This document shows positions 1 through 64,000 of a DNA stretch of 64,000 bases, one piece after another. Made by a program: the position numbers and the translations under genes. The notes under the pieces were generated by a model. The model was given only the letters and a program-made list of their open reading frames with translations. It was not told the origin of the DNA and ran no database searches. Within the stretch, counting starts at the first letter, position 1. Each line of letters starts with the position of its first letter. This DNA is from Argopecten irradians (Eukaryota; Mollusca; Bivalvia; Pectinida; Pectinidae), in contig NC_091135.1 in the NCBI RefSeq assembly GCF_041381155.1, forward strand, positions 52,031,997-52,095,996. The letters are read 5' to 3'.

Positions 1-280
1 GTCTCTGTAATCTTCAAAGGTAGGACTGTGATTGGTCAGTTTTTCTCCGAAATGCCTTCAGTTTTGCTGCCATTGTCCAATGGTGTCGCGATAGTGATAA
101 TAATCTCTGAAGTATTGAGGATGGTTAACTTGTGCCTTTTGATATGTGGCAGCCTGGCATTGTATATCAAATGGAAGGATTTATGTCATGTATTGGAATG
201 TTTTAAGCCGATGGTCCATCTTCTGTACATTGTATAATGTCTTTCACTTCATCCCCATTTTTGAAGGAGAACAAGAAAAA
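1..280. other. Flank downstream of MsrA, no gene recognised
   Basis: This is the window edge beyond the predicted MsrA poly(A) site. A 69-codon plus-strand open frame (28-237) has no recognisable domain and no convincing splice context. It could be part of a neighbouring gene outside the window, but I cannot support that. Confidence 0.4.
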
Positions 281-299
281 AGTGATTAAAATCATAAAA

Positions 300-305
300 T
301 TTATT
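300..305 (-). promoter_or_regulatory. Poly(A) signal AATAAA of MsrA
   Basis: AATAAA on the minus strand, about 395 nt past the MsrA stop and 64 nt past the SECIS element. It would give a 3' UTR that includes the SECIS. The call rests on hexamer and position only. Confidence 0.55.
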
Positions 306-368
306 GGACAATTAATATCACAGATAGCACCATAAATACTGTCATATCAGCTATATATTCTAAAACAT

Positions 369-431
369 GAACCATGTGATACATCAGGTTAAAGTCTTAA
401 TGATTTGAACTTTGACCTTCATTTAATGGTC
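369..431 (-). promoter_or_regulatory. SECIS element (selenocysteine insertion) of MsrA
   Basis: It lies in the 3' UTR, 270 nt past the MsrA stop. On the minus strand the order is: lower helix (GACCAT pairing with ATGGTTC, one bulge), an internal loop, the quartet strand AUGA (422-419), a helix of about 10 pairs with one C-A mismatch (AGGUCAAAGUU against GACUUUAACCU), an apical loop starting C-AA (AA at 406-405), then the opposing UGAU strand (386-383). The spacing from AUGA to the apical AA is 12 nt, as expected for SECIS elements. The stem was folded by eye, not by a program. Confidence 0.85.
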
Positions 432-700
432 TGAATGGGTTATGCTATATGGCTGATAAGACAATATACAGGTGTCGTGTAAAAAGTAGATTCAGTATGA
501 CGAATCATTAACAGGTTAATATGAAGCACAAATCTTCAAAACAGAATTTCATATTAAGAAAAAAATATCATTGCATGTTGACTCAATATCTGGAGTTGAA
601 AAACAGGAATGCTGTCTTGATTCTTGAAGGGTAAAGCTAGGCAAGAAGTCAAACTATTCTGATATTTGTAGCGTTTAAATTGTCAAAGTTTTGAATTTTT

Positions 701-3700
701 TCATATACACCTCTTCTGGATCTGTGTCCTGATGATTGAAAGTGTCTTTTCCGATAATCCAAAGTTGCTGCATTCCTGGCAATAAAAAATATACATTGTA
801 TATGCAATACATTTGTATTAAAATGAAAATGTATCGCAACATAAGAAATTTTCAAGTGCAATAATCCCATATTATTATCAGTTTTGAAAATATTATTTTT
901 TAATTGCATCATCATCATCATCATCATCATCATTTCTTTTATTCCTCAAAACTGAGATGCAAAGATTAAATACAAGGTAATATATATACATTTGAAGCTA
1001 CAGCAATTAATACATTTACAATTGCATATCTACATTATGAGGATTATTGTACTAGTTATCAGGTTTTATCAAGATAATATTATAATTTACTGGTAATATA
1101 CATATATATGTTCTTGATGTATGGTATCAAGTTGACTACTATAGCATAGAGACTCGATCATGATGTTAATTCATAACACAAGAATAATTTCAAATAATCA
1201 TCAATAGAAAGACAGTATAACAAATATATAACATGAATAGTTAGACTTTAACTTGAATATGACATTAGTTTAAGTAGAGGCTCTAAAAATCGAGAATCTT
1301 CAACAAGAGTTAGGAAAATGTCTGTGAAATCAAACTGAATGGGTTCTATATAATTATATAGTAATATAAAAGAAAAACTTCTAAATATTTATTATTAATC
1401 TTCCCAGTCATGAGTAACATGATTTAAATAGGCAGATAGTGGGGATATAAAGCATCAAATTCATTTTTCAATAGGATACAATGGCATAGAAAGCGTGTTC
1501 TTAACACTTGGAGTTCATGTAGTTGTTCCTGCGGAATATCCAGGTGTTCATATATCTGAGGCCTCCTACCTACTTATATGTGTAACATCTGATCATCATT
1601 TAAGTTTCAGAAGTATGTAGCGAGTTTATGATAAGTTTCCTGTAAAATACTTAAGTAGGTATCTCTGAATATTTGAGTGGCTGAACATTGCATTGCAGCC
1701 ACTCAAATATTCAGAGATACCTACTTTAGTAAAGATTTCTTTTTTCCTCTTTTTGATATTTTGTCTGACTTTTGTTTTTTTTTTTAATTGGGGAGAATCT
1801 ATCAGTAACTAACTGCTGATACATGTATATGATAAATGAATTCAGTTCTTGTTAAAATAGGTATTTTGTTTGTTACAAGACACCCAATCAGATTAATTGT
1901 AAATCATTACCTGATCAAACTGCTCCATAGAACCATAGCCTCCCAGATAACCGTTGAGCCTAGCAGCCACATGAGATGTTATGATGGCTTTATCAGAAAG
2001 ATTCAGTTTGTCTAAAACCTGGTAGTGTTGTCTGAGGATGTACTTCTGGTGATAGCTACAATTTAAAAATAGGAAAAGGCTTTAGATCATCTGTTTGTAA
2101 ATGTATTTGTCTGTTTGTTGTTCGATTTTTAACACTAACTCTACAACATATCAACACATGCAAACCTTTACTTCAATATATTTACATACCATGTCATTTA
2201 CACAAAGTAACTTGCTATGAGTCTCAACTATATCAAACTAAGCAGACAACTACAATACACTACATACCTATAAAGAACATTTTAGTGTAGGGGAGACAGT
2301 GATAAATGTTATCAACCATAAAATGTTAAGGTACCGTTTATAAATAATGAACTTAATTTTCTAATTATACAAAATAATTAGAAAATTGATTTGTTTCGTC
2401 TCCTATTTGGTATGAAAGGAAAGTGTTAAGCGTAATTCTCATTACTTATAATCTGTAATGAATGTTACATTGACACTTACTTCTCAGCATTGTAAAAAAC
2501 ACTAGCAGGAAGGATTTTGGTAGCTATTGGCCTTGAGGATTCCTTTTGAAGTTTTTGCATAGATTCCTCTGCCATCATCTTTTGCTTTGTGCCATGATAA
2601 AAGATAGCCGACATGTATTGATTGTTGTTTCGAGTATAAGGACAGTGATACTTCCAGAACATGTCCAGTAGCTCACCATAGCTGACCTTTTCTGGGTCAA
2701 AGTTCAAGGCCACAGTCTCAGTGTGATCACCTCTGAAAAATGCCATAATTTGACAACATCTTCACATCATTTTCATTTTACGATAAATAAAGGATCTTTC
2801 AGATATTTAGAAATTTATTGATATGTTCAAGCCTTATAAAATCATTTAAACATTTTTCAAGTTTCATTTTCATGTTTCATGTTTCATATCCACAAGTATT
2901 AGATTTTAGATGTATATATGTAACAAGAGATCCCAGAGGGATCTTGGCGCCCACCAAAGAATGATCTATGTCTGACAATGGAAAGAGGGATCTTTTCCCT
3001 GCTTTTCAAACTTTTTCAAACACACTACATATAAAATTTGAGACAGATCCCTATAGTACTTTCTAAGAAATAGTGGTAACAAACTTCAACAATGAAATCT
3101 AAGATGGCGGCCGGTTTGCCATCTTGTTTACCGATCAGTCCCGAAAGGCATTATAGATCAGTCCTTAAATGTACTATGCACAACTAGGGTACAAGGGGAA
3201 ACTATGCATGGAATTTGAGAAAGATCCCTTCAGTAGTTTCTGAGAAATAGCGATAACAGACTTTAACTATCAAAATCCAAGATGGCCGTAAGTCGGTCAT
3301 CTTGTTTACCGATCGGTCCCAAAATGCTATATGCACAACTAGGGTCCTAGGGGAACCTATATATGAAATTTGAGAAAGATCCCTTCAGTACTTTTTGAGA
3401 AATAGCGGTAACAAACTTTAACTTTCAAAAATCCATCTTGTTCAGATGGTCCAGCACAACTGTCCTAGGGGCCATATTGAAATTTGAGAAGATCCTTCGA
3501 TACTTTTGAGAATAGCGGTAACAAACCAAAAATGCAGCCTGTCGGCATCTTGTTCACGATCGTCCAAAATGCAACATGCACAACTAGGGCCCTAGGGGAC
3601 CCTATATATGAAATTTGAGAAAGATCCCTTCAGTACTTTTTGAGAAATTGCGGTAACAAACTTTAACTATCAAAATCAAAGATGGCCGCCTGTCGGCCAT

Positions 3701-4223
3701 CTTGTTCATCGATCGGTTCCAAAATGTAATATGCACAACTAGGGTCCTAGGGGAACCTGTATATGAAATTTGAGAAAGATCCCTTCAGCACTTTTTGAGA
3801 AATAGCGGTAACAAACTTTAACTATCAAAATCCAAGATGGCCGTCTGTCGGCCATCTTGTTGACCGATCGGTCCCAAAATGCAATATGCACAACTAGGGT
3901 CCTAGGGGAACCGACATGAAATTTGAGAAAGATCCCTTCAGTACTTTCTGAAAAATAGCGGTAACAAGAATTGTTAACGGACGGACGGACGGACGGACGG
4001 ACGACGGACGCCGCGCCATGACATAAGCTCACCGGCCCTTCGGGCCAGGTGAGCTAATAACTTACATATTACGGTAGGTTGCATCCTTTGTTGATCCACC
4101 TGTGAATCCAACGCGGGTTTTAACCACACCAGGGACACACCCAAACTGGGCCTCGGGGAACCAGAATCAGCTCATGGCAAATCTGGCCTCCTCAAGTCTA
4201 TCTCCATTGACAGCCTCAGACAT
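701..4223 (-). CDS. MSRA: Peptide-methionine (S)-S-oxide reductase MsrA, selenocysteine form
   Basis: Four coding exons, read on the minus strand: 4223-4066, 2732-2481, 2055-1911 and 775-701. All introns are GT-AG, phases agree, and together they give 209 residues plus stop. MsrA reduces methionine-S-sulfoxide in proteins. The family active site GCFWG reads S-U-F-W-F here: the catalytic Cys codon is TGA (4169-4167, residue 19) and is followed by PEAQFG. Other family marks are present: GDHTE (residues 54-58, with the catalytic Glu), QYMSAIF, NYHQKY and LNGYLGGYGS. Cys187 and Cys208 near the C-terminus are candidate resolving residues. The start is the first ATG of its exon, three bases inside the acceptor, so the 5' UTR is spliced; an extra upstream coding exon is not excluded. 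No targeting peptide is visible. A SECIS element in the 3' UTR supports reading TGA as selenocysteine. The alternative is a pseudogene, but every other codon and splice site is intact. Confidence 0.88.
907..933. repeat. (ATC)n microsatellite
   Basis: About nine CAT/ATC trinucleotides in the last MsrA intron (776-1910). It explains a methionine run in a minus-strand open frame that is not a gene. Confidence 0.95.
1653..1726. repeat. Perfect 31-bp inverted repeat with a 12-nt loop
   Basis: The arm 1653-1683 and its exact reverse complement 1696-1726 flank a loop of 12 nt, inside the last intron of MsrA. It is too far from the SECIS to be part of it. It may be a very short foldback element or an intronic hairpin. 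The perfect pairing points to a recent origin or ongoing conversion between the arms. Confidence 0.9.
2924..4057 (+). mobile_element. Helitron-like non-autonomous element, family A (about 153-bp tandem core)
   Basis: It starts with a palindromic stretch (GATCCC-AGA-GGGATC). The body is about six diverged units of 150-154 bp, each carrying GATCCCTTCAGTA and AGATGGCCG. An (ACGG)n run follows, and the element ends with the hairpin GGCCC-TTC-GGGCC, then AGGTGAG and CTAA next to a T. A hairpin a few bases before a terminal CTRR is the Helitron 3' signature. Tandem ~150-160-bp cores with conserved ends are known in bivalve 'pearl'-type elements. No coding capacity. It is inserted in the first coding intron of MsrA. 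The 3' end is clear; the 5' limit is approximate. Confidence 0.7.
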
Positions 4224-4367
4224 TCCCTACAAATCAAATGTTGTATAATGATGATCGTACTATAACAATGCTATCTTAGAAAGTAAGCTATGTACAAAGG
4301 ATTACACATATAATTCAGGTAGTTGTTTCAGGAACATTCATATTTAATTGGAAGTACTGGTAGTTAA

Positions 4368-4724
4368 AGATGCTCCACCGCCGACAGAGCATAAATGATA
4401 TTCATCATTTAAACGATAATTGGTGTTTAATCATGTATATATATATGTCTAATTAACACAAACAATAATATAAAATAATTTAGTTTGCCTTTGGTGCAAA
4501 TGCAATCAACACTTCATTACATATAGGATACAGTGCCACAGATTTTTTTCGGGGTGCAAATAATTATCTTTTATAATTTAAATTTAAGTAAAATTAGAAC
4601 TTCAAACTTTTCAATAGTGGCATTGTTGTAAAGTAAGTAACTTTTGTAACTGAAGAAAAATACCAAATCGTCTGTTCTATTTTTTGATAGTGAAAAAATA
4701 CCATTTGTCAGCGGTGGAGCATCT
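4368..4724. mobile_element. TTAA-flanked MITE, copy 1 (357 bp)
   Basis: Terminal inverted repeats begin AGATGCTCCACCGC and are flanked by TTAA on both sides (4364-4367 and 4725-4728). There is no coding sequence. A second copy of exactly the same length lies at 11343-11699. TTAA duplication is typical of piggyBac-type transposition, so this is probably a non-autonomous piggyBac-like element; that superfamily assignment is inference. Confidence 0.85.
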
Positions 4725-5086
4725 TTAATCAATTTAGGAAGTTGCTATGTATCCTGATGTCATTTATGAATCATGACCTTTAATACAACCTTCCTTCCTG
4801 CTGTCTATTTGTTACTTCATACACACAGATTTTCTTCAACACCATCTAGTATAAATACATGTACATGTAGTACGGCTGCAACGATACACCAGTACTCCAA
4901 TACGATATGTATCAAAATACATACCCCTAGTTTCGATTATTTTCGATACAATACAATTGTTTTCTGTCATCTTGCATTTCCAACAGTTCTTTTAAAATGT
5001 ACAACTAATGCATTTATGCATTAATAAACCATACTTAAAAGAGACAAGTTAAAAAGGTGAGCATTTCAAATTACAGAAAAAAAAGA

Positions 5087-7724
5087 ACAAGAGGCCCAGA
5101 GGGCCTGTATCGCTCACCTGGTTTGTAATGCCAAGTAATTTTCTGAAGGAATTTTAATATTAATCTCTAAATCCCCTATTGGGCCCCACCTCTCCCGCCC
5201 CCAGGGGGTCAGAGCCAAAATTTATACAAGTTCTGTTCCCCTTCCCCCAAGGATGTTTATGGCCAAATTTGGTCACAATCCAAGCAAAACTCTAGGACAA
5301 GAAGTGATTTATAGGATTTACCTCTTTTTCCCCTATTGGGCCCCACCCGTCCTGTCCTCAGGGGGCCAGAGCCAAAATTTACAAGTTCTGTTCCCCATCC
5401 CCCAAGGATGTTTGTGGCCAAATTCGGTTACAAACCATGCAGAACTCTATGACTAGTAGCGATTTAAAGGATTTACCTCTATTTCCCCTATTGGGCCCCG
5501 CCCCTCCTGCCCCCGGGGAACCAGAGCAAAATTTATACAAGTTCTGTTCCCCTTCCCCAAAGGAAGTTTGTGGCCAAATTTGGTTACATTCCATTCAGAA
5601 CTCTATGACTAGTAGCGATTTAAAGGATTTACCTCTATTTCCCCTATTGGGCCCCGCCCCCTCCTGCCCCCGGGGGACCAAAGCCAAAATTTATACAAGT
5701 TCTGTTCCCCTTACCCCAAGGATGTTTGTGGCCAAATTTGGTTACATTCCATTCAGAACTCTATGACTAGTAGCGATTTAAAGGATTAACCTCTATTACC
5801 CCTATTGGGCCCCGCCCCTCCTGCCCCTGGGGGATTAGAGCCAAAATTTATACAAGTTCTGTTCCCCTTCCCCCAAGGATCGATGTTTGTGGCAAAATTT
5901 GGTTACAATCCATGCAGAACTCTAGGACAAGTACCGATTTATAGGATTTACCTATAATTCCCCTATTGGGCCCCGCCCCTCCTGCCCCCCGAGACCAGTG
6001 CCAAAATTTATACAAACTCAGTTCTTATTCTCCCAAGGATATTTCTGGCAAAATTTGGTTACATTCCATGCAGAACTCTATGACTAGTAGCGATTTTAAG
6101 GATTTACCTCTATTTCCCCTATTGGGCCCCACCCCTCCAGCCCCCGGGGGGCCAGAGCCAAAATTTATACAATTTCTGTTCCCCTTCCCCCAAGGGTGTT
6201 TGTGGTCAAATTTGGTTACAATCCATGTAGAACTCTATGACAAGTATCGATTTAAAGGATTTACCTATTTCCCCTATAGGGCCCCACCCCTCCTGCCCAC
6301 GGGGGGTCAGAGCCCAAATTTATACAAGTTCTGTTCCCCTTCCCCCAAGGATGTTTGTGGTCAAATTTGGTTACATTCCATTCAGAACTCTATGACTAGT
6401 AGCGATTTAAAGGATTTACCTCTATTTCCCCTATTGGGCCCCGCCCCTCCTGCCCCCGGGGGGTCAGAGCCAAAATTTACACAAGTTCTGTTCCCCTTCC
6501 CCCAAGGATGTTTGTGGCCAAATTTGGTTACAATCCATGCAGAACTCTAGGACAAGTACCGATTTATAGGATTTACCTATAATTCCCCTATTGGGCCCCG
6601 CCCCTCCTGCTCCCGAGGGACCAGAGCCAAAATTTATACATGTTTTGTTCCCCTTCCCCAAAAGGATGTTTGTGGCCAAATTTGGTTACATTCCATTCAG
6701 AGCTCTATGACAAGAAGCGATTTAAAGGATTTACCTCTATTACCCCTATTGGGCCCCGCCCCTCCTGCCCCCGGGGGATCAGAGCCAAAATTTTATACAA
6801 GTTCTGTTCCCCTTCCCCCAAGGATGTTTGTGGCCAAATTTAGTTACATTCCATTCAGAACTCTACGACAAGTAGCGATTTAAAGGATTTACCTCTATTT
6901 CCCCTATTGGGCCCCGCCCCTCCTGCCCCTGGGGGATCAGAGCCAAAATTTATACAAGTTCTGTTCCCCTTCCCCCAAGGATGTTTGTGGCCAAATTTGG
7001 TTACATTCCATTCAGAACTCTATGACTAGTAGCGATTTAAAGGATTTACCTCTATTTCCCCTATTGGGCCCCGCCCCTCCTGCCCCCTGGGGACCAGAGC
7101 CAAAATTTATACAAGTTCTGTTCCTTTTCCCCCAAGGATGTTTATGGCCAAATTTGGTTACATTCCATTCAGAACTCTATGACTAGTAGCGATTTAAAGG
7201 ATTTACCTCTATTTCCCCTATTGGGCCCCGCCCCTCCTGCCCCCAGGGGAACCAGAGTCAAAATTTATACAAGTTCTGTTCCCCTTCCCTGAAGGATGCT
7301 TGTGGCCAAATTTGGTTACATTCCATTCAGAACTCTATGACTTGTAGCGATTTAAAGGATTTACCTCTATTACCCCTATTGGGCCCCGCCCCTCCTGCCC
7401 CTGGGGGACCAGAGCCAAAATTTATACAAGTTCTGTTCCCCCTCCCCCAAGGATGTTTGTGGTCAAATTTGGTTACAATCCATGCAGAACTCTAGGACAA
7501 GTAGCGATTTATAGGATTTACCTCTATTTCCCCTATTGGGCCCCGCCATTCCTGCCCTGGTGGGGACAGAGCCAAAATTTATACAAGTTCTGTTTCCCCT
7601 CCCAAAGGATGTTTGTGGCCAAATTTGGTTACAATCCATGCAGAACTCTATGACTAGTAGCGATTTAAAGGAAATGTTGACGGACGGACGGACGACGGAC
7701 GGAAGGACGGGCCAGGTGAGCTAA
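5087..7724 (+). mobile_element. Helitron-like element, family B, with long ~156-bp tandem array
   Basis: It begins with a palindromic head (AGGCCC-AGA-GGGCCT, then GTATCGCTCACCTGG) and a short unique stretch. About 15-16 tandem units of roughly 156 bp follow (anchor CCCCTATTGGGCCCC at 5173, 5330, 5485, 5641 and onward). It ends with an ACGG-rich run and GGCCAGGTGAGCTAA. Units differ at a few per cent of positions. The many open frames inside it share phrases such as FPLLGPAPPAP because they are readings of the repeat unit, not genes. A shorter reversed copy of the same family is at 16264-17187. Confidence 0.8.
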
Positions 7725-7745
7725 AAATACTGAATGCGTCAACTA

Positions 7746-9100
7746 CAGCACCATGACAAAAGTATTCAAGATTTTTTAAAATGGCGGCTCCGGCGCTGTG
7801 AGCTTCGGGCGATTAAAGGGGTATAACTCGTACAGAAATGTATTTTTTTGGCTAATTTTTTTATATGACATCGCAGATGATGTAACTGACGTCATTTGTC
7901 AAAGACAGATGTCAGCTTACTAAAATACCAACGTAAACAAAGCCACGTAAAGATGGGGAGGAAATCGGCGGAAGTTTCGTCTGATATGAAAAAAGTTATA
8001 ATAGAAATGAAGTCATACGGACATAAAACTTCAGAGTTGGTGAAGGCAACAGGAATACCAGAATCTACGATTAGATCCATATGGAAAAGGTATTTGGAAA
8101 GTGGAACTCTGGAAAACAAAGCAAGAACAGGTAGGCCGTCCAAGTTGTCAACAAGAGACAAAACATGGCTTTTTCGTTACACAAAAACAAACAGAGGCAA
8201 AGTATTGACGGAAATAACTAATGAATTAAATGAAAGATTGGATATACAAAATACAGTAAATAGTCGAACTGTTCAAAGATTTCTTCATAAAAAGGATTTG
8301 AAGCGCAGAGTTGTCAGAAAAAAGATGGCTGTTTCGGAAGTAAATCGTAAAAAAACGTTTAAGCTGGTGTTTAGAAAAAAGACGACTTAGTGTGGAACAA
8401 TATTGGAAAACTACAATATTTTCTGATGAAAGTCAGGTTGTAATAGGTGATAATCACCGTGTATATGTGTGGAGAACAGCCCGTGAATCTTTTCTACCAG
8501 AGTGCATGTGCCCTCCCCGTCAGCGCCGGATATCTGTTATGGTGTGGGGATGCATCACATATTATGGTGTAGGAACTCTTTGTAAAGTTGACGGAAATAT
8601 AAATGCCCAGAAATACATAAATATACTAGATGATAATCTTTGGCCTGTTATCGCTCAGCATTTCGCCGACAAAATATATAGATTCCAAGACGACAATGCC
8701 ACCGTACATCGGGCACATGTTACAAACGAATTTAAGCTGCAAAATAATATATCAACCATTATATGGCCTGCACAATCACCAGACATTAATATTATTGAAA
8801 ATTTGTGGCTTAGAATCAAAAGGACTTTGCAAAACAACGCCCGGAACATCGGATCTGCAGACCAGCTGTTTCTAGCGATTTCCGATATATGGGTTTCATT
8901 CACTCTGCAATACGTTAGATCTTCATATAATTCAATACCTCGCCGTTTGTTGGCAGTTGTCAAGTCCAAAGGTCACCTCACAAAATACTAGGTAAGTGCA
9001 ATTATTTTAATGTTGTTTATATAACGTTTTCCGTCAGCGATGCTTAATGAAATGACGTCCGCCATCTTGGAAAATCGCGAATACTTTTGTCATGGCGCTG
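7746..9100 (+). mobile_element. Tc1/mariner-superfamily DNA transposon (DD34E), full length 1355 bp
   Basis: The element has TA target duplications at 7744-7745 and 9101-9102. Terminal inverted repeats start CAGC(A/G)CCATGACAAAAG, continue through GTATTC and reach ATGGCGG about 40 bp in. It encloses a transposase with one frameshift. It lies 21 bp beyond the end of the family-B repeat and upstream of the GFOD gene. The well-kept ends and single break suggest fairly recent activity. Confidence 0.92.
7953..8991 (+). pseudogene. Tc1-like transposase, one frameshift
   Basis: The first frame (from ATG 7953, MGRKSAEVS) holds paired helix-turn-helix DNA-binding motifs ending in a GRPSKLS linker. 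The second frame (to 8991) holds the catalytic core: IFSDES (first D), FQDDN (second D) and SPDINIIENLW (E), with 34 residues between the second D and the E. The frames are offset by one base at a run of seven A (8349-8355); one A too many explains it, since the second frame continues upstream as KRLSWCLEKRRLSVEQYW, the usual family wording. A sequencing error in the A-run is possible, in which case the gene would be intact. Confidence 0.9.
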
Positions 9101-9853
9101 TACATCGATTATTTCATGGATTAAATTTGAAAATAAACATATTTAGGATAGTACAGTTATTGTAGCTCTAAAAAGTTAGGTTATACAAGGACGACATACA
9201 CTGTGACTGTTTACGTAACCAAAATTTACAACCAACAAAACAGATCTAAATATTGAGGCAATTGTTGGGAAAATAATATCATACTTTAAAAATGAGCTGA
9301 CATTAGCAGTTTATGTGACACATTTGTTACATAAAAAACGAATTCATACCTTAGATGTCGACAACCTCGATATAATTCTGTCTCTTAACCGACACACAAC
9401 ACGAAAATTATGAAACAGCATATCACATGATATGAGACTTGTGTGATTGTCGTCAATGGTAGGAAGATATCTGATAATCAATAAAAAAAATTTTTTTTAA
9501 GACAAAACATGTTTCGGATATAAAATATTGAATATCAATTTTATCCTTATCGAAGTATTCTTTTTAAAAAGCTTATTGGAATAAAATGATGTCTGCAGTT
9601 TACGACATCTCTGATGTTGGTAGCATCACGGAAACGTTTTCAATTAACAGGTATGGGGTAGTGGAGGAAAGCATTTTATTGACTTTGATTACCTGTCAAG
9701 AGAGTTCGGAAGAAAATTTTGTTCGAGGAGGACGAGGAAAAGTTCCGCTAGTTCTATGTGTGTTTTGTTTAGTTAGAAAAACTGGTCGGTATACGATAGA
9801 AGAGCTTTTGATATTTCGGACGAATGGTCGACTGCCTTAGTAAATGAAGCAGA
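9101..9853. other. Upstream region and probable 5' UTR of the GFOD-like gene
   Basis: AT-rich sequence with an A/T homopolymer pair near 9482-9500. An 84-codon open frame (9586-9840) ends 13 nt before the GFOD start and could be an upstream open frame; it matches no family I know. No TATA box or splice acceptor can be placed with confidence. Confidence 0.4.
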
Positions 9854-11041
9854 ATGCGGAAAATGCTTCCCGGTATTGGCGTGATCGGTACCACAACATC
9901 CATACGGTCGTACGTCCCACTCTTGAAATCATGCGGATTTCATGTTGCCGCGCTATGGGGTCGAACGAAAGAGGAAGCAGACGATCTTGCAAAAGAGTTA
10001 CACATACCATTCAGTACAAATAGGGTCGACGAAGTCTTGCTAAACAGAGACGTAGATGTCCTGGTTATAAGCTGTCCTCCTCATCTTCAATCCCCTATAG
10101 CTGTGAAAGCGTTGGGAATAGGAAAGCATGTTCTGTGTGGGGCTCCAGCAGGACCATGCCAGGTAGATGCTTTGAGGATGGTCAATGCCTCCAGATACTA
10201 TCCGAAATTAATGTCATTCATTGTTTTCGGACTGCGCTTTTTACCAACAATCTGCAAGATGAAACAATTGATGGAAGAATGTTTCATTGGAGAAATGACT
10301 ATTTGTGAAGTTAACATACACTTTGAAGCCAGTCCAAAGGAAAAGTTCGATTGGATGTGTGACGAAATGATGGGAGGCGGTGTTCTAAATACAATAGGAA
10401 GCAATGTAATTGACGTTATTTCTTATCTCACTGGACAGAAGGCTACAAAGGTCCATGGAATGTTGAAAACATACACAAAACAAACTGAAAAAATTAAAGG
10501 AATCAGAGAAATAACAAGTGATGATTTCTGCTCTTTTCAAATGGAACTTGACAAAGGATCCTGTGCTACTGTTACCATTAACAGTCATATACCTGGCGTG
10601 TTCCACCAGGAAATACTTATGGTTGGCACAAAGGGCCGTTTGATTGCCAAAGGTGCAGACCTTTATGGTCAGAAGCATTCAGAGAAGAAGGAGAGACTCA
10701 TACATTTTGATCCTATCAATTTCAAAGAGGAGGAAAGACATGGAGTTTCTGATAAAACAAGGGCAGAAATTGCAACACCATATTTAAAAGGCATCATAAG
10801 AATGATTGAAGCAGTGAAAGATGCATTTGAAAAGGAAGAAGAACGACAAAGGTACTGTCAGGATCCTGTTTTGCAAGCAGCAAATTTTGAAGACTCACTT
10901 TATGTTCAGACTGTTGTTGATGCCATAAGGAAATCAAATAAAACCAAAGAATGGATGAAGGTTAATGTGATGAAAGAAGAACCAGACCCTAATCCATTCT
11001 TGTCCTCCTCTATCCGTAGCAGTACATATTCACTGCACTAG
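9854..11041 (+). CDS. Glucose-fructose oxidoreductase domain-containing protein (GFOD1/2-like)
   Basis: An uninterrupted frame of 395 residues. The N-terminal half is a dinucleotide-binding Rossmann fold with the glycine turn GIGVIGT, followed by the family phrases LWGRTKEEADDLAKEL and ALGIGKHV. The C-terminal half is the GFO/IDH/MocA domain, with RFLP, MGGGVLNTIGS, LTGQKATKVHG, ITSDDFCSFQMEL and DLYGQ. The closing EEPDPNP resembles the vertebrate GFOD tail. Vertebrate GFOD proteins are about 385-390 residues. The family usually starts MLPG, so the second ATG (9863) may be the real start, giving 392 residues. The function of the family is poorly known: it looks like an NAD(P)-dependent oxidoreductase, and GFOD2 has been linked to extracellular matrix. 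The coding region has no intron here, so either the gene is naturally single-exon or it is an old retrocopy. I cannot tell whether it is closer to GFOD1 or GFOD2. Confidence 0.93.
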   Translation: MRKMLPGIGVIGTTTSIRSYVPLLKSCGFHVAALWGRTKEEADDLAKELHIPFSTNRVDEVLLNRDVDVLVISCPPHLQSPIAVKALGIGKHVLCGAPAGPCQVDALRMVNASRYYPKLMSFIVFGLRFLPTICKMKQLMEECFIGEMTICEVNIHFEASPKEKFDWMCDEMMGGGVLNTIGSNVIDVISYLTGQKATKVHGMLKTYTKQTEKIKGIREITSDDFCSFQMELDKGSCATVTINSHIPGVFHQEILMVGTKGRLIAKGADLYGQKHSEKKERLIHFDPINFKEEERHGVSDKTRAEIATPYLKGIIRMIEAVKDAFEKEEERQRYCQDPVLQAANFEDSLYVQTVVDAIRKSNKTKEWMKVNVMKEEPDPNPFLSSSIRSSTYSLH

Positions 11042-11273
11042 ACTTTGAAGAAGTTACAGAATTAACACTGTATATATTACCAGAGAAAATCTCATATCAC
11101 TATTTATTAAGTTGATATTGTACACATGCATACAGTAACAAAAATCAAGTTATTGTCATGAGAACAATGAAACATATAAGAAAATATTTTGAAAGATTTA
11201 ATTGTATGAGATATACATGTAGTTTGATTGAAAAGAACTTCCAAATTTTGTGGTTTAGGTATGGTACTGAATT

Positions 11274-11279
11274 AATAAA
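11274..11279 (+). promoter_or_regulatory. Poly(A) signal AATAAA of the GFOD-like gene
   Basis: AATAAA 233 nt past the GFOD stop, giving a compact 3' UTR that ends just before the TTAA MITE at 11343. Confidence 0.5.
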
Positions 11280-11342
11280 AATCTGTGTCATAGACAAATT
11301 CAGTATTTTTCTGGGAAACTTCTAATTAATGTTTTGCTTTAA

Positions 11343-11699
11343 AGATGCTCCACCGCCGACAGAGCATAAATGATATTCATCATTTGAACAATAATTGGTG
11401 TTCAATCGTATATATATATGCCTAATTAACACAAAAAATATTACGTAATAATTTATTTCGCCTTTGGTGCATGCGCAATCAGTACTTCATTCCATATAGG
11501 ATATAGTGCCACGGAATTTTTTCGGGATGCGATTAATTATTTTTCATAATTTTAAACTTTAAGTAAAATTAGAAGCTCAAACTTTTCAATGGTGGTAATG
11601 GTGTAAAGTAAGTAACTTTTGTAACTGAAGAAAAATACTAAATCGTCTGCTCCTGTGAAAAATAGTGAAAAATTACCATTTGTCAGCGGTGGAGCATCT
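11343..11699. mobile_element. TTAA-flanked MITE, copy 2 (357 bp)
   Basis: Same ends (AGATGCTCCACCGC), same length and same orientation as the copy at 4368-4724, with TTAA at 11339-11342 and 11700-11703. The body is collinear with copy 1, with scattered substitutions. It lies just past the 3' end of the GFOD-like gene. Confidence 0.85.
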
Positions 11700-11703
11700 T
11701 TAA

Positions 11704-13099
11704 GATACTGGTCACTAATCTTTATTATATATATCAGGTAGATGATAATTAACCTTCTGATTTTTTTCACAATTGAAAATTGAAGTAATCATTTATTGTT
11801 TTCCACTGGTTAAGTCTCACTTGTATTTAAGATGTTATAAATTGAAAAGGAAGTTGTGCAGCAATATTAATTGCCATCTCAAGCTCATGTCTAGAGTAGC
11901 AGTTTATGTGATCCAATATTGTATTACTCATTGAATTTAACAACTATTTCAACACACAACACATTAAAAAATAAATAAATTCTTTACGTCAGGAAAACTG
12001 AAGTAAAAATATGCTGATATTGGTTGGTGATTAGATTGATGTGGTTATACTACATATTAAACACAAGAAAAATTTCTGGCAATACTTTTATAATATTTCA
12101 AATTGAAGACCAAAGTATGTACCATGACCGGTACTGTAAAATTCCTCAAAAGATTGCAAATGTATATTGACATTTTTTTATAAAAAACATTTTAACCTAT
12201 TTTCTGAAAAGTAAAAACGCAATGAATTTACAAAATGAAAAACAAATACTTTATTGAACATTTTAATTCATTAATTGTGTCTAATAGTTTGATTGATGGT
12301 GCAACACTGATTGTATGGTTGATAATCTTTGTTCATAGTTGATAGCTAAAATCTATTTGTATGATTAATATAGTCTGTGTTTGACTCCATGTCTAGTCTG
12401 TCCATTTAATGGTATATTTGTAAAGGTGACAGTCTTTCAGTATGGATGGTAACAAATTGTTGATAGCTATGACTTAGTGAAAAATTATCCTATGTGGATG
12501 TTTATTTCCCTTGTACAGCAGTGTTCCATATAATTTAGAGGGATGGGTAATTGTGCTCGCACTTTGAAGGAGAGGGTTAAAACTCTGGTTTCTGTGTGAA
12601 CCCAAAACTTAACAGAGACATTTCGATAAAAGCTATGCGGTTATAGTGTAAAGTAATCGATGATAAACTAGCAACTGTGGAATATCTATCTAGAACAAGA
12701 GCACAGTTGATGCAGACTGGAAAAATGACTGGAATTGATTCTACTACATTTCTTCTTATTTTATTTCTGGATGTAAGCGCTCATAATAATTGGGATGAGT
12801 AATATTTTGGGTAATTTGTACACATACATACAATTTTTAAGGGTAATTGGCAGATTTTCAATGGGTATTTTACTCGTGTACTCATCTTAACTGGAGCACT
12901 GAGTACATGTATTTGATTATGTAGTATGATGTACATGTAATTAATGACTGACTAAATGGACAAATTGTTGTTTATCATGACCTTTATAGTTTTATGTGAA
13001 CTTCTGACAAGAGTTAGTGCTATTTTTAGTAGAGCTGATTTATTATAATTATTATCAATGTTTTTCGTCAGAAACATTTATAACATTTATGTTCTCTCT
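11704..13099. other. Intergenic DNA, no feature recognised
   Basis: AT-rich sequence without long open frames, splice-like coding exons or clear repeats on either strand. Confidence 0.5.
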
Positions 13100-13341
13100 C
13101 ATTCTTGATGCTCCAGGAGTTACCATCTATGACATTATATCCAACCCGGGACTATCTCATAGTTACACTGGAGGCAGCTTATGAGAAAAAACAGTGTACT
13201 GTTATTTGATTCTTTTGATATACACCAAAGAACCAAATTCAGCTAAACTTACCTGTGTCTTATGTTCCTTCAGTTTTACTATGACATTGTCCAGGGGTGG
13301 ATATTACGACAATGATAGTAACCCCTGGTGTAGTGAGGATC
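13100..13341. mobile_element. MITE-like element with CCTCGGTACTCCAGGGGTTAC-type ends
   Basis: The left end (reading TTGATGCTCCAGGAGTTAC) and the reverse complement of the right end (reading TCACTACACCAGGGGTTAC) form an imperfect inverted repeat of about 23 bp around 240 bp of non-coding DNA. A shorter element with matching ends is at 38901-38971. Target duplications are not clear, so superfamily is not assigned. Confidence 0.5.
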
Positions 13342-16263
13342 ATTCTCTCTGTAGCTAGTAATCTTTTAAACTTATCATGACATTATTTATACTACCTACA
13401 GTTAAATAACATAGAAGATTCATACATTGATATAAACATTTCCAAAATGAACATCAATGTAATCAAGTTTACTAAATACTGTCTACATACCCAAGGATAC
13501 TACTCATCCGTATGAATAAAGATACTAAATATGGATACTAAATATTTTCACTACAAAGTAACTAATCATTATCAAGAAAAAGAGAACTAAACATCCCTAT
13601 TTCCAATGTATGAGGACATCAACATTAAAGAACAGTTTCTGTGGTAAAGCAGTTAACGTTTATTTGATTTTGTGTCCAACAGAAAGATATTATGTCATTT
13701 TATTTTGTTAGCTAATAACATCACACCAAAAGTAGATTAAGATTCTTTATTGTTTCAATGGTGGAAAACTGAAATGAAATGTCCCAATTTTTATGTACAT
13801 GTTGAATACATGAACATGATATGTCTCTACAAATGGATCTGAAATGTTGATATTTTCCATTATCATAGTGTACTAGATATATGTATGTACTATATTGTAA
13901 TGTGTCAACCCATATGTATTTAGGGTGAGGTATTATGTGATCTTGTTTATAGTGACTAAATCTATAGAATGGACTATTCTTGTTAGACAAGGTGAGGTAA
14001 TTCTGTTATTACTATATGTTTTTTAGCCCACCACCATGAGATGGTGGGCTATCTTTTGTAACAGTGAATATCAGCATCTTCAAGTAAATTAAATTATGGA
14101 CCATTTAATTTCTTTTCTTGTACAATTTTGCTTTAACTGCATGATCAATTTGATTCTGACATTCTGAACAAAGTTACAGATGGTACATCCTTAAAACCTA
14201 CATTCCTATACAAAACTATTGTTTCTTCTTTCAGTGTTCGTAACTTGTTACTTTTTGTTGATGTCCATTTGATGATGTTGCTGTAGCTGTATATGATTGT
14301 ATGTTTACTTTATAAGTTATATCACTGGCATATTGTACTTATGTTACTATACTAAGACACATTATGAATCTCTGCATTATTTCATATATGGTTGGCTGCT
14401 GTAATTAGATGTGTTGTTATATATACAATGTAGTCGCACAATAGTCCGACAGTTTCATGGATTGAACATTCATAGCTTTCTGATGAAATGTCCTTGTGGA
14501 TATGCACTTACGGGATATATATTAAAATTGATGTAAACTGTTAATTTAAGTAAGGTACTGGGACATTGCTGTGACTGGTTACAAGCTTTGTCAAAATTCC
14601 GCTATTTCATTAGAACAATCTGCCCTTTAAGGTAACCAGTACAACAGTGTTAATCATGAAGCAGGCAGGGAAAGAACCTAGAGTATACAGATCGGCTGTG
14701 TCGGAAAAATAGTCATACTAAGGGAAGTAACTGTGATGGACATACAGCAGCCAGCCATGAGACACAAACTACTATATTTATAATTACTGGTATTAGATGT
14801 TTGGTTAGCTTTGTGTTGTAATGTATTGTAACATGCTTATTCAAATATACTTGCAATAGTAGTTAAGAATTTGGTATTATGACAAAATAAGAAATGCAAT
14901 AAGCATGTTATTTACCCAATTATTTGCAAATAAGCCCATATTTATTGTACACATTTTTATGGAATTTTTATGAAATTTAGATAGCCTAGATTTATATTTA
15001 CATCCTAATTGCATTACAGCTTCTGAACCAAAGTATATACACTGTATGTATATACATGTGCTATATAACATACTATATCTATAATTGATAAATAAGCTTT
15101 CGCACACAAATATGTCCCTGTAAGACTTGCAGTTTGGGTAAGGCAATCAGCTAAAAATGTTACATATCAAAAAGAACATTGCAGTCCCCACCACTTTACA
15201 CAATGTTTAATACAGATGTTTGCTCAAATTATGCTACCAAATAACTCTCCCTAAAATTATCATTTTCAAAGAGCTGGGAAAAAATGGGCTTATTTGAAGA
15301 TAAAATTTTCAAATAAATTTAGTTTGTTTGATAAAAGTATAGTGTCAGAGTTATAGAATTCCGGATGTCCGATGTTGACTTTGTATAATTGCATATAGAC
15401 ATAATAATTTTGTTCATATATGTGTGAAGAAAGAATCTGATTTCATCAACCATTTCTACAGATTTCTACATGTTTACAGATTACCTGAAGTAACAGTGCA
15501 ATACAATGATTGTGTTCAGAATTAACATCATGACAAGTGACTTTGATTTCATGGATATTTGTTACCTTTTTTCTGTGGGCTTGTTTAAATAAAGCATAAA
15601 AACAGAATTTGTTGAATGTAAATGAATATCATTATGGTAAAGGATGTAGTTACAATTTGTATTGTATTGTATAGTGTATTGTTGCTTTGATTTTCGTATA
15701 TTGCATACAAAAATTTGTCTCATTTTGTATTGTGGTTTTGGGATCCTTACTTAAAATGGATAAAGGAGAGGTTTAGGATTATGTAATTTATTGTAATTTT
15801 AATTTTCACAAATAATGAATAATTGATATTTAAAAACTTGTTGTCTAAAGAAAACCACTAATTGCTTTAGCTAATACACATTTCTTAATAATAACATTTA
15901 CATCTAAAGAGTTTTGCCTGTGTACACAAACACAAATTAATTTCAAATCTTTAAATAAATTATATGTTTAAAATTTTGATAAGGAGATGAAGAAAAAGAC
16001 ATAATAAGCTTGATCTTGTCATCATCTATTGTTTCCAAATTTTCCTGTTGAATAGCCACGTATTGATTGACGTTGATAACAAGAAGCACTTTTGTATTTT
16101 TCACAATTTATTATATTTAAATGCTATGAACAGATCAATCAAAACACTGGTTTGTTGATGTTAACATTCATAGAGCGACAAAATTTATAATGTAAAAAGA
16201 ACAAAAATAGTTTATTTTTACAAAAAATAAAATAAAAAATAATACTGTAAAGTGTAAACATTT
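13342..16263. other. Intergenic DNA with one isolated hairpin
   Basis: AT-rich and non-coding. The only structure noted is AGCCCACCA (14025-14033) pairing exactly with TGGTGGGCT (14042-14050), a 9-bp hairpin that looks like the end of a degraded repeat. Confidence 0.45.
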
Positions 16264-17187
16264 TTAGCTCACCTGGCCCTAAGGAGGGGAAATAGAGGTA
16301 AATCCTTTAAAACGCTACTTGTCTTAGAGTTCTGCATGAATTGTAACCAAAATTAGCCACAAACATCCTTGGGGGAAGGGGAACAGAACTTGTATAAATT
16401 TTGGCTCTGATCCCCCAGGGGCAGGAGGGACGGGGCCCAATAGGGGAAATAGAGGTAAATCCTTTAAATCGCTACTTGTCATAGAGTTCTGAATGGAATG
16501 TAACCAAATTTGGCCACAAACATCCTTGGGGGAAGGGGAATAGAACTTGTATAAATTTTGGCTCTGGTCCCCCGGGGGCAGGAGGGGCGGGGCCCAATAG
16601 GGGAAATAGAGGTAAATCCTTTAAATCGCTACTAGTCATAGAGTTCTGAATGGAATGTACCCAAATTTGACCACAAACATCCTTTTTGGAAGGGGAACAG
16701 AACTTGTATAAATTTTGGCTCTGACCCCCCGGGGGACAGGAGGGGTGGGGCCCAATAGGGGAAATAGAGTTAAATCCTTTAAATCGCTACTAGTCATAGA
16801 GTTCTACATGGATTGTAACCAAATTTGGCCATAAACATCCTTGAGGAAAGGGGAACAGAACATGTATAAATTTTGGCTCTGACACCCTGTGGGCAGGAGA
16901 AGTGGGGCCCAATAGAGAAAATAGAGGTAAATCCTTTAAATCGCTACTAGTCAAAAAGTTCTGCATGGAATGTAACCAAATTTGGCCACAAACATCCTTG
17001 GGGGAAGGGGAACAGAACTTGTATAAATTTTGGCTCTGGCCTCCCGGGGGCAGGACGGGTGGGGCCCAATAGGGGATTTAGAGGTTAATATTAAAGTTCC
17101 TTCAGAAAAGAAACAATGAACCTGTATTCAGAACATTACTTGGCATTACAAACCAGGTGAGCGATACAGGCCCTCTGGGCCTCTTGT
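16264..17187 (-). mobile_element. Helitron-like element, family B, short reverse copy
   Basis: The reverse complement runs from ACAAGAGGCCCAGAGGGCCT, through the same unique head and about five 156-bp units, to GGGCCAGGTGAGCTAA. It shares head, core and tail with the element at 5087-7724 but has about one third of its units. The copies therefore differ mainly by array expansion or contraction. The (ACGG)n run seen near the end of the longer copy is absent. Confidence 0.8.
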
Positions 17188-17697
17188 TTTAATCTAATAT
17201 TAAGAGAAAATTTTCAGGAATCAATGTTATAGCTGTTGATATTAGACTATGTACAATGTACATTTGTATATGATAATTAATTGCACTGTAATAATACATG
17301 AACAGTACCTAGTAAAATGGTAATATTTTTTGTCTGGTTTAACTTGAAAGACAACTATTATCTGGTTTATCTGTTAATGATATTCATTTTAATACACACC
17401 AATATGATGATATAAAACCAGTGTTTTTGACCATTAAGGTTGACCAAGTTGGACCAACACTACAACAATTCCATGTTATGCCATTGGACTGTGCCATTAG
17501 TTACCACGTTGTTGTCAGTATTTACTGTTAAACTTACCTATATAGAAATGTATGTTGAGAATTAAATCTACTAAAACTTGTAGGTGTTTTTATTCTTTTC
17601 TCTTCCACCATTATTTGATGGTGTCTGTCAAGTTCATTATATGGTGGAACTGTAATATATCACTGAAAGTCCAAGAGAGGTTGTGGTGTTTACAACT
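17188..17697. other. Intergenic DNA between two repeats
   Basis: AT-rich, no coding or repeat signal recognised. Confidence 0.4.
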
Positions 17698-18065
17698 AAT
17701 CAAGAGATCCAAAATGGATCTTGATGCCCATCAAAGAATGATATGTGTCTGACAATGGAAGAGGGATCTTTTCTCTGCTTTTCAAACTTCAACCTCAGAA
17801 CTACAAATACAATTTGAGAAGTTCCCTTTGGTACTTTTTGAGAAATATAGCGGTTTGAGTGGTAACAATCTTCAACTATCAAATTCCAAGGTGGTTGCCT
17901 GTCGGCCATCTTGTTAACTAATCAATCCCAAAATGCAATATACATAACTATGGACCTAGGGGAACCTACAAATGGAATTTGAGAAAAATCCCTTCAGTAG
18001 TTACGGAACTTCCAAGAAATAGATGATATAAACTTCAATTACCAAAATCTAAGATGGTCATTTGG
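17698..18065 (+). mobile_element. Degraded Helitron-like element, family A
   Basis: The head (CAAGAGATCC, then GGATCTTGATGCCCA and GACAATGGAAGAGGGATC) matches the start of the family-A element at 2924. About two diverged core units follow (CGGCCATCTTGTTAAC, CCCTTCAGTAG). The characteristic tail with AGGTGAGCTAA is missing, so the copy is 3' truncated or too decayed to see. Confidence 0.65.
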
Positions 18066-19163
18066 AATGACCTTGACCTACTTTCCTAATCGAGGTCAAA
18101 TACATTTAGAGTTTTTGAGAGAGAGAAAACAGCCAATGCATGGATAAAGAACAACTGGTTTGAGATGAAAGAGTTAATTTCTCTTCAACGAGAAAAGAAG
18201 TTTACGGCTCAAGGACATAACCTTTAAAAAAATATGTCATAACCTGCTTATTTCGATCTGACTTTGAAGAGAATATACAAACGTTGACTTGCCAATCATA
18301 CAAAGTTGAATGCTATGTGTATTAACGCTAACATCGTGGGGTCTAATGATCCATCTCGGGGCAAATTGAGTTATGTATATGCGTAAAGGATGAAGCATGG
18401 GGAAGCGATCGTTTACATTTTGTATTATCGAGACTTGTTGAAAATCAGTAACTTCTTTCTAACTTAGAAAATGTTAAGATGAATCGTATGTTTGAATATA
18501 CAAAGATAATAAAGAAATTAATAAACTTGATTAGGAATATTTTGAAGAAATATACATATATCACAGAAACACAATTTAACAAAGGACGACAATTTATTAT
18601 TTTTTTACTCGCGTTCTATCTGGGCCACGAACTCGCGATCTACGGCACCGCCTAGCCAAACATACCTGCACCTTTTACCTAAGTGATTGTCGATATGCTG
18701 ACATGATTGATCACTGTGGAATTGGGCGGTTAATTTGATTGGAAAATTGCACTTGTCTTTTCTTTTTTCTAGGAACAATGAATTTGATTTACATCATGTT
18801 CTGAAAGTGCAACATGAATATGTTTACCGGATAATATATGTGCTTTTATTAATGCATCAATTGCTGCGCACGTTTTTGTTAACATAACGTTGTATTTTTA
18901 AGGAAAACGGCGTGAATTAAAAACAAAAACTTTTAACATTTACTTGTCACTTCTACTATATAAACTAACTAAGTCAAAGTGAAGTATATGACGGTATAAC
19001 TGACACCCAAAACGTGACCATAATGACGTCACTTATGTTGACCTGATCACCGTAAAATGGCTGTTCTATCTTGTGGATTAAATCGTCGTTGATAAACAGT
19101 TTTCCTGGTCTAGCTTAAACAATGTTAATGCAGAGGCCCTAAAATGAGTTGATTATGTCAATA
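18066..19163. other. Intergenic DNA, no gene recognised
   Basis: Non-coding. A GC-richer stretch near 18610-18670 has faint resemblance to tRNA-derived SINE promoter boxes on the minus strand, too weak to call. Confidence 0.4.
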
Positions 19164-19165
19164 TA

Positions 19166-19379
19166 AGCATTAAACTATCTTGGTATGGCATCTATGGTCT
19201 ATACAGATGCCGGAGTTTTGCAGACAATCTTCATAATGCGCGCTGCTATGGTCTAGATATAGATGCCAGAGCTTTTCGGACAATCATCTCACAATGCGCT
19301 AGCGCGCATTATGAAGATTGTCTGCAAAGCTCTGGCATCTATATAGACCATAGATGCCTTATGAAGATAGTTTAATGCT
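19166..19379. mobile_element. Foldback element, 214 bp, TA-flanked
   Basis: The two ends, from AGCATTAAACTATCTT inward for about 78 bp, are near-exact inverted repeats, so the element can fold into one long hairpin. It is flanked by TA (19164-19165 and 19380-19381), as in Tc1/mariner-type MITEs. The middle contains a further partial direct copy of the arm (CTATGGTCTA, AGATGCCAGAGC), so it looks like an arm duplicated and inverted more than once. No coding sequence. Confidence 0.8.
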
Positions 19380-19522
19380 TAATTAGTCCCACCATCCGGT
19401 TGTTATGACATCATGATTTGACGCGAGTTTCGTGACGTCAAAATCAGCGGAACTTGGGACAAATCGACGGTAAATTGTACTTCACCCACGTCGTTTTGGG
19501 TCTCTCGAAATCGCCGTATTGT

Positions 19523-19603
19523 CACAGGCGTTTGGCTCTATAGACATTTTTGTCTATATATATATGTAGTACTGTAGTATGTCTATAGATCCAAACGCCT
19601 GTG
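19523..19603. mobile_element. Miniature foldback element, 81 bp, with 7-bp duplication
   Basis: Arms of about 24 bp start CACAGGCGTTTGG and are inverted at 19580-19603, with a single substitution between them. GTATTGT is repeated directly on both sides (19516-19522 and 19604-19610). The size and near-8-bp duplication suggest a hAT-like MITE; that assignment is tentative. Confidence 0.7.
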
Positions 19604-19907
19604 GTATTGTCCTACCAACAAGTAACAGGGGATGTTGTTGTAATGGTTCCAGTGAATTGTTTATTGAATGTCAACTGTACAACGGGAAATTCGACATGAA
19701 GCGCGGTTAATTGAATTACCCTTGTCCAGTTGGCATTCATCATTTAAATTACTGCCAACTAGAAACATTTCAATGCTTAAAAATGACGTAATAGTAAATA
19801 CCTGACGATCTAATTTTAAAATTGATTATATCATATCCATTTTTGTAACCTTGGTATGATGTAAATTTAAAATTCTGTAAATAAATAGTACCACTGGCTG
19901 TTTAATT

Positions 19908-20072
19908 CAGACTGGCCACCAGACTCGGTTGTTGATGAGATTTTTTTCTAAGTCTAATTCTACAGTATCTCCCCCTAGTTTGAAACTTAGAATCAAACAT
20001 GTAGTAGAGACAACAATAGTCTGGCCAAATGTTAGTGATTTTTTAATATTCTACAGACTGGAGGCCAGTCTA
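19908..20072. mobile_element. Possible MITE with CAGACTGGCC ends
   Basis: The left end CAGACTGGCCACCAGACT and the reverse complement of the right end, AGACTGGCCTCCAGTCT, form a short imperfect inverted repeat around 130 bp. An internal phrase, TATCTCCCCCTAGTTTGAA, recurs near 49414 in another non-coding stretch, so this belongs to a dispersed family. No target duplication is obvious. Confidence 0.4.
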
Positions 20073-23000
20073 GCCTTCATGTTACGAAGATTCCATGGAA
20101 TGCAGGTATAGCGTCATTGTCTGCTCCGTGACGTCAAAATGGATTTCTACGAGATTTTATATAGCTGCGGTTAATTTCGTTGAGTGATATTACATTGGTC
20201 TATAATTTAATTATGGCAAAGACTATAAAGGTTAGTGATTTTAAAAGTTTTCAGAAATTAAATAGATCAAGACAAATGTAGATTTCATTAACCCAGCTTT
20301 ATCTTTGTTCCAATATTTGACGCTTTGTTGTTGTCCTAACTCGGAGGGAATGTTCACTTTCGAGAATATGTACATATGTATATTCTATAGCGATTATATA
20401 TAGTCATATTTGGGCATGTCCCTGCTGTTTATGCCAGTGATGTAGAATATGACGATTTCTGTCATTAATAGCGGAACACTCGGCGATCTCGCGCCTTGAC
20501 AGTTGCATGAAGTGTAAAATACTGTGACGTTACCCAGACGAAGGGGAGAGGACCGGAGGCCCGGATAACGTTATATCAGTGGTACGAAATGTGGTCTACA
20601 GTATCGATCCGTCAGCTCAGTCGAACGCATTGTCTCGTCAGAGCTTATACCAGCATGTCCTTGGGTACTCAGAACTGGGTCATACTTACACCTACATCAG
20701 GGGACCATAAATATAAAGGCAAAAATTATCTCTGAATAATGAACAAATCCTATCATATTTCACAGTAGCAGCAGATGTTTCTTTGAAGCCTTTGTTGGGG
20801 TTTACCATGTACATACACACGATTATAAAGATATTCAGCATGCACATGCATAATTTTACACGATATTTACATTATGACGTCATCCATTTGACGTAACTCA
20901 CATTGACGGAACTACGCAATACATGAAGCTTTTAATGCCATTATTTAAAATACAATGAGCAATTTACACAAAAGGTTCCTTTCTGTATAGTTTTACAAAC
21001 CATGTCTACATTTCAAGCAGACACATTAATTGCACACACAATATTTAATGCAGATATTGAGACTTACATAATACACACGTGTATCAGTGCACACGTACAT
21101 AGTATCAGTATGTACGCGTGTACATCATATATTTAGCGTTTCAATCCCTGAACGATTCAAACTGGCAAAAGGCATTTTAAATACCCTTTTTAGAAACCAG
21201 AAACACACATGTTGATTAGATATGTATATATATATGTGTGTGTTTCTGTACAAACTGAGTTATGTCATCCTCCCAAATCAAAAGAACGTTCGATATTTAT
21301 AAAATAATGAACATATTATTTCAATTAAAGTGTTTTTTACACAGATCATGATATAACCTGGACATTAACGAATAAACATCTCTGATGAGTACATGTGTAT
21401 CAAGTGCACACACGTCCCTGATCAGGCTGATCGACAAATGCGATTATTGAAATTTGAATTATATTATATCAATTAATTATAAAAGTTAGACCACCCTTTA
21501 CGACCCCCCCCCCCCCCCCGATAACGGTTATGTTAACCATTGTAATTAATGTACTCGTCGACAATTAATTATCTTTATCTGTACTGACATACTACTGGGT
21601 GGATGGATCTTGTGAATAGGATAATCGAACGACTGATTGACAGCTGTCCAGATACACTGTGTATACAATTACACGACAAAAAGATATAGATATAAGATAC
21701 TGGCAGTTCAACTGATTAAAAGGTTCTTGTATTTATTGTAAATTTAACAAAACATTTTCATAGGATGCACCATAGTACAATATCATGTATATTATCATAT
21801 CTGAATTTTAAAATGATATCGTAGCATTTAATTTTGATATAAAAGATGCAAACCAATACTGAAATTGAAATTAATTCGTAGATAAAGACAAACATGATCA
21901 GCCATATTTTAATACTTTAGAAAATTGTATAAATAATTATTGTGTGTTGCCGTGACATGTGCATTCATAAATGGAATACTCATAAAAGATAAATAATAGA
22001 ATAAAGATTCAATTCAAAAATCTTATCAATTGTATACAATAATACTAGTGAAAATTAAGTTAAATAAAAGCATGAACTTTTTGTTATCAAATTGACTTTT
22101 GAGCAAGATAACAACTAATAAAGTGTATTGAGTTCGAAACTTACGTGGGGAAGTTGTGAAAACATGTACTGATAGTAGATCGATGGTTTTTCGTCTGGTG
22201 CGCTAACTTCCCTCTACTAAATTTTACCCGAAACAGAATAAACCAAAGATGCGGCTAACTGTCTTCTTCATTGTCATATATATATCTATTATGTATAATA
22301 TTGTTCATTACTGAAAAATAGTATATGTGGTCAAGGATTTATATACGTCCTTGATGTGGTATACTATATAATTTATCGTGTGTTGTTATATAAACAAGTA
22401 TTTTACAAAAAGATTTTACATTGGATATTTTTACGATAATTTGATCTTAGTTCTTTACTGATGACCATCCTTTCAAAAGCTAAGCACAAAAATGTATCTG
22501 AGTTTTAATATTGTGATTTATTATTGTGGTTACAGTTACTATCAAGGACGTAGATTATCAACTAAATCCTTGTTTTTATTAAAAGTCGGCTAGCAGTCAG
22601 CGAATTTGATATTCCAACGAGAACTGACCAACATCGTTAATATTTGTCAACTTGTCTTGTGAAGATGGACAATTGTTTAAATCTTAAATTACATATCTAG
22701 TAATATAAGTATTTCCAATTTATATAGAGCCTGCATTTTACATATCAGAGCAACATTTGATCAGATAGATATTTAAACAATAGAGCAATGGTCAAATATT
22801 ATATATATATATAATTTTCGTGAAAAAGATTAAAATTATTAAATACCGGTTTTATATTATATAGATTTTTTTTTCTCATTTAATTCCTGTTTGAATTTAG
22901 TTTCATTGTCGATTTTAGAATTGAACATCAAATGAGCATTTTTTCAGTTTTAATCGAAAGTTTTATGATTTTAAATCAAGATCCTCGATATTTTTTTACT

Positions 23001-23397
23001 TTAAGTTTAGATAGGCCTACATCATCTTTTGATTCTCGCCATGCAGACATGTAACTAGTAGTGTGTACAAAGTTAATCGATGCCCGTGGTCAAGATCTAA
23101 GTTCTAAATTCTAAATTTTAGGAATAATTAAGTTATGCAGAAGCCAGTGTCATATTTCTATCTAGATGTAGTACAATCATCTTATGTTTAAGGTAAAGAT
23201 AATTTATGACTTCAACCAAAATTTTGTAAATTACCATCCCTGGTAATGTAAATAGGTTCCAGAGTGACCTCGTTTTCTGATCGCTGGATTTATTAGCGCT
23301 CACACGCTGTACACACAGATGTATATAGTGCCAAAGGCTATGTCCAGATAGCGTAGCTACTCAAGCAGAACCTGGTCAGCCCCGCACCATGGACATG
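20073..23397. other. Intergenic DNA upstream of lin-41
   Basis: AT-rich, with no coding exon recognised. It holds a run of 16 C (21504-21519) and two CAAGGA...TCCTTG palindromic motifs (22331-22354 and 22541-22573). Distal control elements of lin-41 could lie here, but none can be shown from sequence. Confidence 0.4.
22331..22354. repeat. Palindromic motif TCAAGGA-N10-TCCTTGA
   Basis: A short dyad with an AT-rich centre (TTATATACG). Related motifs occur at 22541-22573, 48566-48587 and 50716-50737. They may be ends of a decayed repeat family or a protein-binding dyad. Only the recurrence is seen directly. Confidence 0.5.
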
Positions 23398-24106
23398 GAT
23401 CAAGTAATGGACACACATATACCTATTACATAACATATGCCCCAGTGATCCCCACCCCGCCCCTTATTTGTGTTGTACGGGGAAATCTGTATTTCGTTGC
23501 ATTATTTACTGCATAACACAACTGGGGTCACATAATCAGTGTTTTCTAAAGTTTCGCTTCAAACAGAGAAGAACGAAGTTCAACATAACCTTGTAAAAAG
23601 TATCATTTGAATCTAATTTGTAGCACTAAAGTGTAGGGGTCATTATGTAATTTTGAAAGTGACCACATGAATGAAAATGATAACAGGTGTGTCAAGCGAT
23701 TTCATTGGCTGTCGGAAATGAATGACAGCGTGGCAAAGTAGGTTAGGCACGCCCACTTATGATATTGGAAGATGGCGCCGTACAGAGGAAACGAGGACAA
23801 CATTGCTCGTTTTGAGATGAGGTGCGTTTGTGCTATGAATTACTCGCCCAATTTGTGATCGATACGTAAGTTTACACCATTTTATATGACTTTCATTCAC
23901 ACTGACCTCCTAAAACTGTGTAGAAACATCAGAAGTTGACTATGACCTACTCTTAGCCGGAGAACTCCGTGGTTGGCAGGTTACCAACCTCGATCCCTTT
24001 CGAATGGTGCTCTGATACTCTCGGTTACGTACGCTAGACACACGCAATGTAAGGATAAACTTTTTACGTTCGATTTAACCAATCTACCTCATGCTCTACC
24101 TCGCCG
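23398..24106 (+). promoter_or_regulatory. Promoter region and 5' leader of lin-41
   Basis: The base composition shifts to more GC and CpG upstream of the lin-41 start. ATTGG (inverted CCAAT) is at about 23704. A 28-codon open frame begins at a good Kozak start, GAAGATGG (ATG 23772-23774), and contains a donor-like GAG|GTGCGT at 23821/23822. It may be an upstream open frame or a short first exon. Just before the lin-41 ATG the leader has two let-7 seed complements: CTACCTCA (24084-24091) and CTACCTC (24096-24102). The transcription start is not known. Confidence 0.5.
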
Positions 24107-26530
24107 ATGGCCGCATATGCCGACTCGATTGGGGAGCAGTTGGGATGCCCTCTCTGCCACAACCGATTTGACGACCCTCGAATTTTGCCATGTCTCCATT
24201 CCTTTTGCAAGCGATGCCTTGAACAGGCCACACGGGACCAGGGTCCCTCCCCGTCTCAACCAGGACAGGAGTTTTCGGGACCCCTAGAATGTCCGACATG
24301 TCACCAAGTCGTCCCCCTAAACTCGGGCGGGATCGACAGCTTGCCTTCCAACTTAATCGTGTCAAACATTTTTGACGTGATGGTATCATCACAACATGAT
24401 ATAGAAGACTCATCTCTAGATTTGGAACGACAACGACCCATAACAGGTACAAAGTGGTGTAACTCGTGTGACGAGGGTAGCAAAGCAACTTGCGTTTGTA
24501 AGAACTGTAGCGAGTACCTGTGTGATAACTGTGTACGAGCACATCAAAGAGTTAGGCTCACTAAAGATCACTTCATTGAACGTTTTTCGATGTTAAATCT
24601 ACAATCAAGCAGCATTTTAAACCTCGGTACAACATGCCAGCCTCGACTAAGCTCACCATCCATGCAACAACAGCAGCAGCAGCATCAACAGGAATATCAA
24701 CAACAAAAACATCAGCAACAAGCGGTTGCTCATCCCGATCACCAGGATAGTTACTGTACGCGACATGAGCACGGAATTCTGCGTCTTTACTGTGATACCT
24801 GTTCGAGGGCAATATGTGGTGACTGCACCATGAATGAACATGTTGGACATAATTTCATATATCTTCAAGATGCAATTGATAATTCCAAAACAATAACATT
24901 GAAACTTCTCGCAGATGCCAAAGCAGGGATCAAAGCTCTTGAAGAAAGTATTGAGCTCACTCAGGGAATGGCTGAGCGTGTGGAAGTTAGAACTCAGGCA
25001 GTTACGACGGAAGTGAGAACTATCATTCGCAGACACATGGCAGCGTTAGAGGAAAGGGAGCGCGATTTACTACGACGCGTGGAAAAAATTCGCCAGGTCA
25101 AAGGAAAATCACTACATATACAAGTTGATGATCTTAAACAAGGACTTTCTTCACTTATGCAAACAGTCAACGAAGTTGAAAAACTTCTAAATACGGGTAC
25201 ACAGATTGATATACTCAAAACCAAAGACCAAATGGTTGCAGAAATGCAAAATGTTCGAAAATTACGTGGTCATTTACAGCCACACGAAGATGACTGTATA
25301 ATGTTTACACCTCCAGATTTGGCACTTTACAACGCTATAGGGAAAATGGGGATCATCAGTAGTAGTGCATATGCACCAAACTGCATTGCGACTGGTGACG
25401 GACTAAAAAAGGCTTTGAAAGGAAAAGTATCACTTTTCATGATTCATACTAAAGATCATCACGGTGAGCCTCGCGTAATTGGCGGGGATCCAGTGGAATG
25501 CATCATTCATAGTTCAGACGGTGCTTTCTATCGCGCAGAGGTCATAGATCGACAAAATGGCACATATGCAGTCACATATCGTCCACAACTTGAAGGACAG
25601 CATATCATATCAGTGACAATACATGGCAAACATATAGCAGAGAGTCCTTTCACGGTCAATATACGCAGTGGACGGAACTACGCAACAATCGGACCGATGC
25701 TGTTCGAGTTCGGAGGCGAGGGAGAGGTAGAGGGAAAGCTGTGTCGACCTTGGGGTGTTTGTTGTGATCGTGATGGAAATGTTGTTATCGCAGACCGAAG
25801 TAACAATCGTATCCAGGTCTTCAACTCTGACGGCACATTTTGTCACAGGTTCGGAACTTCAGGTACGCGAAATGGACAATTTGATCGCCCCGCAGGCGTT
25901 GCATGTGATAATCAAGGGCGAATAATCGTGGCAGACAAAGACAACCATAGAGTACAGATTTTCACTATAGATGGAACATTTCTGTTGAAGTTTGGTGAAA
26001 AGGGGAATAAAAATGGCCAGTTCAATTACCCTTGGGATGTAGCTGTCAATAGTGAAGGTAAGATCCTGGTGTCCGACACTAGGAATCATCGAGTTCAACT
26101 GTTTTCTCCTGACGGACAGTTTGTGAACAAATACGGGTTTGAAGGATCTCTTTGGAAGCACTTTGATTCACCACGTGGTGTGTGTTTCAACAACGAGGGT
26201 CACATGGTGGTTACCGATTTCAACAACCACCGACTTCTGGTAATACACCCAGACTTTCAAACTGCTAGGTTTCTAGGAACTGAGGGCAGTGCAAATGGTC
26301 AGTTTCTGCGACCACAAGGTGTGGTGGTGGACCAGGAAGGGAACATTATCGTGGCTGATTCTAGGAACCATCGTATTCAGGTGTTCCAACCAAATGGCAA
26401 TTTCCTATGTAAATTTGGAACCCCTGGATCAGGCCCCGGGCAGCTCGATCGTCCTTCTGGTCTATGTGTCTCTCCAGAAGGCTACATTATTGTGGTCGAC
26501 TTTGGAAACAATCGCTTACAGGTATTTTAA
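24107..26530 (+). CDS. TRIM71: LIN-41/TRIM71, TRIM-NHL RNA-binding E3 ligase-type regulator
   Basis: A single frame of 807 residues. In order: RING finger (residues 14-65, C-P-L-C to C-P-T-C); B-box 1 (about 118-155, WCNSCDEG); a glutamine-rich linker (186-205); B-box 2 (217-249, YCTRHEHG to HVGH); coiled coil (about 255-385); a filamin-type immunoglobulin domain (about 430-515, ending ESPFTVNI); and six NHL repeats (about 525-807, each with a phrase like VADxxNHRIQVF). This order is that of LIN-41/TRIM71 (human about 868 residues). Family members bind stem-loops in mRNAs through the NHL propeller, repress them and control developmental timing and stem-cell state. An in-frame stop (24056) and no acceptor between it and ATG 24107 support this start. 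No intron interrupts the coding region. The 3' UTR carries let-7 and miR-125 sites. Confidence 0.96.
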   Translation: MAAYADSIGEQLGCPLCHNRFDDPRILPCLHSFCKRCLEQATRDQGPSPSQPGQEFSGPLECPTCHQVVPLNSGGIDSLPSNLIVSNIFDVMVSSQHDIEDSSLDLERQRPITGTKWCNSCDEGSKATCVCKNCSEYLCDNCVRAHQRVRLTKDHFIERFSMLNLQSSSILNLGTTCQPRLSSPSMQQQQQQHQQEYQQQKHQQQAVAHPDHQDSYCTRHEHGILRLYCDTCSRAICGDCTMNEHVGHNFIYLQDAIDNSKTITLKLLADAKAGIKALEESIELTQGMAERVEVRTQAVTTEVRTIIRRHMAALEERERDLLRRVEKIRQVKGKSLHIQVDDLKQGLSSLMQTVNEVEKLLNTGTQIDILKTKDQMVAEMQNVRKLRGHLQPHEDDCIMFTPPDLALYNAIGKMGIISSSAYAPNCIATGDGLKKALKGKVSLFMIHTKDHHGEPRVIGGDPVECIIHSSDGAFYRAEVIDRQNGTYAVTYRPQLEGQHIISVTIHGKHIAESPFTVNIRSGRNYATIGPMLFEFGGEGEVEGKLCRPWGVCCDRDGNVVIADRSNNRIQVFNSDGTFCHRFGTSGTRNGQFDRPAGVACDNQGRIIVADKDNHRVQIFTIDGTFLLKFGEKGNKNGQFNYPWDVAVNSEGKILVSDTRNHRVQLFSPDGQFVNKYGFEGSLWKHFDSPRGVCFNNEGHMVVTDFNNHRLLVIHPDFQTARFLGTEGSANGQFLRPQGVVVDQEGNIIVADSRNHRIQVFQPNGNFLCKFGTPGSGPGQLDRPSGLCVSPEGYIIVVDFGNNRLQVF

Positions 26531-26676
26531 GAAATACTATAAAAACACTTGGTACATTGTATGTGTCGTGGAGCTAGCTTCTACCCTTTAAGGGTATGCT
26601 TTTTGCATTGCTGCTCAGATGTACCGTTTCATTATTTGCTAACTCAGGTTTTGTACTGCCAAAGGCAAACATTAAG

Positions 26677-26684
26677 CTCAGGGA
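26677..26684 (+). promoter_or_regulatory. lin-4/miR-125 seed site in the lin-41 3' UTR
   Basis: CTCAGGGA is the exact complement of miR-125/lin-4 bases 1-8 (UCCCUGAG), 147 nt past the stop. Vertebrate TRIM71 is reported to be controlled by miR-125 as well as let-7, so the pairing is plausible. An 8-mer can occur by chance. Confidence 0.6.
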
Positions 26685-27025
26685 TAAAATATTAGAGTGT
26701 AGTATTACTAGTAACCTTGTCACCATGCCATTCTATGTGTTTTGTATAGTTTATTAATATCAGAAACTGGAGATTATTTATTGGATTATTCAAAAGAAAA
26801 AATATTTCAGTTTTACATTTTACTTTTCCAGTAACTGTTTTATATTTTACACATTTTTTCTTCCTCTTATTTTCACATTTTTTCTTCAATACTGACCTTG
26901 TAATGCCTAGCATTGAATGTCTTGACCGAACTCTCTATGCCAGAAAACTCAATTTTTTTATTACAGGATATTTTGAAGAGAGAAAAATTATAACTAATTA
27001 CCTCCCCTTATTACATTTTTTCTGA

Positions 27026-27036
27026 CTACTACCTCA
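27026..27036 (+). promoter_or_regulatory. let-7 complementary site in the lin-41 3' UTR
   Basis: CTACTACCTCA pairs without interruption to bases 1-11 of let-7 (UGAGGUAGUAG), about 500 nt past the stop and before the likely poly(A) signal. lin-41 is the founding let-7 target in nematodes and the link is kept in vertebrates. Weaker 7-base matches (TACCTCA) lie at 28265-28271 and 28740-28746 if a longer 3' UTR is used. Confidence 0.85.
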
Positions 27037-27094
27037 TTGGTTTTGAATTATGTTGTCATGCTCCGTTATCATGAAAAATTCCATATTTTGTGGC

Positions 27095-27100
27095 AATAAA
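27095..27100 (+). promoter_or_regulatory. Poly(A) signal AATAAA of lin-41
   Basis: The AATAAA 565 nt past the lin-41 stop that best fits a 3' UTR ending near 27120. Longer forms cannot be excluded in this AT-rich region. Confidence 0.5.
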
Positions 27101-27120
27101 TTTGTTTTAAAGATAAATAG

Positions 27121-30100
27121 AGATAGTCAGTACTTTGGTGAACATTATAGAGCCCTTGGATTGCCACGAACATTTCAGGAGTAGGAGGGATATTTTATAT
27201 GTTGTTTACATAAATTTTTAACTGTATTCATTTCAATCTACTACAGTTTATATGGCAAGTAGATCTCTGACACGATTTGCCATTGGTGTATGTTGGAGTT
27301 GTAAACTCCGTGATGGAAACGAAAGGCCTTATGAATGTTACAAACACATGCATTAATATTTCAGAGTAGTGTTTTTTTTTTCATTCATTGAATAGAGCAA
27401 AAATTGGCATATATTTATATATATAATATTTATATATATAATTAGAATTCAAATTTATTACTAAATTATCCCATTTCCCCTACATTTTTTAAAATCTTTT
27501 AAGATAAAAAATTGATTATAAGTTAGAAAATTAGTTGACATTTATATACATTAGAATAGCTACATCAAAAAATAAGATCAATTGGGTTGTTTAAGAATCA
27601 GCATGTTTACCAATTTTTATATTATTTTTGCAATTTTGTCACAAATTTTTAAGGTATATATATTTTATTGTAGTTAGGCTTTTCACCTGCATAAATACTA
27701 TCAAAAACCAACAGTTGCATGTAATCAACATATTAATTTTCATGAAATGTCTTTTAACACATTGAAATTAATTTGCTTTGGAAAAATTAATAGATTAATA
27801 GGTGCTTAACAATTGAAATTATGGCATAAAGGGTAATTCATATGATATGAAATTGATTTTGAGTTTCCCTGTTGGGGACCTCACTCTTGTGCTGCCATGT
27901 GGTAGTAACACCAATACTGATAATACATATACTTGTATACAATGGGCCCTATGTACCAGGCCACTGGCCAGTGGTGACTGAGTAGTGGGCAGGCTTGGCA
28001 GGCAGCCTCTTACATAACGTTTGACCAATGGTTTCAGGGCTTAGTAGCTGGGTCAGGTGACCACCCATGTTTATGAAAATGGTCAGTGCTTTATATAAAT
28101 TTACACAGTACCCTAAACATGTTGCCCTTATCAAACATTCATGTGCTTAACAATATTCCCTTGACAACTTCCATGATCGATGATCTATATAGCATTCATT
28201 CTATATATATATATATATATATATAAGCAAATGTTAATTTTCAATGAAACAATTTTATAAATTTTACCTCATTATCATGTCAGTCATTGCTTAAATGTTT
28301 GCTAATTCTTAATTTTATATATATGTATTTTAAACGCATGTTCACTTTCGGTTTTAAATAAGAGAAATTGTTTATCATGTTCTGTGCTTTTAAAATTTTC
28401 ATTTCAAACATAGTCCGTTAGATTTCCATCATTCTTTGAAGCTTTTTGTCTGCTATATATATTTATGTATACCTATTTTATAACTAGATAGGTGTGTGAA
28501 ACAAATAACACAGTAATAGGGTAAATACTTTTATAATAAATAATTCCAAAATTTATGAAATGCTCAATATCTTAAATTCAATTTTAAGACAAAATCAGTT
28601 CCGCTAATTATAAATATTTGAAAAAAGTAAACATCGAAAAACTTAAATGTTATGAAACAGTACTTTATATAAAAATAAGGCTATGCATTTGGAATTTATT
28701 GTCAAAGGATATTTTTATTGAAAATGAGCTTTTTAAAATTACCTCATTTAATGGCAAACATGTTCAACTAAAAATATACGAATAGCAAAATTTTCAAGAA
28801 ACCTTCGATATCCAAAATTTTGTTTAAAATCCAGTATAGGAGAGCCTAGGAAACTGATTCCATGGAGCAGGGAGGTCATCTGTAATAAGATGTGCAGGGT
28901 GTGTGTGTAAAAATCAATAGTATACCTACAGCCATGTATAGCTAGGTCTATGTGAGAGTGAAGACAGAACACTTTACACCAATACTAGCTGATACATCCT
29001 CCCTTCAGTCAGCAACACAAGACCTCTGATTTTATAACAATAGCTATTTGTTAGAGTTATGTTTTAATTTGAAGTATTACATTTACTGTTCTACTTGACT
29101 TGTATCTTGTGCTAGTTTTCAGAATGTGGAATTACAATGTGAAATAATAAGAAATGTTGAAAACAGTGCATAACTGTGATTTCACTTGTGGTAAATGTTG
29201 GTAGTCTTAAAAAAATCTATGTTATAATGTGAAAAAGTAAAACTTTTATAGTCAGACAGTCAATAAGTTAGAAAGTCGATATGATCGGAGTGTCTTCCTA
29301 ATGGTTTTATCTTTCTGAGATGTATCTCTGTCAGAACTTCTATACCACACTCACAGAACAAGCATCTAAATACATTGATTTAATGATATGATTTAATGAT
29401 ATAGATTATTATTACCATATTCCATCCAATAGGCTTCCAAGGCTGTTAAAAATTGAAAAATGAAGGGATGCTTATTATGACCAAAATTGGAGTAACATTT
29501 CACAAAATTATTGCACCGTCCGTAAGCCAGAAATCAATTTACAAAAGAAATCAAATAGAGAAATCTTTATGGTTTTCACAGTGTCAGTTTCAGTCTGTAT
29601 TTAAGTCATTGTAAGTGGCATTGAAAATAAGTCAGAGTTGTGCTTATTGGATAGAATATGGTACTACAATACATGAGGCGTGGAGGCGATATGCAACAAA
29701 ATGTATGCAACACTCTAGCATATATCACCAACATGTACTCTTTGTACTAAACCTGTAGGTAAACACACACACATACTTGTGATGTGAGTGTATGTACTAG
29801 GTCACATTGGTCACTCTAGCTAGCTGTTGTTGACCTCCACAGCTAAATACTGCTGTAGGGTACACATACCATGCCTGGTCAGCACTGACCACCACACTGG
29901 ACATTAACTCCACCATCTAATAGTTTGTTGACTTTAGCTTGGCATAGTATTGTTGACACTGGGATTACAAGCAGAGCATTATAGATTGAAAGTATATACC
30001 CAATGCCAAATTTAGCTAGAAATAAAAGAAAGGGAAAATATTCCTGATGATCAAAGATAGAAAGTCTTAAACTTAAAGTTTAAGTAATGACGTTTTCATG

Positions 30101-33100
30101 CTAGTAATATTACATATGATGTATTAAGTCATCCTTGTTTCTGACTAAAAATTGAGAACACTGTGAAGAGAAAGAAGAATCATAATTTCTATCAAAATCA
30201 AAGCTTGGGGCAACAAACTTGCAGCATCACATAGTCAAATTTTGTAGATGAAATCTACATTGCATTATAACTGAGTTGATCTAGTCATTGATAATGACTA
30301 GTTCCCAATAGGAAAACAGTCTTGGTATATATGCTGTAAGTACCCAAAACCAGTCGAGCATGCGTGTCGTGGTACCCTTGTTATTACCCAAACATAACCT
30401 GGATTTCACAGCTCTGTGATTAAAATCAAGCAAATGCACCGGTGAGAGTAAGATATTGTATGTGAGTGGTGACCAAGTATATTCATATATATGTAAGTAA
30501 TGTTATTGATCTTTGTGGATTTTGTTTCCTCCTCTAATGGCTGTTGAATTGAGCATTATATGTCTTTGTGAGGGTTCAAAACTAAGTAGCGATACAATGA
30601 AGGCAGTGCCTAACTTAGATGTATAGTCTAACCCTGGAGACTGTTACAGCCTCACAGACATGTCGACTTGTACATGTACTTGTATAAACCTAGCTGAGGT
30701 GTTCATCTCATTGATTTTTCATTTGAGGAAACATTGGTAAATTTTTGTTTTGCTTAGGCACAGGAGACATTTCTTGATGTAATCAATTTCTTTATTTTCA
30801 AGTGGAAATTTGATTAGCTTTTGTGACTGTAAAATGGTTCCACATGTATTAGTTTGACAGAGCTAGTGATAAGGTTTAGATATGTAATTGAAATGAAAAT
30901 CTCTTAAAAAGTGGTCACAATTTGATAAGTTGTAAGTATTGGTCTCAAACAAAAAACAATTTAAAGTCCTGGTATAAAAAATCTTTGTAAATATTAGTGA
31001 CACTCATAGTAAGGAATAGTGCATGATAGTGTCTCTATTTTCTCATAGATTTATACTACATTAAGTATGTTATACAGATTTTTCATAACAGTTTCACACA
31101 CATTTTTTTATATGTACTCAATGAATTTTGAAAATAATTGTTCCTGATAGTTTACAGCTGAAGATTTTGACATCATCTCTCCTGCTGATGAAGTGTTTGC
31201 TAATTAACTTGTTACAGAAAAAGACATTCACAATAGAAACATTGGGTAATTATATTGATTTGTCAAAATTTAATCAAAATGGAATGAAAAACTAAGGAAT
31301 GAAAATTTATGTAAAGTTGTGTAAATTAGTGTATGGCCCACAGGGATTTCAAACATATGTCACCTGCATTAGAACTTGTGGGGAGGGCTCTGTGGCTGGA
31401 TGGGGGTTCTGTATGTAATGTGATATCTGTCGTCTTCCTGATCTGGGATCTGCCATCCCCATACTATGATGTGTATCCTGTATTACAAAGCATAGCTTCA
31501 GTTTGTTTTGTTGTTACATAACGCCAGATAATGTTACATATTACCCTGTGACAACTTTTTTTTGGGGGAGTTGTCTGCTCTTATAATCAGAACACCATTT
31601 GTTTGTGAAGAAGGTTATGAGTTTGATAATGATCTAAGGGACTACATCAGATCAATTACCTTCAAACAAGAATGGATAACCCTTCAATGACAAATATAGC
31701 TCAATAACACATTAAAATATGTAACACACTACAATACAGCATGAAATTTACTTCCACTATAACACATCACTATATATTACATAAAAATGAAACATTTAAG
31801 CAGCATATGTAGGATACACTTTCACATATAACAACACCTTGTGGACTGGGATGTAATAATAATAGATAAAAAGAATAAATAAGATAGGGAGTGAATATAT
31901 TTGTATTGTAAACCATTTTACAGAGAATGTCACATTACTTTACTTCAACACATTTTAATGTTGCATCAGTGTAAATTGTTTAATTAAATTCATGTGCACA
32001 TTAACACGTTTTACTTATACAAAACACAATAACTAAATATTACATATTGAAATTGCTTCAAAAGCAATGTAATATATATTCTTTCCTCAGATGTTAAAAA
32101 AGGAATTATTATGGTGTTGAAATTAGAAAAAGAAATTACAGTACCATATATTCAACAAATTTGAAGAATATTTATTTTTCAATAAAAGTTTTTGGTAGGT
32201 GTGTGAATATATCTGTAATACACAGTAAAATATTTGTAAGTGGGAAAGGCATTGAAAGTTAATTGATAGAAGGGAAAGTAAACACTTGAATGCATGGTCA
32301 TATATATATATATGTTGATGTAAATATATAAAGTTTTGTACATAGCTGGTTGTTATGTTGGGCAGGCTTGCAAGTAACTGTGAAAACCAAAATCTACCTC
32401 AGATGATTCTTCACTTTCCTTATTTTTGGAGTATGTAGCATTACTATATATATAGTGTGTGTAGTTTATATAAGATGTCAGTTGGTGAACTCTGATCGTT
32501 GTTACTGTTATACAGTAATTCCAGGGGCCCACTTTTGTAAATAGTGGTGTGTTGTACTGGTACCTATATACCTGGAATTCATGTTTATTCACAAGCAAAG
32601 CTTACCCCACATTTACACAATTTCTGATCTTCCTTAAATGTTCCGAGGCAATACAAGGGAGGATAAAATTGTTGTGACTATAACCTCAGTAGCTAGTTAG
32701 ATAATGTTACCAGGTATAAAACAGCTTGCTAAAATATTCAAAATTTATTGGATATTTTCTTATGTTTGACATATTGAGCAATTTTGTGAATTTACTAAAG
32801 TTTTGTAATAAAGAAGTCTATGAGATAGTTATGGGGGAGGGGAAGCTGTGAAATCATTATTAGATTATTGTATCTATAGGACAAATTATGAACCTACTTG
32901 TTAAGTACTTAAACCATTTAAAAAAAACTCTTAAAGAGTTATGAAATGATAATTCAAGAACAACATTTTGGCTAAAAGATTTATTGAGCTCTCACATTTT
33001 TGCTGCAAAACAGCAGCCTTGTTTTCAATATTTCAAAAATCAAATGTCATTCATTCTTAAATTGGTGACTAAAACAATGCAAAACAGCAGACTGATCTCT

Positions 33101-36100
33101 AAGATACTTTTACCTCAAACTGTTTGAAGAGAACATTGAATCTGATCGTAATTGTTAGCATCTGTTATTAATGCATATATATAGCAGTTATAATGTGTTT
33201 TATCAATTAAAACGTCTTTACATCAGCAACTGTAAATTGCTGCAGCGTTATTAGTAAGAAATCATAAGCTTAAAGCTACATTAATATTGCAATTATAAAT
33301 GTTTATCATTATGGTGATGTACAGAAACAAGATTGTTTGCCAGTGGATGTTTTGTATATAATAAATACATATGTGGGTTCTCGTGTGGGAGAGGATCACA
33401 AATACATATATGTATCATCATACCATGTCTATGTATTTCACATCACCAGATACACAGATTTAAAGTCTTTCTAGTCTGGTCTGTGAAGTAAGAGCACATC
33501 GCCTCATCATTTATTAATGGACATGCATTTTAGCATATTGACAAAAAAAAACTTGTTAGGAAAAGTCACAGCTTGGCTGCTAAGTGGTGTGAAAATTGAA
33601 GATGATCAAGGTCATTTATTAGCAAGCTTGTTTGCTGTCATATCACTGTAATGCCCTAAAAATTAACCGCTCATTTAAAATGACAATTGCATTTCTTCCC
33701 CCTCACTGCTTGTAGCTGACATGCTTGCAGCATGCATGTCGCAACCTGCGTTAACTTAATGTCAAATTTTATCATTTAATTACTGCATGTTTTTTTGTCG
33801 TAACTTAAAACATTAGCGTTGAGAGACCAAAAAATGTTTGAGGGTCGATTAGACCCCTAGAATTGTGGTGGAGTGGCGAGTCGGATTGACTGAAGCTTCC
33901 ATTAAAGTGACAGAACATGCTGATGATAACAGACATGCTATTGGCAACTAACAATTTCATGATCAGAGTCTGGCAAATTAGCAAAATGCAGACAGAATTT
34001 TTTAGAAATAAATCATACTTTCATCATTTCAGTTTCTCTAGTCTATTATATAATGGGAAGTATAGAATTACTATTAAAATTAAAATCATGTACATTGCAA
34101 GTTGATAAAATATTTAAAAAAATCTTTTATATAATGTATAAAGAAGCAAAATGCTTGTTACTGAAAAGTAGCAAAGCCTTTCAAGGTGAGTCTTTGGACT
34201 CAAATCAGGGTTAAAAAAAAGGTGTTATGAAAAGAAAAGAAAAACATACCGACCAGGATTTAAAACCCTATTATTAATTTACCTGGGATTTAGAAGTTTA
34301 AAAATCATTTGCTGTTCACCTCTAGTTTCACTGCCTCAGTATTGTTACTGAAGACAGTAATGTTATGTCATGCTAATGTATAGCCGGTACCTAGCGTTGA
34401 TGAGGGTGATATGTACAGCAGCTGTGATCCTTTGTATAATTAATATGTGTGGAATGTAGACCATTGCTTAGTCTGTTTGATTTTATATGTGAACCATGTA
34501 TGATTTCTCACTTTTTAAACCTGAGTAGAATAATTATGTTTCATTTGATGTACCATGTTTAATTAAGTAGTATGTTAGCATTTGTTTCTTTGCCCAATTA
34601 ATACTATTCAATTTTTTCTTTGTATTGACATGTTTGTATTTTAAGATAAATAAGCACATTTTCTTTTTACTTCATTTCATTTATTTCTTAGTTGTGTGTT
34701 TGTAAATTTAACATTTTAGAAAGAGGATTACTCAATATGATATGAACTTACTAAAATGTAAAAAATATTACTATTCAGTTGATTTAACGTAGCAAAAAAT
34801 ACCACCAACAAGTTGAATATTTTCACTAATGTATCTAATTTGTTTTTGGTGGCTGTGTTCAGATACTATTTCTACAATATAAGATTGCTGCAGACATTTC
34901 CCAAGATATGTTAAAATTTGGCCATGTCCCCAGCAATCTATAGGTAGAAAGAAGTCTGCTCCTCCCCAGACTGATAATAGACTTGCCAATCTAATAAGAA
35001 AAGTGAGTCAATATTGGAATCAGAGGGTAGAGGTTGGAATTGAAAAAAAAAATCTATAACGCTTACTCACAGTATACATGTAAATTTACCAGCCAAAAAC
35101 GTATATAAGCACATAGCTGCAGGCATATCTGGCCTCTGATTGGATAATGATAAGAAACCACTTTCCCTTATTTGGTATTGAGATAACGTTAAAAACGGAA
35201 AGACAGACTGAAATTTCACTGTCTGTTCAAAATTTGTTCAATTGTCTGTTCAAAAGTCGTAAAACACTGTAGATAAAATGTAGAATTACTCTTGTCTGTT
35301 TAAAAACAAGACTAATACATTAGTTTGTGTTCTATCTCAGTAAATGTTTACTGTGGCGTGGTTTTATACACTGTTTCCTCGATTGCTAGTTTACAAATAT
35401 AAGTATCATTTTAACCTTGTATAGAATTATAAATACTACCAGAGATGTATTTAAGGTTGCCTCTGTATGTATTTTAAATGAGCTGTTTTAAGTGACAGAT
35501 ATGTTGTTTTGAGTGATGTATACCTGTATATGATATGTAGAAACAATAGATTATGTATGCTTTATTGATCACTTCTGTTCTCAGCTACACAATGTTCCCC
35601 GGTCGGGAAATTCTGAATTTCCACAGATATTTTAAATATCGATGGAAGAAGAAAAAATGTTTGTACTGATTGCAGCTGTTCAGCTTATTTTGTTTTGAAA
35701 ATATTTTGGCAAAGTTGTGGATATTGTTGATTGTTTGAATTGATATTAATTACATGAGTTGGATTCTGGACTTAAATTTTGCATTCTTCAATTGGGAACG
35801 ATTGAGATTTCAGAACCTGATAATAAGACTAGTCTAAATTTTGGAGTTGAAACAATGTCAAGAAACCAAAATTCCTAAAAATGCCAAAATTTCTCAAACA
35901 ACTGGAAAGAAATTAGTTTTAGAAAGGCAAATCATAATTTTGGGAAAAGTCTATTGTTTTTAACTTGTGTAGAAAAAGGAAAGTTAGGTAACTGATAAAA
36001 TTTGATATCCAGCATTATGTTAGAAACCTCTTGTTTTTATCATTAAAACGGGTATAGACACTAAAGAATGTTACTATTATTAGTCAGGTCATTGATGTTA

Positions 36101-38330
36101 CTCCTATTTAAGCATGTATAATCGTTAATCTACTTGCTTCAAGCTACTGTTATTACGTGTATCTAGTACGATAACATATTACCTCTCCATAGCTATCTCG
36201 GTCAACACTGATAGGTGTATCATATATATAAACATTGTTACCTAGTTTCTTGTTAAAAAATAACTTCATATTGCGCATTTCAACAAATTGTAACTCAGGC
36301 AGCGATGTGTGTTGATGATGGTATCGCCAAAAATTGTGTATATTTCAGTTAATGTCCATAGCTTGTGAAATGTTTCAAGGGTTGCATTTTGCAGTCACAT
36401 GCCATAGTGTTTGAATTGATTTTTTATATACATATTTTTTCTTTTTACTCTATAGTGTTCTGTTTCTTGTTTGGTCAAAGACCATTTTGCATGCATGTTT
36501 GTGGAGGAGTGTGTATATCCCCGCTCAGAGCGGCGTGTACTGCCATTTGGAAATATTTTGGAGAAAGAAACAGCATCATTTTTTTTTTTTTTTTTTGCGA
36601 AAAAAACCACCAATGTTCTTCATTTTGCTTGAAAAGCATTGATTGTACATGTATTTGTACTAAAAGCTTAGCTAAACTCTATACCCAGTGAGAACTTGCT
36701 TGTTGAACAGTTGATGTGTAATTTGTTTGTGAGTAGCTTGCAGATAAAGTATTATGTTCTTATTTCATCATTCTTTAATCTTAATCTCTGTCGTATATTC
36801 AGACCACTTTAATATAGAAAGTTTGAAATGGCTACAAAGAAAAAATCTTCAAAAGAATTTAGAGATAATGCCATAATTTGGATTGTGTGTGAAAAGACGT
36901 AAAAAGTAAACTTGTTGACTTAATATTTGGGTATTAAGGAAACTAAAATATAACTCAACAATTTTGTGTTGGATTTTTAAAGTCATAATTTTTTATCCAT
37001 ATAGGTAAAGAAAACTAAAAGTGGAAAAAATCACTTTAAAAAATTGATATGTGCTTTTGTATAATGCATGTGCTATCATGAATATGAAATACACAATATG
37101 GAGTGCTCATCTGTATTTTGCAAAGCAAAGACATGCCATATTCTCTAAGGATTTTAATTTATTTAAATAAATTTTTCCTTGAAAAAACCAAATCCAATTT
37201 TAATTTTTTTGTATCGTGCAAAATTATTTTCAAAAAAGGAAAACACATTTCTCAAAGTTGATTTTATCTTTGTCATTTTATTTCATTTAGATTGAAAGGA
37301 AAATTATAAAAAGACTATTTTCTAGTAAGGAAGATGTTGGGCTGATAGCTATTAGCAGTGAATGGTGCTGGTTTTGATTTTGTTATGAGGTGCCATCTCT
37401 ACAAGAGAAGGGGCGAATCACTTGTAAGGTTGCAAAAACCATAAACCAGGATGCATTGTGTTGGGGTCGTGAACACCTATGTTATTTAGTGTGTGTGTTT
37501 TCTCAGTCCTTATCCCAAACTGTTCTAAACACTGTTTTGTCTGTCTATATCTGTCACTGTGCAATTGTCACATAAAAATGTTTGAAAATAAATCCTCTTT
37601 CCTGAACCATTGTTTTGATTGTTGCCTCTTTATGAAGTGCCTTACTTATAGGCTACAGAACTCGCTGGTAAAACATTTCAAACAGGTGTCACTTTTATGA
37701 GCTATGAGCCCCAAAGCACACATTTACAGTGACCACAAAAAGAAACCTTAAACACTTATTTCTTCCAAAACAAATTTAGGGACAAAAGGAATTTAGGGAC
37801 AAAAGGTGTGATTTTGTATATTTATATGGTTGCAAAACACAGGCTTTACTTTTACCATAAATTTCCATAATATAATATTCATGTTGTGTAATAAAATTAT
37901 CCGAGATACAAGGATTATAAACCTACCATGATATTTGTAAAAAAAAACATCTAATTGAATCACTTTTACCAGTGAGTTCTGTATACCTTGTATTTTATCA
38001 ACTCAATGAATTGAAACATGAAAAGGGAAACCATAGTACATTTTACGTAATGATAATTTTTGTCTCTTATAGATATTCAGCTGAATACTTTCATAGCAAA
38101 ATTTCAGATGATCCCACTATTTGATCTCATCTTGAGTTTTAGAATTTTCCAGTGCATGTAATTATCGTTTTGAACATACCTGGTACACAGTGTATGGTGG
38201 ATGGAATCAAATACAACTGATGTCAAAGTAAATTCCTACATGATGGATTCATTCAAGTGCTCTATTTTTATCCGACCACAATTTAAAGCACTGACTAAGT
38301 AAAAATTTCATTGATTAGCTAAGTTAAAGC
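27121..38330. other. Long AT-rich intergenic region, no gene recognised
   Basis: Eleven kilobases with only short open frames on either strand, none resembling a known domain and none bounded by convincing splice sites. Contents noted: AT dinucleotide runs (around 28200 and 32300), homopolymer runs (T near 36580) and scattered low-complexity DNA. It may include a longer lin-41 3' UTR form or non-coding RNAs, but no signal supports either. Confidence 0.5.
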
Positions 38331-38340
38331 TAAACTAAAT

Positions 38341-38840
38341 TAACATCAGTGATTTGTCTGACCTAAATAGACATCAGTGATTTGTTTGACGTAAATTGAC
38401 ATCAGTGATTTGTCTGACCTAAATTGAAGTCAGTGATTTGTTTTGTTCTAATCTAAATTGACATCAGTGATTTGTCTGACCTAAATTTAAGTCAGTGATT
38501 TGTTCTAACCTAAATTGAAGTCAGTGATTTGTCTGACCTAAATACACGTCAATGTTTTGTTCTAACCTAAATTGACAACACTGATTTGTCTGACCTAAAT
38601 TGAAGTCAGTGATTTGTCTGACCTAAATTGACAACAGTGATTTGTCTGTCATAAATTGACGTTAGTGATTCGTTCTAACCTAAATAGACATCAATTTTTT
38701 GTTCTAACCATAATTGACATCAATGTTTGTTCTAACCTAAAATGACGTCAGTGATTTGTATGACTTAAATAGACATCAATGTTTTGTTCTAACCTGAATT
38801 GACATCAGTGATTTGTCTGACCTTCTAAATGGACAAATGC
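38341..38840. repeat. 28-bp minisatellite, about 17 diverged units
   Basis: The consensus unit is about ACATCAGTGATTTGTCTGAC followed by CTAAATTG. A recurrent variant has TTGTTCTAACC in place of TTGTCTGACC. Units are diverged and some carry insertions, so the array is old. No open frame of interest. Confidence 0.85.
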
Positions 38841-38900
38841 TTAACATTGACCTGAATTGACAGATATTCATTTTGATATAATTAGACGTCAGTTCATTTG

Positions 38901-38971
38901 CATCCTCGATACCCCAAAGTTTCCGACCCGAGATATCGTAAGTGATCGGAACCCCTGGAGTACCGAGGATG
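38901..38971. mobile_element. 71-bp palindromic element with CATCCTCG ends
   Basis: The ends CATCCTCGATACCCC and, inverted, CATCCTCGGTACTCC enclose a short centre, so the whole piece folds on itself. Its right end resembles the ends of the element at 13100-13341. Likely a miniature or internally deleted member of the same family. Confidence 0.5.
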
Positions 38972-39820
38972 GTTTATTTGGTATAAATTGACATCGATGT
39001 TATATCACATGAACAGTACAGATTTAACAAGCTTCCATAAATTCTACAAGTTTTCATATTCCTTCTACCTACTTTATCCTCGGCAAAATCTTCCTAAAGT
39101 TTAGACTACGTATCACTCAGGGCCACAGTATTATAATGTGTCCATACACACTGCAGCAAGTCTTGGAATGGATTCTGGTCCGCGAACGTGCCACGCTGAG
39201 CTGGTGTGAAAAAGAGAGATGAATGCTTTAATTCAAGTGACACGTACATGTAATTTATTGAACATCCGTGGCCTATGTATGTTTAAGTGTGTCAATCTCT
39301 CGATTTCGATACATGCTTTACAATAATGGCGTGGCAAACAGTGTGCAAATGATTATTAACGGTTAAATAACAAACCTGGCCGATCGAGTTATCCTTGTCA
39401 TATGTGGAAATTGTGAGCCAACTTCCTATGAGAAATCCTGCACCATGTCTACATACAGAAATACGAAGCTATAGAATATAGAATCAAAAGTGAATTGTGT
39501 TTTAATTGCAAAGTCAGTGGATGTAATGTATATTACAATGTCGGTGTATAAATCACTATGATGTTTTGCCACACTAAACGTTTTGTACAACACCAATTCA
39601 CGTTCATCCACGATATTTCAGGGGCCACTATCACTTGTCGTGGATATAACATCGAGTATCCGATACACACTTCACGAACAATGTTATACACCAACATTGT
39701 TATACACAATACAGCCACGTTGTTTATATGTACATCAACATTGTTATAAACCAAGTTCAATACACAATTCATCAACAATGTCATACTGTGTTACAATATC
39801 GATGTCCTTGTACTAATATA
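38972..39820. other. Intergenic DNA before the 29-bp array
   Basis: No gene recognised. The last 150 bases contain phrases such as ACCAACATTGTTATA repeated in both orientations and are increasingly AT-rich toward the array. Confidence 0.4.
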
Positions 39821-42800
39821 ATGGTGTATTGTATTTTTATATATAACACTATTGGTGTTTTGTACTTGTACATTACACTATTGGTGTATTGTACTTGTAT
39901 ATTACGCTATTGGTGTATTGTACTTGTATATTACACTATTGGTGTATTGTACTTGTATATTACACTATTGGTGTATTGTACATATATATTGTACTATTGG
40001 TGTATTGTATTTGTATATATAACACTATTGGTGTATTGTACTTGTATATAACACTATTGGTGTATTGTACTTGTATATTACACTATTGGTTAATTGTACT
40101 TGTATATTACACTATTGGTGTATTGTACTTGTATATTATACTATTGGTGTATTGTACTTGTATATTACACTATTGGTGTATAGTACTTGTATATTATACT
40201 ATTGGTGTATTGTACTTGTATATTACACTATTGGTTAATTGTACTTGTATATTACACTATTGGTGTATTGTACTTGTATATTATACTATTGGTGTATTAT
40301 ACTTGTATATTATACTATTGGTGTATTATACTTGTATATTATACTATTGGTTAATTGTACTTGTATATTACACTATTGGTGTATTGTACTTGTATATTAC
40401 ACTATTGGTGTATTGTACTTGTATATTACACTATTGGTGTATTGTACTTGTATATTACACTATTGGTGTATTGTACTTGTATATTACACTATTGGTGTAT
40501 TGTACTTGTATATTACACTATTGGTGTATAGTACTTGTATATTACACTATTGGTGTATTGTACTTGTATATTACACTATTGGTTAATTGTACTTGTATAT
40601 AACACTATTGGTGTATTGTACTTGTATATTACACTATTGGTGTATTGTACTTGTATATTACACTATTGGTGTATTGTACTTGTATATTACACTATTGGTG
40701 TATTGTACTTGTATATTACACTATTGGTGTATTGTACTTGTATATTACACTATTGGTGTATTGTACTTGTATATTACACTATTGGTGTATTGTACTTGTA
40801 TATTACACTATTGGTGTATAGTACTTGTATATTACACTATTGGTGTATTGTACTTGTATATTACACTATTGGTGTATTGTACTTGTATATTATACTATTG
40901 GTGTATAGTACTTGTATATTACAATATTGGTGTATTGTACTTGTATATTACACTATTGGTGTATTGTACTTGTATATGACACTATTGGTGTATTCTACTT
41001 GTATATTGCACTATTGGTGTATTGTACTTGTATATTACACTATTGGTGTATTGTTCTTGTATATTACACTATTGATGTATTGTACTTGTATATAACACTA
41101 TTGATGTATTGTACTGGTATATTGTACTATTGGTGTATTGTACTTGTATATTACACTTTTGGTGTATTGTACTTGTATATTCCACTATTGGTGTATTGTA
41201 CTTGTATATTACACTATTGGTGTATTGTACTTGTATATTACACTATTGGTGTATTGTACTTGTATATTATACTATTGGTGTATAGTACTTGTATATTACA
41301 CTATTGGTGTATTGTACTTGTATATTACACTATTGGTGTATTGTAGTTGTATATTATACTATTGGTGTATTGTACTTGTATATTACACTATTGGTGTATT
41401 ATACTTGTATATTGTACTATTGGTGTATTGTACTTGTATATTACACTATTGGTGTATTATACTTGTATATTGTACTATTGGTGTATTGTACTTGTATATT
41501 ACACTATTGGTGTATTATACTTGTATATTACACTATTGGTGTATTGTACTTGTATATTACACTATTGGTGAATTGTACTTGTATATTGCACTATTGGTGT
41601 ATTGTACTTGTATATTACACTATTGGTGTATTGTACTTGTATATTACACTATTGGTGTATTGTACTTGTATATTACACTATTTGGTGTATTGTACTTGTA
41701 TATTACACTATTGGTGTATTGTACTTGTATATTGTACTATTGGTGTATTGTACTTGTATATTACACTATTGGTGTATTGTACTTGTATATTACACTATTG
41801 GTGTATTGTACTTGTATATTACACTATTGGTGTATTGTACTTGTATATTACACTATTGGTGTATTGTACTTGTATATTACACTATTGGTGTATTGTACTT
41901 GTATATAACACTATTGGTGTATTGTACTTGTATATTACACTATTGGTGTATTGTACTTGTATATTACACTATTGGTGTATTGTACTTGTATATTACACTA
42001 TTGGTGTATTGTACTTGTATATTTACTATTGGTGTATTGTACTTGTATATTACACTATTGGTGTGTTTGTACTTGTATATTACACTATTGGTGTATTGTA
42101 CTTGTATATCACTATTGATGTGTATGTATTGTATATTACACTATTGGTTATTGTATTGTACACTATTGGTGTATTGTACTTGTATACACTATTGGTGTAT
42201 GTACTTGTATATTACATATTGGTGTATTGTACTGTATATTACACTATTGGTGTATTGTACTTGTATATTACACTATTGGTGTATTGTACTTGTATATTAC
42301 ACTATTGGTGTATTGTACTTGTATATTACACTATTGGTGTATTGTACTTGTATATTACACTATTGGTGTATTGTACTTGTATATTACACTATTGGTGTAT
42401 TGTACTTGTATATTACACTATTGGTGTATTGTACTTGTATATTACACTATTGGTGTATTGTACTTGTATATTACACTATTGGTGTATTGTACTTGTATAT
42501 TACACTATTGGTGTATTGTACTTGTATATTACACTATTGGTGTATTGTACTTGTATATTACACTATTGGTGTATTGTACTTGTATATTACACTATTGGTG
42601 TATTGTACTTGTATATTACACTATTGGTGTATTGTACTTGTATATTACACTATTGTGTGTATTGTACTTGTATATTACATATTGGTGTATTGTACTTGTA
42701 TATTACACTATTGGTGTATTGTACTTGTATATTACACTATTGGTGTATTGTACTTGTATATTACACTATTGGTGTATTGTACTTGTATATTACACTATTG

Positions 42801-45800
42801 GTGTATTGTACTTGTATATTACACTATTGGTGTATTGTACTTGTATATTACACTATTGGTGTATTGTACTTGTATATTACACTATTGGTGTATTGTACTT
42901 GTATATTACACTATTGGTGTATTGTACTTGTATATTACTATTGGTGTATTGTACTTGTATATTACATATTGGTGTATTGTTGTATATTACACTATTGGTG
43001 TATTGTACTTGTATATTACATATTGGTGTATTGTACTTGTATATTACACTATTGGTGTATTGTACTTGTATATTACACTATTGGTGGTGTATATACACTA
43101 TTGTGTGTATTATTGTATATATACTATTGGTGTATTGTACTGTATATTTATTGGTGTATTGTACTTGTATATTACACTATTGGTGTATTGTACTTGTATT
43201 ACTTGTATATTACACTATTGGTGTATTGTACTTGTATATTACACTATTGGTGTATTGTACTTGTATATTACACTATTGGTGTATAGTACTTGTATATTAC
43301 AATATTGGTGTATTGTACTTGTATATTACACTATTGGTGTATTGTACTTGTATATTACACTATTGGTGTATTGTACTTGTATATTACACTATTGGTGTAT
43401 TGTACTTGTATATTACACTATTGGTGTATTGTACTTGTATATTACACTATTGGTGTATTGTACTTGTATATTACACTATTGGTGTATTGTACTTGTATAT
43501 TACACTATTGGTGTATTGTACTTGTATATTACACTATTGGTGTATTGTACTTGTATATTACACTATTGGTGTATTGTACTTGTATATTACACTATTGGTG
43601 TATAGTACTTGTATATTACACTATTGGTGTATTGTACTTGTATATTACACTATTGGTGTATTGTACTTGTATATTACACTATTGGTGTATTGTACTTGTA
43701 TATTACACTATTGGTGTATTGTACTTGTATATTACACTATTGGTGTATTGTACTTGTATATAACACTATTGGTGTATTGTACTTGTATATTACACTATTG
43801 GTGTATTGTACTTGTATATTACACTATTGGTGTATTGTACTTGTATATATTACACTATTGGTGTATTGTACTTGTATATTACACTATTGGTGTATTGTAC
43901 TTGTATATTACACTATTGGTGTATTGTACTTGTATATTACACTATTGGTGTATTGTACTTGTATATTACATATTGGTTATTGTACTTGTATATTACACTA
44001 TTGGTGTATTGTACTTGTATATTACACTATTGGTGTATTGTATTGTACTTGTGATTGTATGATATTACACTATTGGTGTATTGTACTTGTATATTACACT
44101 ATTGGTGTATTGTACTTGTATATTACACTATTGGTGTATTGTACTTGTATATTACACTATTGGTTAATTGTACTTGTATATACACTATTGTATTGTACTT
44201 GTATTACACTATTGGTGTATTGTACTTGTATATTACACTATTGGTTAATTGTACTTGTATATAACACTATTGGTGTATTATACTTGTATATTGTACTATT
44301 GGTGTATTGTACTTGTATATTACACTATTGGTGTATTGTATTTGTATATTACACTATTGGTAAATTGTACCTGCATATTACACTATTGGTGTATTGCACT
44401 ATTGGTTTATTGTACTATTTGTGTATTGTACTTATATATTACACTATTGGTGTATTGTACTTGTATCTTACACTATTGGTGTATTGTACTTGTATATTAC
44501 ACTATTGGTGTATTGCACTATTGGTGTATTGTACTTGTATATTACACTATTGGTGTATTGTACTTGTATATTACACTATTGGTGTATTGTACTTGTATAT
44601 TACACTATTGGTGAATTGTACTTGTATATTGCACTATTGGTGTATTGCACTTTTGGTGTATTGTACTTGTATATTACACTACTGGTGTATTGTAGTTGTA
44701 TATTACACTATTGGTGTATTGTACTTGTATATTACACTATTGGTGTATTGCACTTTTGGTGTATAGTACTTGTATATTACACTATTGGTGTATTGTAGTT
44801 GTATATTACACTATTGGTGTTTTGTACTTGTATATTATACTATTGGTGTATAGTACTTGTATATTACAATATTGGTGTATTGTACCTGTATATTACACTT
44901 TTGGTGTATTGTATTTGTATATTGTACTATTGATGTATTGTACTGGTATATTGTACTATTGGTGTATTGTACTTGTATATTACAATATTGGTGTATTGTA
45001 CATGTATATTACACTATTGGTGTATTGTATTTGTATATATAACACTATTGGTGTATTGTACTTGTATATTACACTATTGGTGTATAGTACTTGTATATTA
45101 CAATATTGGTGTATTGTACATGTATATTACACTATTGGTGTATTGTATTTGTATATATAACACTATTGGTGTAATGTACTAGTATATTACACTATTTGTT
45201 TATTGTACTTGTATATTACACTATTGGTGTATTGTACTGGTATATTACACTATTGGTGTATTGTACTTGTATATTACACTATTGGTGTATTGTACTTGTA
45301 TATTACACTATTGGTGTATTGTACTTGTATATTACACTATTGGTGTATTGTACTTGTATATTACACTATTGGTGTATTGTACTTGTATATTATACTATTG
45401 GTGTATTGTACTTGTACTATTGGTGTATGTACTTGTATATTACAATATTGGTGTATAGTACTTGTATATTACAATATTGGTGTATTGTACATGTATATTA
45501 CACTATTGGTGTATTGTATTTGTATATATAACACTATTGGTGTAATGTACTAGTATTTTACACTATTTGTTTATTGTTCTTGTATATTACACTATTGGTG
45601 TATTGTACTGGTATATTACACTATTGGTGTATTGTACTGGTATATTACACTATTGGTGTATTGTACTTGTATATTACACTATTGGTGTATTGTACTTATA
45701 TATTACACTATTGGTAAATTGTACCTGCATATTACACTATTGGTTTATTGTACTATTTGTGTATTGTACTTGTATGTGTATTACACTATTGGTGTATTGT

Positions 45801-47516
45801 ACTTGTATATTACACTATTGGTGTATTGTACTTGTATATTACACTATTGGTGTATTGTACTTGTATATTACACTATTGGTGAATTGTACTTGTATATTGC
45901 ACTATTGGTGTATTGCACTTTTGGTGTATTGTACTTGTATATTACACTATTGGTGTATTGTAGTTGTATATTACACTATTGGGGTGTATTGTACTTGTAT
46001 ATTGCACTATTGGTGTATTGTACTTGTATATTGTACTATTGGTGTATAGTACTTGTATATTACACTATTGGTGTATTGTAGTTGTATATTACACTATTGG
46101 TTTTTTTTTACTTGTATAATATACTATTGGTGTATAGTACTTGTATATTACAATATTGGTGTATTGTACATGTATATTACACTTTTGGTGCATTGTATTT
46201 GTATATTGTACTATTGGTGTATTCTACTTGTATATTGCACTATTGTGGTGTATTCTACTTGTATATTGCACTATTGGTGTATTGTACTTGTACTATTGGT
46301 GTATTGTATTGTATATTCACTATTGGTGTATTGTATTTGTATATTGCACTATTGGTGTATTGTACTTGTATATTTACTATTGGTGTATTGTACTTGTATA
46401 TTACACTATTGGTGTATTGTACTTGTATATTGCACTATTGGTGTATTGTACTTGTATATTGCACTATTGGTGTATTGTACTTGTATATTGCACTATTGGT
46501 GTATTGTACTTGTATATTGTACTATTGGTGTATTGTACTTGTATATTGCACTATTGGTGTATTGTACTTGTATATTACACTATTGGTGTATTGTACTTGT
46601 ATATTACACTATTGGTGTATTGTACTTGTATATTACACTATTGGTGTTTGTATTGTATTGTATATTGTACTATTGGTGTATTGTAATTGTAATTGTATAT
46701 AACACTATTGGTGTATTGTACTTGTATATTACACTATTGGTGTATTGTATTTGTATATTGTACTATTGGTGTATTGTAATTGTATATAACACTATTGGTG
46801 TATAGTAGTTGTATATTACACTATTGGTGTATTGTACTTGTATATTGTACTATTGGTGTATTGTACTTGTATATTGCACTATTGGTGTATTGTACTTGTA
46901 TATTACACTATTGGTGTATTGTACTTGTATATTGCACTATTGGTGTATTGTACTTGTATATTACACTATTGGTGTATTGTACTTGTATATTACACTATTG
47001 GTGTATTGTACTTGTATATTACACTATTGGTGTATTGTACTTGTATATTACACTATTGGTGTATTGTACTTGTATATTACACTATTGGTGTATTGTACTT
47101 GTATATTACACTATTGGTGTATTGCAATATTGGTGTATTGTACTTGTATATTGAACTATTGGTGTATTGTTCTTGTATATTGCACTATTGGTGTATTGTA
47201 TTTGTATATAACACTATTGGTGTATTGTACTTGTATATTACACTATTGGTGTATTGTACTTGTATATTACACTATTGGTGTATTGTACTTGTATATTACA
47301 CTATTGGTGTATTGTACTTGTATATTACACTATTGGTGTATTGTACTTGCATTTTACACTATTGGTGTATTGTACTTGCATATTACACTATTGGTGTATT
47401 GTACTTGTATATTACGCTATTGGTGAATTGTACTTGTGTATTGTACTATTTGTGTATTGTATTTGTATTTACACAATAGGTGTACTGTACTTGTATATTA
47501 CACTATTGGTGTATTG
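39821..47516. repeat. Giant 29-bp minisatellite array, about 265 copies (7.7 kb)
   Basis: The consensus unit, 29 bp, is TTACACTATTGGTGTATTGT plus ACTTGTATA. Common variants have GGTTAATTGTAC, GGTGTATAGTAC, TATTGCAC or TATTATAC; variants are concentrated toward both ends, while 42.2-44.0 kb is nearly uniform, as expected if exchange homogenises the centre. The unit has no stop codon in any plus-strand frame, and 29 is not a multiple of 3, so one frame cycles through all three phases and gives a 29-residue repeat (YLYITLLVYCTC and so on). This produces open frames of up to 667 codons. No promoter, splice context or homology supports translation. Between 42.0 and 43.2 kb many units lack one or a few bases. 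Confidence 0.97.
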
Positions 47517-50500
47517 CCTCGCCAAACATGTAAAGGTCAAGATTGATAGGACACATGTGCGTTTCTCTGTCTTCAACAACGCATTAAAGAACATGAGAAT
47601 CGTCAAATTCCATGTAAATTGAATATATCTACTTATGTGATTACTGAATTTTTTTAACGTTACAAACGAATTACAACACTGAATTTCTGCTATAATACCG
47701 ACACTCAGCGAGACATAATCATTAGAACCAACACTTTGGTTTTTCTCCGGGTACTCCGGTTTTCCTCAACTACCTATAACTAACACATCGTTTGATGACC
47801 CTGACATAAAAAAATAAATCTCGACAATTATATATTGTTCTGTAAGAAATCTTTCAAAATCGACTTTTACTTTCTTCAGATAATAGTTTTATAAGGCTTG
47901 ATAAGTACGTCATTGATTGGAGAAAGTCCGATATTCATAGCGATTACGGCTGTTAGAGATAATGTGACTTTTCATGAAAGCGCACCTAAAGCCCCAGTCG
48001 GCCGATTTTCATGCGGTTTTCAACATTCTCGTCATGAAATCTCACCGAATAATATATCAAAATATAATTCCCGTTACGGATGCACTTTAATTAAGTAAAT
48101 TGAATTGTTATTCTAGTTAACCACTCGGTCTCGCGTGCGGTGATGACGCTGTTGTGAGTAGAGAAACAAACACTACATATTGGGTTCGAAATCTGTCAGT
48201 ATTTTATCAAAAATCTACAGACATAGTGGCTGTGTTATTCATGTCCTTATAGGATTCTCAGCAAGTATGGCAATTTTACGTTAACAGGGCAGTACGGATA
48301 AAAAGTGATTTCAGTGGTGTATCTATATAATTTTGGAGCACAAAGAAACTTATTTTGACAAATATTTGATAAAATATACATAACAAGAAATTAAGCTATG
48401 AAAAACAAAACTATAAATAAAAACCATACAATAAAATTGTGAGCAGTATAGTTAAATTATTGGTAAAGTCGTTTGGTGCATTTTGGACGAAACATACTCT
48501 TTTTTGGGAATATCGATCGCTATATATATATCAGCGTTAACTAACTTTTATGTTTGTTCTCTATAACAAGGATTTATACGTCCTTGTCTATAAGGATATC
48601 ATTGGTGCTCTTTTGCATCTGGGCTCAATGTCGCGAGCATTACTCAACTTAAGAGTCCCTTTACTAATTAAGAATCCTTCCTTAAAATCTGCAGTGCTTT
48701 GAAATGAAGAATTTTGAGTTTATGAATGTTCGTGAAACTGTAAATATAATAGTTAGGCACTTGTCTATAAAGTTAAATCGTCATTTTCTGAGTCTACACA
48801 GCCATTTTACATCTTGTGTGTGGATTGCAATCTTCGTGTATAGTCTAGAATACTATTTTGATTATTTTTTATCTACTACGGTACTGCTGTTTATTCTGAC
48901 ACCTAATTCACGTGTTCTCCCTTTACTGTGAACACCTCTTGCTTCACGTTGACGGAGGGCCTTCTACACCCATTTCCAGGAAAATCGATAGTTAAACACA
49001 CCCTCAGCCCTTCTGCCCCAGCCTCCACCAACTCTGCGCCGAATTTATTTTAGATCTAAATTGATTTTGTCGGTTTTACTTTTTGAATCCCGCAGGATTG
49101 GGCCAAGATGAATCCGAGATCGAACTCGCGCCGTCGTAACTTATGTTGGTCTGTCGTGATTCGGGGTGATTGGCCAAGTACGCCTCAATAAGAGTGCAGC
49201 AGCAGACCACACGGTTCAAAATGTAACAGTTGTCGGCTGCCTATGGCAACTCTTCATATACCTACATGTTATATAAGATCCGTATTGGATCCTGTCTATA
49301 ACACGGTCCCGGGCTCAACACAGCCAGTCTAACATACATTACAGCTTTTCTGTGCACACAAATTATTACAGGAATGCAACATTTCACCGACCACTAAGTT
49401 TATTATTTTAGATTATCTCCCCCTAGTTTGAACAAGACTTTATGAAGCCATGTTTTCTATGTAATTATAATATTCTTATAATAAATATGAAACAATAACG
49501 ATAACAACCATGATGAGCAATTGTATTTTTCTTCTAAAAACTAGTGGTCAGTCTATATTTAACAAGCCATGATCTCAGCTTCGCGCACTGACCACATGTG
49601 TAACTTAATCACCACCCAGATGGACTTCGGTCATTTCTTTTTTCCTCTGGGTGGTCAGTTTCCCGCGGTGACCAGTTTGTGTATCCTTTACACATGCGTG
49701 CACGTGAGGTACAACGGTCAATATATAAGCGTCCAGCTGATCCCATTTCCTGTTACGCGTTCTAATTAGACTCCATACAACATGTTATTATCTATTACGT
49801 AAGCGGTCTGTTTTGGATAGTGGTCAAACACCAAGGTAACAGAGGGTCATTGTATGTATAATGGGAGAGTGTCTATTTCATTGATTTATGGTCAAGATGG
49901 CCCCGTCCACTCGTGGAAATTAGGATCTAAGTATAACTAATTACAAGTTGGCACAACCTTTGATATTTCATATGTCGATTATGTGTGAGTGTTCGACAAG
50001 GCAGCACATTATTATATTGTTTTGCCGCTGATTTCGATCAATTAATACTTTCTAAGCTAAACAGAAGTTTCAATATTCGTCTATAAATATTCCAAACGAA
50101 TTTACAGATCAAATACTTGATAGGAACTTTTAAATTATACATGAGTTTCAGGCGGGTTTACATGTTTACATGTAAATGACAAAAGCTTCAAAATTCATTC
50201 GTCATTGCCTTCTATCTCAAAAAATGTTTTATATTTTATTGCAGAAATGACAAGCTTTATTTTAAATTTACACAAACGGACGATGAAGCAACAATTAGAA
50301 AATAAATAGTATTATTTCATTCTAAAATTTGTAAATTGATCAAAACAATAGAAAATGATGTGTCTATACCTTTCATCTTAGTGCAATAGTATGTATAAGT
50401 AACGGTAATAATTTCGAACTTTTATCAAACATAGAATCGGTTTATGGCATCAAATGAAGCATAACCATATTGACTAAGACATCGTTTCTATAAAGGTTGT

Positions 50501-52590
50501 CTCACAAGATGAGCGCTCACAACTTACACTGAAAATACAGCGACACCAACAGACTAAGAATAAAATCGTTTATAGATACCCCGGGGTTTAATGAATTATG
50601 GGGCAGTGACTAAAATTTCTAATTAATGATTTAATTGGCGTTTCCTTCTCGTAATCTGATCGTGGGAAAGTTGAACGCATTCGTGCTCCCTGGACATCAG
50701 AATATTGTGCTTGGTCCAAGGACGTATATATAAATGGGCGCTGCGGAGAAATAACCAATAAAATCAATTGGACCCATACACCTATAAATACCTTTATGTC
50801 CCTAAGTTGTGTATTTTAAAGATTATTATCTTTAGATATTATTCATAAAATCTTATACCTTGATTTATATATACTTTATGTATTTTTCTTGTATTTAATA
50901 TGCAAAGAAATAATTCAAATATAAATCCTTGGAAAATAAAACTAATTAATATATGCAGATATGTATTACATGATTTAGCATTTTTTTTACCTGGTGTGTT
51001 TTGCTATCTGTAGAAACTGTTTTTAACTCTATTTTAGAACAGTGATATCAAAGTCCTTCGTTGCAATTCTTGCGTGCCCTACTTTATACAACTCACAACA
51101 TGACGCGGTGGTGGTCAGTAAGGTAACGCCCACTTTTGGCCCCGATCAAGCATATGTATATAGCGTGGCCTTATTACGCAAAATTTCTTACTAGGTACTT
51201 ACCAACGACAAACCCTCAGCAAAACAACAAAAATGGATGATATTGCTTTCGTAGATTACTTGGTGTTTTTCTTTTACAATAAAATTAAACTTTTTATATA
51301 AAAGTGTTTTGACGAAAATTAACATTTGCCACAAAATGTCCGTCTCTAAATTAATGGAAACATTCTTCTGTGGCATTTGTGCATGTTTACACACATTGTA
51401 CTGACGTCATTTAATGCTGATTGTTCATTTGATAAATCGGTCAGAGCGTTGACCCCATTTATGACCACAGTGAAACAAACATTTGCGTACTAGCTAGGCG
51501 AAATACGGGGTCGATATTTAAAAATGTCAGGAATGCAGTTAAGGTCAAAGTTCTTCGGCAATATAGTTTTCTAATTCATAACCAAATAATACACTATTAG
51601 TATTGTTATATAAAAAAATCCTGGTTAAGTGGACTTGGAAGATATTTGTACCGAACGTTTCCTAACAATAACATACACAGGAACGAACTTTGTTAGAACA
51701 ATAAGATAATAATCACTGGAAAATAAAACCACCTATAACAATGTCTTCTACTTCTAAATACGTACGGCGTGGCTAAATCTGAACTTAAAATATAGAAAAT
51801 TTAAACAAAATTAGAACGCCATTTTGGCCATTACAGAAAGAACGTAACATGGCATGTATAATGAACGGCACGTCTGTATTTTTCAGAAGTTGTTTTATCA
51901 TGTGATCTTTCTTACTCTTACAAACTGCCATTTAAATTCATTCACGTGATCGCGCATCCACGCGAGAAACAACACGAGAACACAAATATCCATAAGCCAA
52001 GACGAGTAATTTCCCCTTGATTAACATTATCAATGCGATGGAACTCCATCTATCAACGCACATGACGTTTTTTCACAATAACGTGGTCTTTCAATGCAAA
52101 ATAAATACAGGTAGATCGAGTCACACATATCTAAATAATGAGATCGTCTAGTTGTAATACAAAGGCAAAGCTCAAAAATTGTTCCTGGTATTTTTATTGC
52201 CTTTTCAGATTTTATACACAAATCTGATCCATTGCTTTCATTACCAACATAATCATTTCAAATAATTTATAACCGACATTCAAGATAAATTCTCTCTGTC
52301 ATTTCATGCTGAAGAATTCAAATCACTGGTTGCCAGGTCTCTGTGTCACAGACAGCAAGCTCTAGACATGCTAGTTTTTTTTGATAGGCTCCATTTTAGA
52401 GGTTTATAAAAGAAATTGTTATAAGAATATGAGCACATTTGACTTGAACACTATACAAATCAACTAAAATAAATTGTTAATGAAGCAATCATATCACAGA
52501 GTTCATATATTCAATTGTTTGTTCATTGTCAGATTTAAGATTTTTTCAACATAAAACCCTAAAATAAGACAAGAATTCCATGGAAGTGGA
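47517..52590. other. Intergenic DNA between the array and CNOT10, no gene recognised
   Basis: Short open frames only. Contents noted: CTCCGGGTACTCCGG (47746-47760), a phrase often seen in marine invertebrate repeats; CAAGGA...TCCTTG-type motifs at 48566-48587 and 50716-50737; and TATCTCCCCCTAGTTTGAA near 49414, shared with the possible MITE at 19908. No coding exon can be supported. Confidence 0.45.
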
Positions 52591-52882
52591 TGTGTCGCCT
52601 GCATAACAATTTAAATTTAGTTAAAATCAGACAATAAATATCAAAGTTATCGTGCAGAAACCATGGATTTATCTGTTTTGACGATTTCAAAGTCCTGTAA
52701 CTCTTGCAAATATTGACGGATTTTGAGCAGTATCAAACTTATCCGAGATCTCATTGATATAAAGCAATATACCAAGCTTGGCTGAATTCGGACAATAAAT
52801 ACTTCAGTTTTCACACAGAACCCAATTTTCATACGCCGACATAGTGATACCTATGTTTGGCACTTGCATTGCAGGCGACACA
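52591..52882. mobile_element. Possible MITE with TGTGTCGCCTGCA ends
   Basis: TGTGTCGCCTGCA (52591-52603) recurs inverted as TGCAGGCGACACA (52870-52882), a perfect 13-bp terminal inverted repeat around about 265 bp of AT-rich DNA. Flanking duplications are not obvious, so the limits are approximate. Confidence 0.5.
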
Positions 52883-53201
52883 AAAACCACCAAGGAGGTC
52901 TACAATAAGATCACTGGAACGATGTTAACTGAGAAGGAAAAAGTAGATCATAACATACATAACAATACAGGAGAGAACAAACATTAGCACTTTGATAGAA
53001 CTTTGACCTGTTGGGACAAAATTAAAAAGGATTCCATAAACATTACACTTAGTTGCATATGTGATTTAATTTTTTCAGTGACATACACAAACCTCTGTGA
53101 CCAAGAATAACCAATGTTGAACCTCTGTTGATTTTTAACACATGTATTTATAGCTGACCTTGACCTCTTTGGTCTCTATGACCTTGCTGACCTACCTAAA
53201 A

Positions 53202-53207
53202 TTTATT
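53202..53207 (-). promoter_or_regulatory. Poly(A) signal AATAAA of CNOT10
   Basis: AATAAA on the minus strand about 457 nt past the CNOT10 stop. It is chosen on position; other AT-rich candidates exist further on. Confidence 0.4.
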
Positions 53208-53663
53208 TCTACCACCATTATCCGTCTTGCTAATCTGTGTACCAAATTTACCCACATTGACTCATTTCTGACTTAATAGTTTTCCTTTACCCCTTCTCTG
53301 ATATAAATGTGATCCTCAATATTCCAGTAGCCTCTCTGTCGAATGAAATGACATCCATCATTTAAACAGTTGCCCTTTAAGGTAGGACCTTGTTCCTAAA
53401 CGGATGACTATCCATTCTCGTATAAGCATCTTTCTTCAACAATGTGGAACCCTGTTGCAAAATTGCAATGGATTTAGATATTTAACAATCTGTATAGCTG
53501 ATGCTTAATAACAATGAACAGTTCAGCAAAATCAGAGTGCCTCTGATAAAGGGGGACAACTCAAGCTATATCTAAAGGATCCACCTCTATAACACTAATA
53601 ACCATGGTAACACAGCCTTGATGCCATGCCATTTTGGTCTGTCTCTGTAACACTCTCCCGTCA

Positions 53664-56600
53664 TCATGGCATTGGCACATCATTTCGTACGTTGTTAGGT
53701 TTGGAGTTGATCTTCATCTCAACTCGATTTGGAGTCACATGACCAAAGTGGTCTTTGATGACAATCTGTGCCATCTTCCTTCGACCTTGAAATGGAAGAA
53801 AAAGACAATTATGTAAATTAGTTAAGTATTTTCCAGTAAAATCTGCCCCACAAATTCATCTACTTACTGCTGAAAATAACTAAAAGAAAGAAATCCTAAC
53901 CTTATAAAGATGCACTTTCTTTTACAAATAAACATGTCTTTACCTAGAGAAGTTTATTGAGACCAAAAAGACTAACAAAAGGATGGTCAGGTTGGGAAAA
54001 TTTACCTTCGATGAGGTCCAAGTACAACTTAAGGAAATACATCTGGGCAGGAAGAGGTGTCCCGATATAGTTTGAGCTCTGAAATATTCAACCACAGTTA
54101 CACAGGTATTTATATATAGACACCAACAATCAGACAGCCTCCAATATGCTTTCCAAACAGGTAACAAGGATTGTAATATGATGTGTGTATACTTTCCACT
54201 TTGTCCTTTATAGAACATGCAGCCTGACATAATTCACACTATAGAGGTATATATAAGTTGGCAAACTTCATTTAAATTAGACATCAATGATGTGAAGTAA
54301 GGGAGAGAGGGGGAAGTACTGTAATTCTCCAAATTCATGTCTATATACCTAAAATACAATGAATGTGTTTTATGAAAATTGTCAACACAATGGCATCTTG
54401 GATTTCGGATCGACCCGAAAAATAAAGACACTTTGTCGGGACTATGTTAGGATAATTTCATGTAAGTTTCAGCCAAATCCCACAGGTAGAACTCGTGAAG
54501 AAGTTCTAAATGTGTTTTCAAGATGGCGGCTGTGGCGGCAATCTTGGATTTCGGATTGACCCGAAAAATAACAACACCTTGTCAGAATCATGTCAGGATC
54601 ATTTCATGCAAGTTTTAGCTAAAACGCACAGGTAGAACTTGAGTTCAAAATGTGAATAGTTTACGGACAGCGACGGTAGAAACTTGATGACATAAGGTCA
54701 CCCTGGCCCTTTGGGTCAGATGACCTAACTAGGCGATTTGTTTTGTCTTTAGTATACACACTTTGGTATACAATCTGATTCAGCTGTTCATGGTATCTAA
54801 ATCGAAGGATTTAATCTTAAATGTAAGTCAGTTCACTTCAAATAACTCTGATAATCATATACTGTTGCTATTGATATAGCCACTATCCATGTATAGAATG
54901 AACACAAACAAAAACTAAAGTTCTACATTATAAAAGACCACGCCACTCACTTCTCCTAGGTTGGCCATTGCCTTATCATATTCTCCACGTATAGCGTGAG
55001 CAGTAGCCAGGTTATACTGCATGATGGCTTTAGCTTTCGTCAGATCTTTTGGCGACCACGGATACAGAGAACCTGAAATTCAACAAGGATTACACATAGG
55101 TGCAACTTTTTACCCGAAAAATACAATACAGAGATACAGAGAACTTAAACAGATTTCATCAGGACAGCCTCTATTGGGGAAAAGAAAGTTGAAGAGAACC
55201 ATGGCTTTTACTAAGAAAATCATTTGTTTATTAGTGAGAACAGACATTAATTTAGTAACACATTTGTATCAATTAGGTTCAGTTCACCAACCTTTGGCTT
55301 CTGAGGATTCTTGGTCTTTTTCTCCTTTGTCCAATTTGTCTCCCTTGTCATTTTTATCTGAAGCAGAGTTTGGAAAAAAGTTTTATATCAATGATCGTTT
55401 ACTAGTTCTAGTAAAGTGTCAAATTTACAAGATACCAGGGGCTCTTCTGGTTGGGGGAAAAGTCACATGGATGAAATAAGAAAGTTGTTTTTATCAAGAA
55501 TTTCGGAAAAAGGGAATTTTGGAGAAGAATTAAGTCAAACATTTGAAATACTTATTTTCCAGAAATTTAGGAAGGTCTTTAATACAATAAGAAAAGCATC
55601 AAATGATGAAGTCAAAGTTTACCTTGGTCAGATTTCTGTTCCGGTGGATTTGTACTGATGTCCACCACAGTCTCCGGGTTCAGATGTTGAATTGCATCTG
55701 CTATCTTATCCATGGCAACAAGGGCTTCTGCCATGTACAGGTGGCCGAGGTATCTAGACAAACAATGATGATCTCATTTAGACAAATATGTGTGCTTGAC
55801 TGTGTGATTTATGTTTAATTAACACCTATGATGATTTTTAAAATGACTAAAGTTTTGGTTATGGTAGAAAGCTGGAGGTTGCAGAGAAAAATCATAAGTC
55901 TTAAGTCTAAAGTAACATAATACAGGTAAGGATGTGACTAAGGACCAGGAGGAGAAGAGCTAGTGGTGGAATGTCGGACACCTTAGCCCAATTAGCTGTC
56001 AAACTTGATTATAATATCTAATTGAAAATCCTTCCATCAACATATACATGTACATGTATTAATCTAGTTGAGTTTGAAATAGACAGAGAAACTTCCATGT
56101 AACATTCAGTATTTTTTATGCCTGATGATACAATAACATACCTCTGGGCCCCTGATAGTCTAGGTTGGCGTAGTAGGTTTTCTGCATGTTGCAGAGCCAA
56201 AGCATAGTCATATAAACACAGGGATACATAAGCTGCTGACGCAAGGATGGAACACCTGTCAAAAACATTATCAGGTACAGATTCATAGCCATTAAACGAT
56301 AAATACATTCAAGATAAAGACTATCTATTTGATACAAATAATAAAAAAATTTTTAAAAAAATTCCTGTGATACAAGTTCAAAGAGAAATTTTATGTGATA
56401 CTGGTTAAAAGTCTGTTTAAGAAATATAGAACCAACAAATAAATGTACATTGTATATTAATTTTGTGACTGAAACAAAAATATCAGAAGTGTTTGTTAGC
56501 CTACCTGAGATTGGCTACCTCCATGGCTCTCATTGGGTTACCTGGGGGAGCAGGAACTAGCACCATTTCAGGGGGAGTCTTACTGAAGAGGAGGATAGAG

Positions 56601-59600
56601 TAAACTTATCAATGATACATCACACACCAACAGTTTCCATTTAAACTAAGACTGTTTACAGGAACAATATTGTAATAAATGTACTCACACTCCATCTTGA
56701 TCCTCTGTTTGTGTGGGTTGTGTGTTTAGGGGATCATCTCGTAGCAAGAGCAGGGCATTTTTCAGGCAAAGTGCGGCAAACTCAAGGTTTGGGGCAGGAA
56801 TTGCTGGGGTTCCAGGACTGAATAAAAAAAATAAAAAGGAAAATTGCATCACAATTTTGTACAGTTGCATAATATATGGCATATCTTACTTAAATGAAGC
56901 TCAAATGATTTTAAAACAGTTACCATTTATTTGTAATGGTTAGGAAGACAAGTATAAGTGGCCTGACTGGCTGTGTTTTAAAGGTGACTTACCTTGCCCG
57001 GTTTTTGTGAATACCTGGGCCAAGTCGTAGTTTCCTATGGATACCACTTCCATCTGACCCTTGTATGACCTCGAGTCTTCGTTCCAGTTTCCTGTCATCA
57101 TCATTACTCTAAATAAAACACAGAAGCATTACTACACAACATACTGTTTATGAATTTAACCACATCCAATCTTGATTTCAACCTTTCAAGGATAGAATTA
57201 TATATAAACAAGATAGCGCCTATTCTCTATCTGAAATGTCTTTTAAAGTTTTTATGTTGGACACACTAGAAATGACTAAAGACATATATGAAAGTGGATG
57301 ATATGTGTCTTAGTCCTTTCTAATTTGTCCAAAAATAAAAGGCCATTTCAAATAGTGAAGTGTTGTTATCATAATCTTGTGGATTGACATATATTGCCCT
57401 CCTTAATATATGAAGCAACTTATGACAAGACTGGATTGGACTGGATGGATGTTGGAACAATGTATTCCCTCCAGTCTCCAATTCTTTGGTGAAAATATAG
57501 GAGAGGATTTTCATTTCTATAGTACAAAATATGGAGGGAGGTAATTTACCTATCTTTGTCAGTAAAGACAAAGTTCCATGACTGAAGGGAGAAAACTCTT
57601 TGCCACACCCTTTGTACCCACCTCTCTGTTTGCCATGATACAACACTCAGCGAGACGTAACCACAGTCGAGGGTTGACCCTGAACACCTGTACGGCCTCC
57701 ACCAAACACTCAAACGCTCCCAGAGGATTCCCACAATGCAACAGCTGTATCCCCATGTTGTAGAGCAGCTCGTAATGTCGACTCACACCTATCATGTTTA
57801 ACGGCTTTCCGTTCAGGTTTTTATCTGTAGCAAACATAACTCACTTGTGAACATTCTAGCCATTTGAGTAGTATCTTTATTTACAAAGACTAGATAATGA
57901 TTTTATTATATTTAATATTATTTGTAGAGTCTTCACAGAATTTTGGACTTAGAAATAGAGGTTGATGTAAAATCTTCATTTGGGAAATTAACCAACTTTT
58001 ATTCGCAGATGCATAATTTCGTTAATTCCTTTTCAAAACAAGTCTCTTGGAGATTAATTTATCAGGAACAGGCGATTGTTTTATTTTTCCTCATATAAAG
58101 TGTTTACAAGGTGTTACATGTCTGCTTCTGCGAAACAGACTATAGCCATTTACCTGCGTATGTAAAAGGTATATTAAAACGAATTGCCGTACATAAAACA
58201 CAACGAAACTCTAGCATATTATTTCTGTATTCCGTCTTTGCATATTACAGAGTTAGCTCTCTTGCAGGTAGGTATCTATTATGACTTGTGATTTTGTGGG
58301 TGCAATTCATATTGTGTTCTCCAAAAAGTATATCGTTATGTTTGCAAACACTTGATGCCACAATCAATACCTACCCACAAGGGCAGATAATTCTGTAATA
58401 AGTAAATACAGAATAATACTGTGAGTAAGCAACTAATGAACAAACTTATCCAAAGTCTGCAATAAATCATTATGTTGGATGTAACTGAATAAAATTTTAT
58501 AAACATGTTATATATGTTCACATGGTGTATATGTACACATGTTGATGCGTACACATGTTGTATATGTACACATGTTGTATATGAACACTTGTTATATATG
58601 TACACATGTTGTATACGTACACATGCTATATATGTATATAAGCACACATGTTGTGTGTGTACATATGTTATATATGCATGTTATGCATGTACACATGCTA
58701 TATATGTACACATGTTATATATGCATGTTATACATGTACACATGTTGTATATGTACACATGTTATATATGCATGTTATACATGTACACATGTTGTATATA
58801 TGTACACATGTTTTACATGCATGTTATGCATGTACACATATTGTATATGTACACATGTTATATATGCATGTACACATGTTGTATATATGTACACATGTCT
58901 TATATGCATGTACACATGTTGTATATGTACATATGTTATATATGCATGTTATGCATGTACACATGATGTATATGTAAACATGTTATATATGCATGTTATG
59001 CATGTACACATGTTGTATATATGTACACATGTTTTATATGCATGTACACATGTTGTATATGTACATATGTTATATATGCATGTACACATGTTGTATATGC
59101 TTTCTAAATAGCAGTGCACATAATTTAAATGGGAATAAAATCATATTTAAGTAAAATAATTATATCATTTATTCATTGCATTACTACATGTTGAAATAAT
59201 TTATGCTCTGAACACAACTTCTGAACTGTGTAGCTACCTTGACCAAATGTGCAGCATACTGATTTCTGATAAATGTTAACATCATGACCTTAGTCCAACT
59301 TTAAAATGCAACTGGGCTCACGCTACCCATTCGCATTTTCATTAATAAAGAATCGATCTGGCTAATTGCTAAAATAAATTCCTCCTAATTCCTAAAAAAT
59401 GCTAAAGTTTTCTTTACACATCTGATATCCAATCACGCGGACACAAGCTTCAAGCATAGTTTTGTCAGTCACATTACTTTCATAGTAAGTCTAAAACAGT
59501 TGATAAATTATTCAGTTAATATACCATATATATATTTTTTAATGCTAAAGGGATGTAAAGTAACAATACGCACGACGGAGTATGGTTAATGAATGATCAG

Positions 59601-62600
59601 AATCTTTTGTTTGTGTGTACTTTTCACTTGATGCATAAAATACATTATTTGATGCTTCTTAGTAATTGATTGTTTTTCATTATGAAATGCTGTGAATGCA
59701 CAATTTGCTAAATGAAATTCTTATTTGCTAAAGAGAAAAAATCACTTTCGCAACTTTTGCTAAGCAAACTGGAAAGTTAGTGTGAGCCCAGTGCAAGATA
59801 TGAATAATTTAAGAAGAGTTGATCCTACCAATGCACAAAAACATCAGATCTAAATACTAATGGCTACATTAAATGTAACAAGAAGTAACTTACGCTGCTC
59901 TGCCCCTCTTCTTAAATCTTTGATTGCATTTTCATTTTCCTGAATTGCCTTTCTGAAGTTAAATGCTCCATTGTGATGTTTTCGCATGTGAAAATGCACA
60001 CATCCCATATTGTTATAGTACATGACAGGCAAGCACTCTCCTGACTCTGTGAACAGTTGCACAAATGAGGGGGGACCCAACATTTTAATTGTCTTTCGAT
60101 AATTGCCCCGTAGATATTCAAAGTTACTCTTCAGAAATATCACTGATGTATTCTGTAAAATCACCATAAAAAGCATACATTATTCATTGTGATATATAGA
60201 ATACTAAGGTACATTCAAATTTTAGTTTCAGACTAACTTTCGAGCTTTGGTCAATTTTGCAAAGTCAAATTTTGCATTATCAAATCAGAAATCGTGTTAC
60301 TACTGTATCTCTTTGAGCAATGTTTCTGTGCTTATGATAAATATACAATGTTGTGCAATGTACAGTTTTGCACATTCCGATGACGTCGCAATGTTTACAT
60401 CTTGTGTCAGTAACATTGTGTTGTTCGCTACAACATGTACATCCTATTTGTATTTGTAACATTTTGGTTGCAGGCAATTGGAGAAGATATGTCAGAAAAA
60501 CAACAGTATTTGTGTAGGACAAGTTTTACCAAAACTTGTAGCAGGACATTACATTACTATTTGTAATCTACAGTGATTGCATTTGTCACATCTCCTTGAT
60601 GCAGGCTTTTTTATTCAGACTCTGCATCAAAACTACGTTAAATATCCTGCCATGTTGTAAATTGCGTAAGCATGGGTAATCTATGCAAATGCCTAAAATC
60701 AAATTGATTTGCACTGTGGAGTTTTTAACATCAGATAAATAAAATGACATATAGTTTCATATTGGGAACCCCAAGATATATGCTTCAACAGACGGAACTC
60801 ATTTTATTTGTATGTTTACTGATAAATTAGCAGGAATGCCCGCCATTTCGCGGTCCATTCCAAATATCAATACCCTACTCAACTTTATCCTTCCATAAAA
60901 CCAACAGAAAGATACTTTAATCCTTAAATATTATCATTGTCTGTATATCTGTGATTTCATACCAATTAATTAGATTATATTGTGAGATCTCCTTACCACT
61001 GCCTGCGTCGTCATCAATGATTTAATCTCTCTCTTACACGACTTCATGGATTTCATCATAAGTAAGCACCTTGTTTTGAACTGAAATTTGAAATTGATTT
61101 TAATGCTGATAAATAATTTGCAGTGAAGCAACACAAACTCTAAACCAAGGTTTAAAATATCTGTCAATAGGCCAATTTATATGAAGTCATACAAATATGA
61201 AGTAATGTGATGATACCATATATATACATAGCTGTTATTTTGAGCCTAAATTCAGATTACAATAAAAATTCTTCAAAATGGCATTAAATTTAGGTTTACA
61301 GTGAACTATTACCTAAAATTGCCTTAATGTACACAAATTTCAATTGTTTGATACCAAATGTTTTCTGACCGACTGTTTACATGAAGTTATAAAACAACTG
61401 CATATTATCACTATTCATACCATCTGTCTACTCCCTTGTCAAACAGTCAACTCTCTTAACAACTGGTGTATCATACCAGAACTAGACAGACAATATATTT
61501 ATGGCTCAGATCTTCATGTGCTAAAAGTTCCAGTACCATGCTAATTTTTGGTTTCCATTGTTCTGAAGCTTCAGAATCTTCCTTGTTATCTTTCTCTGTC
61601 TTTTCTTTGCTTCCATTGAACATTGTTTTTTCTGCATAGCTCAGCATTCCAATAGCTTTTTCTGGCTGTAAATACACAGTGAAACATTATATAAGTCATC
61701 TTAAAATTATCATGGGGATAGAAAAAGACTTGACAAAATGAAAATGCAATGATTCCTATGAGCAGCGCTCCTCCAGTCTTTAACAGCAATGCAATGCTTC
61801 CTATGAGCAGCACTCCTCCAGTCTTTAACAGCAATGCAATGCTTCCTATGAGCAGCACTCCTCCAGTCTTTAACAGCAATGCAATGCTTCCTATGAGCAG
61901 CGCTCCTCCAGTCTTTAACAGCACCTACGTTATATGTCTTCCCCCTCACATTGCGGTTAATTTATTCAAAATTATAAAATATTTCTGGAAGCAAAAGTTA
62001 ATTATCTTTCAATATCTTTTTCACAATGAAATATTATAACAAAATTACTAAGAATGATAATATTGATTGTCACGATACATGTAATTATTGACTTCTTTAA
62101 AAAAACATTTTCCCACTAAGATATATTGAGGAGTCTTGGTATAGAGGTTAAAATCAATATTGGCAGTTCATCACTCTTTAACCTTTACCTGGAAAGTACA
62201 CAGGTACAGTTCCACAAGCAGCATCATGGCTTTTCTAGCTAAAGCTTCTTCTATAGGAGACCAGGAAGAGAGGACAAACAGGATAGATTATAATACAGTT
62301 CAAAAAATACATAACCAATATACTAATAACATACGCAAGAGGCATTTTGGTATTAAAGGTCACCAAGGATCTAGTTTGATTCTGCTTATCAGTTCCATCA
62401 ATAAATCAAACATTTTAGTTTGGTAACTATGAAATACAATCAAGTTTGTACTTTTCTAATGGCAATTTAAACAAATAAGTATCAAGCTGCTGATAAACAT
62501 GAAATTCAGTGATGTTTTATTAAAGACCTTAGAAGGGTTATGAAACTCAGAAATTTGGAAGAGAGAAAAATTTCATTGTGAATAAGTTATATAGTGAAAG

Positions 62601-63637
62601 TAGGTATGAATTATTTGATATACTTTCAAATGGCAAACCAATGAAAATGAAATCTGTACCTCACTTTATCAAACAATAAGGATTGAGGAATAACTGATGC
62701 AACCATATCTTAGATTTTTTAATTTAATGCATAATTCACAACTCTAATTGACTTCATTGTGCGTTATTGATAAATTGACAATGCATGATGGTTGAGAGAG
62801 TGTTCAAGTCAATGATACCATTACTTACCGAGAGGTTCAATGAACTGAAAGAGCTTGTCTAGGATGTTGAGGGCAGCTTTGTACTGCCGGAGGTGGTAGA
62901 GAACTACTGCTTGGTTATAGTATATGACACTGTGGTCAACATCCTCCAGACTTTCACTGTTGTTGATGTTGACATTAGCCTACACAAAATATTATATATT
63001 TAGAATTACATTGTACTCTTTAATGCCAACAAGATTATCCAGGCTCTCAAGGCTTTTGATGTTAGCATAGCCAACATTAAATGAATTATTGTTTACTATT
63101 AATATCTTTGTTAAAAAGGGAATTGAATTTGTTTTTAAAATCTGCGAACATTAAGAACAGCTTATTGCAGTTATTGTTTTGTCAAAATTTCAAATTAAGA
63201 TTGAGCTATTTCCATACATGAAACATAACTTTAAGATAACAAGACAAGACAGTGTTTTACAGTAGTACAGTGAGTTTGCAAATCATCTGGATTAAATTTG
63301 TATAAATTATAATTATGCTAGCTACAAATAAATGATAAACTTGCGATCAAATTTCAAAACTTACCATAACACAAACAGACGAGAGTCTATCACGGAACTC
63401 ATCTGTCGTGAGAAAGCCACTCTGGTAGAATTCAGCCACAGCTTTATTGTGCACCACTTTTGGATCCATGTTCCTCTGAGCTATCAATTTGTGCATGAGG
63501 TTACAACATGCACCATACTGTTTTTGATTAAATTCCTGAAGCGCCTGATTGGCTAATTCCTTCTGTTGCTCGGTGACTGATGGAACTGGGGGCGGGGCTT
63601 CAACAGCCTCCACAGGATCCTCTTTGTTCTCAGTCAT
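53664..63637 (-). CDS. CNOT10: CCR4-NOT transcription complex subunit 10
   Basis: Fifteen coding exons on the minus strand: 63637-63365, 62979-62829, 62250-62189, 61665-61537, 61080-60997, 60152-59894, 57824-57622, 57108-56993, 56817-56689, 56582-56505, 56255-56142, 55753-55623, 55072-54951, 54078-54006, 53785-53664. All phases join and the total is 681 residues plus stop (human about 744). CNOT10 is a tetratricopeptide-repeat protein that with CNOT11 docks on the N-terminal part of CNOT1 in the CCR4-NOT deadenylase, which shortens mRNA tails. Recognisable phrases: [122 protein letters not shown]. The start is ATG 63637 in an exon whose acceptor ends at 63651, so the 5' UTR is spliced and the promoter lies outside the window. 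The exon ending at 61537 uses a weak donor (ATG|GTACTG), but the resulting join KISMFKTRC matches the family. Confidence 0.95.
54390..54728 (+). mobile_element. Helitron-like element, family C (about 146-bp units), in a CNOT10 intron
   Basis: Two tandem units of about 146 bp (ATCTTGGATTTCGGAT at 54395 and 54541), then GACATAAGGTCACC, a hairpin-like GGCCCTTTGGGTC, and AGATGACCTAA. The tail parallels that of families A and B (GGCCC...GGGCC, AGGTGAGCTAA), but the core is unrelated. The 5' limit is uncertain. It lies between the CNOT10 exons at 54078 and 54951. Confidence 0.6.
58500..59100. repeat. Minisatellite of about 17-18 bp in a CNOT10 intron
   Basis: Repeats of about GTACACATGTTGTATAT with ATGCATGTTATGCAT variants, in the intron between the exons ending at 57824 and starting at 59894. 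It gives spurious plus-strand open frames rich in Tyr, Cys and His. Alternating purine-pyrimidine (GTACACATG) makes non-B structure possible. Confidence 0.9.
61750..61922. repeat. 45-bp tandem repeat, four copies, in a CNOT10 intron
   Basis: The unit containing CCTATGAGCAGC and CTCCTCCAGTCTTTAACAGC repeats at 61755, 61800, 61845 and 61890 with one or two substitutions per copy. Near-identity indicates a recent duplication. Since 45 is a multiple of 3, it gives short repeated open frames on both strands that are not genes. Confidence 0.95.
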
Positions 63638-63650
63638 CTCTGTTATAGAT

Positions 63651-64000
63651 CTAAACAAAAAGGCAATATAATCAGCAAGTAGACCTCAATAATTTCAAAT
63701 ATTTTCTTATTCACAATTTCACATACATTTTTTATGTGGTAACAAATTTACATTTAAATATATAGACAGAAATGGTTATTTTTGACAATAATTGCACAAT
63801 TAGTTTGGACTTTAATATCTATTTTCATAATTCATTTTTTTTTTTTTTCTGATGAATATTAGTACCGGTAAGTAAATTTATAACCGCTTACAAATTCATC
63901 CTTTTAAGCCTAAAGGCTATTTATCTTTTTAGCCTAACATATTTTCTTAAATGGAAGTCCAAGGTCACAATATACAATCAGTGACCTTGTTTTAGTAAGT
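63651..64000 (-). other. Intron or 5' flank upstream of the first CNOT10 coding exon
   Basis: AT-rich, with a T-run near 63837-63849. The acceptor TTTAG at 63655-63651 marks this as intron, so at least one 5' UTR exon lies beyond the window. Confidence 0.5.

Follow-up and report, generated by a model that had tools for sequence, protein, structure and literature searches.

Organization of the locus

The window, i.e., the whole 64-kb stretch of Argopecten irradians DNA that was analysed, carries on its minus strand a gene for a methionine sulfoxide reductase A (MsrA) followed by a SECIS-like element, and on its plus strand further open frames of other families. The MsrA gene opens with an ATG at 4223 and closes with a terminator TGA at 703-701. 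Its coding sequence, 630 nt long, is made of four exons that join in frame, separated by three introns that are all GT-AG; the product has 209 residues, and its sole internal stop is a TGA at codon 19 (4169-4167).

300..305, minus strand: AATAAA, possible poly(A) signal, downstream of the SECIS-like element
371..430, minus strand: SECIS-like element in the 3' UTR (ATGA 422-419, apical AA, TGAT 386-383; Rfam SECIS_1, RF00031, 22.6 bits)
701..775, minus strand: coding exon 4 (75 nt), C-terminus ECSNFGLSEKTLSIIRTQIQKRCI, terminator TGA 703-701
1911..2055, minus strand: coding exon 3 (145 nt)
2481..2732, minus strand: coding exon 2 (252 nt), residues 53-137, with active-site E58, Q91 and Y92
4066..4223, minus strand: coding exon 1 (158 nt), from the ATG, residues 1-53, with the putative Sec codon; donor gtaagt
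4167..4169, minus strand: TGA in frame (codon 19), where MsrA has its catalytic Cys or Sec
8344-8991, plus strand: open frame with a match to the DDE transposase family PF13358
9848-11041, plus strand: Gfo/Idh/MocA-type oxidoreductase, one open frame
24059-26530, plus strand: TRIM-NHL protein, one open frame (RING, B-box, filamin, NHL repeats)

The sequence-only reading had held that, the TGA aside, all codons and the three introns of this gene are intact. This is borne out, as the 630-nt frame holds with no further internal stop and with GT-AG borders at the three introns. The frame of exon 4 is moreover supported by an FGLS-like stretch that also ends some bacterial relatives. UGA would have two uses in this gene, Sec at codon 19 and terminator at codon 210. 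In intron 3, a near-perfect inverted repeat (window 1652-1725) weakly matches miRNA families. Elsewhere in the window, a 7.7-kb satellite (39822-47516) is built of a 29-bp unit with 88-90% matches; as this unit length is not divisible by 3, its frames pass through every phase, and an open stretch of more than 640 codons is present in all three forward frames.

Protein family and active site

The window protein matches the Pfam family PF01625 (MsrA) with 138.3 bits against a cut-off of 23.7 (E 3.3e-40) and, over residues 156-201, PF20939, the "Selenoprotein methionine sulfoxide reductase A, helical domain" (MsrA_helical), with 39.4 bits against a cut-off of 23.7 (E 5.4e-10). The best-matching PDB chains are 4u66, 4lwj and 7c13 (around 2e-45, the best at 2.1e-45), to which the protein is 43% identical, the next group (2j89, 3e-29) coming far behind. 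We take these three chains to be the MsrA of Clostridium oremlandii (CoMsrA), their residue numbering agreeing with that of PMC4333827. CoMsrA is reported to be a selenoprotein in nature and to have, in the Sec form, 20 times the activity of the Cys form; its activity requires the C-terminal helices, and its active site comprises the GCFWG motif, Tyr47, Glu55, Gln89, Tyr90, His137 and Tyr140 (PMC4333827). In the alignment, the six residues named outside the motif are all retained in the window protein, as Y50, E58, Q91, Y92, H139 and Y142. The motif itself is incomplete and reads SUFWF: F20 and W21 are retained, the TGA stands at the catalytic position, and S18 faces G in 81/81 aligned comparison sequences and F22 faces G in 77/81 and C in 4/81, among the matches listed. 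These changed glycines are the single oddity of the gene.

The predicted protein is like CoMsrA in its Sec at the catalytic position, in its two-domain build with C-terminal helices and in its short loop before QY. It differs from it by the SUFWF motif in place of GCFWG and by the eukaryotic SECIS-like element in the 3' UTR of its gene. Also, CoMsrA is without Cys according to the available part of PMC4333827, whereas the window protein has four (C29, C83, C187 and C208).

Our scan kept 80 prokaryotic relatives (at least 558 being confirmed among at least 593 stretches). Among the matches listed, their codon in the catalytic column is TGC in 48, TGT in 31 and TGA in 1, a count in which Sec forms are under-represented because one of the two search patterns had Cys at the catalytic site. 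The in-frame TGA had been said to fall exactly on the catalytic residue, and it does: the aligned column is Cys in 79 of these 80 relatives. The single TGA-bearing relative among those listed is deltaproteobacterial (L043), and it also matches PF20939. Three Halanaerobium sequences (L045, L046, L048) carry a Cys MsrA of the helical type fused to an MsrB-like C-terminal part, recognized as MsrB by eye. Among 134 pattern stretches from viral contigs there was no relative, and the 4 matches to a UFWFPEA pattern were judged by translation to be chance occurrences.

The SECIS-like element and the 3' UTR

The stem with AUGA, apical AA and UGAU that had been described in the 3' UTR was recovered at the coordinates given above. 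Its ATGA lies 278 nt past the terminator and, in the spliced RNA, about 850 nt past the Sec codon, and its apical AA sits 12-13 nt past the ATGA. SECIS_1 aligns to it end to end (430-371), with 22.6 bits and an E value of 0.051 when the 421-nt stretch is searched alone; it is also the only SECIS_1 row among the 81 weak matches listed for the whole 64 kb (E 7.7, 4227 families counted). This score is below the curated Rfam cut-off of 35, and at curated cut-offs Rfam gives no match anywhere in the 64-kb window. The missed cut-off says little, since SECIS_1 matched only 1/6 GPx regions scanned (L124 of L124-L129), regions that may stop short of the 3' UTR. Across the assembly, 0/150 SECIS_1 candidates scored reach 35 bits, the best having 33.3.

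We also scanned both strands of the 64 kb with a motif made of RTGA, AA or CC 9-14 nt further on, helix II and TGA. With at least 9 pairs, two matches were obtained, the SECIS-like element and one at 62026 (plus strand); with at least 10 pairs, the SECIS-like element is the only one. First-order Markov copies of the UTR were matched in 21/5000 (at least 9 pairs) and 11/5000 cases (at least 10), rarity figures that are not blind, the helix register having been adjusted after the element was viewed. On nine control regions, the scan (at least 9 pairs) found a match in 4/9 on the sense strand and in 1/9 on the antisense strand, and it missed three of the four control regions that have a Rfam SECIS_1 match (L121, L122 and L124; L123 was found). 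The folding energy of the element is ordinary compared with shuffles (z -0.42) and uninformative.

An ATTAAA hexamer (window 427-422, minus strand) ends on the base with which the SECIS core ATGA begins. ATTAAA is a common variant poly(A) signal, and cleavage at this one would take away the SECIS.

Probable selenocysteine decoding in the Argopecten irradians genome

The search for the Sec machinery covered tRNA-Sec, SepSecS and SelD. The assembly contains a tRNA-Sec gene with anticodon TCA, SepSecS exons on C11 and SelD-like exons on C12, the latter scoring below the curated whole-protein cut-off. Among 16 GPx matches, 10 span the active site, and 9 of these 10 have UGA in N-V/T-A-x-x-U, the remaining one (L030) having Cys. 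Moreover, an MsrB exon (L150) reads RYUIFS; it has an E value of 0.32 by itself and adjoins a better-scoring exon (L147). Among the five SECIS_1 places listed for the genome, L024 and L025 are located 3' of Sec-GPx exons and in the same orientation as these; the frames around the three others (L022, L023, L026) show no nameable gene. We infer from these genes that the genome decodes UGA as Sec.

Two closely similar Sec-GPx genes (C6:40161973 and C6:40220057), with equal SECIS_1 scores, lie 58 kb apart and are perhaps a recent duplication. Weak tRNA-Sec matches also fall in tRNA-like arrays, mostly with a spacing of about 2.1 kb (C6:28971975-28996322, C6:38558973-38587181, C9:18507770-18525318 and C880); the single array member scanned (L010) is a tRNA-Ser (GCT).

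Search for other MsrA genes

All 846 Mb of the assembly (1508 contigs) were searched with PF01625, TIGR00401, the window protein, a Pseudomonas MsrA and the MsrA fragment of 2l90, and none of these queries found a Cys-MsrA paralogue in it. The window protein gave five rows, the four MsrA exons and one insignificant place (E 0.48), and the four other queries likewise recovered exons of the window gene. Over all the MsrA searches, the other places were insignificant, with E values of 0.48 (C12), 3.1 (C13) and 8.3 (C2). A Cys-MsrA could be hidden by short exons or by assembly gaps; a like exon-wise search did recover MsrB exons on C14, C4 and C5.

Branch of the MsrA family

In an 82-row tree, the window protein joins the helical-type group (support 92/78, not starred) on a long branch of its own. 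A catalytic-domain tree of 79 rows, from which L047 (of the helical type), L071, L075, L095 and L113 were omitted for long branches or poor cover, gives the same position (94/67, not starred), again with a long branch. The "helical" label of the rows comes from visual inspection of the alignment: when six relatives were scanned with PF20939, L041 and L043 matched, and L052 (labelled helical), L055, L060 and L092 did not. In the haloarchaeal members of the helical-type group the tails are shortened; L052, the haloarchaeal member that was scanned, is the labelled relative that has no PF20939 match.

The 2l90 chain, which we take to be mouse MSRA, is placed among ordinary bacterial MsrA in the catalytic-domain tree. 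A tree constrained to unite it with the window protein is worse by 50.4 log-likelihood units (AU p 0.043), the clade tested having been chosen after the first tree was seen. Because of the long window branch and of a test set after that first tree, it is only suggestive that the window protein groups with CoMsrA-type proteins and separately from vertebrate MSRA. The two share the PF01625 catalytic fold, but vertebrate MSRA is a Cys form that appears on another branch of the family, whereas the window protein has TGA at the catalytic site. From its C-terminal helical domain and these comparisons, the window protein does not look like a vertebrate MSRA in which Cys was swapped for Sec.

A probable working selenoprotein gene and its alternatives

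We consider, with a probability of around 0.93, that the locus is a working gene for a selenoprotein MsrA with the helical domain (CoMsrA type), of which the assembly yielded one copy. This is what the sequence-only reading had proposed, and the gene structure, the position of the TGA, the protein family, the SECIS-like element and the apparently Sec-decoding genome all agree with it. The four coding exons would be spliced into one MsrA mRNA, whose 3' UTR SECIS stem would recruit the machinery for Sec insertion; UGA would then mean selenocysteine at codon 19 and the end of translation at codon 210. The Sec selenolate, set among F20, W21, Y50, E58, Q91, Y92, H139 and Y142, would reduce methionine-S-sulfoxide, and the C-terminal helices would maintain the shape of the active site, as those of CoMsrA do; the reductant of the window MsrA is likewise one that we infer.

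In favour of a dying Cys-MsrA, in which TGC or TGT has freshly mutated to the nonsense codon TGA, or of an assembly error at that base, both flanking glycines of the motif are altered, and codon 19 was read in a single assembly. Against such decay, there is a single stop in 209 codons and it falls exactly at the catalytic codon, the splice sites and the other active-site residues are retained, and the UTR carries a SECIS-like stem. Furthermore, the nearest family is that of selenoprotein MsrA, the same genome has UGA at the catalytic site in GPx and MsrB exons, and no second MsrA that could take over was found in the assembly. We hold a dying gene or such an error to be very improbable. Still less probable is a skipping of the UGA, through an alternative exon that gives a Cys active site or through a downstream start: the acceptor-like TTTGATTTGTAG directly before the ATG means that an upstream exon may exist, but the motif [CUGS][CU]FW has no second match in the three minus-strand frames of 1-20000, and the next in-frame Met is M77 (exon 2), from which the catalytic motif would be lost.

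Place among known Sec-MsrA and implications

The sequence-only reading had Sec-MsrA as present in some invertebrates, and the literature reports it: in sponge, placozoan (Trichoplax), sea anemone (Nematostella), annelid (Capitella) and amphioxus (PMC3473315), and in Strigamia, Daphnia, Ixodes and amphioxus (PMC4244043). The available part of PMC3473315 gives the MsrA selenoprotein as absent from Lottia, the sole mollusc studied there, and we found no earlier report of a bivalve or other molluscan Sec-MsrA in the open-licence literature. The window gene is like these invertebrate genes in being an animal MsrA with a predicted Sec, and like the Sec-MsrA of Chlamydomonas (mentioned in PMC4244043) in being a eukaryotic one, both likened by description and not by sequence. 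Sec-MsrA in animals is hence already known, and the window gene, complete and with its SECIS-like element, is a well-supported further animal example. It also illustrates how ordinary annotation would lose the active site.

It was proposed that the Sec-MsrA of a common ancestor was converted to the Cys form independently in insects and vertebrates (PMC4244043). The position of the window gene suggests that it would fit a separate lineage lost by vertebrates better than a Sec-to-Cys conversion. In a broader and tentative version of this view, to which we give somewhat less than even odds, animal Sec-MsrA would be an old, separate helical-domain lineage from which vertebrate Cys-MSRA does not descend; the Sec gene would have been lost from vertebrates and insects, which kept another, and the window gene would be the sole MsrA of this scallop, making methionine-S-sulfoxide repair wholly selenium-dependent. 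Should this animal indeed have no other MsrA, one stereochemical arm of its methionine repair would depend on the supply of selenium. As for the family, the helical domain and the tree indicate that the Sec-to-Cys picture for vertebrate MsrA may mix two lineages.
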